From NCBI RefSeq assembly GCF_023065955.2, contig NW_026622886.1, positions 9,062,001 to 9,126,000 of the forward strand: 64,000 nt of DNA, in the 5' to 3' direction. Position numbers and translations under genes: made by a program. This document shows positions 1 to 64,000 of the stretch, piece by piece. How positions within the stretch are numbered: the first letter of the stretch is position 1; each line of letters begins with the position of its first letter. The DNA comes from Ursus arctos. Lineage: Eukaryota; Chordata; Mammalia; Carnivora; Ursidae. The notes beneath the pieces were generated by a model. That model was not told the DNA's origin. It worked only from the letters and a program-made list of their open reading frames with translations, and ran no database searches.

Positions 1-1771
1 GGGGTTGATTCATTGTTGCTTCCTCGTTATTCATTATTGGCTCTTCAGCCCTATAATAGTGGTTCTCATTGGTTGGTCCAGAGATGCTTATGGTTCCTGA
101 GACTCTTAGTTAAGCTAAAACTGTCTTCATTCATAATAATACTAAGACATTATTTGACTTTTTAACTGTCACTCACATGTGCATACAGTAAGTTTTCCAG
201 ATGCTGATAAGTAATGACATTATTGCTGTGATGGCTAATGGAATGTGTGCAGGTGTAGTCTTGAATTTTAAAATTTTCTCAGCTTTAATTTTTCGCAGAA
301 ATGTTGGTAGATATTACCTATAAGACAGAGCTGTTTGGGATTATTCAGTAATTTTTAAGAATATAAAAGTTCTTGAGACCAAAAAGTTAATATAGGTATT
401 TAACATGTGCCTGTAAGTTGAGTGTATAAATGAATATTGTCCTGCTGATTTCATTGATGGAGTTTCATGTTGGCTTTCATGCATATTACACCCATAGTCT
501 GATACTGCTTTTTTTAAAAAGTTGATTAAAACCTTAAAGATCCTTGTGTAGCAAACTTGAGTACATTTCTTTAGTACATTTTCCTTATGATTTATTATAA
601 ATATCTTATCCACAGGAAATTAGAAACTTTTAAAACATTATTAGTGATTCACCTTTTATTGAGCCATTTTGAAACATTCAGTTTAGTTTTCAATAAAACA
701 GCTTCTTAAAAAAAATGGAAGTTTACTTAACATGGTGTTACATGGGTTTCAGGTGTACAACAGTGACAAAAACTGCTTTCTTCTTACGCTCATTTAATCA
801 GTACATATAAAATTTAATTAAATTATGTGATTACAGTTAAGTTCAGCTGACATAAGCAGGTTTGACTCTTGATATGCCTAGAACTTTAGCTGATTGAAAC
901 AGAAATCAGATGTGCTAGAAAGTGATAGCTTGCTTTTCTCAAGCTGAAATTAGTCTTGGCTATCAGTCAATGTTGGCTTCTGTTTCACAGAGGATTTTGA
1001 GAGATTGTATGATTTCTCTGATGGTAATAGGAAGAATAATTATTAGTACTATAAAAGATGTAACTACAGGTTTTTAAGATTTGACATTTTATTTTAAGAT
1101 TTGGCATTTTAAAACTCTCACATATTTTTTTTTGTTTTGGATTGCTTATTTGTTTTAGTTGGATATTAGGGTTTCCTAGAGATGAAAGAAGGAAAAACGC
1201 TAGTTTAAAAAATGGGATTCTATTGACTCTAGTTACTTTTGCCAGTTTTATCTTATTCCAGCTTTACCTCTCAGTAGCAACAATAACAACAAATGAAATA
1301 TCTTGATGACATTTGTGGTGTCTTTAAGTTTTGCTGTTTTAAGTGATATAAGCCAGCAGGAATTAAAAGGCTATAAATAGAATGACTAAATATTAAATTA
1401 CTGTATAGTGTATATATACTAGAGAATGTGCCTGCCAGTCCTTTAATTGATATTAACATGTAATGGGTAGTCAGATTCTCACTTTAGGGTTAACATACCT
1501 TTTTTTATTATGGGGTTTAGTGTTGCTATTTTTTGTAATGAGGGTACATAACCTTGGGTCATATAATAGGAATAGAAAACAAAGATTGAATTAATGAAAG
1601 AGAAATACTAAAAAGGATTTTGTAATATATATGAGAGCTTTTAGAAAAGGAGGAGACAAAGATGATTCCAAGTTTTGGGGTCCCAGAAAGAGAGACAAAG
1701 TCAGAAGGAGCTAGTTTGGGGGTTAGAATGATAAGGTTGGTTTAAGTTGTATCAAAGTTAAGGTAATGGAC
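1..1771. other. intronic sequence without recognised element
   Basis: AT-rich sequence without a convincing gene or repeat. A stretch of about 45 bases near 722-768 resembles the reverse complement of an L1 3' UTR (a TTTCAGGTGTACAACAGTGA core), too short to call. Open frames here have no recognisable protein similarity. Confidence 0.5.
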
Positions 1772-1871
1772 GGGATGCCTGGGTGGCTCAGTCAGTTAAG
1801 CGTCCAACTCTTGATTTCAGTTCAGGTCATGATCTCAGGGTCTTGAGACCAAGCCCTGCATGGAGCCTGTT
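1772..1871 (+). repeat. SINEC (tRNA-Lys SINE), 3'-truncated
   Basis: The tRNA-related head begins GGGATGCCTGGGTGGCTCAG and runs through the CAGGTCATGATCTCAGGGTC segment. The CT-rich tail and poly-A are missing. An old copy of the CAN SINE family. Confidence 0.85.
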
Positions 1872-2351
1872 CTATGTTTCTTCTATCTAGAATTTATATT
1901 GACACTGAGGTTGAACTGTTACTTGTTTTACCTCAAATGATGGTCAGTTCCTCCAAAATGGTGGTTAGTCATTCCACTACTACTAATTAATATCCCTACT
2001 GAACTGTTATCTTAACTGTACACTAAATTTTTAACATTTTGAGGTCTGTTTCTAGGCTATTCAATTTTAAAAATGTTTTTTTCTGATGAGTGTAATAATT
2101 ATAAATAATTCAGATATGAAGGAAGTATCTGTACAATATCACTCCTAAGAAGTATACTATTGGTAATAGTTTAAAAATGTGAAAATATGAATTTATATGA
2201 ATATGTGTACATATTTATATGTAAATTTTGGCATCTGTTAAAAAATGTGTGTAATTCATTGAATATTGCTTTGGGAGTTAATTTTGTTAGGTTTGTGATA
2301 ATGTGATCCTGTTAGCTTTATAAAATAAATCTGTAACTTTACATCCTTTCT

Positions 2352-3345
2352 GTGCTCCCTAACAGAATGAATAGCAGGGATTTTATGTTCCATAAAGGTT
2401 TGCTAGAATTCAGCCATAAAGTCTTTTGGGTTAGGGGCTTTTGGGAGGAGAAAGTTTCTTTTTATAGATATCTCAGGGTACCTGTGCAGTTCACACATTA
2501 TACTGTCCATGTCAAAACCCTTACTGAAAGGATGAATTTAGCTTTTATTTTAGTAGCTTATGACTCTGTACTCTATTTTTCCTCTTTCTCCTGTGGACAG
2601 TTTATTGGTTCTAGAGTTGGTATGTGACCCAAGCTCTACCAATTTGGAATTTGGAAGTTTCAAAAAGGCACACAGAGACTCCAGTTGGTTGGTATTGGGC
2701 CTTGACATTGAGCAGTCATAAAAAGCTAGGAATCTTAGCATAGAAGAGTGATTGTGGAAAGACAAAAAAAAAGGGCACATGGGTAGAAAGGAACAAATGA
2801 GACCATTCAGTTCCAAAAAGGAGCAGGAATCCTGGGTTCCTAACATTATAGAATCCTTAGCTGACTATACTCCCTGAGCACAGGTTCTGTGAGATGCCTC
2901 AGTATTTTCCCAATACTTTTTTTTTCTTTTGCTTGACTTGGTTTGAGTAGATTTTTATTTTTTGTTTTATTTATCTTTATTTATTTATTTGATATTTATG
3001 TTTATTGCAGTGAAACAAGTCCTTAGATCATCATTGTCATACTTTTAAATTCCATTGGTGTTTATTAATTTTCTTAGGTTTTCTTTTCAGTCAGTTTGGT
3101 AATTTAATTCGATGATTCATATTTTCCTAAAATATCTACCATTTCATCTAGTTTTATGTTTTCATATGTTTTGCTAAAGTTGTGTGCCCCATTCTTTTAT
3201 TTTAATAATCACCAGAATTGCTGTCGTAGTCCCTTTTTCACATTTACTAATAGGTATGTGTATTTTTGTCTCTCTCTCTCTCTCTCTTTTTTTTTTTCTT
3301 AGATTGCCAGATGCTTTTCTATTTTATTGATCTTTTGAAAGGATA
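2352..3345 (-). repeat. L1M fragment, inverted 5' part of a twin-primed copy
   Basis: Reverse-complement reading gives decayed L1 ORF2 between the endonuclease and reverse transcriptase regions. The RT-start segment lies near 2385 (TTTGCTAGAATTCAGCC, antisense of the usual 'gaattctacc' motif). Upstream ORF2 sequence lies near 3100-3340. The copy flips to + orientation at about 3346, close to the same ORF2 position. No open frame of note remains. Confidence 0.6.
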
Positions 3346-3671
3346 ATTCTTACAGAAGAAAAACAGAATATTGTCAGAGTTACTTTACAAAAAGCATCAG
3401 GCCCAGATAGTTTAATGGTTGGGTTCTACAGAACTTTTAGGAATATGTAACTTTGGTGCTATGAAAAGCACTGTTCTAGAGCATAATAAAAGAGGAATCT
3501 ATAGTCCAATATTATTTAGGAATAAGATGTACATATTTATCAAATAGAATACAAAAATCATATTAAAAATACGCTCTACATACATATTGAAAATGCAAGG
3601 ATAATTCAGTATTGGAAATACAGCGATATAATCTGTATACTAATAGAGTATAGAAAAATCGCAAGAGCATC

Positions 3672-3777
3672 CTTCTTTTTTTTTGAAGTAGGCTCCATGC
3701 CTAACATGGGGCTTGAACTCAACACGCCTGAGATTAAGGGTTGCGTGCTCTATCAGCTGAGCCAGCCAGGTGCCCCC
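3672..3777 (-). repeat. SINEC fragment
   Basis: Antisense copy of the CAN SINE head, ending in GAGCCAGCCAGGTGCCCCC, with the 'ggctccatgcctaacatggggcttgaac' type middle. The A/T-rich tail side is short. Confidence 0.75.
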
Positions 3778-3850
3778 AACATTAATTCTTAATAAAAACT
3801 AGTGCTGAACAGAAATAGAAGGCTACCTTTTAATTAATTAATTAATTAAA

Positions 3851-3942
3851 ACCATACAGGGCTTGAACTTATGACCCTGAGATCAAGGCCTGAGCTGAGA
3901 TCAAGAGTCAAGACACTTAACCAACCGAGCAACACAGGTGCC
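3851..3942 (-). repeat. decayed SINEC fragment inside duplicated unit
   Basis: Antisense SINE head (ACCCTGAGATCAAGGCCTGA ... AACACAGGTGCCC). A near-identical partner at 4330-4419 lies in copy 2, so this SINE was present before the duplication. Confidence 0.7.
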
Positions 3943-3953
3943 CAAAGTCTTTT

Positions 3954-4150
3954 TTTTTTTTAAAGATTATTTTTATTTATTTGACAGAGATAGAGACAGC
4001 CAGCGAAAGAAAGAACACAAGCAGGGGGAGTGGGAGAGGAAGAAGCAGGCTTCCAGCGGAGGAGCCTGATGTGGGGCTCGATCCCATAACGCCGGGATCA
4101 CGCCCTGAGCCGAAGGCAGACGCTTAACCGCTGTGCCACCCAGGCGCCCC
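3954..4150 (-). repeat. SINEC, ursid-type young copy
   Basis: Full antisense SINE from TTTAAAGATT tail to CACCCAGGCGCCCC head, with GGATCACGCCCTGAGCCGAA body. Flanked by target-site duplications CCAAAGTCTTTT at 3942-3953 and 4151-4162. The same locus in copy 2 (about 4418) is empty, which confirms the insertion boundaries. Confidence 0.95.
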
Positions 4151-4252
4151 CCAAAGTCTTTTTAATATGGTTATATAAAAATCAGCTCAAACGCTAGCAT
4201 CATGTTTAATGGGTAAATTTTGGAAGAATTTTTATAAAATTGACAACAAGAT

Positions 4253-4524
4253 ACATTGATTCTTAATAAAAACTAGTGCCAAACAGAAATAGAAGGCTAC
4301 CTTTTAATTAATTAATTAATTAATTAAAAAATACAGGGCTTGAATTTATGACCCTGAGATCAAGGCCTGAGCTGAGATCAAGAGTCAAGACACTTAACCA
4401 ACTGAGCAACACAGGTGCTCAAAGTCTTTTTAATATGGTTATATAAAAATCAGCTCAAAAGCTAGCATTATGTTTAATGGGTGGATTTTGGAAGAATTTT
4501 TGTAAAACTGACAATAGGATACAA
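4253..4524. repeat. local tandem duplication, copy 2 (empty site)
   Basis: Directly follows copy 1 and repeats it with few differences (TGATTCTTAATAAAAACTAG through TGTAAAACTGACAATAGGAT). It holds the partner decayed SINEC at 4330-4419 but not the young SINE. About 270 bp. Confidence 0.85.
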
Positions 4525-4750
4525 TGCTTGCTATCATCACTATTGCTATCATCATGCTAAAGGTACTACCTAATGCAGTCTAAGAGGTATAAGAATGGAA
4601 GAGAAGCTAAAATCATTGCTGTTTTTACATGATACACTTATACACATGAAATACCCAGAGTCAACTGAAAAAGTGTTATTAATAATAAAAGAATTCAGTG
4701 TATAATTTTTCTTAACCTTAAGTGCAGAAAATTAAACTAATCCTCTATTC

Positions 4751-5825
4751 AAGACACATTATCATCATTGGTGTATATAAAGTCTCTCTCTTGGTAATTT
4801 TCTTTCTTTAGTTCTCCTTTATATTTATCTGTTTGAATTTCCCTTCCCCCATATAAACAAATATCTTAATATTTATGTTATTTTCAGAAAGTAATTGTAT
4901 AGTATGTCATATTATTTATATTCTAATATGTTTGTCTTTTTATATTTGTGTTCTTGCAAAATAGGTCTTGTTATTTTGTGTGTACTTATTTTTAAATTCA
5001 CATAAAAGTTATTGCATTGTATATCTTACTCTTTTTTTTCCATAGGCACTAAAATTTTAACATCTACTCATGTTGGTACTTCTAATCCATTGTTTCTTCT
5101 TTTTTAAAAAATATTTATTTACTTTAGAGAGAAAGTGTGAGAGAGCGGGGTGGTGGGGGGTGGGGAGAGGGAGAGAGAATCTCAAGCAGTCTCCCAGCTG
5201 AACGTGAAGTGAAGCTCCATCTCACAACTCTGAGATCATGACCCTGAGATCGTGACCTGAGCCTAAATCAAGTCAGATGCTCAACCGATTGAGCCACCCA
5301 AGTGCTGCAACTAATCCATTGCTTCTAATAATTGCATAATACATTGTGAGATATTTACCTCATTTTACCTACCTGTTATCTTACTGATAGCTACCGTTTA
5401 TTTTCAATTTCCTGACATCACACATTGTGTTGTAGTGAACATCCTTGTACATGACTGTGTAAGGATTTCTTTGGAGCCTACGTACAAATGACTAGACTTG
5501 TTGGGTTATAAGATAGCCCTATATTCGGTTTAACTAAGAAATGCTGGATTGCTTTATCCACAATAGCCAAATTAGTCTATATTCCCACTAACAATGAATG
5601 AGTGTTCTTATATCCCAACATTTAAAAATTATTCAGCTTTCTAAATTTTACCAATCTAATTAAAGTGATCTCTTTTTTAATATGTATTTCTCTGGTTTCT
5701 CATGGTTTTGAACATTTCTTGTCATATTAACTTTGGAGATTTGTTTTCTTCTATAAATTGCTTTTTAATAGTTTTGCCCATTTTTCTATTGATGTTACTG
5801 TCTTCTAAAATTTCATTTGTTGGAA
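4751..5825 (-). repeat. old L1 (L1ME-like) 3' region
   Basis: Antisense L1 ORF2 C-terminal and 3' UTR-like sequence, for example GTAGTGAACATCCTTGTACA near 5433, TTGTTGGGTTATAAGATAGC near 5499 and CATTTTTCTATTGATG near 5779. Strongly decayed and split by a SINE at 5099-5308. It lies between two + strand L1M pieces, so it may be an insertion into that element. Confidence 0.5.
5099..5308 (-). repeat. SINEC, older copy
   Basis: Antisense SINE from an A/T-rich tail through a GA-rich tract to GAGCCACCCAAGTGCTGC. Flanking direct repeats CTAATCCATTGTTTCT (about 5082) and CTAATCCATTGCTTCT (5311) mark its target site. Confidence 0.85.
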
Positions 5826-6620
5826 TTTTAAAATAAATATGTATTAAAAGATACAGTGACCAATAGGCACATGAAAAGATAGTGAGCATCATTAGTCATT
5901 AGGGAAATGCAAAGCAAAACCACAGCATAATGCTATTTTGCACCCACTGGCTAGGATGGCTATAATAAACACATTTTTAAAGGAAAATAAGTGTTGGTGA
6001 GGATGTGGAGAAATCTGAACCCTCATACATTTCTGGTTAGAGTGTAAAATGGTGCAGCCACTATGGAAAAGTTTTGCAACTACAATTACCATACGACCTA
6101 GCAATTATACTTTAAGAATTCCAGAAGAATTGAAAACAGCCATTGAAACAAAAATTTGTACGTGATTGTCCATAGCAGCTCTATTCACAGTCACCAAAGA
6201 AGATAACAACCCAGATGTCTACCAGCTGATGAACAGATAAATGAAATGTAATATATCCATACAATGGGATATCATTCAGCCATAAAAAGAAATGAGTCTC
6301 TCTACAACATAGCTGAATGTCTGAAACATTATGCTAAGTGAAAGAAGCCAGATACAAAATATAACATATATGATTCCATTTATATGCAGTATCCAGAATA
6401 TAAGTGAATCCATGGAGACAGAAAGTAAATTAGCAGTAGCCTGGGGGAGGGGGAATGAGGAATGGAGAGTGATTGCTTAATGGGGACAGGGTTTCCATTT
6501 GGGATGATGAAAATGTTTTGAAACTAGAGGTAATGATTACACAACATTATGAATTGAACCAAATGCCACTGAATTATACACTTTAAAATGGTTAACATTA
6601 TGTGAATTCTATTCCAGAAC
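5826..6620 (+). repeat. L1M 3' end (ORF2 C-terminus and 3' UTR)
   Basis: Sense-oriented L1M. It carries the GTGAGGATGTGGAGAAATCT region at 5997, the AATGGGATATCATTCAGCCA region near 6263, and a 3' UTR ending AATTATACACTTTAAAATGG. The ORF is destroyed. Probably the same copy as 3346-4750. Confidence 0.75.
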
Positions 6621-6644
6621 TACAAATAGCTTTCATATATATCA

Positions 6645-6868
6645 GAGACTTGAAAACATTTTGTGTAAAGGTCCAAATGACAAATATTTTAAACTTTGTC
6701 TAAAAATATTAGTCTCTATCACAGTTACCCAATTGTCCTGTTGTAGCATGAAAGCAGCTGTAGACAGTAAACAAATGAATCTGTCTGTGTTCTAATAAAA
6801 CTTAGGTTCCAAAGCAGCAGTGGAATGGATTGGCCCTTGAGCCCTGGTTTGCTGACCCCCTGCTATAG
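6645..6868. repeat. hAT-Charlie-like nonautonomous DNA transposon fragment
   Basis: Recognisable mammal-wide consensus: TGTGTAAAGGTCCAAATGAC, then TGTAGCATGAAAGCAGCTGT, TGTGTTCTAATAAAACTTAG and a GTTTGCTGACCCCCTG end. I recognise the family style (MER-class hAT) but not its exact name. Confidence 0.6.
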
Positions 6869-7789
6869 GTAAACAACCAGTTAGAAAGAATCTTAAGAAG
6901 AGAAATCCTATTTACAGTAGCAACAAAGAGAGATAATAACACCTGGTAATAACTTGAATTCAGATGCGGAGAGATTGGTGACTAGATCTTATTCTCTCCC
7001 TAAACTCTTTTTTTCAAATAAGGGATGAGGGAGGAGTAGAATAGTTAGGAGTTAACCAGTTCATGACCCGTGAGACTTCCTTAGTTGAGAACATTCTTTC
7101 AAGACACAACAAAGAGTGTAGTTTGAAGTTTTCCAAACAGAAGAGGCAACAAACCTGTGATATTAGTTATTCAGTCAGTTTCAAGATTTCTTAAAGAGTC
7201 CTGCTCATCATCTTCCTCCTCTTCCCTAAACTTTTCCAGCACTTCCCTCCCCATATTAGTCTGCAGCCTAGTATCCTGCTGTATAGATTCTACTCCTTTT
7301 CTCCTTTTAGAAAGGCTTCAGGAAAGCTACAGTAAATTCCAGGTGTCTTTATATTTTAGAGCACTCTGAAACTTATAAAAGAAAACTCTGGGGGAAATTT
7401 TAAAAAATTTAAAAGTTACCATTAAAGTAGGTATGTCTTTCTAAAGTGCAAACCAGAAACCAGAAAGAAAAGATGGGTAAATTCAATTTGATAATCAAAT
7501 AAAAGTTGTACATGCCAGTATTACCATAAAGTCTGATGACACCATGCTAAAGGAAAAATGTCCATAAATGTGATAAAAGTCTGGTTTCCTTAATATGTAG
7601 AAGCCTCCTTTTAAGCTTCGTCTGAAGCTACAGATCTTTTTGGCAGATTTTACCATCCTGTGTTCTGATTTCTTCTATACAGGATTGGGTTTTTGTTTTT
7701 GTTTTGTTTTGTTTTACCTGCTGTGGAATTATTTTTGTCTTTTATTTATATTAATATCACCATGTCATTTCTTATTATGGGGAACTGTA
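6869..7789. other. intronic sequence without recognised element
   Basis: No gene, RNA or confident repeat recognised. A 70-residue serine-rich open frame at 7157-7369 has no family signature and is probably chance. Confidence 0.4.
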
Positions 7790-8220
7790 TTTTACTTTTT
7801 AAAAAATTCAGATTAACATATAGTAAAATTTACTCTTTTTGGTATACAGCTCCGTGAGTTTTAATTAATGCACAGAGCATTACAACCACAGCCAAAATCA
7901 AGATACAGAATGATTCCATCATTCCAGAACAATTTCCTTGTGCTATTCCTTTGTATTCACATTCTCCCCCATCCTGAGCTCCCTCGCAACCTCTTTTGTA
8001 TATTCCAGAACGTAAAAGTGTGTTACCTTTGGAATTTGGTGTCTTTTACTTAACATATGCAGTTGATATTCATCCATGTTGTTGTAGGTAGCAACAGTTC
8101 ATTTCTTTTCATTGCTGAGTAATACTACATTATATGGATATACTACAGTTTATCCATTTCCCAGTTCAAGGAATATTTGAAGTATTTCCAGGTTTTGGCA
8201 ATTACCAATAAAGCACTCTG

Positions 8221-8416
8221 GGGGCCCTTAGGTGACTCAGTTGATTAAACATCTGGGTTTGGCTCAGGTCATGATCCCAGGGTCCTTGCTCAGCAGGCAG
8301 TCTGCTGCTCCTCTCCCTCTGCCCCCCCTCCCGGTTGTGCTCCTGCGGTGTCTCTCTCTCCCCCCTCTTCAAATAAATAAATAAAATCTTAAAACAACAA
8401 CAGTAACAACAACAAC
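8221..8416 (+). repeat. SINEC inserted at LTR edge
   Basis: GGGGCCCTTAGGTGACTCAG head, CT-rich region, AAATAAATAAATAAAATCTT tail. Perfect 11-bp target duplication AAAGCACTCTG at 8210-8220 and 8417-8427. The insertion lies at the boundary between the L1M and the LTR. Confidence 0.9.
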
Positions 8417-8425
8417 AAAGCACTC

Positions 8426-8937
8426 TGCAGAAAAGAGTTAATGTAGCAGGCTTGAGATTGCTGGTCTTACTTAGGCCTGTTTGCAAGGTTGGCTTGTGGC
8501 CATTGTCTGGAACTTGGATTTCGAGAGCGTTCCCACCATTCTCTTAACAGACAAGGATGGTTTATGTGCCTAAACTATTTATGTTGAGCACCTTCTTTCC
8601 TTCTGGAAGTATGGGATTTTGGTACACGCTAAGCTAGGGTGACTGTGACCAGCACCCAATGAAACCTTATATCCTAGGTTCAGGTGAGTTTCCCTGATAC
8701 ATACATAGTACTTCACTTGTGCTGCTGGAAGGATTAAATACATCCTGCTGGGAGAGGACTCTTGGAAGCTTACACCAAGTTCCAACTTTACCCCATGTGC
8801 CTTGTTTCTTAGTTGATTTTGTTTTGTATTCTTTCTTTGTAATAAATCATAGCTGTAAGGATGGCTATATGCTCAGCCCTGCGAGTTCTTCAGGTGAATC
8901 ACTGAACCTAGGTGTTGTCTTGGGGACCTCAGACACA
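8426..8937 (+). mobile_element. solo LTR of an ERVL-type endogenous retrovirus
   Basis: 512-bp segment bounded by TG...CA that interrupts the L1M. It has a polyadenylation signal (AATAAATCATAGCTG near 8841) and a 3' end matching a mammal-wide ERVL-style LTR (CTTGGGGACCTCAGACACA). CACT flanks both sides (8421 and 8940), a likely part of the target duplication. No viral genes are present. The subfamily is not named with confidence. Confidence 0.65.
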
Positions 8938-9225
8938 ACCACTATAAACATTCATATACAGGTTTTTGTGTGAACATGGCTTTTCATTTTACTTGTGCAA
9001 ATATCTAGGAGTGAGATTGTTGGGTTTTATGGTAGGTAAATGTTTTAACTGTATTAAAAACTGCCAAATAGTTTTCCAAAGTGTCTGTACCATTTTGCAG
9101 TCCCACTGGCAACTTAAGAGAGTCTTAGTTGCTCCTCATCCTTGTCAGCATTTGGTATTATAAAGTTTTTTCCCCCATTCAAATAAGTATGTACTGGCAT
9201 CTCATCGTGTTTTTAATTTGCATTT

Positions 9226-9789
9226 TTAAAAAGTTTTAATTTAAATTCCAGTCAGTTAACACAGTGTAATATTAGTTTCAGGTGTACGATATAGTGATTC
9301 AACACTTCCATGCAACACTGGTGCTCATTACAATAAGTACACTCCTTAATCGCCATCACATATTTAACCCATCCACCCACCCACCCCTCCTCTGGTAACT
9401 ATCAGTTTGTTCTCTGTAGTTAAGAGTATGTTTCTTGGTTTACCTCTCTTTCTCTCTTTTTCCCCCCTTTGTTCCTTTGTTTTGTTTCTTAAATTGCACA
9501 TATGAGTGAAATTGTATGGTATTTGTCTTTCTCTGACTGACTCATTTTATTTAACATAATACTCTCTAGTTCCATCCATGTCATTGCAAATTGCAAGATT
9601 TCATTCTTTTTTTATGGGTATATTTTTATGGTAATATTCTGTTTTATACATACACCCCCCCCATATTCCTTATCCATTCATCAGTTGATGGACATACACT
9701 TGGGCTGTTTCCATAATTTGGCTATTGTAGATAATGCTGCTACAAATATAAACATCAGGGTGCCTGTATCCCTTTGCATTAGTATTTTT
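9226..9789 (-). repeat. younger carnivore L1, 5'-truncated, in older L1M
   Basis: Antisense L1 3' UTR (TTAGTTTCAGGTGTACGATA at 9272) followed by ORF2 C-terminal sequence (ATGAGTGAAATTGTATGGTA; TGATGGACATACACTTGGGC). Target duplications are not clear, and the old L1M lacks sequence across the site. Confidence 0.8.
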
Positions 9790-10350
9790 GTATTCTTTCC
9801 TTATTTATTTTTAGTTAACTTTTGTATAAAGTGTGTGTTATGTATCAAGGCTCATTTTGCTACATATGGATCTCAAGGGGTTTCAGCACCATTTATTGAA
9901 AAAACTATCCTTTCTCCATTGAATTGCTTTTGCACCTTTGTCAAAAGGCAGTGTGTGTATGTGTATTCATATATATATATATATGAATTTATTTGTGGTC
10001 TCTCTTTTCTAGTCCATTGATTTATGTATCTGTCCTTTCACCAACACTGTACCGTCTTGAAATCAGGTAGTATGAGTCCTCCAGCTTCGTTGTTTTTCAA
10101 AGTTGTTTTATCTATTCTTGTTCCTTGGTCTTTTCATGTAAATTTTACAGTTTGTCGGTATTTACAAAAAATCCTGCTAGGATTTTGATTTTGATTGAAA
10201 GTGCATCGAATTTATAGCTCAGTTTGAAAGAATTGACATTTTAACAATATTGAGCCTTCCAATCCGTGAACATAATGTATCTCACCATCTATTTAGGTCT
10301 TTGATTTTTCAAAGCTGATTTATAGTTTCAGCATGCAGAGCCTAGGAATT

Positions 10351-10485
10351 GTTTTGAAACCCTTTGTTTTGAAATAGTAGGTGTTATCCTTAACTCCTGT
10401 CTATCTGAGACCTTTTAAATTTTTCCCTAGAAACTATAACCTAAACCATTGCGTTTAATCTACTTCTCTTTACTTGAGGGCATTG

Positions 10486-10530
<45 letters not shown>

Positions 10531-11780
10531 GCTTAATGGATAGCTCCATTAGACTATAGCTTTTGCTTTAGAGCTGAGTTCTGTACTGTGTTAACTTGGG
10601 TTAAAGTTCTGCGATAGGGTTCTTTCCATGTTGATTGAGAATTACCCTTTTCTTATGGGGGCATATTCTCAGATTTCTAATTGTGAAGCTTCTTCAGTGT
10701 GGGGCCCTGGAGCTATATTTTGAAAATAAAAGTCTTTCATGGTTATTTAAATCTTTAAAAAACACCTGTATTTCCCCGGGGGCATTTTTGTCTCCTCAGG
10801 CCAAAAATGATAAGGTTTCCTGTGGGTTTTGACCCCATTATTGGTAGTTGGTGGAAATGGGAGTAGTGAATTAGAGAAAGTTTCACCCTGGGATTTTTGC
10901 TTACCTTTTCAGGATCTTATTTTTTCTTTTATTTTCAGTTCTGCTAAGACTTTGTTGATAAAAGTAAACAGCTCTGTCTAGTTATAGTTAGTTCCTTTGG
11001 TCTTTTGTCCTAGCTTAGAGGGACCAAAATGGCAAGCCCTATAATTCCTCCCTCTTCTGCAGAATTCCTGCAATCCTGCAGTAGTTATATGGCTTTCTTC
11101 TAGTCCCAGTAGTTGTGTGTATTTCTTTATAACACTATGCCAATAAAATGTTATTTCTATGACTGCTAGTGGCTTACTTATTAAGTGGTATGCCTTAATG
11201 ACATGTTACAGTTTCTTGAATAGGGCCAAAATGATCATTTTTAATGTTGAGGATAAGATTAAACTGTAGTACAGATGGCTTGGTAGTAAATTTGATTCTT
11301 TTCTAGCACTTGCTGATTTTGTTCATTTGTTAGAGAAAGAAATTAACAACATAGTAGTAGATACATTAACAGAAAATGTATATGTTTTGTATAACAATAG
11401 AATTGAAGAAATACCTTCTAAGTCCAAATGCAACTAAAAAATAAATTAGGAATCCATTCGTCATTGCTTCCCAAATTGAAGCATTCAGCTGTCAGCTTTT
11501 TGGGGGGATTCATTGAATTAGTTTCTGGATGCTTAAAGAAGTTATCCATCACTAAATAAGGTAAAGAGACCTTGATAAAGTATTGCAAACATAACATCCC
11601 TCTTACTGGTAGGAAACTATTATTGTTGCTGTTATTAATTGGGAGTCTTTAAACATTCTAATAAATTTTCTATTACTTTACCTGAAATTAATGGTCCATC
11701 TATATATGCTGAATAGTCATTAAAGCTGTGGATGCAGATAATTTAATTAACACTGATAAAAAATTAAAAGATCCTGGGTT
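10351..11780. other. intronic sequence with (GT)n; otherwise unrecognised
   Basis: Apart from the GT microsatellite at 10487-10527, no gene or repeat family was recognised. Confidence 0.4.
10487..10527. repeat. (GT)n microsatellite
   Basis: About 20 uninterrupted GT units followed by TTTT. Likely polymorphic. Confidence 0.95.
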
Positions 11781-11784
11781 GTAT

Positions 11785-11970
11785 TCAGACAGACTGAGGT
11801 TCAACTCCTGACTTCATTTATGTTAACAATCTGTGTGACCTGGGTAGGGTATTTAACTTTTATGAGATTATTTCTTCATATTTTATATGGAGATAATACT
11901 ACCCATCTCATAGAGTTCTTTGAGGATTAAATTAAGTAAAGGAAAATACTTAGCACTATGTCTAGGAAAT
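11785..11970 (+). repeat. MIR element
   Basis: Order of motifs matches MIR: AGGTTCAACTCCTGACTTCA, CTGTGTGACCTGGGTAGGGT, GGAGATAATACTACCCATCT and a TTTGAGGATTAAATTAAGTA end, trailing into CTTAGCACTATGTCTAGG. Confidence 0.8.
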
Positions 11971-12007
11971 TATACTCAGTGAAAAGAAGTATTATTTAAA
12001 TATTATA

Positions 12008-12200
12008 GGGGCATCTGGGTGGCTCAGTTGGTTAAGCATCTGCCTTTGGCTCAGGTCATGGTTCCGGGGTCCTGGGATGGAGCCCCATGTGGGGCTCCCT
12101 GCTCAGCTGGGAGCCTGCTTCTCCCTATCCCTCTGCCTTTCCCCCCTGCTCATGTGCTCTCTCTCTCTCAAATAAATAAAATCTTTAAAAAAAATATATC
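12008..12200 (+). repeat. SINEC
   Basis: GGGGCATCTGGGTGGCTCAG head, intact body, CT-rich tract and AAATAAATAAAATCTTTAAA tail. Confidence 0.95.
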
Positions 12201-12240
12201 GTAAGTGCATGTAATTTAGTAATACTTTGTTCTTATACAT

Positions 12241-12246
12241 CACGTG
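12241..12246. promoter_or_regulatory. canonical E-box CACGTG
   Basis: Exact CACGTG in non-repeat sequence directly downstream of a SINE. CLOCK:BMAL1 bind this motif, but single occurrences are expected by chance. Confidence 0.25.
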
Positions 12247-12659
12247 TAATAAAAAGATGGAGTCTAGACCTAGTAACTCTGATCCCGATTAAACTAGATC
12301 TCGTATTGTCTTTGGTCTGCATGATACCTACATATTTACAACACAATATTTATTAAAAACTTATTTTATTTATAGACCAAGATGGGGTAAACTGACAGAT
12401 CCCTCTGATATCTAGTGATAAACTTGTAGTTAATAAAGCCTCTAGGTCTTTTAGTCTGACTTGCTGTCAGGCTCTGTTTACTTGTTGAGGATATTTCTGA
12501 ACCTAATTATAGGCCCTTACCTCTGTGGATTCATCTTGTTTTCAACCCAGTGTTCATCTATTTGGTATAATTCTGAATTCCATCATGTGAAATCGTTGTT
12601 ACTATTTCTGTCAGACATGTATTGCTACTGATTTGATATCATATGTCAATATCTAAATT

Positions 12660-12900
12660 AGAGAAATAAAACATTTTAGAGCTATAGGTTACTTTGGAAG
12701 TCATCTAGTCCATTTTTTCAAACTACAGTTCATGCCCCATTTTTTATTATGAAACAAATTTTGTGGGTTGTAATCTACATTAAAAATAGTGATACAGAAT
12801 AGGAAATATCAGGGGGCGCTGTGTTATAAGGGTGAGTTACTTTATGAAACTTTTGTTTTAGTTATAGCAACATTGTGGTATAGTATATTTTGGAATACCA
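12660..12900. repeat. possible ancient DNA transposon fragment
   Basis: AGTCATCTAGTCCATTTTTT followed by TTGTGGGTTGTAATCTACAT and AGGAAATATCAGGGGGCGCT recalls a mammal-wide MER-type transposon. Decayed; family not identified. Confidence 0.3.
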
Positions 12901-12949
12901 TGGTATCTTTAGAAAAAATAAGAACTTGTTAGGAGAATATAGAGATGAT

Positions 12950-13345
12950 TTTGTATTCATCAATGTCTTATTAATTCTAACATCTGTAGTCTCTTGAATT
13001 TCTACGTATGCATCATATTATCTGTGAATAATGACAGTTTTGTTTCTCCCCTTCCGTTCCATATACCTTCTATTTATTAATTTGGTATTTATTTGGCTGA
13101 TTGGTGTTTGTCTTACTCACTAGCTAGGACCTCTAAGAAGTCTCTAATGGAAGTAGTCATATTCCATTGAGTATGCTTTTTTGCTTACATTTTCATTAGA
13201 TAAAATTTTGTCACAGTAAGAAACTTAAGAACAGTGGTTTCTAGCTCTCTAAGAATATTTTCGTATATGTGGTTAAATTTTATCAAATGCCATAAATGTA
13301 ATATACTGCATGACTTTTAAAGTGATTAAGAAAAGAGATGTATAC
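12950..13345 (-). repeat. L1M ORF2 fragment
   Basis: Antisense ORF2 RT region: TATCTGTGAATAATGACAGT, CTATTTATTAATTTGGTATT and AGTCATATTCCATTGAGTAT follow the expected L1 order. Heavily decayed. Confidence 0.55.
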
Positions 13346-13439
13346 TTAATTTTTCAAAGTCTCATGTAAATCCTTACCTTTTGCCTTCCTACTGCATAGT
13401 ACAAGGGGCCTAGAACATTTAAATTTCATTATTCCCTTC

Positions 13440-14060
13440 TATAATTGAACTTTGTTTTAATTCTGTCATTTTTAAGAAACAATTCCACTAGACATTATTA
13501 CAATATTGTTTTGTCAAGTTTAATTCATTTATATTTACCCATATATTTGCTACTTTATTTTCTGTTTGTTTTTCTTACATACTAGATAATTGATCATCTG
13601 GAATCACTTCACTTTGGCCTGAAACATATCATTTTGAATTTCCTTTAGGGAGATCTTTTGGAGACAAACCCTTTCATCTTTTATCAAAATACATCTATAT
13701 GTTTATCTCAGTACCTGAAAGATATTTTCATGGATACAGAATTTTAGATTGCTTCCTCCCCAGCTTATTGAATATAGGATACTGTCTTCTAGTTTTCATT
13801 GTTGTTATTGAAGACTGGTGCTCCTTTGAAGGTAATCTGTCATCTACCCCTACCCTTTAGTTGCTTTGAGGATTTTTGTATTTGAAAAATTATTTTTCAG
13901 AACTTCCTGAGGCTCAGAATAAGGGTGCCTTTCTGCAGAAAGAATTTGTACTTCTTAGTGGCATTAGAGTCACTGCCCCTTAAGGGACTCTTAAATTTAT
14001 GGTTTGAAGTTTCTTGGACCACCCTGATCCTTTTTATTTGGGCTGCAAATCTGCCCTAGG
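13440..14060 (-). repeat. L1M 5' region fragment
   Basis: Antisense of the L1M 5' UTR/ORF1 area: GAAAGATATTTTCATGGATA, ATACTGTCTTCTAGTTTTCA and TGCTCCTTTGAAGGTAATCT are typical. No frame is left. Confidence 0.5.
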
Positions 14061-14559
14061 GCTGGTCAGTGCTTACAATTTAGTCTTTTCTTTTTATTTT
14101 TTCCCCTCCTTTTCTGCTTGAATGCCAAGGCTTCCTCACCATAAGGCATGTGAAAGAGGATTTTATTTCTGGTTTATTCATTCCCAAAGGAAGTGTGTAG
14201 CATTTTGGCATCCCAAAGGAAGTGTGTAACATTTTGGCTTAATGTTTTGGATGTCTTCTTTTAGACCTTATGTCTTTGGCTGATCCTAGGTTTAGACTTC
14301 TGTACCCTTTGTATCATGAGGTAATCAAAACTTCTGTTCAGATTCTTTGGGATTAGCAAATTCTTTTAGGGCAAAAGCTGATGTGTGTTCTACTTAACTT
14401 TTGGCTTGGTAATTCCTTATTGTCTTGTCTCAGCTCTTAGCTGCTTTAAGATGTTTAATATATTAATTTTTTATATGTTATAAATGGAGACATTGATCTA
14501 AATAATCTAGTCCATTTCTTGACATTGAAACCCACATACCTTATTTTTTTGTGATTTAA
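14061..14559. other. intronic sequence with a short tandem duplication
   Basis: No gene. A 29-bp unit (TCCCAAAGGAAGTGTGTA...) occurs twice at 14182 and 14211. Otherwise unrecognised. Confidence 0.5.
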
Positions 14560-14666
14560 ATGTAAGTAGCACCTGTATTTATTTTGTCCTTTTCATTCTT
14601 GATATTACTTGTATGTGTCTTTCCCCTTTTCATTTTGATGAATTTCATCAGAAGTTGATTAATTTT

Positions 14667-14848
14667 TCCTTAATTGAAGTGTAGCAGACATACGATGTTA
14701 TATTAGTTTCAGGTATACAACAGTGATTTGACAAGTCTGTACATTATGCTATGCTCACCACAAGTGTAGCTACCATGTGGCACCATACAATGCAATTACA
14801 ATACCACCGACTGTGTTCCCTATATGGTACCTTTTATCCCCCTAACAG
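14667..14848 (-). repeat. short 5'-truncated L1 3' end in L1M
   Basis: Antisense L1 3' UTR (ATTAGTTTCAGGTATACAAC; ACCACAAGTGTAGCTACCAT). Flanks AGTTGATTAATTTT and GGTTGAGTAATTTT look like a diverged target duplication. Confidence 0.7.
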
Positions 14849-16304
14849 AGGTTGAGTAATTTTATCATCTTTTCAGAGAACCAACTTTTGTGGTTATTGA
14901 TCTTCTCTATTGTAGGTTTGTTTTCAATTTCATTAGTATCTATTATTTTTATTCTTTCTTTTATCTTTTTCTTAATGCTTTTTCTAACGCTTGGGGTGTG
15001 TGCCTAGACTATTAATTTGTAGCCTCCTTTCCCCCTAACATAGGCTTTTAGCTGTGTAAAAATACCTTTAATTTCTATTGTGGTTATAGCCCACAGGTCT
15101 CTTTAGTGTGGTATGTTCATTATCATTCAGCTCAAAATATTTTCTAAATATTATTATGGTTTGTTTCTTTGGTTCTTCAGTTATTTAGGAGTATTTTTCT
15201 TTATTATTTATTTACAATATTTATAATACTTATATTCCAAATATAGAAAATTTTTCTGATTATCTTTTTAGGGTTAATTTTTAGCTCAAATACATCAGTA
15301 TAAGAGAATATGTTCTGTATTATTTAAATTTCTTGAAATTTGTTTAGACTTTTTTTTTTATGTCCCCATATATGGTCAGTTTTTAAAAAAAGAATGTATA
15401 TACTTTTCTGTCATTGTCTACTGCTATTATTAGATGGAGTTGGATTTTCATTTTTTTTCATTAAGTTACAGTTGTTAATGTGTTGTCCAAATCTTCTATA
15501 TTTGTCTTTGATCTGCCTGTTTTCTCAGATATTATCAAAAAAGTGTTGAAATGACCCCAATTTAATCATGAATCTCTCTTTGAAGTTCTGTCACTTTTTA
15601 CTTTATACATTTTGAAGTTATTATAATAGATATATGTCCTGGTAAATTGATGCTTTTAGTTTTTATCATTATGAAATGTGATGGATATAGGTGTAAGCTG
15701 TATATTATTAGATAATTATTGTGTTTTCTTGGTGAATTGAAGTGTATATCATTATGAACAGGGTCTTCTTAATTTATACTCCTTTTCCTTAAAGTCCATT
15801 ATGTTTGTAATTAATACAGCTATAGCAGCTTTCTTTGATTTTTTTATGGTGAACTTTTTGTATCCTTTTGTTTTCAATCTGGAACCTTTGTTTTAGATGT
15901 CTCTTAAAAACAACATATATTCGGCTTTTGGGTTAGTTGGTTTGACAATTTTTATTTTTTAATTGAAACTTATTTACATTTGTTGTAATTACCAAGGTGT
16001 TTGGATTTATATCCACCATCTTATTTTCCTTTTTTTTTCTATCCTTCCTCTTTTATTTCTTTATCTTCCCTTCTTTAAAATTAATTGTTTTAACTTTTTT
16101 TCATTTCTTTCTACTAGCTTTAAATTACACATAATTTTAACTATTCTTTTAGTATTTATCCTAGAAATTACTGCAGGCACACTGATCAATGTCTGAAGTT
16201 AATCAATAACTCTTCCCCTTTTTAGGTAATAGAAGGCCCTTAGAACACTTAAAATTTTTAAGTCCAATTTTTTTTCCTGACTTACATACTAATTATCTCT
16301 CTCT

Positions 16305-16434
16305 TTTTAGCTTTTAGGTAGGTTCCATGCCTAACATGGAGCCCAATGTGGGGCTTGAATTCAGACCCTGAGATCAAGACCTGAGCTGAGATCAAGAGTT
16401 GGATGCTTAACTGACTGAACTACCCAGGCACCCC
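16305..16434 (-). repeat. SINEC fragment
   Basis: Antisense SINE: TAGGTTCCATGCCTAACATG ... AACTACCCAGGCACCCC. Old copy that lacks the usual CT-rich tract. Confidence 0.8.
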
Positions 16435-17289
16435 TTCTTTTTTGCTTTTAAAAAATCCAAAGTACATTATTGTTTGCTGTTTTCTAAGGCTAGTGTTTAT
16501 TTACCTACATATTTTCTGCTTTCTGTGGTTCTTTATTCCTCCTAGCATCTCAGGTCTTGCACTTGGAGTCACTTTTTTTAATCATTAATAATATCTTTTT
16601 GAATGCTCTATAGTGAAAGACTGCTAGTGGCACACTCAAGTTTTGTTTATCTAAAGGTACTGTCTTTCCTTATTTACACTGGGTATAGAATTCTAGGTTG
16701 ACAATTATTTTTGTTCAGCATATTAGAGATGTAGAGTCAGCTGCCATGCTTGCTGTCACTTTATTGAGGGTAATTTTTTTTTGTTTGTTTAATTTTAAAT
16801 CTTCTCTTTGGTATGTTCTTCAGTTTTTCAGTAATGGATCTTGGTGTATTTTTTACATTTATTCCTCTTGATTTGTAAGACTCCTTGAACCTGTGAGTTA
16901 ATATCTTTAATCAGTTCTGAAAATTCTTCAGCTATCTCATTCTCGTACCTCATTCTCCTTTCTCTTTTTGAAATTCCATTTGTGCACACTTGTTAGATGT
17001 TTTCACTGCATTCTTAATGTCTTACTTCTCCATATTTTCCATCTTTTTGCTTCTCTATTTCATTTTGTGAAATTTCTTTATGTCAGCTTTCCATTACATT
17101 AATTCTCTTTTTAACTGTATCAGTATGTTTTATCTCAATTATATTTTTTATAAAGAGAGTTTTCTTTCATTCTTTTTCACGTATCTGAAAAAAAAATTAT
17201 TTTTACTCCATTTTTACTCTCTAAACTTACTGTTTTGTTTTTGGTTCTTGCTTGCTTGTTTGCTTTTGTTTATTTTTTAAACTTTAAAC

Positions 17290-18025
17290 ATATTGATTAA
17301 ATTATATTGGCTCTGCTTTCAAAATGTATCCAAACTCAGACAGTGTCTCATAATTATATATTATCTCGACCAATGGCACTGCATAGAATGTTGCAATAGT
17401 TTCCTTTTAGAATTCCCTGGTTCTTCTTTTTCTCCCCTTTAGCCTGTTATGATCCTTCATAATCATAAGTAAGATTAATCCTGTAATGACATCTCAGAGT
17501 AAAAGGTGATATCCATATACTTTATAAGATATGGTGTGAACTGGAACTTGATAACTTTCTAACCTAATTTCTTAGCACTCTACCTTTCACTAAGCTGTAG
17601 CCATACTAGTTTCTTGAGTATTCTTCTAAAGATATTGTGCATATGCATCTGAATTGTACTTATGCTATTCCCTCTGCACAGAATGTTTTTCTTCCAGTGT
17701 GGCTTGTTCCCTCACTTTACTTCAGGTCTCTGTATAAGTGTTCCATTATCACTGAGGATTTACTTGACAGTCTTATGTGAAATAGCAATCTCCATTCCTT
17801 TATTCTGTAAAATCACCATTTCCCCTTTAATCTTATATTATTCAGCTATTACCATCTGACTCATTCCTTTATTATTCTGCCTGCATCCCTCCCTCACTAA
17901 AATATAAGCTACACAATAAATGGTAAGAATGTCTTTTTAAAAAATGATGTAACTATGTCCCTAACACCTAGTGCAGTTCGTAGTGCGTAATAGGTTCTCA
18001 AAAAATATTTATTGAAGGAATAATC
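17290..18025 (+). repeat. LINE2 3' end, first copy of triplicated unit
   Basis: L2 landmarks: TTGGCTCTGCTTTCAAAATG, ATTCCCTCTGCACAGAATGT, ACTTCAGGTCTCTGTATAAG, CTAAAATATAAGCTACACAA and an AGGTTCTCAAAAAATATTTA tail. The non-repeat segment that follows recurs after two more L2 copies. Confidence 0.75.
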
Positions 18026-18141
18026 ATTGCGTGGCATTGTTCAAGGGATTGCTATTGTGGTGAGAGTAGGTACTGTCATTTTGGGAAAGAGTCACAAATA
18101 AAATTGTATTTATAATACTGTGGTTTACTATCTTATTTTTT

Positions 18142-18433
18142 TGTTTGTTTTTTGGTGTTTTTTTTTTTTATAATTTTTATTTTGTTATATTAGTCACCAT
18201 ACAGTACATCCCCAGTTCTTGATGCAATGTTCCATGATTCATTATTTGCGTATAACACCCAGTGCACCATGCAATATGTGCCCTCCTTAATACCCATCAC
18301 CGGCCTATCCCAATCCCCCACCCCCCTCCCCTCTGAAGCCCTCAGTCTGTTTCCCGAAGTCCACAGTCTCTCATGGTTCATTCCCCCTTCTGTTTACCCC
18401 CTCCTTCATTCTTCCCTTCCTTCTCCAACCGAT
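18142..18433 (-). repeat. young L1 3' end, 5'-truncated
   Basis: Antisense L1 3' UTR of the same subfamily as the L1 at 55530: CATACAGTACATCCCCAGTT, ACCCAGTGCACCATGCAATA, CAGTCTGTTTCCCGAAGTCC. Flanked by TTACTATCTTATTTTTTT on both sides (about 18125 and 18435). Confidence 0.9.
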
Positions 18434-18449
18434 CTTACTATCTTATTTT

Positions 18450-18637
18450 TTTTAAAGATTTTATTTATTTGAGAGAGAGAGAGAGTGAAAGAGAGATCAT
18501 GAGCAGTGGGGATGTGTAGAGGGAGAAGCAGACTCACCACAGAGCAGGAAGCCCAATGTGGGACTGGATCCCAGGACCCTGGGATCATGACCTGAGCCAA
18601 AGGCAGGCGCTCAACCAGCTGAGCCACCGACGTGCCC
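18450..18637 (-). repeat. SINEC
   Basis: Antisense SINE, AAAGATTTTATTTATTTGAG to GAGCCACCGACGTGCCC. Its left target duplication appears to be the CTGTGGTTTACTATCT at 18119, separated from it by the L1, so the L1 came later. Confidence 0.9.
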
Positions 18638-20369
18638 TGTGATTTACTTTCTGTGCACATCTTGATTTCTTCTTTTTTCTCCCCTTATTTGGGGGAGGGG
18701 ATGTTCTTATTTGGTTACTATTGCGAAAAACCGCTGGCAAATGTGAGATAATTGTGTGCAGTTTAGGTCATAGATCAGAAAAATCAGTATAACTTGCATT
18801 TTTGAACGTTTTTCAGAAAAGAAATTTCTTTCAGGCTAACTAGAGAAAGCCATTAGATACAGCTCTCTAAGATAGTTTGCCTTTTACAAATGTTTAACAG
18901 ATTCTATTTAATTCCCTGAAAGTCCCCTAAAGCCTCAAAATAGTTCTCTTACCTGATTTTACCAGTCCTTTTGAAGTTAAAATGCCGTGCTTTCTAAAAA
19001 TAGACAAAGATTAGTATGAGGCCTAGATTACAAATATTTTATGTGATTTTTTTAAATGAGGGTGGGATAAATTGTATATACGTGTGCTAGTGTAATTCAG
19101 TTCCAGAAGATACATGACACTGCTGTTAAAGATCATCTTACACTGCTGTATGAAGTACAATGCTGTGATAGTAAAAGACTCATACATATCAAACATCTTT
19201 GTGAAACCTTATGGTCCTCCCTTAAACAAATTTGAGTTTTCTGTGTTTCCTCAGTGCCATGAAGTTTTATAATACCTTTAATAACTAATAGTTTATTTTT
19301 ATACCTTATTTTCATTAAATTTGGGAAGACTTAAGGAATATGAATCTATATTTATTTTTGTATCTCAAGAAAATGCCCAAATGTTAATTTAAAGAATGAA
19401 TGAATGAATGATTGGAGGTTCTTCTGATATGCTTTTCTGTATTTTATTAGTCACTGGTAATTTACTATGGAAGCATAAAAATGTTATGGACCATCCTACC
19501 AGGGACCAGAAAGATATGTGACTTTTTACTTAAATAAGATAATGTAGTTTGCACAGTTAGTTCATTAAGTGCACTTCTGTTGTTATTTTTTCTTTATTTA
19601 GAATATGGTTTTTTTGTATGATTATGTAATACCTGTGTGGTCAGGGAACATTTCTTATTTTCAGATATGCAAACACATGCAAAGAGTTTGTGGTCCATAA
19701 CAGGTCCAGACTCTCTTTTTGGAATTTAAGAAAGGTTTCTCTCCTCCCCCTTCCCCTGCATTGAAAACTTTGTCATATTAGTGGCTATCTTAATTGGATA
19801 TTTTTCATTCTTCCATTTTTTTTCTTTTATTTAGAGCCCTTACTTTGACCTCCCATTAGCCCTCTTCGTCCAAGTATCTATCCCTTTCTTTCCCTTCCAA
19901 TCCACCTTTCCTTGCCTTCATTCTTCCTGCCTTCTAACTTGCTAATCGACATCTAGACATCCAGCTTTCCCAAGTTTGGTTAGTTTGTCCTTTCAGAGGC
20001 TTGTTTCATCCATGTCATTCTTTCAAAGATCTGTCTTACAAAGGCCTATCCTTTCTGCCAACCTTTGTTCCTTACTCTGTCTCCCTCTTTTGTGTGTGTG
20101 TGTGCGCGCGCGCCATCTGCTTTCCTACATTCTTTTTCCCAGCCTCCTTCCCCTTGCCATCTTCTGCCTAGCCCTCTTCATAATCTCCTCTATATCCTTG
20201 CAGTTTTTCCAGCTTCTCTTACTATTTTCCCTATTTTCTTTCGCCCGTGTATCTCTGTCTTTCTCTTGAGTCCATTCCTTTTTTCTTACCTCCTTACTTC
20301 CTTGAGGCTTTCCTTCTACAACTCCTTTTCCTTTTACTTCTATCCATCTGTCATTTCATCCATACATCT

Positions 20370-20545
20370 AGTCTTATAGCTGTTAATATCATTTATACAA
20401 TGAACCCCCAAGTTTATGTCTAACTATCAAGATATCTTTACTGAATATCAGGGTTACATACATCATTTGATAATTAACAAGTCCACTTGGATATCTAATA
20501 GACACATCAAACTAAATATAACTGGACTCCTGAGTATTACTGCTT
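20370..20545 (+). repeat. LINE2, second copy, 5' piece
   Basis: CCCCCAAGTTTATGTCTAAC and CTTGGATATCTAATAGACAC are L2 landmarks. The junction with the preceding segment (TCTAGTCTTATAGCTG) is shared with the copy at about 27567. It continues at 23720 after an L1M insertion. Confidence 0.7.
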
Positions 20546-21045
20546 CTGTAAAAGACTGATTAGGTTGTCTTAGGACAACTTAACTGCCAAAAACACATAG
20601 AAAACCTGAAAAAAAATCTCTTTGAAGTCCCTGGAGAGTTACAAAGACATTAAGAATTGGTGGAACTAAGATCGAGAAGAAAAGAAAAATGAAGACAGTT
20701 GAACCTGGCATTTGCTTCTGCTTTTTCCTTAATGCAGAAGTCACTTCTGAAAATTAAAATTGTGACTAATAAGCTGAGCAGAATTTCCAGTGGTTTCATG
20801 GGGCCAGAAGGGGGGAAAATGGAGTTCAGAGCCTACCAAGGAATAAAGGCCATGGAAAATTCTCAACTTTGGCTTGGGACCCTTGAAGGGCAGTATGCTA
20901 GGGGCAGTGTTTGAATACAGCAGCCTGTTGAAGTACTGAAATCCAGCATTAAATCAACTTAATCATTGATTGATTAATGATATTAGACTTTATTTTAGAA
21001 GTGCTACAAGCAAAAGTTAATAATTCTATAAAGGAGACTATAGTG

Positions 21046-21248
21046 TTTTTTTTTTTTTAAGATTTTATTTGAGAGAGAGCATGTGCACATGCACACAAGT
21101 GGGGGGGGGGAAGGCAGAGGAAGAGGGAGAGGGACAAGGAGACTCCCCACTGAGCACAGAGCCTGATGCAGGGCTCGATCTCAGGACCCCGAGAACATGA
21201 CCTGAGCTGAATTCAGACACTTAACCGACTGAGCCACCTAGGCACCCC
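21046..21248 (-). repeat. SINEC
   Basis: Antisense SINE with a G-rich interruption (about 21103) and a CCACCTAGGCACCCC end. Flanks share CTATAGT. Confidence 0.9.
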
Positions 21249-21822
21249 TATAGTTTTTTAGATACATTATGCTTGGCATGCAGTCAACAATAACCAGGCA
21301 TACTAAAAGACAAGAAGTGACTGAAACCATGAAGAAATGAAAGAAGAAAATAATAAGAAGCAAACCTATAAGAAATCCAGGTATTAGAGTTATTAATCAT
21401 GGACTTTAAAACAATTATGATTAATATTTTCAAGAAATTGGTTAAAAGAGACTCTTGGAAAAGAGCTATGAAAATAATCAAATAAGAATATTAGAAATGA
21501 AAAAAATACAATAGCTGAAATTGATAACTCAATGAATTGGTTTAACAGAAGATTAGATGTAGCTGAGGAAAGAATTAGTAAACTGAAACATAGTTCAGGA
21601 GAAAATAACCAGACTCTGAAGCAGAAACAGATTAGGGTGGAAAATATATAAGAGTGTGAGAGACATATAGGACATGACAAAGAGGTCTAGCATATTTGTA
21701 TTGAAATTCTAGAAAGAGAGGAGAGAAAAACCATCCAGGAGTAGCAGATCAAATATGAAGAATATTCTAGAAGAGGTTTGTCAGGCAAAAGAAAAAGATT
21801 CTAGCTAGAAATACAGAAGAGT

Positions 21823-22020
21823 GGGGCACCTGGGTCACTCCTTCGGTTAAGTGTCTGCCTTGGGCTCAGGTCATGATCCCAGGGTCCTGGGATTGAGCCT
21901 CGTGTCTGGCTCCCTGCTCAGCTGGGAGTCTGCCTTTCCCTATCCTTCTGCTCCTCCCCCGGATAGTTCTCTCTCTCTGCTCACATTGTCTCAAATAAAT
22001 AAATAAAATCTTATAAAAAA
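21823..22020 (+). repeat. SINEC with perfect target duplication
   Basis: GGGGCACCTGGGTCACTCCT head to AAATAAATAAAATCTTATAA tail. The 16-bp duplication AGAAATACAGAAGAGT flanks it at 21807-21822 and 22021-22036. Confidence 0.97.
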
Positions 22021-22842
22021 AGAAATACAGAAGAGTAATAGAAACTGTTAGTATGTGGATACTGAATGAGTCAGTGAATGAATGAATACCAACTGTTTAA
22101 AGCAATAAGAATATCTTTTGTATATGTATCTATGTTAAATGGAGTTAAATGGAGTCAGTATATTCTAAGATCTTTGCATTGTTAGGGAATCAATAAAAAT
22201 ACTAATTTATATTGACTTTAAGAAATTAGGGATGTATATTGATTTATAGGTAACCTCTAAAAGAAGTTATAACTAACAGTCTAGGAGTAGAGGAAAATTA
22301 CAAAGTAAAAAAATAATTTAAAGGAAGGCAAGAAAGGAGGCATAGAACAAGTGGAACAAATATTAAGAAGGTAAATTTAAAACCTATGTATGTCAGTAAT
22401 TCTATTAATTATAAATGGACCACATTTTCCAATTAACAAAGATTATTTGAATTAAAAAAGTATGAGATTGAGCTATGAAATTTCTGTTTTTGTAGGTCCA
22501 AAAGAGTATATTAGCAATTTCATGTGATTCAACCTAAAATATGATTCTTATAAGAAATACACCTTACATGTGGAGATTAAGATGGGCTGAAGTTAAAAAA
22601 GCATGGAAAGATATATGCCTGTGCTGCCTGTGCATACACTAATAGAAAGAAAGCTGGTATGGTGTTACTAATATCAGATAAGGTAGAATTTAAAGCAAAG
22701 AAGCCTTATTATTAGATATATAGAGGGATATTTCATGGTTATTAAAACGGTCAGTCCTCAAGGAAGATGTAACAGGTCTAAATTTTATGTGTGAAACATA
22801 GCCCGAAAATGCAAAAAGCCAAAACTGATAGAACTAAAAAGA

Positions 22843-23040
22843 GGGGCACGTGGGTGGCTCGGTTTGTTAAGTGTTTGCCTTCAGCTCAGTCCTGGGATCG
22901 AGCCCCATGTTGGGCTCTCTGCTCAGCAAGGAGTCTGCTTCCCTCTCTGCCCCTCTCCCTGCTCCTGCTCTCGCTCTCTCTCTCTCTCACTCTTTCTCAA
23001 ATAAACAAATACAATCTTAAAAAGCCTAAAAAAAAAAAAA
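22843..23040 (+). repeat. SINEC carrying an E-box
   Basis: Head GGGGCACGTGGGTGGCTCGG: mutation of the usual GCGCCTGG created CACGTG at 22847-22852. A deletion follows GCTCAG. Target duplication AGAACTAAAAAGA at 22830-22842 and 23041-23053. Confidence 0.97.
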
Positions 23041-23719
23041 AGAACTAAAAAGAAAAATAAACTCATAATCACAGAGGGATATACAAATACATTTCTTTCA
23101 GTAACTCATAGTACAAGCAGATCAAAAATCAGAAGAGTTATAAAAGACTGGAACCAAAAAAAGAAAGATTGGAACAGTATGATTAACAACCTTGATTTAA
23201 TTCAGATAGACCATCTTATCCAACACCTACAGGATGCACATTCTTTTCAAGTACACATTGAAAATTTAGCAAAATTAATTGTATCCTGGGTCATTAAGCG
23301 AGCCTTGTATTTGAGTACATTATATAACAGGAAATATGTTCTTTGACTACAATGAAATAAGCTAGGAATTAATAACAAAAATATAATTAGAAAATCCCCA
23401 AATGCTGACAGTTAAGCAATATTCTTATAAATAATTTATGGACCAAAGAGGAAATTACAGTGGAATTTTGAAGACATTTTGAACTAATGGCATATGACAG
23501 TGGCATATTAATATTTGTGGAATACACCATGCTTACATAGACATTTATGGCCCTAAAAGCATGTAGTTAATAAGAACTAAAATTGAAAAATCTGTGGCCT
23601 GAGGGTTCATCCAAGAAGTCGAAAACAATCAGAGAAAATAAACTTAAAGAAAGTGAAAGGAAGGAAATAATAAATATGAACAAAACAATTAAAACTGAAT
23701 GCTTTATTTCCACCCCTTG

Positions 23720-24500
23720 AAACAAACAGAATAAAACAAACAACAAAATCCCCGAATCTTCTTCATCCTGTATTCCCATCTCATTAAATACAGAAATTTT
23801 ATCCTGTCATGTGTTCTGAATTTGGAATCACCCTAATTTCTCTGTTTTATAACTCAAATTTATTCTATTAGGTGATCCTATGGTTTTGTTTGTTGTGTTT
23901 TTTTTTACATTTTTGCATTTTATTTTATTGTTTTTGCTATGTTTTACCATAAAAACATATCCAGAATTTAGTGACCTCTCATCTTCGTTGATTGGCCTAA
24001 GCCATCATTATCTCTTACTTGGATAACTGCTGTCATTTCTTAATTGATTCCTCTGTTTCCGCTTTGCCCAGTTCATCACACAATGGTCAAAAGTGTCACT
24101 CTTCTCTTCAAAACTTTTCAAGTCACTTTCCATTTCTCTAAGCATACAAGCAAAGAAAGCCCTTACATAATGGCCAAGGAGACCCTAAATAATTAGCTTA
24201 CCTAGTCTTAATTTTTGCCCTCTTCTTGTCCCTTACTGTGTCGCAACCACAATGGCCATTTCTGTTCCTAAAAATGCCATTGAATGTCTGGGCCTTTGCA
24301 CTTGCTGTTCCTTTCCCAAAATATCCACATGGCTTACTACCTTCCTTCAGAACTCTGCTAAATATCACCTTATTAATGAAATCTTTTTAAATCAGCCTAT
24401 AATACAGCAATCCCCATCCCCCATACTTGGCACTCCCTACATTGTATTTTTCTCTGTAATATATGCCTAGCATTCAAATATTATTTGTTAAATAAGTAAA
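23720..24500 (+). repeat. LINE2, second copy, 3' piece
   Basis: ATATCCAGAATTTAGTGACC, ACTTGGATAACTGCTGTCAT, GGGCCTTTGCACTTGCTGTT (24292 region) and an ATTATTTGTTAAATAAG end match LINE2. It joins the piece at 20370-20545 if the L1M is removed. Confidence 0.8.
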
Positions 24501-24600
24501 TGCATGGATGGAACTGTTGAAGTGATTACTACTGTGGTGGAGAGGTGGATATAATACTGATGTGGGAAAGAACTTTCCAAACCTATTTATTTCAGGATGT

Positions 24601-25945
24601 GATGTTCTGATTCATCTATTTTTGTTTTGTTTTGTTTTTATTTTGAAATAATTTCAGACTTAGAGTTGCAAAACTAATAGAGTTACCATATACCCTTCAC
24701 CCCGCATCTCTTAATCTTCTTCTTTTTTTTAAGATTGTATTTATTTATTTGAGATAGGGAGAGAGCACAAGCGGTGGGGAGGAGCAGAGGGAGAGGGAGA
24801 AGCAGGCTCTCCATTGAGCTGGAAGCCTGACACACATCAATCCCAAGACCCTTGGATCATGACCTGAGCCGAAGGCAGATGCTTAACTGACTAAGCCACC
24901 CAGGCGCCCCCAGCATCTCTTAATCTTAGCCCCTTACATAAACATAGTACAATTAACAAAATTAAGAAATTAGTATTGGTACATTATTGTTAACTAAACT
25001 ATGGACTATTTGGATTTCACCAGTTTTCCCACTAATGTCTTTTTCTATCCCAGAGTGCAACTCAGAATTCCATATTACCTTTAGTTGTTATGTCTCTTTA
25101 GTTTCCTTTAACTGGTGACAATTTTTCAGTCTTTCCTTATCTTTTATGGCCTTAGACTTTTATAAGTAACGGGCAGCCATTTTGTAGAGTGTCCCTCAAT
25201 TTCGATTTCTCTGATGTCTTCTCGTGATTAGATTGAGGTTATACATGTTTGAAAAATACCACAGAGGTCATTTGACCTTTTCGTCAGGAGAGACATGGTA
25301 TCAGTATGTCTTATTTATGGTGATATTACTCTTGATCATGTGGCTAAGACAGTGTCTGCCAGGTTTCTCCACTGTAGAATTACTTTTTCTTTTGTAACTA
25401 ATATTTGGGGAGAGATACTTAAAGCAATGTAAATATCGTTTCTCCTTATACTTTCAGCCTTTAATGTTAGTATCAGTGGATCTAGCCTGAAACAATTATT
25501 ATGTGCTATTCTAGTCGTGATTTTTTCATTCCTTCTATTCTTATGTAATGAAGAGTTGTTGGAGTCCTTGTGTATTGAAAAGTTGTTCCTTCTCCTCCAT
25601 TTAATTAATTATTTATTTATGAAAGTATGCACACATGAGTATTTTATTCTTTGAGTTATAAATCTATTACTATTTTTTTTTTAATTTGGCATACATCTTG
25701 TTTTTTCAGTATGCACCAATTTTATTTCTCTGGAGTATTTTCCTACTTTCTGGCATCATGAGATGCAGTAGGTCATCTTGTATTTTCCTTGCTCAGCTCT
25801 GGAAACAGCCGTTGGAGTGTAGAACCCTGGTTCTTCTTTTTGGAGAAGGATGTTTAGAAACCAAGATCTGGGTGCTTATTTCATCTTTTATAGTCTTTTT
25901 TCTTTACTGGCACTTTTTTCCCCCCACAGTCCTTACACTGTGAAA
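24601..25945 (-). repeat. L1M long 3' UTR, antisense
   Basis: Antisense L1M 3' UTR landmarks: AAATAATTTCAGACTTAGAG, CATAAACATAGTACAATTAA, TTAGTTGTTATGTCTCTTTA, GCCAGGTTTCTCCACTGTAG and CTTTCTGGCATCATGAGATG. The SINE at 24719-24912 is nested in it. Confidence 0.65.
24719..24912 (-). repeat. SINEC
   Basis: Antisense SINE ending AGCCACCCAGGCGCCCCC. Target duplication GCATCTCTTAATCTT at 24704-24718 and 24913-24927. Confidence 0.95.
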
Positions 25946-26330
25946 ACCTCTGAAAAACTAGAAGTAAATCTAGAGTAAAATTAGCATTATTAGGAGAAGA
26001 GAACCTTCTGATGGGAATATCAGAAAACCAGTAGCATATGAAGCTCTGTCATTTGCTTTTGGATATGTGTTGACCAGATTTTATGTAGTTCCATTTTAAT
26101 CCTCTCAAGCCTAGAAGTAGATTTTAAACGTGATTTTTGGCCTATCCTCATGGTGTCATGATGCAGTGTTTTCTAAAAATACGCATGAAATAGTAAGAGT
26201 CCTAGATTTGAGATACCTTTATGTGACTTGGGGATTAGGGAGGCATAAATTACAGAGCCTTATGCCAGTGTAAGTCAACCTCAGAAGTTAAAAAATACTT
26301 CAAGTAAAAACCAACTTTAACTGTTGTCAT

Positions 26331-26487
26331 GGGGCGCCTGGGTGGCTCAGTTGGTTAAGCGTCTGCCTTCAGCTCAGGTCATGATCCCAGGGTCCTGGGA
26401 TCTAGCTCAACATTGGGCTCCCTGCTCAGCGGGGAACCTGCTTCTCCCTCTCTTCCCTCTCCTCCCCGCTTATGCTGTCACTGTCTG

Positions 26488-26523
<36 letters not shown>

Positions 26524-26549
26524 AAATAAATAAAATCTTAAAAAAAAAA
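26331..26549 (+). repeat. SINEC
   Basis: GGGGCGCCTGGGTGGCTCAG head, body, about 30 bp of TC repeats (26493 on) and AAATAAATAAATAAAATCTT tail. Confidence 0.95.
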
Positions 26550-27575
26550 TGCTGTTACAAAGTGCTCAGTAGTTCCTAAAAGACTCATCAGTTGTAGTCT
26601 TTGTAAAACTTTACTACAGATATTCCTCAGTCTAATTGCCTTCCTTTTATATGTCCTTTAACAATAGGGACTTCAATAATACAGTGTATTAATTACTATA
26701 ATAATAAATTTTCATGTCTTATTCTCATTAAACTTGGAGGCTCTGAGAACTAGAAATCTGGATTTATTTTTTATGTCCTATGTAGGTGCCCAAATGTTGG
26801 TTGTATAAATGAAAGACTACCGAATATGTGACTCTACATTTTATTAGATTGCTAATAATTAACTGTCAAATATCTCTAAAAAGAGTAAAAGTTAATGTGA
26901 ATCTAAATTAGTCTCTTTACCAGATAAGAAGTGGTGATATATTTTGGGTTCATTTAGTTTTACTTCATACTCTAAGCATAGAAGAAGTTCTGCATATAGT
27001 TATATAGCATACATCAGGAAAGAGACATTTCTTACTTTCAACTGTGAAATCAAGTCTACATGGGATGTGTTTGAGGTCCATGACTGGTTCAGAACTTACT
27101 TATTAGTAATTAAACCAAATTGACCCTTTTTTTGTTACTGGAAACTTAGGGTTCTCAAATTTCAGTTGGATTGTTCCTTTCTGCCTCCTTCCTACCTCCC
27201 CCTTTTTCTGACCTCTTGCCATTCTATCCCCCACTCCTTCTCTCTTTGTCCATTCTTGCTTCTCTACCCCATTATTCTTTGCATTTTTGTCCCATATACT
27301 CTTGCTTTTATCATGTGTCTTTCTTCCATGTGTCATAGCATCATTGTCCTATTTAACTGTTCTTCCTCCCTCCTTTCCTTTCATCAGTCATTCTATCCAT
27401 CCTTCCTTCTGGGAATATATACATTTATCCCTTGCTTCTATCTCTCTAGACTTCATCCCATCCTTTTTCTTTTTCCTTTTCTCTGTAACCTTCTTTCTGT
27501 CCTTCTGTCATTTCATCTGTTCATTCCAAGTGAAGGTCCTTTTTTCCATCTGTTTTTCTTTTCCTTTATCTAGTC

Positions 27576-28170
27576 TTATGACTGACTACCATCTGTGTGC
27601 TGATGACTTCCAATATTTTATCTTCAGCCCATATTTGGACTGAAGACTTGGACTCTAGACTTAGTAATCCCACTTCCTTTGCTATATTCTCTCTTAAATT
27701 TCTATCCGGATTTCAATTGTTCTTATCATTTTCACCATTATTACCATTCTTATTTATGTCACCATCATCTCTCCTCTACAGAAGTATAGTAGCCTTCTAA
27801 GTGGTCTCCTAATTCTGCCCTTTGTCTGATACCCATTTTCTACCCAGGAGTCCAAGTGATTATTTTAAAAGTTAACTCATGTCATGTCCCAACCTCTGCT
27901 CAAAACCGTTCAAAGGATTCCTATCTTATTCAGAGTAAAAGTCAAGGTCTGTATGTGATTTGACACCTAGTGCATCCTTAACATCATTTATCCTTTTCTT
28001 ACTCTTTCCCCTCACCTATTGGCCTCCAAGCATGTTTTTTCTTCCTCAAACAAACACAAGACCTCATGGATCTGGGCTTTTACCCTCTATGGATATTCTC
28101 TTTTCTCAGATATCTGTATAGAGCATTTACTCTCTTAAGTGTTTCTCTCTGCACACAGGACATCTTCATT
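27576..28170 (+). repeat. LINE2, third copy
   Basis: TGTGCTGATGACTTCCAATA, AGTAGCCTTCTAAGTGGTCT, CCAACCTCTGCTCAAAACCG and TTATTCAGAGTAAAAGTCAA are L2 landmarks. The junction with copy B (ATCTAGTCTTATGACTG) matches the junction at 20363, which indicates a duplicated junction rather than a fresh insertion. Confidence 0.75.
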
Positions 28171-28920
28171 CTGTCATATAAAAAATATATTTAATGAACG
28201 CAGTGACCAAAAAGGCAAAAACTCCACTCTTGTAGAATTTAAATCTAGATGGGAATGTGAGACAAATAGTAAATATAAAACTAATATATTTTAGTATGTA
28301 AGAGATGGCATGTATTAAAAAGATAAAAATATAGCAAGGAAGGGTGGTCTGGGTTGCTAGGGGCAGAAGTGAGGGGAGGTCAGTTTTAAATAGGATGGTC
28401 AGAGAGGGCGTCACTTCAGAGGTGGTATTTGAGCTCAAAGACCTGAAAAAAGTGAGAAATTGAACCATGTAGATATACGAGGGAAGTGTATTCTAGATGG
28501 AAAGAATACCGTATGTAAAGGCACTGAGATAGGAGCATTTCTGTCATATTCAAGGTATCTCAAAGAGGGTCTGTGTCTAGAATAAAGTAAAGGAAAAGGA
28601 AAGTAGTAGGAGATGGAGTCAGAGAGAAAGCTGTTGCCCAGGTTCATCCTGTGGGGCCTAGAGGGTCATTTTAAGGACTTTTCTTTTTTAATGGAGTGGG
28701 AAGTCATTGCAATTGGAGGGTTTGTTCATGACCACTTGGTGTTTGGGTGAAGACTGGGGGGCAGTGGAGGCAAGTATGGAACCAGTGAGATAGAAGGCCG
28801 TTGTAATAATCTGGGTCAGAAATGACAGAGGATTGAACCAGATGGTAAGGTAAAGGTAGTGCAGAGTAGTTAAATTCTGCATGTATTTTCCAAGTACAAC
28901 TGACAAGATTTGCTGAAGCT
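28171..28920 (-). repeat. LINE2, antisense
   Basis: Antisense L2: TAGGATGGTCAGAGAGGGCG, TGGTATTTGAGCTCAAAGAC, AAGGCACTGAGATAGGAGCA, GGGAAGTCATTGCAATTGGA. It abuts the sense L2 at 27576-28170, making an inverted pair. Confidence 0.75.
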
Positions 28921-28939
28921 TTACATGTGGGCTACAAAA

Positions 28940-29330
28940 GAAAATAGATTCAAGGATGATATGGTACTGCTCACGAATATCCAGTTCTTACCTAGCCATA
29001 TGAGACATTTCCTTTCTTATTTCTCTTTGTGGTTTGGTAAAGCCACGTAACTGGTTATGGCCAGTGAATTGTGTAAGGATGTGCTTGGCTGAAGCAGAGT
29101 GAAGCCCCTGTATGCTTCTCTGGTTCTTCTTGCTGTGAAGGAGGACTTGTGTTGAAATTATAGAGCCACAAGATTAAAGGAACTGGCATGGGAATGTCAC
29201 CACTTAGAGGGTAACTGCCTGGAGTCGCAGTGAACTCAGCATGAGCAACATAAAATTTTTCTTTTGTCAAGCTACTGATTTGGGGGTTGTTTGTTACTCA
29301 GCATAAGTATGTCCTATTCTGACCAATCGG
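28940..29330 (+). repeat. MLT1-like (MaLR) LTR fragment, probable
   Basis: GTTATGGCCAGTGAATTGTG and the end TTGGGGGTTGTTTGTTACTC ... CCTATTCTGACCAAT match the 3' portion of a mammal-wide MaLR-type LTR. Decayed; subfamily unknown, no viral genes. Confidence 0.5.
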
Positions 29331-29559
29331 GTGATGCTTTGGCCTGAGTAACTTGAAGGATGGAATCATCAGTAACTAAGATTGGGATAAACTGTGGGAA
29401 GAGAAGTTTTGAAGGGATTTTCAAAGGAAGGTGTTGAATCAAGGCTGTAGAATATAAAAAAAAAATCCTCCTGTGACCACTGTGTATAAAATTGTACTCT
29501 CCTCCAATATTCCTCTACCCTATTTTACTTTTTCTCCATAGAAATTATCACAACTGAAG

Positions 29560-29800
29560 TGTAGTGATTCAAGAGCTTAGAATCTGAAGCCAGGCAGGCT
29601 GAATGGGTTTTAAGTCCTAGTTTTGCTTCTTTTCTCCTCATGTGTTTTTGGGAAAATTACTTAACTTCTTTATGCCTCAGTTTCCTCATTTGTAAATGAC
29701 AGAAGTACCTATATCAAAGGGTTGTGTGTGTGCATGTAAAGTGCTTAGAGAAGCATCTGATAATACACTTTCTAAATGTTTGCAGCTATAATCATCATCA
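29560..29800 (+). repeat. MIR element
   Basis: AGAATCTGAAGCCAGGCAGG, GGGAAAATTACTTAACTTCT, GCCTCAGTTTCCTCATTTGT and AAAGTGCTTAGAGAAGC are in MIR order. Confidence 0.85.
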
Positions 29801-29804
29801 TGAA

Positions 29805-29920
29805 AACTTCATGAGACCAGGCACTTAATTTTGTTTTCTCCTTTATCCCAGGGACCACAACAATGTTAGTTGGCTCTCAATAAATTTTTGATGAAACCAT
29901 GGATGGATAGATTGCATTAG
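29805..29920 (+). repeat. LINE2 3' tail
   Basis: GAGACCAGGCACTTAATTTT, TTTATCCCAGGGACCACAAC and GGCTCTCAATAAATTTTTGA are the L2 3' end. Copy C of the triplicated segment follows directly. Confidence 0.7.
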
Positions 29921-30515
29921 GTGACTGTCACTTTTTGCAGTAATGTCAGTGTGGGAAAGATCTTGACCATTGGCCAAACCGTAGATGGACCTGTGTGACG
30001 TGCTAGGTCATATAGTTAGAAAAAAAGAATTTTTCAGCATTAGTCTTTTTCTTTTCACATATGAATATTGAAATTTTATTAAGCAAAAACTGAAATATTA
30101 ATTTTTTCCAGCTTTATTGAGATATAACTGTGACATAAAACTAGTCTTTTTCTGAAGGAGAGAAATTTCAAATAGTACTATTAGACTACAGAAAAGAATT
30201 ATACACAAATCTGGGACAGCATGCTTTTGACCTCATGTTGGACAGATTTTATTTAGTTGTATGTAAATCCTTTAAAGCCCACAAGTACATCTTATACTTA
30301 ATTTTGTTCTAACCTGGTAAAGTCATAATGCAGTGGTTTCTAAAATTAGACAAGGAATAATAAGAGTTCTAAATTATAAATAGCTTTGTATGATATTTGA
30401 GGTCAGAGAGGCCTAAGTTACATAGATTGTATTAGTGTAAATTGATTCTAGGAATTAAGTGATTTTAACCCTTTTAAGCCCTATTATTAATTCAAATAAA
30501 TTTTCTGTGTATTTC
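29921..30515. repeat. triplicated intron segment, copy C (truncated)
   Basis: Homologous to A and B: GTCAGTGTGGGAAAGATCTT (29945), GGACAGATTTTATTTAGTTG (30239), CCTTTAAAGCCCACAAGTAC (30269), GCAGTGGTTTCTAAAATTAG (30330). It ends against an antisense L1M. Confidence 0.7.
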
Positions 30516-31081
30516 TTTTTTTATATTGATAGTATTGATATTCATATCATCTATAAATAATCACGCTTTTGTTTCTTCCCCTTTCCCTTCTTTATACCTT
30601 TTATCTCTTGCTCTGTTACTTTACTGGTTAGGTCTGCTACCTACAGGTTAAATAGAAGTGATGATAGCAGGCGTCCTTGTTTTCTCCCCAACCTTAAAGC
30701 AGTGTTTTCAGCATTTTACCATTAAATATGATGTTTTCTGTAAGTATGTTTTTGGATACGCTCTGTCATGTTAAGGAAGTTACCTTCTAGTCCTAGTTTA
30801 TTGAAACTAATTTGAATTCAGTGGTTCAGTTAGTAATATGATTTTTTTCTTTATTCTGTAAATGAGGTGAATTGCATTAACTAATTTTTAATATTAAACT
30901 AATCACTTTTCTGAAGATAAGTCCAACTTGAGTATGATGTATAATATTTTTTATATTTTGCTGGATTTGGTTGCTGATGTGATTTGTTTGATATCCTTGT
31001 GAGGTTAGTTTGTAATTTTCCATTTGTAACCTCTTTAAGGCGTTAAGGTAAATTTAACCTCAAAATGAGTTGAGGAGTGTT

Positions 31082-31312
31082 ACTTTTTTTTTTTTAAAGA
31101 GTTTTTTATTTTTTTTTTCTTTTAAGATTATATTTATTTGATAGAGAGAGACACAGCGAGAGAGGGAACACAAGCAGGGGGAGCAGCAGAGGGAGAGGGA
31201 GAAGCAGGCTTCCTGCTGAGCAGGGAGCCTGATGTGGGGCTCAATCCCAGGGCCCTGGGATCATGACCCCAGCTGAAGGCAGACGTTTAATGACTGAGCC
31301 ACCCAGGTGCCC
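31082..31312 (-). repeat. SINEC
   Basis: Antisense SINE with two T-rich tail blocks and head GAGCCACCCAGGTGCCC. Target duplication TGAGGAGTGTT at about 31072 and 31313. Confidence 0.93.
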
Positions 31313-31638
31313 TGAGGAGTGTTCCTTTTTTGTATATCCTCTTTATGAGATTTGCATCCTCTATAAAATTAGAGTTATGTATTCCTTGAAAGTTTGGTAG
31401 AACATACCTGTAAAGCTGATCGGCTCTTGTGCCTTGCTTATAAGATTTTAACCACTGATTCAGTTTCTTTAATGGCTGTAGGACTATTCATGTTCTGTTT
31501 TTGCTCTTGATTCAGTTTTAGTGAGGAATTTATCCATTTCATCTAAGTTTTCAAATTTATTGGCATAAAGTTGTTCATATCTTATTTTCTGTTTAATCCT
31601 GGCGGTATTTTATATTCTTAATAAAAATTTTTATCTGA

Positions 31639-31828
31639 GGGGTGCCTGGGTGGTACAGTCACTTGAACAACCGACTCTTGGTTTTGGCTCAGGTTATGAT
31701 CTCAGGGTTGTGAGATTGAGCCCCGCATCGAGCTCTGCACTCAGCGCAGAGTCTGCTTAAGACTCTCTCTACTTCTGCCCCGCCCCAGCTCTCTTGTCTC
31801 AAATAAATAAATAAATCTTAAAAAAAAA
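31639..31828 (+). repeat. SINEC
   Basis: GGGGTGCCTGGGTGGTACAG head to AAATAAATAAATAAATCTTA tail. Flanks AATTTTTATCTGA and AATTTATATGAGA look like a diverged target duplication. Confidence 0.93.
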
Positions 31829-32390
31829 TTTATATGAGATTATATCTCCTTTTTATTAATATTGCTTATTTTGCCTTCTCCCCCTTTCTCCCCTTAATTA
31901 CCTTGCAAATAATAAATTTTGGCTTTGTTTTATTATGTATTTATATTCTGTTTCTACTAATTACTGTTCTTTGTCATTTCCTTTCTGGTTTTTTTTTTTT
32001 TTAGGATTTATTCTGCTGTTTCTCTAACTCAAAGTTTCAAGTCTTCTATTAAAGCATTTAAGCCTATACATTTTTTTCTAGTACCGCTTTTTTGTTTTGC
32101 ATTCTTCACATTTGAGATATATTTTCTTCATTATTGTTCAGTTGTAGGTATTTTCCAAAATCCATTATGATGTTCTTTGTCCCATTAATTGTTTAGAAAA
32201 GTGTTTTTTAAATTTCAAGATACAGAATCCCAGTTCTTTTAAATATGTTAAGTACAACGTTATGATCTAGTATCGGGTCAGTTTTCATAAATGTTCCATG
32301 TACACTTGAATACATATTCTTTGCTTATTGGGTATAACTGTATTTTGGCTGCTTTATATACTGTATCTCTGTTTTTGGTTTTGTGTAGTT

Positions 32391-32895
32391 TCAATTGGAT
32401 GGGTCTAAATGTAGATTATCTCTGTCTCTTGACTCTCCCTCTTTATATCTTTGCCCATTTCTGTCTGTTCTTTATTTCTATCTATACTTCCCCTACCACC
32501 TTTGTTCTACTCCTCATCTCCTACCCCATGTCCCTCTCTTTCTTGCCATGATTGCGATTCGTGACCTCCTTGAATTGGTACCTTTTAGCAGTTCCAGAAA
32601 ATTCTTAGTCATCTTAAGGCCTCTCATTCTGCAACTCAGATTAAATTCTTGTTTCCTTAGATATTTGTGATTGATTGGTTAGTTATTGGTGGAATTTGTG
32701 TGTGTGTGTGTGGAAATTGAGGCATGGGTTTGAATCCAGAGAGGATTTGTATTTTCTTTTAAAAGTTATCTCAGATCACAACCAACCTGGGACTACTTTA
32801 AATGCAATGATATGCTTGAGGTGTTTAGGACCACTTAAATTCCATGAATTGGTATTGAGATTATGCTTTTGGGGGGCAGGGAATATAAGGGTTTT
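32391..32895. other. pyrimidine-rich then unrecognised intron
   Basis: CT-rich sequence (about 32420-32550), which might be the displaced pyrimidine tract of copy C, then sequence with a short (GT)n at 32698-32713. No gene recognised. Confidence 0.4.
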
Positions 32896-33012
32896 TTTTT
32901 TTAATAAATTTTTGAAAATAACTTCAGATTTGTAGAAAACATACAAAGATAGTACAGAAAGTTCCTGTGTACTCTGTACCCAGTCTCCCCTAATATTAAT
33001 ATCTTACACACT

Positions 33013-34566
33013 TTTTTTTGGCCATTTTAACATTTTTTATTTAAATTCAATTAAATACATATAATGTATTCTTGGTTTCAGAGGTACAGGTCTGTGATTC
33101 ATTGGTCTTATGTAATACCCAGTGCTCATTACATCACATGCCCTTGTTAAAGTCTGTCACCCGGTTACCCGATCCCTCTACCCCTCTTCACTCCAGCAAC
33201 CCTCAGTTTGTTTCCTATAGTTAAGAGTCTCCCATGGTTTGTCTCCCTCTCTGATTTCGTCTTGTTTTATTTTTCCCTCCCTTCCTCTATGATCCTCTGA
33301 TTTGTTTCTTAAATTCCACATATGAGTGAAATCATATGATAATTGTCTTTCTCTGATTGACTAATTTCGCTTAGCGTAATACCCTTTAGTTCCATCCACA
33401 TTGTTGCAAATGGCAAGATTTCATTTTTTTGATGGGTGAGTAGTTTTCCATTGTGTATATATACCAGATCTTCTTTATCACTTCATCTGTCGATGGACAT
33501 CTGGGCTCTTTCCATAGTTTGGCTCTTGTGAACATTGCTGCTATAAACACTGGGGTGTCCTTTCGGATCACTACATTTGTATCTTTGGGGTAAATATCCA
33601 GTAGTGCAATTGCTGGGTCATAGGGTAGCTCTATTTTTAACTTCTTGAGAAACTGCCATACTGTTTTCTAGAGTGGCTGTACCAGCTGTACCAACAGTGT
33701 AAGAGGGTTCCCCTTTCTCCACATCCTTGCCAACATTTGTTGTTTCCTGACTTGTTAATTTTAGCCACTCTGACTGGTGTGAGGTGGTATCTCATTATGG
33801 TTTTGATTTGTATTTCCCTGATGCCATGTGATGTGGAGCATTTTTTCATGTGTCTTTTGGTCATTTGGATGTCTTCTTTGGAGAAATGTCTATTCATGTC
33901 TTTTGTCCATTTCTTGATTGGATTATTTGTTCTTTGGGTTTGAGTTTGATAAGTTATTTTTTTTAAAAAACGATTTTATTTATTTGAGAGAGAGAGCAAA
34001 TGAGAGAGAGGACATGAGTGGGGAGGAAAGGGAGAATCAGACTCCCCGCTGAGGAGGGAGCCCGACGCAGATTTCGAGCTCAGGACCTTGAGATCATGAC
34101 CTGAGCCAAAGGCAGATGCTTAAAGGACTGAGCAGCCCAGGCACGCCAATAAGTTCTTTATAGATTTTGGAGACTAGCCCTTATCTGCTAATGTCATTTG
34201 CAAATATCTTCTCCCATTCTGTCAGTTGTCTTTTGGTTTTGGTGTCTGTTTCCTTTGGTGTACGAAAGCTTTTTATCTTGACGAACTCCCAATAGTTCAT
34301 TTTTGCCTTTGTTTCTCTTGCCTTTGGAGAGGTGTTGGGCAAGAAGTTGCTGCAGCCAAGGTCGAAGACGTGCTACCGCTATTCTCCCCTGGGATTTTGA
34401 TGGATCGCTGTCTCACATTTAGGTCTTTCATCCATTTTGAGTCTATTTTTGTGTATGGTATAAGGAAATGGTCCAGTTTCATTCTTCTGCCTATGGCTGT
34501 CCAGTTTTCCCAACACCTTTTGTTGAAGAGATTGTGTTTTTTCCACTGGATATTCTTTGCTGCTTT
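33013..34566 (-). repeat. carnivore L1, 5'-truncated, antisense
   Basis: Antisense 3' UTR (TTCATTGGTCTTATGTAATA), ORF2 C-terminus (ATTGCTGGGTCATAGGGTAG; GTGAGGTGGTATCTCATTAT) and further ORF2 to about 34566. Perfect 12-bp target duplication ATCTTACACACT at 33001-33012 and 34567-34578. A SINE is nested. No intact ORF. Confidence 0.93.
33957..34147 (-). repeat. SINEC nested in L1
   Basis: Antisense SINE ending GAGCAGCCCAGGCACGCC. It splits the L1 text GATAAGTTCTTTATAG, with ATAAGTT on both sides. Confidence 0.9.
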
Positions 34567-35514
34567 ATCTTACACACTATCTTATAAGCACTAACCTCCA
34601 GACTTTATTCAGATTTCCACTAATACTTTCTTTTTTCTGTTCCAGGATCCCATCCAAGATACCACATTGCATTCAGTCATATGTCTCCTTAGTCTCCTCT
34701 GTTTATGACGGTTTCTCAAGTTTTCCTTGTTTTTTATGACCTTTATGATTTTGAGTACTGGTTATGTATTTTGTAGACTGCCCCTCAATTTAGGTTTGAT
34801 GTTTTTCTCATGATTAGACTAGAATATAGGTTTTGTGAAAAATCCATAGTGGTAAAATGTTCTTCTCATTACATCATGTCAGGATGTACAGGATATCGAC
34901 ATGTCGCGATGTTTACTCAGATTATCTGGTTAAGGTGGTGTTTGCTAGGTTTCTCCACTATGAAGTTACTGTTTTATCCCTTTCCAAATTCAGGAATAGG
35001 AGATTTTCTTTTCTTTCAATCCAGACTGAGTAAAGACTTGAGATTCATGCCTTATTTATACTTGAACTATGGGTGGAGCTTTTTGAAGCCCAGGCTTTAT
35101 ATTGAGGGTCTATTATTAGCTTCCTCATTTTGGATGGACCTTGGACTTAATCTCCTGTCCTCCTCAACTTAGATTAAACTCAGGGTTTCCATTTCTATAG
35201 AAATCCTCAAGGCTAAAGCTGGCCTTAGTAACCTACTTACCCTCTTATGACTCCTTACTTTTGGGGCAGTCCAGTGAATTATGTTTAAAAGTTTTCTTTT
35301 GTTGTAGCTGTTAGTTTATTGTTAGCTATTTCTGTTAGGGTATCTTAATCCAGTGTACTGTCAGCAATAGAAGTCGGTAGGTTTCTTTGACATTGATTAT
35401 GAACATATTTTGAAGTGTTAACACTGGGTATTAGGAAGTATGACACTTGTAGTCATTCTCCCCACCCTCCGCCACAGACACATACACACAGTTCTTAAGA
35501 ATTCCTTGATTTAA

Positions 35515-35755
35515 ACATACTGTTTTCTCTGCTTTGATTGTCCTTTCCTGTTTTATCCTCTTGATGAACAGCCTATTGATTCCAAACTCTGCTCAAATGT
35601 TTTCTTCCTCATGCCTTCTCATGTCCCCTTTTCCCAGCCACCCCTCCCAACAGGGTTAGATTTCTTCAGTGCTGCCATAATGCACCGTTAAGAAATTCAC
35701 CATGTGGTACATATATATCAGTGTTTGGTTTACATATTATGGTAGATGTTATTCT
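35515..35755 (+). repeat. LINE2 fragment
   Basis: CAAACTCTGCTCAAATGTTT, TTCTTCAGTGCTGCCATAAT and TTTACATATTATGGTAGATG resemble the L2 3' region. Decayed. Confidence 0.5.
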
Positions 35756-35769
35756 GTTTACCATTATTT

Positions 35770-35918
35770 GGTGTCTCGTCCTGCAGGAAGTTTATTTTGT
35801 ACTTTCAGCCTTCTTGAAGTCTGGCTTGGCCATGTGACTTAGTTGATCAATTAAATGTGAGCAGAAATGCCTTGGTTGATCTGCAATCAATGTATAGCAT
35901 GAATGAGAAGTAAACTTT
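35770..35918 (+). repeat. MLT1-like LTR fragment, probable
   Basis: TCTGGCTTGGCCATGTGACT, AAATGTGAGCAGAAATGCCT and GCATGAATGAGAAGTAAACT match the same MaLR-like style as 28940-29330. It is cut by the SINE at 35919. Confidence 0.45.
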
Positions 35919-36102
35919 ATTTTTTTTAAAGATTTTATTTATTTATTTGACAGAGAAAGAGAGAGAAAGTGCGCACAAGCAAGGAGAGCGGCAGGCAAAG
36001 GGAGGGTCAGGCAGCCCAATGTGGGACTCAGTCCTGGGACTCTGGGATCATGACCTGAGCCAGTAGGCAGACGCTGCATCAACTGAGCCACCCAGGCGTC
36101 CC
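35919..36102 (-). repeat. SINEC
   Basis: Antisense SINE: AAAGATTTTATTTATTTATT ... GAGCCACCCAGGCGTCCC. Confidence 0.93.
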
Positions 36103-36466
36103 ATGTCACACATGCTTGTCCACCATCTCGAAGACAAAAACTGTTCTCTTGCTATCTTTTTTATGTCCTTAAAGTTGTTAGACTAGTTTCCCTAAAATAT
36201 TTTAGACTATTATATACCCTGTAGGAAAGTAGCATTATATAGTGCAAAGAGCATGGGTTTGTGGTCATAGTCAAATTAAAATTTTTACTTTATTGTTTAG
36301 CTTAGTTACTTTGGAAAATGTCCTTAATGAGTTTAGATTCATCATTTTTAAAGTGAGATAGCTTATAAAGTTATTGGAAATATAATATATGTAAAGTACC
36401 TAGTACAAACATTCAGAGAATGTTCTTTCCATTGACTAGTGACTCAAGTCTTAAAAATCCCTTTCT

Positions 36467-38350
36467 ACTAATTAAGGAATCAATCCCATTTACAATTGTA
36501 CCAAAATCAATAAGATACCTAGGTATCAAGCTAACCAAAGAGGTGAAAAACCTGTACTCTAAAAACTGTAAAACACTGAAAGAAATTGAAGATGACACAA
36601 AGGAAGGGAAAGACATTCCATGTTCATGGAATACAAGAACAAATATTGTTAAAATGTCTATACTACCCAAAGCAATCTACACATTTAGTGCAATCCGTAT
36701 CAAAATACCAACAGCATTTTTCACAGAGCTAGAACAAACAATCCTAAAATTTGTATGGAACCACAAAAGACCCTGAATTAGCCAAAGCAACCTTGAAAAA
36801 GAAAAACAAAGCCAGAGGCATCACAGTTCTGGACTTCAAGTTATATTACAAAGCTGTAGTAATCAAAACAGTATGGTACTGGCATAAAAATAGATAAATA
36901 GATCAATGGAACAGATTAAAGAAACCTCAGAAATGAGTATGCAGCTATATGGTCAATTACTCTTTGACAGCAGGAAAGAATATCCAATGGGAAAAAAAAA
37001 CAGTCTCTTCAACAAATGGTGTTGGGAAGACTGAACAGCAACGTGCAAAAGAATGAAACTGGAACACGTTCTTATACAATACACAAAAATAAATTCAGAA
37101 TGGATTAAAGACCTAAATGTGAGACCTGAAACCATAAGAGTCTGAGGAGAACATATGCAGTAAACAACCTCTTTGACATTGGCTGTAGCAACTTCTTTCT
37201 AGATATGTCTCCTGAAGCAAAGGAAATAGAAGCAAAAATAAATGATTGGGACTTTATCAAAATAAAAAGCTTCTGCAAAGCAAAGGAAACAATCAACAAA
37301 ACTAAAAATCAACCTGTGGAATGGGAGAAGATATTTGCAAATCACATTTCTGATAAATGGTTGGTATCCAAAATATATAAAGAACTTATAAAACTCAACA
37401 CCCAAAAACCAAATAATCCAATTAAATATGGGCAGAACACATGAACAGACATTTTTCCAAAGAAGACATCCAGATGGCCAACAGACACGTGAAAAGATGC
37501 TCAATATCACTCATCATCAGGGAACTGCAAATCAAAACTATAATGAGATACCACCTCACACCTGTCAGAATGGCTAAAATAAAAAACACAAGAAATAACA
37601 AGTATTGGAGAGGATGTGGAGAAAAGGGAACCCTCTTGCAATCTTAGTGGGAATGCAAACTGGTGCAGCCACTGTGAAAAATTAGTACTACCTCAAAAAG
37701 TAGAACTAAAAATAGAACTACCCTACGATTCAGCAATCGCACTAGGTATTTATCCAAAGAATACAGAAGTACTAATTTGAAGGGATATATGCACCTGGAT
37801 GTTTACAGCAGCATTATCTACAATAGCCAAATTTGGAAGCAGCCCAAGTGCCTAATGACTGATGAATGGATAAAGAAGTGGTATACGCACATGTGCATAC
37901 ATACATACATACACAATGAAATATTATTCAGCCATAAAAAGAATGAAATCTTGCCATTTGCAACAACATGGATGGAGCTGGAGAGTGTTGTGCTAAGTGA
38001 ATAAGTCAGTCAGAGAAAGACAAATACCATATGATTTCACTCATATGTGCAATTGAAGAAACAAAGCAAATAAGCAAAGGGGGAAAAAGAGAGAGGTACA
38101 CCAAGAAACAGATTTTCTCTCTCTTTTTTTTTTCCTTTAAGAAACAGATTCTTAACTGTAGAGAATAAACTGATGGTTACCAGACGGAGGTGGATGGGAG
38201 GATGGGTTAAATAGGTGATGTGGATTAAGGAGTGCGCTTGTTGTGATAAGCACTGGGTGTTGTATGGAAGTGTTGAATCACTACATTGTACACCTGAAAC
38301 TAGTATTACATTGTATGTTAACTAAGTAGAATTTAACTAAAAACTTGAAG
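36467..38350 (+). repeat. caniform L1, 5'-truncated, 1.9 kb
   Basis: Sense L1 with the C-terminal third of ORF2 and a 3' UTR ending TTAACTAAAAACTTGAAG. Open remnants such as 36420-36776 carry YLGIKL and FVWN-type L1 residues but stop codons and frameshifts abound. Perfect 14-bp target duplication AAAAATCCCTTTCT at 36453-36466 and 38351-38364. It has an older 3' UTR style than the L1s at 46119 and 55530. Confidence 0.95.
37898..37914. repeat. (ATAC)n in L1 ORF2
   Basis: Short tetranucleotide run at the ORF2 site just before AATGAAATATTATTCAGCCA. Confidence 0.8.
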
Positions 38351-38476
38351 AAAAATCCCTTTCTCTTGCCTTCATGAATTTATTTGGTTAGTTGTTAGAT
38401 AAATATTTTTGAAACTTCTGCTATATGTTATGCATTGTCTAGGCATTGGAAAGTGGTGAACGAGATCTAGTCCATC

Positions 38477-38560
38477 TTTTTTTTTTTTTTTTTCTGATTT
38501 ATTTATTTATTTGTCAGAGAGAGAGCGTGCACAAGCAGGGGAAGTGACAGGCAGAGGGAG
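38477..38560 (-). repeat. SINEC, 5'-truncated
   Basis: Only the tail half in antisense: T-run, TGATTTATTTATTTATTTGT and a GA-rich tract to GGCAGAGGGA. Flanks share GAGATCTA (38462 and 38561). Confidence 0.85.
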
Positions 38561-38566
38561 AGAGAT

Positions 38567-39725
38567 CTACTCTGAGACTTTAAGGAGGTTACAGTCCGCT
38601 GGCCAGTAATTCTACCTCCCTATCTCCAGCTACTAAAATCATATTAATATTGCAAGGTGTCTCTCTACAATCAGCACATCTTTGAAATTTTTGCCTAAAT
38701 TTTCCCCAATCTCAAAAAGAAAAATCCAGAAGTGATTTCTTCCTCTTGATTTTTTAAAGCAATATTAATGTTATCCATACATATCTCTTAGAATGTATGT
38801 TGCATTCTACTTGGCAGGTTCTGTTATATTCATGCACATCATGTATATTTTTAAGTTTCTTTTCTAGATTTTCAGCTCCTTACGTATTGGACATACCTAT
38901 CACTTATCTTGTATCTCTCAAATTAGTGAAATTATGTGAATAATGAATAATATCACTCCTTAGAGGTGTTTTAGGAATTTGTAGGGCCATTTTTCTTTGT
39001 CACAATATTGGAGGGCACTAGTGGAATCAGTGAAGAGAGGCCAAGAATGAAAGACTTCTTGCAATGCTCAGGATAGTTTCTCAAGATAAATTGTTGTCTT
39101 GAGTCCCAGTAACTTTCAGATATTCTACCAGATGTTTCATGTAAGTGAAAAACTTGCAAATCTGTGAATCTAGAACCTAAATCCATTTTTATATATAAAT
39201 GCTAGGTATTTCTTATGAAATAAGAAATATAAATATGTATTTAATATATACTGAGTTTATCTATATATATACCGAGTGATATATACTGAGTTTTCCTAGA
39301 ATATATTTATCACCTTCGTAAATCAAAACCTTTGTTTTGTCCAGAATTTTACTAAGTCTTGCTCAACATTACAGAAAATCATGTCATCAAAGGCAGTACC
39401 ACTCATGGTTTTTGAGTCACCATTAATTGAAATATGTCAGTCTGGTTTTGTAGCTATTGAATTTAAAATGATTCTGGATGTCGGTGTAGGCATCCAGCTA
39501 ATTCATTGTCTTCTTTTGTCCTACTCAGATATTTACATTTGGAAGTACGTGTTACTTCTTTTTAAAAATGACCTTCCTTTAATTTCTGCCATATATTACA
39601 GTAAAGCATTATATTAATGCTCTAAGTTTGTACATATAGATATGTTGTTCTATCTATAAATTTCTTTTTTACATTTTTATTTAAATTTCAGAATTTAAAA
39701 GAGGGCACTGCAAAATATTTGTTAT
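38567..39725. other. intronic sequence without recognised element
   Basis: No known family recognised. The part 39400-39600 resembles 43080-43260 (see separate entry). Confidence 0.45.
39400..39600. repeat. dispersed direct repeat, copy 1
   Basis: Contains TGTAGGCATCCAGCTAATTC, ATTGTCTTCTTTTGTCCTAC and GTACGTGTTACTTCTTTTT, matched in order at 43165-43235. Family not recognised. It could be an old local duplication or a pair of unknown transposon copies. Confidence 0.6.
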
Positions 39726-39740
39726 AAAAAGCAACATTGT

Positions 39741-39931
39741 GGGCACCTGGGTGGCTCAGGTAGTTAAGCATCTGCCTTCCGTTCAGGTCATGATCTCCAG
39801 GGCCTGGGATCAAGCCCCACGTTGGGCTCCCTGCTCGTGGGGAGCCTGCTTCTCTCTCCCTTTCTGCCTCTCCCCTGGCTTGTGCTCTTTTCTTTCAAAT
39901 GAATAAATAAAATCTTAAAAAAAAAAAAAAA
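39741..39931 (+). repeat. SINEC, first of a tandem pair
   Basis: GGGCACCTGGGTGGCTCAGG head, AATGAATAAATAAAATCTTA tail. Target duplication GCAACATTGTG at 39731-39741 and 39932-39942. Confidence 0.97.
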
Positions 39932-39943
39932 GCAACATTGTGA

Positions 39944-40153
39944 GGGGTGCCTGGGTGGCTTAGTCAGTTGAGCGTCTGTCCTCGGCTCAGGTCATGATCC
40001 CAAGATCCTGGAATCAAGCCCTGCATAGGGCTCCCTACGAGCAGGGAGCCTACTTCTGTCTCTCCCTCTGCCTCTCCCCTAGCTTGTGTGCACTATCTCT
40101 CTCACTCACTCTCTCTCTCTCAAATAAATAAAATCTTAAAAAAAAAAAAACAC
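39944..40153 (+). repeat. SINEC, second of a tandem pair
   Basis: GGGGTGCCTGGGTGGCTTAG head to AAATAAATAAAATCTTAAAA tail. Flanked by CAACATTGTG at 39933-39942 and 40154-40163, so it reused the target site of the neighbour. Confidence 0.97.
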
Positions 40154-40262
40154 CAACATTGTGTATGTTATAAGTTCACTGATTATGATCATTAGAGCCT
40201 GGCAAAATAAAAAATTTAAAAATATACATTTAATCTTTATTGAACATTAAACTATTCTCTCT

Positions 40263-40424
40263 CTTTAAGATTTTATTTGAGAGAGAGAGCACTAGTGGGC
40301 AGAAGGAGAGGGAGAAGCAGGGAGCAGGAAGCCTGACAACGGGGCTCCATTCCAGGACCCCGGGGGTCATGACCTGAGCCATCCAAAGGCAGACGCTTAA
40401 CCGAGTAAGCCACCCATGTACCCG
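40263..40424 (-). repeat. SINEC
   Basis: Antisense SINE, shortened body. Target duplication TAAACTATTCTCT at 40248-40260 and 40425-40437. Confidence 0.95.
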
Positions 40425-41008
40425 TAAACTATTCTCTTTAGGGAAAATGTATCACAAAATATTCTGACAATTTGAATAATGATTAGGTTAGATAAAAGCA
40501 CCAAAAATTTGTTACAAACCAGAAAAAAGTATATGCAAACTTTATTCAATTTATAGAGAGACAAATTGCTATTTATAATTTTAAAATTTTCTAATAAAAC
40601 ACCATAGACTTTGGTTAATGACTAAGATTCTTTACTTGTTTTCTTTATTATTAATATGACCAGAACTTTAATTTTTAAAACATTTGACCGTTGTTTCATG
40701 TAGAGGGCAGAAGATATTTTACATGTGATTTTAATGATTTTAATTTATATTCTTTAAATTAGTTCTTTAGACTCAGCAATGAATTGTTTTGATTTAGATA
40801 TTCTAAGTGTATTTTTCATCTTTGAGCATATGATAAAATATAAAGTGCAGAACCAGATGGTTTTATTCTGCTGTGATACATGTTAATTTGTATGCCTTGT
40901 TTTCAACAACCATGGGATTATGTTATGTCTCATCATTGGCTTTTTTAGACTATTTTATAGACAGAACTAGAAATTCTGGTTATATAAAGCTATTCTAGCA
41001 CAGGCTAG

Positions 41009-41019
41009 AAAGTAGGTCA
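41009..41019 (+). promoter_or_regulatory. CRY1: ROR/REV-ERB element (RORE), perfect
   Basis: AAAGTAGGTCA fits WAWNTRGGTCA at every position. ROR activators and REV-ERB repressors bind this as monomers. In mouse Cry1, intronic ROR elements are known to delay expression toward night. It forms the left arm of an inverted repeat with the site at 41065. Confidence 0.75.
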
Positions 41020-41051
41020 TTGTGACGGGGAGTATACCAAACCGCCCACTG

Positions 41052-41065
41052 GTTGCTATAGCAAT
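41052..41065. promoter_or_regulatory. RFX X-box-like palindrome
   Basis: GTTGCTATAGCAAT lies just inside the second RORE. Its core TTGCTATAGCAA is a perfect 12-bp palindrome and differs from an RFX-type X-box (GTTGCCATGGCAAC) at few positions. Binding is inferred only from the motif. Confidence 0.45.
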
Positions 41066-41075
41066 GACCTACTTT
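41065..41075 (-). promoter_or_regulatory. CRY1: ROR/REV-ERB element (RORE), perfect, inverted
   Basis: TGACCTACTTT on the + strand is AAAGTAGGTCA on the - strand, identical to the first site. The 14-bp arms AAAGTAGGTCATTG (41009-41022) and CAATGACCTACTTT (41062-41075) are perfectly inverted with a 39-bp spacer. Confidence 0.75.
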
Positions 41076-41541
41076 AAGAAACTATTTCTGTTGATTCATG
41101 TTGAAATCATCTGTTGGGAATGGTATAAGGAAACTCACTGCATGTAATTTTTTCTAATAGCAATAAGTTAGTGATCTCTGGAGGTTTTTTTTTTAAAGTC
41201 TCTAATACGTTTAAAGTGAAGAAGTATATTTTCTTACTTAACACCCTGTTTATTTTGAAGTGCTGCAATTAGTAATGCAATTAAATAACAGGAGAACTGT
41301 GCTTCTATATAGGTAATACAGTTATGCAGAGAGATGTAGTGAGTTTTACTACTGTTTGGCCCTTAAAAACTAACCTATTGCATGTAGTTAATAGCATTAT
41401 TAGCTGAGCCTCCAAATGGGTATAGTAATATGCCATATTAAGAGAAGATCTGAAAATATGTTCCTGGTAAAAGTGTACCCTGTGTTTTTTTGATGTATTT
41501 TATTAAAATATTCCATTGAATATTGTATTCCTGTTCTGAGG

Positions 41542-41547
41542 CACGTG
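41542..41547. promoter_or_regulatory. canonical E-box CACGTG
   Basis: Exact CACGTG in the repeat-free island, about 470 bp beyond the ROR pair. A possible CLOCK:BMAL1 site. One E-box alone is weak evidence. Confidence 0.35.
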
Positions 41548-41765
41548 TAATTGTAATATATAAAGGCTGAAATTGGTGTGTTCTCTGGAACACACCGAGT
41601 CTGAACTCTGACAGAACTCACTCTTCCCAGTTAAGGGTAAAGGATGAAAGGTTAGATTGTATATAGCACCCTTTCAAATAACATTATTCCTTCAGCACTG
41701 AAAAGAAATCTTATATGTCAATGAGTTGATACTTTGAACCTAGGATATTAGAGGTTTCATTTTAT

Positions 41766-41836
41766 GGTATTATCAAGGAAGAATTATATACTTAGAGATT
41801 TGTTGATTCAGGATCTTAATTGCACTGTATCTTGTG

Positions 41837-41868
<32 letters not shown>

Positions 41869-41902
41869 CACATGTTATTATATATAAGTTATATATCTAT
41901 AA
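41766..41902. repeat. 137-bp tandem duplication, copy 1
   Basis: GGTATTATCAAGGAAGAATT ... TGATTCAGGATCTTAATTGC, then a TA-rich hairpin-like tract. Repeated at 41903. Confidence 0.85.
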
Positions 41903-41978
41903 GGTATTGTCAAGAAAGGATTGTATACTTAGAGATTAGTTGATTCATGATCTTAATTGCTCTGTATCTCGTAATATA

Positions 41979-42019
<41 letters not shown>

Positions 42020-42037
42020 GACATATATAAGTTATAT
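41903..42037. repeat. 137-bp tandem duplication, copy 2, with (TG)n(TA)n
   Basis: GGTATTGTCAAGAAAGGATT ... TGATTCATGATCTTAATTGC, then (TG)n(TA)n at about 41977-42019 and ATATAAGTTATATATG, matching the end of copy 1. Confidence 0.85.
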
Positions 42038-42039
42038 AT

Positions 42040-42325
42040 GTAACTTATACTCTCCATCCCCTTCCCTATTTTCACCCATTCCCCCACCCACCTCCCCTCT
42101 GGTAGCTATTTGTTCATTCTGTGTAGTTAAGGGTCTGTTTTTTGGTTTGTTTCTTTCCCCCTGCCCCTTTGTTCATTTGTATTATTTCTTAAATTCCACA
42201 TATGAGTGAAATCATATGGTATTTGTTTTTCTCTGATTGGCTTATCTCACTTAGCATTATACTTTCTAGATCTATCCATGTTGTTGCAAATGGCAAGATT
42301 TCATTTTTATGGCTGAGTAATATTC

Positions 42326-42393
<68 letters not shown>

Positions 42394-43048
42394 TCTTTAC
42401 CCATTTATTGATGGACACTTGGGCTGCTTCCATTGTTTGGTTATTGTAAATAATGCTGCAGTAAACAAGGGTACATGTATCCCTTTGAATTAGTGTTTTT
42501 GTATTTTTTGGGTAAATACCCAGTAGTCATTATGGGGTTGTTCTATTTTTAATTTTTTGAGGAACTTCCATACTGTCTTCTACAGTGACTGCACCAGTTT
42601 GCATTCCCACCACCAGTGCACAAAAGTTCCTTTTTCTCCACATCCTTCCCAACACTTGTTTCTTGAGCCTTTGATTTTAGCCATTCTCACAGGTGTGAGG
42701 TGATGTGTCATTGTGGTTTGGGTTTGCATTTCCCTGATGATACAGGATGTTGAGCATCTTTTCAGGTATCTGGTGGCCATTTGTATGTCTTCTTTGAAGA
42801 GATGTTTGTTCATTTCTTCTGCCTATTTTTAATGGGATTGTTTTTTGGGTATTAAGTTGTGTCAGTTTTTTATATATTTTGGATACTAACCCTTTATTGG
42901 ATATGTCATTTGCAAATATCTTCTTCCATTCAGTAAGTTGTCTTTTAGTTTTGTTGATTTTTTCCTTCACTGTGGAGTGGAGTGGAGTGGAGAAGTCCTA
43001 AGATGTAGTCCCAATAGTTTATTTTTGCTTTTGTTTCCCTTGCTCCTG
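42040..43048 (-). repeat. carnivore L1 fragment, antisense
   Basis: Antisense 3' UTR without its terminal part (CACCCACCTCCCCTCTGGTA), then ORF2 (AAATCATATGGTATTTGTTT; ATTGTGGTTTGGGTTTGCAT; CATTTGCAAATATCTTCTTC). The expected 3' terminus and poly-A are absent where the TA-rich tract begins. Confidence 0.88.
42329..42391. repeat. (TA)n microsatellite in L1
   Basis: About 31 uninterrupted TA units between TAATATTCCAC and TCTTCTTTACCC of antisense L1 ORF2. Confidence 0.97.
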
Positions 43049-43079
43049 TTATATATTTATTCATGTTCACATTTGCCTT

Positions 43080-43260
43080 GTCATTGGGAAAGATTTTCAT
43101 TGAACCTTTGTTCAAAGTCACATTCAGGAGAAATTATGAATCCAAGACAATTATGCATATAGATGTAGGCATCCAGCTAATTAATTGTCTTCTGTTCTCA
43201 TGCCCAGGTATTTACATAAAGAAATATGTGTTACTTTTTTTTGAAATATAAATTATTCCA
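43080..43260. repeat. dispersed direct repeat, copy 2
   Basis: TGTAGGCATCCAGCTAATTA, ATTGTCTTCTGTTCTCATGC and AATATGTGTTACTTTTTTTT follow the order of copy 1 at 39400-39600. It directly follows the antisense L1. Confidence 0.6.
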
Positions 43261-43289
43261 AGAGGAGAATAATGAAAACTTAGGCTTAA

Positions 43290-43710
43290 TGAATATCTAC
43301 CAAGTACTAGTAATTCTACTAGGTGATTTTATAGTGTTCCTAGTTTTTTCAGCAGTTGTACAAGACAACTCTATGGGGGTTTTTTTTCCTTTTTTTTTTT
43401 AAGATTTTATTTATTTATTTGACAGAGAGAGACAGCCAGCGAGAGAGGGAACACAAGCAGGGGGAGTGGGAGAGGAAGAAGCAGGCTCCTGGGGCTCGAT
43501 CCCAGGACCCTGGGATCATGCCCTGAGCCAAAGGCAGACGCCCAACGACTGAGCCACCCAGGCACCCCATTTTTTTTTATCCCATTTCTGATCTTTTCAA
43601 CAGACTGTATCGATCACATGATATTTGTTTGTCAAACGTAGAAACCAAAACACAGGTTAAGAAAACTGCGTAGTTAGGAATGAGACACAGATACTAATTT
43701 GGAATCCATC
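43290..43710 (-). repeat. possible MIR split by a SINE
   Basis: CAAGACAACTCTATGGGGG (43360s) and AACACAGGTTAAGAAAACTG (43650) are in the order of an antisense MIR. Weak. Confidence 0.4.
43390..43568 (-). repeat. SINEC, ursid-type
   Basis: Antisense SINE: AAGATTTTATTTATTTATTT, GACAGCCAGCGAGAGAGGGA, GAGCCACCCAGGCACCCC. Confidence 0.95.
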
Positions 43711-43869
43711 AGAAGGAGAAGGTGCTATGTATATAAGATAGCTATAATATAAAGTACAATGTGAACGTTTCTCTAGGATCTAGAGTTTCATATGTCCTTT
43801 GATAGTTTAGATGATGGAGAAATTACTTTTGGCTGGAATACTGAAGATTAGTAGTATATGAACTTGAAG

Positions 43870-44225
43870 AGATTGAAATTGGGAAAGGTATTCTAGGCTG
43901 AGGGAAGATCATGGAGCAAATTCCAGGAGAGTAGATAATGTGGCAAGAAGAGTAGTTTGGTTTGGTGAGAAGGAAGGGGGAATGGTAAGAAATGAACCTG
44001 CAACCCTAAATTAGTGGCCAAGCAAAATAATGTGTTTTAGGGAATGAATCTTTGAAGACTTTTGTACAGGAAAGTGCGCGTCAGAAAGATTTGGTGTAGT
44101 GTATAAAATGAATTAGAGTGGGGAAGAGATGTTGGTAGGAAAATGTATTTTAAGACGTTGTAATAAATAATGCTGCAAGAAATAACAAGGGCTAGAATTA
44201 TATCAAGAACAGAAGTGGTAGGAAG
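43870..44225 (-). repeat. LINE2, antisense
   Basis: GAAAGGTATTCTAGGCTGAG, GAAGATCATGGAGCAAATTC, TTTAGGGAATGAATCTTTGA and TGCAAGAAATAACAAGGGCT follow antisense L2. Confidence 0.55.
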
Positions 44226-44234
44226 GAGGGGACC

Positions 44235-44450
44235 AAAAATAATAGGTACACATAATTGTGCTTATTGTGGATCAGGCACTGTTCTGAGAGTTTCACATGT
44301 AATTACTTACACATATAATTTCTTTCACATATAATTAACTTAATTCTCACTACATGCTGTGATGTGAGTCCTATTACTATCCCCGCCATAAAGATGAGGA
44401 AATTAGAACTTTTCAGGATTGATTGAAGGATAGTAATTTGTTGCTAGAGT
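44235..44450 (-). repeat. MIR, antisense
   Basis: GGATCAGGCACTGTTCTGAG, CTTAATTCTCACTACATGCT, CTATTACTATCCCCGCCATA, AAGATGAGGAAATTAGAACT are in antisense MIR order. Confidence 0.85.
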
Positions 44451-45737
44451 TGTTAAATTATGTGATATCCATGTAATGGAATACTATGAAACCATCAAAA
44501 TTGATACTATAGAGGTATGTCTATTGCTTTGAAAAGATATTCGCTCTATATTAAACCTTGTTTATAGTAGGTACGGTATTTCTCTGTTTTATTCTGAAAG
44601 AGTATGCTTATTATCAATTTTATACCTTTTATGAAGTAAAAAAACAAACAAACGTGTTTCTCTTATCTTCAGCCTCCCCCCCCTCAGGTTCCCACTCCCC
44701 ATAGGTAGCTATTATTAATAGCTTGGTAAGTATCCTTCTGATTATGTTCTTATGTACGTATAACATAAGTAAATATGTGCAAAGTAAATTTTACTTTATG
44801 AAAAAAATATATATGCATTTGGTTTTAGAAGTCACAGTGCAAAGGTACTATGTTCTTTTTTAAAGTACCTATATTTGAGTCCACTGTACCTCTCTAATTT
44901 TTATGTGAAATTATAATGATGTAAATGATAACATCCATGGAAGAAAAATATCATACTATGGAAGAAAAACACCATATTTAAATATGACTATTCCTTTGCT
45001 TTATGCAGTACCAAAACAAAATTAGTTCTTTGGTTGCATTTTCCATTGTAACCCTTTGCTTCAGTTGATATCATTCTCTACAGTGTTTGGTTCATAGAGT
45101 GTTTATTGAAAAGTATTAAGAATGCTTAGCCTGTGAATAAGAAAGGGAAAAATAAAAGGCCAGTTATTAATTAATCCAGGCTTATTCATTTTATGCATTA
45201 ATAGGGTTTTTTTTTTTCCCTTTTCCCATTTTTTCCCATCTATCGTTGACCTGCTTGTACCATATGGAAACATTTCCATTCTGAAACTAATGGCACAAAA
45301 GAGATTTGAGAATTATCTCTGCCTTGGATTATCCTTCCAGGATATTTTAGTTTTATACTGCTTAAATTTAAGAAAACTTAAAATTGCTAGTTCATTCAAC
45401 CCCTTAATTTTTTATCTGACTGCTATGGTGTCTAAAAACTCTTTTGCCAAGCAAGTACATAAAACTAGGTGTTTCCTAATAAACATTTATCACCAAACAT
45501 GATAAATTATTCATAGTTGTGGATAATTTTACAAAATTTAAGTACTTTTGTATTGATATAATGACAACAACAATCTTCTCCCCCAAAGTATTTGCATATT
45601 TGTAGCGGTCGGTTGGGGTAGGGGTCAGTGTCAGGGCGGTGGCTCCAAACCTAGGCAGAACAAGGGGAGGTGAAATATAAATGTGAAGACAGAAAGGTTT
45701 GTTTCCTATTTGTTTAAAAACAGTTGTGCGACTTCCT
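44451..45737. other. intronic sequence without recognised element
   Basis: No gene recognised. Includes a short imperfect repeat (CATGGAAGAAAAATATCATA / TATGGAAGAAAAACACCATA, about 44937-44978) and a small G-rich patch near 45607-45660. Confidence 0.4.
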
Positions 45738-45752
45738 AAAGGTGATACGGTG

Positions 45753-45946
45753 GGGGACACCTGGGTGGCTCAGTCGGTTAAACGTCTGCCTTCGGCTCAG
45801 ATCGTGATCCTAGAGTCTGGGATGAAGTCCCATGTTGGGCTTCTTGCTCAGCGGGGAGTCTGCTTCTCCCTCTGCCTGCCACTCCCTCTGCTTGTACCCC
45901 CCCCCCCTCTCTGGCAAATAAATAGAATCTTAAAAAAAAAAAAAAT
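45753..45946 (+). repeat. SINEC
   Basis: GGGGACACCTGGGTGGCTCA head, C-run, AAATAAATAGAATCTTAAAA tail. Flanks AAAGGTGATACGGTG and AAAGGTAATATAATG are a diverged target duplication. Confidence 0.93.
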
Positions 45947-46118
45947 AAAGGTAATATAATGGGAGTCCTCATGTGTCCCCACACCCATAGAGAAGATGAC
46001 TCCTAAATGGAAAAGAGTATCAAACTTGACTAGGTATATTGATGTCAGTAATAACTACAACTGTAAAAAATTAACAAAACTTTCTTGATGAAATGATGGG
46101 ATCAGAATAGGCAAATGA

Positions 46119-48245
46119 CGACAAGGATGCCCACTGTCGCCACTATTATTCAACATAGTACTAGAAGTCCTTGCAACAGCAATCAGGCAACAAAAAGTGA
46201 TAAAAGGTATCCAAATCGGCAAAGAAGAAGTCAAAATGTCTCTCTTCGCAGATGATATGATAGTCTATATGGAAAACCCAAAAGAATCCACTCCCAAACT
46301 ATTAGAAGTTATAGAGCAATTCAGTAATGTGGCAGGATACAAAATCAATGCTCAGAAATCAGTTGCATTTCTATACACGAATAATGAGACTGAAGAAAGA
46401 GAAATTAGGGAATCCATCCCATTTACAATAGCACCAAAACCATACGTTACCTTGGAATTAACTTAACCAGAGACGTAAAGGACCTATATTCTAGAAACTA
46501 TAAATCACTCTTGAAAGACATTGAGGAAGACACAAAAAGATGGGAAAATATTCCATTCTCATGGATCGGAAGAATTAACATAGTTAAAATGTCCATGCTA
46601 CCCAGAGCAATCTACACTTTCAGTGCTATCCTGATCAAAATACTGATGACATTTTTCAAAGAACTGGAACAAATAGTCCTTAAATTTGTATGGAACCAGA
46701 AAAGGCCCTGAATCTCCAAGGAACTCTCGAAAAGGAAAAACAAAGCTGGGGGCATCACAATGCTGGATTTTGAGCTGTACTACAAAGCTGTGATCACAAA
46801 GACAGCATGGTACTGGCACAAAAACAGACACATAGACCAATGGAACAGAATAGAGAACCCAAAAATGGACCCTCGGCTCTTTGGGCAACTAATATTTGAT
46901 AAAGCAGGAAAAAACATCCGGTGGGAAAAAGACAGTCTCTTCAATAAATGGTGCTGGGAAAATTGGACAGCTACATGCAAAAGAATGAAACTTGACCACT
47001 CTCTCACACTATACACAAAAATAAACTCCAAATGGATGAAAGACCTCGATGTGAGACAGGAATCCATTAAAACCCTAGAGGAGAACATAGTTAGCAACCT
47101 ATACGACATCAGCCAAAGCAACCTTTTTCATGACACATCTCCAAAGGGAAGAGAAACAAAAGATAAAATGAACTTGTGGGACTTCATCAAGATAAAAAGC
47201 TGCACAGCCAAGGAAACAGTCAAAAAAACCAAGAGGCAGCCCACGGAATGGGAGAATATATTTGCAAAGGACACTACAGATAAAAGACTGGTATCCAAGA
47301 TCTACAAAGAACTTCTCAAACTCAATACACGAGAAACAAATAAATCAAAAAATGGGCAGAAGATATGAACAGACATTTTTCCAATGAAGACATACAAATG
47401 GCTAACAGACACATGAAAAAGTGTTGAAAGTCATTAGCCATCAGGGAAATTCAAATCAAAACCACACTAAGATACCACCTTACGCCAGTTAGAATGGCAA
47501 AAATAGACAAGGCAAGAAACAACAATTGTTGGAGAGGATGTGGAGAAAGGGGTTCCCTCCTACATTGTTGGTGGGAATGCAAGTTGGTACAGCCACTCTG
47601 GAAAACAGTGTGGAAGTCCCTTAAAAAGTTAAAAATTGAGCTACCCTATGACCCAGCCATTGCACTACTGGGTATTTACCCCAAAGATACAGACGTAGTG
47701 AAGAGAAGGGCCATATGCACCCCAATGTTCATAGCAGCATTGTCCACAATAGCCAAAGCGTGGAAGGAACTGAGATGCCCTTCAACAGATGACTGGATTA
47801 AGAAGTTGTGGTCCATATATACAATGGAATATTACTCAGCTATCAGAAAGAACGAATTCTCAACATTTGCTGCAACATGGACGGCACTGGAGGAGATAAT
47901 GCTAAGTGAAATAAGTCAAGCAGAGAAAGACAATTATCATATGATTTCTCTCATCTATGGAACATAAGAACTAGGAAGATCGGTAGGGGAAGAAAGTGAT
48001 AAAGAAAGGGGGGTAATCAGAAGGGGGAATGAAGCATGAGAGACTATGGACTATGAGAAACAAACTGAGGGCTTCCGAGGGGAGAAGGGTGGGGGAATGG
48101 GATAGACTGGTGATGGGTAGTAAGGAGGGCACGTATTCCATGGTTATATGTAACTAATGAATCATCGAACTTTACATCGGAAACCGGGGATGTACTGTAT
48201 GGTGACTGACATAATATAATTAAAAAACATTAAAATAATAAAAAA
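46119..48245 (+). repeat. young L1, 5'-truncated, 2.1 kb
   Basis: Starts inside ORF2 RT at CGACAAGGATGCCCACTGTC and includes the FADD motif (46197-46466 frame), the long C-terminal frames 46760-47368 and 47494-47967, and a complete 3' UTR (ACATCGGAAACCGGGGATGT) with poly-A. Several frameshifts and stops break ORF2. Perfect 15-bp target duplication AGAATAGGCAAATGA at 46104-46118 and 48246-48260. It lies in the same orientation as CRY1, 1.5 kb before exon 2. Confidence 0.97.
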
Positions 48246-48260
48246 AGAATAGGCAAATGA

Positions 48261-48500
48261 TCTGAATTGAACAGCCTCCTAGAATAATGGTGTCTGGTAG
48301 AACTTTCTGCACTGATAGAAATGTTCTTCACCTGTGCCGTCCAATATGGTAACTAATAGGCACACACATGGCTGTTGAGAGGTCTTGAAATATGGCAACT
48401 ATGACTGAGAAACTAAATTGTTAATTTTGATTACATTTAAATGGCTATATGTGCATAGTGGCTACCATATTGGACAATGCATTTCTGAAACATGCCTTTT
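48261..48500. repeat. hAT-like nonautonomous DNA transposon with inverted arms
   Basis: TAGAACTTTCTGCACTGATA, GTCCAATATGGTAAC (48339) and its inverted partner GCTACCATATTGGAC (48461) match a mammal-wide MER-type element. Exact name not assigned. Confidence 0.6.
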
Positions 48501-48608
48501 CATGTGTATCAGCTGCTCCTCACAAGTAAAACACAATCATTATTATCAGAGAACACATGGCCTGTGGAAAAGGCAGACAAATATTTAACCTTAAAATCAG
48601 ATACATAA

Positions 48609-48811
48609 GGGGCGCCTGGGTGGCGCAGTCGTTGAGCGTCTGCCTTTGGCTCGGGGCGTGATCCCAGCGTTCTGGGATCGAGCCCCACATCAGGCTCCTC
48701 CGCTGGGAGCCTGTTTCTTCCTCTCCCACTCCCCCTGCTTGTGTTCCCTCTCTCGCTGGCAGTCTTTCTCTGTCAAAGAAATAAATAAAATCTTTAAAAA
48801 AAAAAAAAAAG
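48609..48811 (+). repeat. SINEC, ursid-type young copy
   Basis: GGGGCGCCTGGGTGGCGCAG head, GGGGCGTGATCCCAGCGTTC body, ATCAGGCTCCTCCGCTGGGA, AATAAATAAAATCTTTAAAA tail. Target duplication TCAGATACATAA / TCACATACATAA (48597, 48813). Confidence 0.97.
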
Positions 48812-48825
48812 ATCACATACATAAA

Positions 48826-49701
48826 AGAAGCAGAGTAAAGAAGGAATAAGATATGTCCAGCTGAGCAGAAGAGAACCTAGATGAAATGTTAGAGAAATTA
48901 ACATGAGGTAAATAGTGAGGTTGAATTTTCCAGGGATGACCTCTCTTTCAGATTTACTCTTGGAGACCGCTCCATTTCTTCACAATAAAAGATGGGCAGT
49001 GAGCAGTCTTCTGGTACTGCCCCAGAATTTCCCGATATATCTATCATGTGCAAGCCTTGTTGGTACTTATTTAAAAATCCACCTGTTTCATGGAATTTTT
49101 CTTTTTAAATTAACCTGGCATTGTCTGAACTCAGAGCTGTGCCACATAATTTCACGTCTATTTATTATCAGTTTCTTTAATTAGATAAGAAACTTGAAAA
49201 TAGGCATGTTTTCTCTCATAGATGATTACAGTTATCTCCTAATACTCAAATTCTTAAATTATTCACTTGTTCAGAGTGATTAAATAGGATATTTCCATTT
49301 TTTTTTCAGTAGAAAAATGTTCTAGATTTTTCAAGGTGACTTTTCTGGTTGAACTTGAGTTCATTTCATCAGTGAAACAATGAAATCAATTCATTTAATT
49401 TATATAATTGTTATGCTTACAGATTAAACATTGTTAATATCCACTCACTTTTATTTAATGGAAGTTAGTGATTTAATTTAGGAATTTCATTAAAATACCA
49501 AAAAACTTGTGTTATAATTAAAAAATTGTAAGTATGATTTCTGGAAACAGTAATTTACAGACCAGTTAGAAATAATTAGATAATAAGAGGTAATAAAATT
49601 ATGGTTTGGCATGTCAATTTTTAGGGTAACATGATTTTGTAGTACTTTATATCTTCTAAATATACATGGTTTATGAATTTTAATGATATTTTTCTCTGTA
49701 G
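48826..49701 (+). other. CRY1: repeat-poor CRY1 intron 1 end with splice acceptor
   Basis: No repeat recognised. It ends ATATTTTTCTCTGTAG, a pyrimidine-rich tract and AG directly before exon 2. Confidence 0.7.
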
Positions 49702-49810
49702 ATTTTTGCTTCAATGTCTTGAAGACCTTGATGCCAATCTCCGAAAATTAAACTCTCGTTTATTTGTGATTCGTGGACAGCCAGCAGATGTGTTTCCCAG
49801 GCTTTTTAAG
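49702..49810 (+). CDS. CRY1: CRY1 exon 2 (cryptochrome 1)
   Basis: 109-nt exon. The first base completes a split Arg codon, followed by 36 whole codons from [20 protein letters not shown] to ADVFPRLFK. This corresponds to about residues 53-89 of human CRY1, apparently identical in protein. Cys in [12 protein letters not shown] distinguishes it from CRY2, which has Ser there and 'DTSL'. The acceptor is TTTTTCTCTGTAG and the donor AAG/GTAATC. Intron phases are 2 before and 0 after. The segment belongs to the N-terminal alpha/beta domain of the photolyase-homology region. CRY1 acts in the nucleus with PER proteins to repress CLOCK:BMAL1, closing the circadian loop. Skipping this 109-nt exon would shift the frame. 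Exon 1 and exon 3 are outside the window. The match is from memory of the protein family. Confidence 0.96.
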
Positions 49811-49939
49811 GTAATCTGAAAAGTCTTTGCATAAAATAATGATCTTATTTCGGAGAAGACACATATTTGGTAAGTAAGGTATTTGAGGTAAAGTATGGAA
49901 AATATAAGTATTTTTAAATAAAAATTTTGTGGGTTTTTT

Positions 49940-50350
49940 TTTTATTTAATAAAAGTTTCACATGATAGAATCAGATAGTGAAAAAAGTGGTTTACAATGA
50001 AAACTTAAATCTTTCTTCTGCCTTAAACTGCTAGCTCCCCTTCCAGAAGCAGCAGCTAATACCAGTTTCTTGTATATGCATTAGAAATATTTTTTGCATT
50101 AATAAGAATATATATGTGCATGTATCTATGTATATGTACCTATATATCTATATATATAAAAAATACCTGTAAGTCTATCTATAGATATAAATTTGCATTT
50201 TTGTGTATGTTACCATCCCCCTTTTTAATAACCAAGATAAGAATTCACTATATTATACACCATCTGTGCCATGCTTTATTCACGTGGCCATGTGTTTTAG
50301 AGGTTGTTTCCTACTGCTCCCTCAGTCTTTTAAATGGCTTCCTAGTATTC
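49940..50350 (-). repeat. L1ME-like 3' end, antisense
   Basis: AATACCAGTTTCTTGTATAT, TTCACGTGGCCATGTGTTTT and GGCTTCCTAGTATTCCATTG follow an antisense old L1 3' UTR/ORF2 end. It contains an incidental CACGTG at 50281. Confidence 0.5.
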
Positions 50351-50355
50351 CATTG

Positions 50356-50505
50356 TGATGGGGATTAAGGAGTGCCCTTGTGATGAGCACTGGGTGATGT
50401 ATAGAATTGTTGAATCACTATATTGTACCCCTGGAACTAATATAACAGTGTATGTTTAACTATATTGTAATTAAGACAAAAAAAATAAAATCACAAAAAT
50501 TTTAT
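50356..50505 (+). repeat. short L1 3' end, sense
   Basis: GATGGGGATTAAGGAGTGCC, GATGAGCACTGGGTGATGTA, TGTTGAATCACTATATTGTA, poly-A. A severely 5'-truncated caniform L1. Confidence 0.9.
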
Positions 50506-50829
50506 TTACTTGTTTAAAAAAAATTGTTTTAAGTCAGCACATCTTTTATGTTCTTTGTTTTGAGCTTTCCTCTACCTAAATTAACATTACTGGATTAAAC
50601 TACCTTCCGCATTTAGATGCTATCCCAGTCTTTGGCAGAGAAGTAGTGATTTCCACATGCGCCATAAAATACAGATAGATGAAACACATAAGGCACCTAG
50701 AGTGTTTACTATTTTATTCTGATTTTCCTTGGGCTATGTACTATGTAAAATACCATTTATGAAGACTTCCTTTTCAGAGTATATACTATGTCTACGGCCA
50801 TAGAGGGAATGAATTCCTTTTTTTTTTTT

Positions 50830-51030
50830 AATGCATTGGTGTTTTTATTTTTACTTTTTGTTTAGAGGTGCTACATGCATGTGTTAAAAAAAAAAACAAA
50901 ACCTAAGATATACAATAAAAAGCAGGTCTCCTTCCCACTCCTCCACCCTTACACCTCCGTTTCTCTCAGAGAAAAGATTCTTTTGTTGGTAACCAGATGA
51001 CTCATTTACATTATTGTCTCTAGTTTTATT
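50830..51030 (-). repeat. L1ME-like 3' end, antisense
   Basis: T-run then CTCCTTCCCACTCCTCCACC and TTTTGTTGGTAACCAGATGA, like an antisense old L1 3' UTR. Confidence 0.4.
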
Positions 51031-51811
51031 ATTCTAGTACAGAAAATAGAATTTTTAATAGGTAAATAATCCTATTTCCCACATGGAAGGTAAAACTGTT
51101 TTAGACGTGGTAACAACAGTGCTTCAGTTGATTGGGATGGTGAGAGTGGTTCCAGTACTGATGTCTAGTATATATCTTCTCCTCTCTATAGCATTCACTC
51201 ATTCTATTTGTATTGAGTAGATTCAGGGATGGGGTCAGAACATTTTTATTTTTTTATATATACATATTTACATATATATACATATTTACATTTATATTTA
51301 CATATTTACTGATAAACTGTTGTTTTTTCTGATGTGTTTTCTACTTAGAATTTTTCCTGAACTTAATATAGGACTTTTTTTTTAACTTCTATTTTTATGT
51401 TTTGAAGAAATGATAAACTTATCAGACACTAATGTAGGCAAAACTTGGATACACTATTAATCATATGAATCTTACATAAATTATTATTATTATGCAGTTA
51501 AATCTTGCAGCTTCCACATTTGGTGCCAGCATGGTAAGCTACCAAGACCATGTACATTCTAGGCTTAGCAGAAACTTTTAGTGAACAGTTTAAACATTAA
51601 AATATTCTCATTATATCCAAGAAACAGGGACTAAAGTCTTCATAGATGGACTCACTGAAGTGTAACAAAATGTTCTGTTCAAAATCATATTATAAATCAG
51701 AGAACATCTAAAGCCACTCATATGTCACATGCATAAAATTTGTTTTATGCTTTTTGAGTTATTTTGGACTCTTGCCTTATTATTTTGTAGTACATGCTCA
51801 TTTGAATAAGA
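51031..51811. other. intronic sequence without recognised element
   Basis: AT-rich, with an ATATATACATATTTACATAT low-complexity patch at about 51255-51310. No gene recognised. Confidence 0.4.
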
Positions 51812-52820
51812 GAATTCATTCAATAGATATTGATTGAGTGCCTACTATGTACAAGGCAGAGTTCAAGGTGGTGTGGATATACTAGTGAGCCAAATAGAAG
51901 ACACTCCTACCTTGGCAGAGCTTATATGATAGTAGTAAGGAGGCAGATAATAAACAAGTAAATATGAAGTGTCAGGTGGTGATAGGTGCTAAAATAAAAT
52001 GTGGGATATTAAATGCCAAGGTGAGGGAAGGGTAATTACTTTATATGGGATCATGGAAGGCCTCACTTCTAAGATGACATATGAGCAAACATGTGAAGGG
52101 ACTGAGCCATGCAAATATCTGGGATGTGATATTGTGAATTCACAACATTTTCCACCTTGTTCCATCAAAAGGTCAATTAAATAAATCTGGGTTGGCCATA
52201 TAACTTATTCTGACCAACTGACAAGGAAGACATTGAATTCCAAATCCTAAGCTTCAAGGAGCCTTGAAGCTTCTGCCTTTGCCCTTTTGGAATGCTTCTT
52301 GTATCATTCAGGGAATATGGGCTAGAATATCATATTAAGGGAGACCATGGAGAGATAGAAGGCCAATCAATAGCCAGCACCAAGATCTGAGATGTAGGAG
52401 AGAGATTATCTCAGATCCTCTAGGCCCAGCCAAACTGTCAACTGATCGCAAACTCATGAGTGAGCCCAGGTGAGACCAACAGAACCACCATCTAGTTAGT
52501 TAGTTGACAGACTTGTGGGAATCTATCATTTTGAGCTGCTAAGATCAACATGGGGAAAGAATGTTGTGGGCAGAGGGAACCGTAGTTAGAAAGGCCTTCA
52601 TGTGAAAGTGTGCCATGACTTGTTTAGGAATAGCAAGAAGGCCAGAATGGGTAGAAGCAGTGAGTGAAAAGCAGAGAAAGGGTCAGAGAGGTTGCAAGGA
52701 GCCAGATCATGGAACTTTATTATAGACCATGTTTAGGAATTTGGCTGTTACTCTGAGAGAAATGGGATCCATGGAGATTTTTGAGTATATGAGTGACATG
52801 ATTTCATTTACATTTTCTTT
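51812..52820 (-). repeat. LINE2, antisense, split by an LTR
   Basis: TTCATTCAATAGATATTGAT and TGAGTGCCTACTATGTACAA (3' tail), GTGTCAGGTGGTGATAGGTG, GAGCCATGCAAATATCTGGG, then after the LTR CAGAGGGAACCGTAGTTAGA and GAGTGACATGATTTCATTTA. Confidence 0.85.
52126..52553 (+). repeat. MLT1-like (MaLR) solo LTR
   Basis: About 430 bp interrupting the LINE2 between AATATCTGGG and GGGGAAAGAA. It has ATTGTGAATTCACAACATTT near the start and AATCTATCATTTTGAGCTGC near the end, in the style of MLT1. No genes. Confidence 0.55.
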
Positions 52821-53300
52821 TTTTTTCTTTTCTTTTTTATTTATTATTGAAGTATCATTGACATACAATGTTATATTAGTTTCAGGTATAGAGCATATCA
52901 ATTCAACAATTCTATATATCACTCAGTGCTCACCATAAGTATAGTCACCATCTGTCACCATACAATGTTATTACAATATTATTGACGATATTCCCTATGC
53001 AATATTTTTCATCTCCATGACTTATTTATTTTATAACTGGAAGTTTGCCTCTTAATCCCCTTCATCTATTTTGTTCATCTTCCCACCCACCTCCCCTCTG
53101 GCAACTACCAGTTTGTCCTCTGTATTTAAGAGTCTGGTTTGTTTGTTCATTTGTTTTGTTTTTTAGATTCCATATATAAGGAAATCATATATTTGCCCTT
53201 TTTTATCTGACTTATTTCACTTAGGATAATATACTCTAGGTCCATCTATGTTGTTGTAAATAGCAAGATTTCATTCTTTTTTGTGACTGAGTAATATTCC

Positions 53301-53303
<3 letters not shown>

Positions 53304-53336
<33 letters not shown>
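53304..53336. repeat. (CA)n microsatellite in L1
   Basis: About 16 CA units directly after GTAATATTCCATTA of antisense L1 ORF2, the same ORF2 site that carries (TA)n at 42329. Confidence 0.95.
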
Positions 53337-53339
<3 letters not shown>

Positions 53340-53796
53340 ACATACTACATCTTCTTTATCCATCCATCAGTGGACACTTAGGTTGCTTCCATATCTTGAT
53401 TATTATAAATAATCCTGCAACAAACATAGAGGTACATATATTTTTTGAATTAGTGTTTTCATTTTCTTTGAGTAAATACCCAGTAGTAGAATTACTGGAT
53501 CATACAGTATTTCTATTTTTAATTTTATGAGGAACCTCCATACTTTTTTCCACAGTGGCTGCACCAATTCACATTCCCACCAACATCGCATCAGGGTTCC
53601 CTTTTCTCCACATTCTTGCCAGCACTTGCTATTTCTTGTCTTTTTAATACTAGCCATTCTGAGTGGTGTGAGATGATATCTTATTGTGGTTTTGATTTGC
53701 ATTTCCCTCATGATGAGTGATGTTGAGCGTCCTTTTTCGTATCTGTTGGCCATCTGTATGTTTTCTTTGGAAAAATGTCTATTCAGGTCCTTTGAC

Positions 53797-53955
53797 CATT
53801 TTTCTAATTTAAATTTAATTAACATATAGTATATTATTAGTTTCAGAGGTAGAGTTCAGTGATTCATCAGTTGCGTATAACACCCAGTGCTCATTACATC
53901 AGATGCCCTCCTTAATGCCATAAGAGACTCTTAACTATAGGAAACAAACCAAGGG
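53797..53955 (-). repeat. mini L1 insertion with inverted 5' part
   Basis: 53800-53920 is antisense L1 3' UTR (AGTTGCGTATAACACCCAGT). 53921-53955 is the sense L1 3' UTR (ATAAGAGACTCTTAACTATA, GGAAACAAACCAAGGG). A 5'-inverted, truncated copy inside another L1. Confidence 0.7.
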
Positions 53956-54204
53956 TCCTTTATATATTTTGGATATTAATCCCTTCTTGGATGATATATC
54001 ATTTACAAATACCGTCTTCCATTCAGTAGATTACTTTTTTGTTTTGTTGATTTCCTTCATTGTGTGAAAGCTTTCTATTTTGGTGTACACCCAATAGTTT
54101 AATTTGCTTTTGTTCCCTTGCCAGAGGAGACATCCATAAATATGTTGCTAGGGCTAATGTCTCAACAATGAGAAGAAAGTGAATATGCCACAAAATTGTA
54201 GGTT

Positions 54205-55529
54205 GTTTTTTTTTTTTTAACCTGCTAGAGAGTTGAGGACACAGAGAAACCTAAATAAATTCCATAAAGAGATGAGCATTTCCTAGGAAAGAGACTCATG
54301 TCTATATCCATGGAGACACAGCAGAGAAAGAAGGGAATCCACTGTAGTTGAGAATAAAAGGAGACCAGTTGAAATTTACCAAGCTTTTTGTGGTCATACA
54401 TGGACTGACATGGCAGATTAGAATTCCAAGAAACCCTGATCACAGACAAGTTCATACGCACTCTGTAGTTCTTTCCTGCAGTGCTTTTATGGAGTACCAG
54501 TGGCAATATACCAAAGGCTGGGGCAAGGCAGAAGAGCTGAGAGAGATCCCTCAGTGAAGTGCTAATGGGCATTCACTTAGTACAAAGTAGCAGTCCACTG
54601 AAGCTGGGGACAGGACAGCGGGGTAGAAAGATGTCTCCAGAGGTACAGAAAATTAGGGGACAGGGCTGGAAAACAGAGAGAACTCCCCAGCAACCATAGA
54701 GTTGATGAGTAGACAGCAAAGCAGAGAGAGATATACAGTTTGTAAAGCTATTGACTAGGCCGTAAAGCAGAGTGAGACATCTAGAATTTTGTCTATGCTC
54801 AGGTCCCAAGCCCTGTTGAAAAACCTGGATCCTACCCTCAAAATATTTGAACCCCAGTGGTGAATGGAATTTAACTAAAGCAGCAACAAAGCCAAGCCCC
54901 ACCTCAATTACAGACTATAGTAATTCAAATTCTAGCAGTCAGAGCCAAGAATATGTGCTTTTCTAGAGATAAATATTATTTGTTCCATCTCTATTCTTTA
55001 CACCGTTGTCTGTCATACAATCAAAAATTATGAGACACATGAAGAAGCAGGAAAATGTGACTTGCAATCAAGTAAAAAAAAAAAAGAAAAAAAAAACCAG
55101 TAGAAATAGTCCCACAGTTGATGCAAATGTTGGATTAGAATAAAGGACTTTACAATAATTATGCCATAGATATTAAAGAATCTAGTCAAAGGTGGGAAAC
55201 GTGAATAGATGATAATTTCAGTATAAAAATGAAAACTATTAGAAAGAAGGAAATGAAGAATTCATTCAGTGGGCTTTTCCAGAGTAGACAGAGCAGAAGA
55301 AAGATCAGTGAACTTGCAGACTGGCAATTGAAATTTATCCCAACTGAAGCACAAAGAGAAGGAAATCTTTTTAAAAAGGGAACTGAGTGTGATACATGTG
55401 GAACAGTAGTAAATGGCCTAACATATGTATAACTGGAGACCTAGAAAAAAAAGGGGAGAGAGATTGGGACAGAAAAAAAATGTTTGAAGAGATAATGATT
55501 AAGAATTTTCTAAAATTGGTAAGAAGATA
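54205..55529 (+). repeat. L1M 5' UTR and ORF1 region
   Basis: L1M 5' type text (ACAGGGCTGGAAAACAGAGA; GAGACACATGAAGAAGCAGG; ACTTGCAGACTGGCAATTGA; ATGATTAAGAATTTTCTAAA). The element resumes at 61855, after a young L1, and continues to 63778. No intact frame. Confidence 0.65.
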
Positions 55530-56371
55530 CATCTGGATCTCTACAAACAAACATCTCTGGCGCTGGGTATTGAGGTATGAAGCGGGGAGCAGTGAAGCTG
55601 CACACAGATATTGGAAGATAAACGGAAGGGGGAGGGAGCCACCACGCTTGGGTGCTGGGAAGCAGTAGCCTCCTGTGCTAGGAAGTGGGCTGGACTCGTG
55701 GACCGAGAGCCACCAGGAAACAGACTGAAACCGGGAGTTCAGGAGCATGCGTGTGAACCAGACCAAAACTGGGAGCTCAGGAGTGCATGAACAAGACTGA
55801 CACCGGGAGCTCTGGAGTGCACATGTGACGAGACTAAAAACCGGAGCTCTGGAGCAAGTGCGGGAACCAGGGGTGGCTGGCGGTGTTAGAAGCACAAAGG
55901 GCAGAGGTGTGCCGGCCCTGGGAGCGAGGACTGGGAGAATGGCTGTGGGGCGCACAACCCGGAACGCTGCGGGGTTTTTAGCAGCTTTGACAGAAATGGA
56001 GTTAGAGTGGCCAGGAGAGCTCAGTGAAGAGCAGACTGTGATCTCTGTTCTGAGACAGAGGTTCGGATACGGTCACTGCTGCTCTGACCCTCTGAAGAGT
56101 CACAGAGAGCCACCAGGGAAAGCTGCCAGAGAACGAACGCCTGGAAAAACTGGTTCTCACTGTGCCCATCGCCCCCCACCCCCCAGGGGACACGGCAACT
56201 CTACCCAAACAGGGTTGCCTGAGTATCAGCACAGCAGGCCCCTCCCCCAGAAGGCAGGCTGAAAAAACAAGAAGCCCACATCCATAAGGTCCCTATAAAA
56301 CAAGTACATCTTGCTTGGGTCCTGGTCAATAATTTGGGCTCTGTACATCCCCGCAACCACACCGCATCAGA
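55530..56371 (+). promoter_or_regulatory. L1 5' UTR (internal promoter region) with tandem units
   Basis: GC- and CpG-rich compared with its surroundings. It contains about four imperfect 36-bp units at 55727-55868 sharing the core CCGGGAGCTCTGGAG. L1 5' UTRs hold internal RNA polymerase II promoters; activity of this copy is unknown. Confidence 0.7.
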
Positions 56372-57196
56372 ATGACAAGGAGGAGGAACCCCCAACAAAG
56401 GAAAGAAACAGAGACTGTGGCCTCTGCCACAGGACTAATGGATATGGATATAACTAAATTGTCTGGAATGGATTTCAGAGTAACAATGGTCAAGATGATG
56501 TGTAGGCTTGAAAAAAATATTAACAAAAATATGGAATCTCTAAGGGTGGAAATGGGAGTGAATCTGGTGGAAATTAAGAATGCTCTGAATCAAATGCAGT
56601 CTAAACTGGATGCTCTGATGGCCAGGGTAAACGAGGCAGAAGAGTGAATTAGTGTGTTAGAGGATGAGATGATAGAAAAGAAAGAAAGAGAAGAAACATG
56701 GCTTAAGAAACTCCACTTTCAAGAAATAAGACTACAGGAGATTATTGACTCAATGAAACGTTCCAATGTCAGAATCATTGGCATCCCCAAGGGGGTGGAG
56801 AAAGAGAAAGGTCTAGAAGAGATATTTGAACAAATTGTAGCTGAGAGCTTCCCTAATCTGGTGAAGGAAATAAGCATTCGTGTCCAAGAGGCAGAGAGGA
56901 CCCCTCCCAAGATCAATGAGAACAGACCGACACCACATCACATAATAGTACAATTCGCAAATCTTAGATCCAAGGAAACAATCTTGAAAGCGGCCAGGGG
57001 GAAGAGATTCCTCACGTACAGAGGGAGGAACATCAGAATAATGTCAGACTTGTCTACAGAGACCTGGCAAGCCAGAAAAAGCTGACAAGACATATTCAGA
57101 GCACTAAGTGAGAAGAACATGCAGCCAAGGATTCTTTATCCATCAAGGCTGCCATTCAGAATGGATGGAGAGACAAAGAGCTTCCAAGACAGGTAG
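56372..57196 (+). pseudogene. L1 ORF1 (RNA-binding protein), two in-frame stops
   Basis: From ATG at 56372 the frame runs 275 codons to TAG at 57194, with premature stops at 56645-56647 (TGA where CGA is expected, a CpG mutation) and 57083-57085 (TGA, probably from TGG). The first part is rich in coiled-coil heptads (MCRLEKNINKNMESLRVEM). The middle (RIIGIPKGVEKEKGLEEIFE) is the RRM-type domain and the end (QPRILYPSRLPF) the C-terminal domain. ORF1 protein normally trimerises and coats L1 RNA. Confidence 0.92.
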
Positions 57197-59503
57197 AAAC
57201 TGAAAGAATATGTGACCACCAAGCCAGCCCTACAAGAAATATTAAGGGGGGTTCTATAAAAGTAAAAAGACTCCAAGAGTGATAGAGAACAGAAATTTAC
57301 AATCTGTAGAAACAAAGACTTCACAGGCAGCATGACATTATTAAAATCATATCTCTCAATAATCACTCTCAATGTGAATGGCCTAAATGCTCCCATAAAA
57401 TGACACAGGGTTGCAGATTGGATAAAAAGACATGACCTATCCATATGTTGTCTACAAGAGACTCATTTTGAACCTAAAGGTACATCAAGACTGAAAATGA
57501 AGGTATGGAGAACCATTTTTTGTGCCAACGGACCTTTAAAGAAAGCTGGGGTAGCAATTCTCATATCAGACAGATTAGATATCAAGCTAACGATTGTAGT
57601 TAGAGATACAGAAGGACACTATATTATTATTCTTAGAGGGTGTATCCAATAAGAGTATCTAACAATTATAAGTATCTATGCCCCCAACAGGAGAGCAGCC
57701 AGATATACAAGCCAACTCTTAACCAGAATAAAGAGACATATAGGTAATAATACGTTAATAGTAGGGAACCTCAACACTCCACTCTCAGCAATAGACAGAT
57801 CATCTAAGCAGAAAATCAACAAAGAAACAAGAGCTTTGAATGACATACTGGACCAGATGGACCTCATAGATATATACAGAACACTACACCGTAGAACAAC
57901 AGAACACTCATTCTTTTCGAATGCACATAGAACGATCTCCAGAATAGACCATATTCTGGGTCACAAAACATGTCTCAAAAGACTGAGATTATTCTCTGCA
58001 TATTCTCAGACCACAATGCTTTGAAACTGGAACTCAATTACAAGGAAAAATTTGGAAGAAACTCAAACACTTGGAAACTAAGAAACATCCTGCTTAAGAA
58101 TGATTGGGTAAACCAGGAAATTAAAGAAGAACTTAAACAATTTATGGAAACCAATGAGAATGAAAATGCATCAGTTCAAAACCTATGGGATACTGCAAAG
58201 GTGTTCCTAAGGGGAACATACATAGCCATCCATGCCTCACTCAAAAGAATAGAACAATCAATGCAGTCCTTATATTCTCACCTTAAGAAGCTGGAGATGG
58301 AACAGAAGAACAGGCCTAACCCATGCACGAGAACACAATTGATTAAGATTAGAGCAGAGATCAATGAATTAGAAACCAGGAAGACAGTAGAGCAGATCAC
58401 CAAACTAGAAGCTGATTCCTTGAAAGAGTTAATAAGATTGATAAGCCACTGGCCAGACTTATTCAAAAGAATAGAGAAAGGACCCAAATTAATAAAATTA
58501 TGAATAAAAGGGGAGAGATCACAACCAACACCAAGGAAATAGAAACAATCTTAGAAACTATTATCAACAACTATATGCTAATAAATTAAACAACCTGGAA
58601 GAAATGGATGCCTTCCTGGAAACCTATAAACTACCAAGACTGAAACAGGAAGAAATAGATTATCTAAACAGACCTATTAATCATGAAGAGATTGAATTAG
58701 TGATCAAAAACCTCCCAAAAAACAAGAGTCCAGGGCCTGATGGATTCCCTGGGGAATTCTACCAAACATTCAAAGAAGAAATAATACCTATTTTCCTGAA
58801 GCTCTTTCAAAAAATAGAAACAGAAGGAAAACTACCAAACTCATTCTATGAGGCCAGTATTACCTTGATCCCAAAACCAGACAAAGACCCCATCAAAAAG
58901 GAGAATTACAGACCAATATCCCTAATGAATATGGATGCCAAAATTCTCAACAAGATCCTAGCTGATAGGATCCAACAGTACTTTAAAAGGATTATCCATC
59001 ACAACCAAGTGGGATTCATCCCTGAGATGCAAGGGTGGTTCAACATGTGCACATGGATCAGTGTGATAGATCACATTAATAAGAGAAGAGACAAGAATCA
59101 TATGATCCTCTCAATGGATGCAGAAAAAGCATTTGACAAAATACAGCATCCTTTCCTGATTAAAACCCTTCAGAGTGTAGGGATAGAGGATACAGTCCTC
59201 AATTTCATAAAAAGCATCTATGAAAAGCCTACAGTGAATATCATCCTCAGTGGGGAAAAGCTGAGAGCCTTTCCCTTAAGACCAGGAACACGACAAGGAT
59301 GCCCACTCTTGCCATTATCGTTCAACATAGTACTAGAAGTCCTAGCAACAGCAATCAGACAACAAAAAAGAATAAAAGGTATTCAAATTGGCAAAGAAGA
59401 AGTCAAACTCTCTCTCTTTGCAGATGACATGATACTTTACGTGGAAAAGCCAAACGACTCCACCCCCAAATTACTAGAACTCATATAATAATTCAGTAAT
59501 GTG

Positions 59504-59725
59504 CACCGTGCATGGTGCACTGGGTGTTATATGCAACTAATGAATCAGGGAACTTTACATAAAAAACCAGGGATGTACTGTATGGTGACTAACATAATAT
59601 AATAAAAAATATTATTATAAAAAATAAATAAATAAAAATTGGTAATTTACCCAGAACTTAAAGCCTAAAAAAATAAAAAATAAAAAAATAAAATAAAAAT
59701 AAAAATTGGTAATTAAAAAAAAAAC
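59504..59725 (+). repeat. truncated L1 3' end inserted in ORF2, with possible 3' transduction
   Basis: L1 3' UTR terminus (GCATGGTGCACTGGGTGTTA ... GTACTGTATGGTGACTAACA), A-rich tail, then unrelated TTACCCAGAACTTAAAGCC, a second A-rich tail and a repeat of AAAATTGGTAATT. Perfect target duplication AATTCAGTAATGTG at 59490-59503 and 59726-59739. Confidence 0.93.
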
Positions 59726-60769
59726 AATTCAGTAATGTGGCAGGATACAAAATCCATGCTCAGAAATTGGTTGCATTTCTATACACGAACAATGTGACTG
59801 AAGAAAGAGAAATTAGGGAATCAATTCCATTTACAATAGCACCAAAAACCATAAGATATGTTGGAATAAACTTAGCCAGAGAGGTAAAGTATCTATACTC
59901 TAGAAACTACAGAACACTGATGAATGACATTGAAGAAAACACAAAAAGCTGGAAAAATATTCCGTGCTCATGGATCAGAAGAATAAACATAGTTAAAATG
60001 TCTGTGCTACCCAGAGCAATCTACACATTCAACGCCATCCCAGTCAAAATACCAATGACATTTTTCAAAGAACTGAAACAAACAATCTTAAAATTTGTGT
60101 GGAACCAGAAAAGACCTGAATTGCCAAGGAAATGTTGAAAAAGAAAAACAAAGCTGGGGGAACCACGTTGCCTGATTTCAAGCTATACTACAAAGCTGTG
60201 ATCACCAGGATAGCATGGTACTGGCACAAAAACAGACACATAGACCAGTGGACCAGAATAGAGACTCCAGAAATGGATCCTCGACTTTATGGTAAACTAA
60301 TCTTTGACAAAGCAGGAAAAAACATCCAATGGAAAAAAGTCAGGCTCTTCAATAAATGGTGCTGGGAAAATTGGACACCTATATACAAAAGAATGAAACT
60401 CGACCACTCTCTCACACCATACACAAAGATAAACTCCAAATGGATGAAAGACCTCAATGTCAGACAGGAATCTGTCAAAATCATAGAGGAGAACATAGGC
60501 TCTAACCTCTTCGACATCAGCCACAGCAACTTCTTTCATGACACGTCTCCAAAGGCAAGGGAAACAAAAGAAAAAATGAACTTTTGGGACTTCATCAAGA
60601 TAAAAAGTTTCTGCACAGCAAACAGTCATCAAAACAAAGAGGCACCCCACAGAATGGGAGAAGATATTTGCAAATGAAACTACAGATAAAAGGCTGGTAT
60701 CCAAGATCTGTAAAGAACTTCTCAAATTCAATACATGAGAAACAATCAAATCAAAAAATGGGCAGTAGA

Positions 60770-60964
60770 GGGGGACCTGGGTGGCTCAGTCGTTAAGTGT
60801 CTGCCTTCGGCTCAGGGCGTGATCCCAGCGTTCTGGGATCTAGCCCCGCATCAGGCTCCTCCGCTGGGAGCCTGCTTCTTCCTCTCCCATTCCCCCTGCT
60901 TGTGTTCCCTCTTTCGCTGGCTGTCTCTCTGTCAAATAAATAAATAAAATCTTAAAAAAAAAAA
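60770..60964 (+). repeat. SINEC, ursid-type young copy in L1 ORF2
   Basis: GGGGGACCTGGGTGGCTCAG head, GGGCGTGATCCCAGCGTTCT body, AAATAAATAAATAAAATCTT tail. Perfect target duplication GGGCAGTAGA at 60760-60769 and 60965-60974. Confidence 0.98.
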
Positions 60965-62119
60965 GGGCAGTAGATATGAACAGACACTTTTCCAATGAAG
61001 ACATACAAGTGGCTAACAGATATATGAAAAAATGTTCAGAGTCATCAGCCATAAGGGAAATTAAAATCAAAACCACATTGAGATACCACCTTACACCAGT
61101 TAGAATGGCAAGAATGGACAAGGCAAGAAACAACAAATGTTGGAGAGGATGTGGAGAAAGGGGAACCCTCTTACACTGTTGGTAGGAATGCAAGATGGTA
61201 CAGCCACTTTGGAAAACAGTGTGGAGGTCCCTCAAAAAGTTGAAAATAGAGCTACCCTATGACCCAGCCATTGCACTACTGGGTATTTACCCCAAAGATA
61301 CAGACGTAGTGAAGAGAAGGGCCATATGCACCTCAATGTTCATAGCAGCATTGTCCACAATAGCTAAACTGTGTGGAAGGAGCCGAGATGCCCTTCAACA
61401 GACGAATGGATAAAGAAGATGTGGTCCATATATACAATGGTATATTACTCAGCCATCAGAAAGAACGATTACCCAACATTTGCAGCAACATGGACGGGAC
61501 TGGAGGAGATTATGCTAAGTGAAATAAGTGAAGCAGAGAAAGACAATTATCATATGGTTTTACTCATTTGTGGAACATAAGGAATAGCAGGGAGATCGGT
61601 AGGACAAGGAAGGGAAGGATGAAGGGGGGGGGAAACCGGGGAATGAACCACGAGAGCCTATGGACTCTGGGAAACAAACTGAGGGCTTCAGAGGGGAGGG
61701 GGGTGGGGGATTGGGATAGGCCGGTGATGGGTATTAAGGAGGGCACGTATTGCATGGAGCACTGGGTGTTATACGCAAACAATGAATCATGCAACACTAC
61801 ATCAAAAACTAATGATGTACTGTATAGTGAATAACATAACATAATAAAAAAGAAAAGAATTTTCTGAAATTGATAAAAGATATCAACCCACAGTGTCAAG
61901 AAGCTCAACAAAACCCCAAACAGCATAAATATGAAGAAAACCACGTCTTGCCACCTCAAAGTCAATTAACTGAAAACCAAAGTTAGAAAATTTTATAAGT
62001 AGCCAGAGGTGAAAAGACATATTCAGGGAACGACAATAAGAATGTTGGTGGCTTTTTAAATCAGAAACCATTGAGTCCAGAAGGTAATTGAATGACATCT
62101 TTATAAAGAACTACACACA

Positions 62120-62311
62120 GGATGCCTGGGCAGCTCAGTTGGTTGGGTGTCGACTCTTGGTTTTGGCTCAGGTCATGATCTCATGGGTTGTGGGATTGAG
62201 CCCAATGTCATGCTCCTCACTCAGCGGGGAGTCTGCTTGAAAGATTCTCTCCCTTTGGCCCTCCTTGCTTGCGCTCGCTCTCTCTCTAAAAATAAATCTT
62301 AAAAAAAAAAA
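62120..62311 (+). repeat. SINEC, older
   Basis: GGATGCCTGGGCAGCTCAGT head to AAAATAAATCTTAAAAAAAA tail. Confidence 0.93.
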
Positions 62312-62376
62312 ACAAACAAACCCTACAAACAACTTTGCTAACTTAGCAAAAATATTCATTTAAAAAAAAGAAGGTA

Positions 62377-62574
62377 GTGGTACCTGGGTGACTCAGTCAG
62401 TTAAGCATTCAGCTCTTGATTCCAGCTCAGGTCGTGATCTCAGGGTAGTGAGATTGAGCACTGCATCAGTCTCCATACTCAGCGGGGAGTCTGCTTGAGA
62501 TTCTCTCTCTCTCCCTCTCTCTCTCTGCTCCTCCCCCCTGTTCTCTCTAAAATAAATAAGTCTTAAAAAAAAAA
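62377..62574 (+). repeat. SINEC, older
   Basis: GTGGTACCTGGGTGACTCAG head to AAAATAAATAAGTCTTAAAA tail. The GAA-rich block follows directly from its A-tail. Confidence 0.93.
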
Positions 62575-62689
62575 ATGAATAAGAAGAAGGTAATCTAAGG
62601 CCATACCAGCCTGAAGAAGGAGAAGAAGAAGAAAGAAGAAGAAGGTAGTCTAAGCCCATACCACCCTGAAGAAGAAGAAAAAGAAGGTT
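62575..62689. repeat. GAA-rich block with two 5S-head copies
   Basis: (GAA)n-like sequence embedding CTAAGGCCATACCAGCCTGA (62594) and CTAAGCCCATACCACCCTGA (62649). Both match the first ~20 nt of 5S rRNA, which starts fully at 62690. Confidence 0.85.
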
Positions 62690-62809
62690 GTCTAAGGCCA
62701 TGCCACCCTAAAATGTGCCTGATCTTGTCTGATCTCAGAATCTAAGCAGGGTTGGGCCTGGTTAGTACTTGGATGGGAGACTGCCTGGGAATACCTGGTG
62801 CTATAGACA
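62690..62809 (+). pseudogene. 5S rRNA pseudogene, full length
   Basis: 120 nt collinear with vertebrate 5S rRNA. It begins GTCTAAGGCCATGCCACCCT and includes TCTGATCTCAGAATCTAAGC, the box A/intermediate-like AAGCAGGGTTGGGCCTGG, and the box C-like GGATGGGAGACTGCCTGGGA, ending GGTGCTATAGAC. Roughly a dozen substitutions, many of them C-to-T or G-to-A. The internal control region is largely kept. No T-run terminator follows; a GATA repeat begins instead. A pseudogene rather than an active gene is inferred from these changes and the isolated location. Confidence 0.93.
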
Positions 62810-62812
62810 TAG

Positions 62813-62877
<65 letters not shown>

Positions 62878-62879
62878 TA
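62809..62879. repeat. (GATA)n/(GA)n microsatellite
   Basis: About 5 GATA units, a GA run, then about 9 GATA units, beginning exactly at the 3' end of the 5S copy. Confidence 0.97.
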
Positions 62880-63342
62880 AATTTAAAAAGGTAAAATGAA
62901 GGCATTTACAGGCAGACAAAAACAGAATAATTTATTTCCAGCAGATCTGTACTGTAAGAAATACTAAAGGAAGTTCTGCTAGGTGAAAGGAAGTCATTGT
63001 GGATGAAAGACAGGATCTGCAAGAAAGAAGCAAGAACACTAAATATATGGGGAAATCTAAAAGACCAACTTTTTTATTATTTTTAGTTATGTATATTTAT
63101 ATATTCTATTTTCTTTAAGACTATTGACAGGTTAAAACCAACTAATAGCAGGAATTGTAGGAGATAATATCAATATTAAGGGGCTTGTAACATATATAGG
63201 AACAAAATTTATAACAGGATCACACAAGATGGGAGCAAAATAAATACAAGTATCTATATTCTTACATTATTCAATAGTAATATGTGATTTGTAGGTAGAC
63301 AGTGATAAGAATGTACACTGTGATCTAAAATAGCATAAAGAG

Positions 63343-63533
63343 GGGCGCCTGGGTGGCTCAGTTGTTAGGCGTCTGCCTTCGGCTCAGGGTGTGATCCTGG
63401 GGTCCTGGGATCGAGCCCCACATTGGGCTCCCTGCTCCACTGGGAGCCTGCTTCTTTCTCTCCCACTCCCCCTGCTTGTGTTCCCTCTCTTGCTGGCTGT
63501 CTATCAATTAAATGAATAAAACCTTAAAAAAAT
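63343..63533 (+). repeat. SINEC
   Basis: GGGCGCCTGGGTGGCTCAGT head, TGTTCCCTCTCTTGCTGGCT, AATAAAACCTTAAAAAAATA tail. Target duplication AAAATAGCATAAAGAG at 63327-63342 and 63534-63549. Confidence 0.97.
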
Positions 63534-63778
63534 AAAATAGCATAAAGAGCTATTTCAAAAAAGTTAATCTAGGAGTATAAATGGAATACTAAAAATATTT
63601 GACTCATTTAAATGAAAACATGGGTAAATTTAAGCTCAACTATATCAATAATTTTGTTCAGTGTAAATGGTCTACTTCAAGCTCACCATTTAAAAGGCAC
63701 AAGTTGTCAGACTGGATAAATAATAAGCAAGAACCAACTATGTGCTAATTAGAAGAGACATTTTAAAAATATGAAGAG

Positions 63779-64000
63779 GGGCACCTGGGTGGCTTGGTCA
63801 GTTAAGTGTCCAACTCTTGATTTTGGCTCAGGTCACCATCTCAGAATCCTGGGATTGAGCTCCGCATTGGGCTCCTTGCTCTGCAGGGAGTCTGCTTAAG
63901 GATTCTCTCTCCTTCTCCCTCTGCCCCTCCCCCTGCTCTCGCTTGCTCTGTTTCTCTTTAAAATCAATAAATAAATCTTTAAAATAAATAATAAAAAATA
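63779..64000 (+). repeat. SINEC, reaching the window end
   Basis: GGGGCACCTGGGTGGCTTGG head, CT-rich tract, AATAAATAAATCTTTAAAAT tail. The right flank is outside the window. Confidence 0.95.

What the first reader, a model, noticed from the sequence alone, without database searches (positions are those of the whole stretch)
41009..41075. Inverted pair of perfect ROR elements in CRY1 intron 1
Two identical AAAGTAGGTCA sites face each other within 14-bp perfectly inverted arms, 39 bp apart, inside a 1.3 kb repeat-free island about 8.7 kb before exon 2. Both fit WAWNTRGGTCA fully. Mouse Cry1 is known to need ROR elements in its first intron for its delayed, night-side expression. This is a strong candidate for the orthologous enhancer, and the inverted geometry could place ROR/REV-ERB molecules in a fixed mutual arrangement.
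Basis: partly seen in the sequence, partly recalled or inferred. Interest (0 to 1): 0.85.

Follow-up and report, generated by a model that had tools for sequence, protein, structure and literature searches.

The report
Paired ROR sites in CRY1 intron
What looks like a carnivore's copy of the clock gene CRY1 carries two identical, opposite-facing binding sites for the clock proteins ROR and REV-ERB in its first intron, most likely the counterpart of a switch already known from mouse that makes this gene peak late at night.

Summary
Two AAAGTAGGTCA sites (41009-41019 +, 41065-41075 -) lie in perfect 14-nt inverted arms with a 39-nt spacer. The site is 8,626 bp before a CRY1 exon 2 (49702-49810), whose product matches a solved CRY1 chain at 36 of 36 residues. 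The number of ROR elements in the window is ordinary (3 found, 2.06 expected). The opposite-facing pair is not: 0 of 200 shuffles and 2 of 1000 Markov simulations gave one within 56 bp.

Best reading: the counterpart of the mouse Cry1 intron 1 enhancer, where two RREs are reported, REV-ERBalpha and RORgamma bind, and a 300-bp deletion disturbs looping and shortens the period (passages).

I could not align it to any other mammal: no vertebrate genome is searchable here, and paper searches did not give the mouse letters. Orthology rests on gene, intron, site pair and motif.

The fixed-geometry idea is not supported: the cores are 50 bp apart (4.76 helical turns), and no passage I saw asks for inverted sites. 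The finding is largely already known. The open point is whether inverted, widely spaced sites can jointly recruit NCoR.

The parts
41009..41019 (+). RORE 1, AAAGTAGGTCA (exact fit to WAWNTRGGTCA)
41065..41075 (-). RORE 2, AAAGTAGGTCA on the minus strand, same 11 bases
41009..41022 (+). left inverted arm AAAGTAGGTCATTG (RORE plus three further bases)
41062..41075 (-). right inverted arm, perfect complement of the left arm
41023..41061 (.). 39-nt spacer; the whole 67-bp element is 46% G+C with 2 CpG (window 36% G+C, CpG observed/expected 0.2)
41052..41064 (+). palindromic X-box-like (RFX) site GTTGCTATAGCAA ending where RORE 2 begins; motif label recalled, not from a call
   Evidence: 2 fits to GTTGCYANNGNAA in the window, 0.21 expected, 2 of 100 shuffles reach 2
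41542..41547 (.). canonical E-box CACGTG in the same island, 467 bp after the end of RORE 2
40434..41762 (.). island with no other copy in the window by self-BLAST, holding the element
49702..49810 (+). CRY1 exon 2 (109 bp; acceptor ...CTGTAG, donor AAG|GTAATC), codes [36 protein letters not shown]

Best explanation
The 67-bp element is the core of the ROR/REV-ERB-responsive enhancer in CRY1 intron 1, the counterpart in this animal of the mouse Cry1 intronic enhancer. By day REV-ERBalpha/beta occupy the two sites and bring NCoR/HDAC3, which lowers enhancer acetylation and promoter contact. By night RORs occupy the same sites and the enhancer contacts and activates the CRY1 promoter, delaying CRY1 expression relative to pure E-box genes. 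Shown here: two exact sites, their pairing beyond chance, and their place in CRY1 intron 1. Carried over from mouse work: occupancy, looping and phase delay. Inferred only: that the two sites act jointly, and that the opposite orientation is tolerated rather than needed.
For: Exact paired sites with pairing rare by chance. CRY1 exon 2 is 8.6 kb downstream: 36 of 36 residues identical to a solved CRY1 chain; 5 of the 6 distinct sequences named Cryptochrome-1 score 66.1-66.9 bits, the 4 named Cryptochrome-2 about 57 (the sixth, 8c1u, named Cryptochrome-1, scores 48.6). In mouse, the intron 1 site 26 kb from the TSS contains an RRE, is bound by REV-ERBalpha and RORgamma, and its 300-bp deletion shortens the locomotor period by 15 min and compromises the rhythmic loop (PMC5900709, passages). 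[quoted passage not shown] REV-ERBalpha, with corepressors NCoR and HDAC3, acts on Cry1 looping (commentary PMC5900705, passages). The same 11-mer was used as a synthetic RORE (PMC5998136, passage) and lies in a BMAL1 primer of a chicken study (PMC10816401, passage).
Against: No alignment to mouse or any other mammal was possible. The Mermet passages speak of an RRE in the singular at the +26 kb site and of a second RRE site 7 kb upstream of the TSS, so the match in number rests on one citing paper. With no exon 1 match in the window, the element is more than 41 kb from exon 1, against 26 kb from the TSS in mouse. Three searches for stretches of the element in held papers (6 terms each) found none. 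A 12-mer of the arm is in 16 papers, none with CRY1 in the title and 4 with miR-432-5p (listing only). Bare motif matches are common.
Confidence: 0.85

Rival explanations
1. The two sites are a chance pair of RORE-like sequences in a neutral intron, and the real CRY1 enhancer lies elsewhere in or near the gene.
For: The RORE count in the window equals expectation; no conservation could be shown; one further RORE-like site exists at 28808; the part of intron 1 upstream of the window was not seen; mouse has a second RRE site 7 kb upstream of the TSS.
Against: An opposite-facing pair this close appeared in 0 of 200 shuffles and 2 of 1000 simulations. The two copies agree also at the degenerate positions and three bases beyond. 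The gene is one where paired intronic RREs are reported.
Confidence: 0.1
2. The inverted repeat is what matters: a hairpin in CRY1 pre-mRNA or a DNA cruciform, and the RORE match is incidental.
For: The 86-nt stretch folds better than shuffles as RNA (z -3.10, 2 of 200 shuffles as good) and as DNA (z -2.98, 2 of 200).
Against: The stem of the predicted fold is the two arms, and the spacer between them is long (39 nt). No Rfam family reaches its gathering score in the island; one match of E 0.068, 19.9 bits against a gathering score of 50. Both arms coincide with a complete clock-factor site.
Confidence: 0.03
3. The 67 bp are a small inverted-repeat transposon remnant that happens to carry ROREs in its ends.
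For: Short inverted ends around a unique middle are the shape of a miniature DNA transposon.
Against: No exact target-site duplication of 2-10 bp at the ends; no second copy in the window. The 6 other places with this two-site pattern in genome contigs are in bacterial records, and BLAST of the island against them gave nothing better than E 0.16. The rest of this animal's genome was not searched.
Confidence: 0.02

Closest known systems
Mouse Cry1 intron 1 RRE enhancer (Ukai-Tadenuma 2011, not held, known through citing papers; Mermet 2018 PMC5900709, passages seen)
   Same: Same gene, same intron, RREs in one short fragment; two are reported by a citing paper.
   Different: Farther from exon 1 here (over 41 kb against 26 kb from the TSS). 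Letters, orientation and spacing of the mouse pair were not in any passage I saw, so they cannot be compared.
Bmal1 paired RREs / dimeric REV-RE (PMC9399252, PMC7840129, passages seen)
   Same: Two RREs in one regulatory element of a clock gene; the AAAGTAGGTCA core also lies in a BMAL1 primer of a chicken study.
   Different: Those lie in the promoter/5'-UTR region, in direct orientation as I recall; here they are intronic, inverted, 45 nt apart.
REV-DR2 element
   Same: Two REV-ERB sites acting together is the shared idea.
   Different: REV-DR2 is a direct repeat with 2-bp spacing (recalled); here the repeat is inverted and wide, so it is not a REV-DR2.

Membership tests
ROR/REV-ERB response element (RORE/RRE) | A/T-rich 5' extension plus RGGTCA half-site (WAWNTRGGTCA) | tested here: met
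   two exact fits
ROR/REV-ERB response element (RORE/RRE) | bound by ROR and REV-ERB in cells | not testable with these tools
   no ChIP data; the mouse intron 1 site is reported bound
Cry1 intron 1 RRE enhancer | lies in intron 1 of CRY1 | tested here: met
   CRY1 exon 2 downstream on the same strand, no exon 1 match in the window
Cry1 intron 1 RRE enhancer | two RREs in one short fragment | tested here: met
   two sites within 67 bp; two RREs reported for mouse by a citing paper, one RRE named in the Mermet passages
Cry1 intron 1 RRE enhancer | sequence orthology to the mouse or human element | not testable with these tools
   no vertebrate genome collection; no match in held papers
Cry1 intron 1 RRE enhancer | night-phase activity and promoter looping | not testable with these tools
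   reported in mouse
REV-DR2 dimeric element | direct repeat of half-sites spaced by 2 bp (definition recalled) | tested here: not met
   inverted, 45 nt between 11-mers

The most novel reading that the evidence does not exclude
The inverted, 45-nt-spaced identical ROREs, with an X-box-like palindrome abutting the second, form a distinct composite. One NCoR would be bridged by two REV-ERB monomers across looped DNA, giving CRY1 a different repression strength or timing from Bmal1's paired sites, and selection would hold both the identity and the orientation.
Probability: 0.12. Interest if true: 0.55.

Novelty: already known. Interest (0 to 1): 0.3.

Why it matters
The Cry1 intronic RRE enhancer sets the late phase of Cry1 and in mouse influences circadian period. 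A copy with two intact, identical sites in what looks like a carnivore suggests the element is kept outside rodents. If the inverted geometry is conserved, it would be a simple natural test of whether widely spaced, opposite-facing REV-ERB monomers can share one NCoR.

Tried and rejected
Alternative intronic promoter: TATATAAA at 40981 starts 28 bp before RORE 1 (another is at 41557), and mouse has an alternative Cry1 first exon in intron 1 (PMC4718813, passages). That exon maps to chr10:85,183,342-85,183,832 in mm10, 1-2 kb from the canonical TSS as I recall the TSS position, so it is not the +26 kb enhancer. Donor strength does not exclude an exon here: the best candidate donor in 40950-41765 scored 6.2 on a recalled weight matrix, close to exon 2's own donor at 6.4. 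Set aside for lack of any evidence of transcription, not disproved.

Transposon end and RNA family: no exact target-site duplication, no repeat copy in the window, one sub-threshold Rfam match judged to be chance.

Search for relatives: viral contigs gave 0 matches to the paired pattern. Genome contigs gave 6 stretches, all in records with bacterial titles. Flanks and spacers differ from the window's, and in 4 of the 6 (L001, L002, L005, L006) the arms run past the RORE letters as long hairpins. L003 shares the 14-mer AAAGTAGGTCATTG on one side; the best BLAST match of the island to any of the six had E 0.16.

Literature: 10 of 10 paper searches used. None gave the letters of the mouse or human element. 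The 11-mer itself is in 8 held papers; I opened 2 of them. I opened 15 papers in all and saw passages only, no whole text or named section. Of these, PMC2265523, PMC8240256, PMC13232009, PMC7404074, PMC8011416 and PMC11613641 added no letters and no geometry. Ukai-Tadenuma 2011 is not held.

Helical phasing: 50 bp between GGTCA cores is 4.76 turns, and 56 bp between site centres is 5.33 turns. Neither is a whole number of turns, so the fixed-arrangement idea gains nothing.

Full report
What is there. The window holds two exact copies of AAAGTAGGTCA facing each other at 41009-41019 (+) and 41065-41075 (-). They lie inside 14-nt arms that are perfect complements, with 39 nt between the arms and 45 nt between the 11-mers. 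Beyond the arms the two sides share only scattered single bases. No third copy within one mismatch occurs in 64 kb. One other sequence fits the looser consensus WAWNTRGGTCA, at 28808. The element sits in 1,329 bp (40434-41762) that has no second copy in the window by self-BLAST.

Is it more than chance? The number of consensus matches is ordinary: 3 against 2.06 expected, and 31 of 100 shuffles reach 3. The pairing is not ordinary. Opposite-strand matches with starts within 56 bp arose in 0 of 200 dinucleotide-preserving shuffles and in 2 of 1000 first-order Markov simulations (6 of 1000 in any orientation). Exact 14-nt inverted arms with a gap of 3-100 arose in 9 of 200 shuffles, and in 2 of 200 with at least five G/C in the arm. 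These figures do not correct for the many patterns a reader might have noticed.

Which gene? A tblastn with the recalled mouse CRY1 protein (without its C-terminal tail) found one strong match, on the + strand near 49.7-49.8 kb. All other matches had E of 0.8 or more, so I found no exon 1 or exon 3 in the window. The exon runs 49702-49810, with an acceptor and a donor in place. Its 36 complete codons give a peptide identical at all 36 residues to a solved Cryptochrome-1 chain (9dc0, the one alignment shown). Five of the six distinct PDB sequences named Cryptochrome-1 score 66.1-66.9 bits, the four named Cryptochrome-2 about 57, and the sixth named Cryptochrome-1 (8c1u) 48.6. The element therefore lies in intron 1, 8,626 bp before exon 2 and more than 41 kb after exon 1. 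The SINEs around it (for example 48610-48800) look like CAN SINEs of dog-like carnivores. This is a recalled resemblance; the species was not given and was not tested.

What is known. I read passages, not whole papers. In mouse liver a site 26 kb downstream of the Cry1 TSS in intron 1 contains an RRE, coincides with H3K27ac and DNase hypersensitivity, and binds REV-ERBalpha and RORgamma. A 300-bp deletion there lowers promoter contacts at all times, compromises their rhythm and shortens the locomotor period by 15 min; a further RRE site lies 7 kb upstream of the TSS (PMC5900709). [quoted passage not shown] A commentary describes REV-ERBalpha, NCoR and HDAC3 controlling Cry1 looping (PMC5900705). 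The REV-ERBbeta ligand-binding domain binds the NCoR interaction domain 2:1, and a dimeric site is needed for strong repression of a Bmal1 reporter (about ninefold against threefold; PMC7840129). Ukai-Tadenuma 2011 itself is not held.

How it most likely works. Two perfect RREs close together in CRY1 intron 1 are what the mouse enhancer is reported to have, so the simplest reading is that this is its counterpart: REV-ERB by day, ROR by night, giving CRY1 its late phase. Gene, intron, site identity and pairing are shown here. Occupancy, looping and phase are carried over from mouse. That the pair acts jointly through NCoR is inferred.

The geometry. The GGTCA cores are 50 bp apart, which is 4.76 turns at 10.5 bp per turn, so there is no whole-turn phasing on naked DNA, and the element is not a REV-DR2. 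One search for inverted-repeat terms with RORE and REV-ERB terms found 136 papers with at least 4 of 6 terms and listed 15; I opened one of those (PMC11613641, passages on Bmal1). In the passages of the 15 papers I opened I saw no report of a required inverted pair. That is a weak negative. As I recall, Bmal1's paired sites are direct repeats, so orientation is probably tolerated rather than needed.

What was not possible. No vertebrate genome, conservation track or ChIP data can be reached. The window's own genome could not be searched. Five paper searches for letters of the element did not produce the mouse or human sequence. Orthology is therefore inferred, not aligned.

Other features in the island: an X-box-like palindrome GTTGCTATAGCAA directly before RORE 2 and a canonical E-box CACGTG at 41542. 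CACGTG occurs five times in the window against 1.5 expected (3 of 100 shuffles reach 5). Both were noticed after the fact and carry little weight alone.

Verdict. Interest is modest.

Noticed in passing
41052-41064: Palindromic X-box-like (RFX, label recalled) sequence GTTGCTATAGCAA abutting RORE 2; 2 fits to the relaxed pattern in the window against 0.21 expected.
   Followed up: partly
41542-41547 and 12241, 22847, 37486, 50281: Five CACGTG E-boxes in the window, 1.5 expected; one lies in the same island as the ROREs.
   Followed up: partly
40981-40988: TATATAAA starting 28 bp before RORE 1, the shape of a TATA box; no evidence of a transcription start was available.
   Followed up: partly
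46119-47967 and 56333-61580: Open frames on the + strand that read like broken LINE-1 ORFs (which covered 45000-64000; recalled resemblance, no family search).
   Followed up: no
40264-40433 and 48610-48800: tRNA-derived SINEs resembling CAN SINEs of dog-like carnivores (recalled resemblance), which suggests the source is a carnivore.
   Followed up: no
L002 1718-1782, L005 2021-2085, L006 7057-7116: Two Planctomycetota contigs and one of Zavarzinella formosa carry near-identical hairpins AAAGTAGGTCAGGCTTTC...GAAAGCCTGACCTACTTT, perhaps a dispersed bacterial repeat.
   Followed up: no
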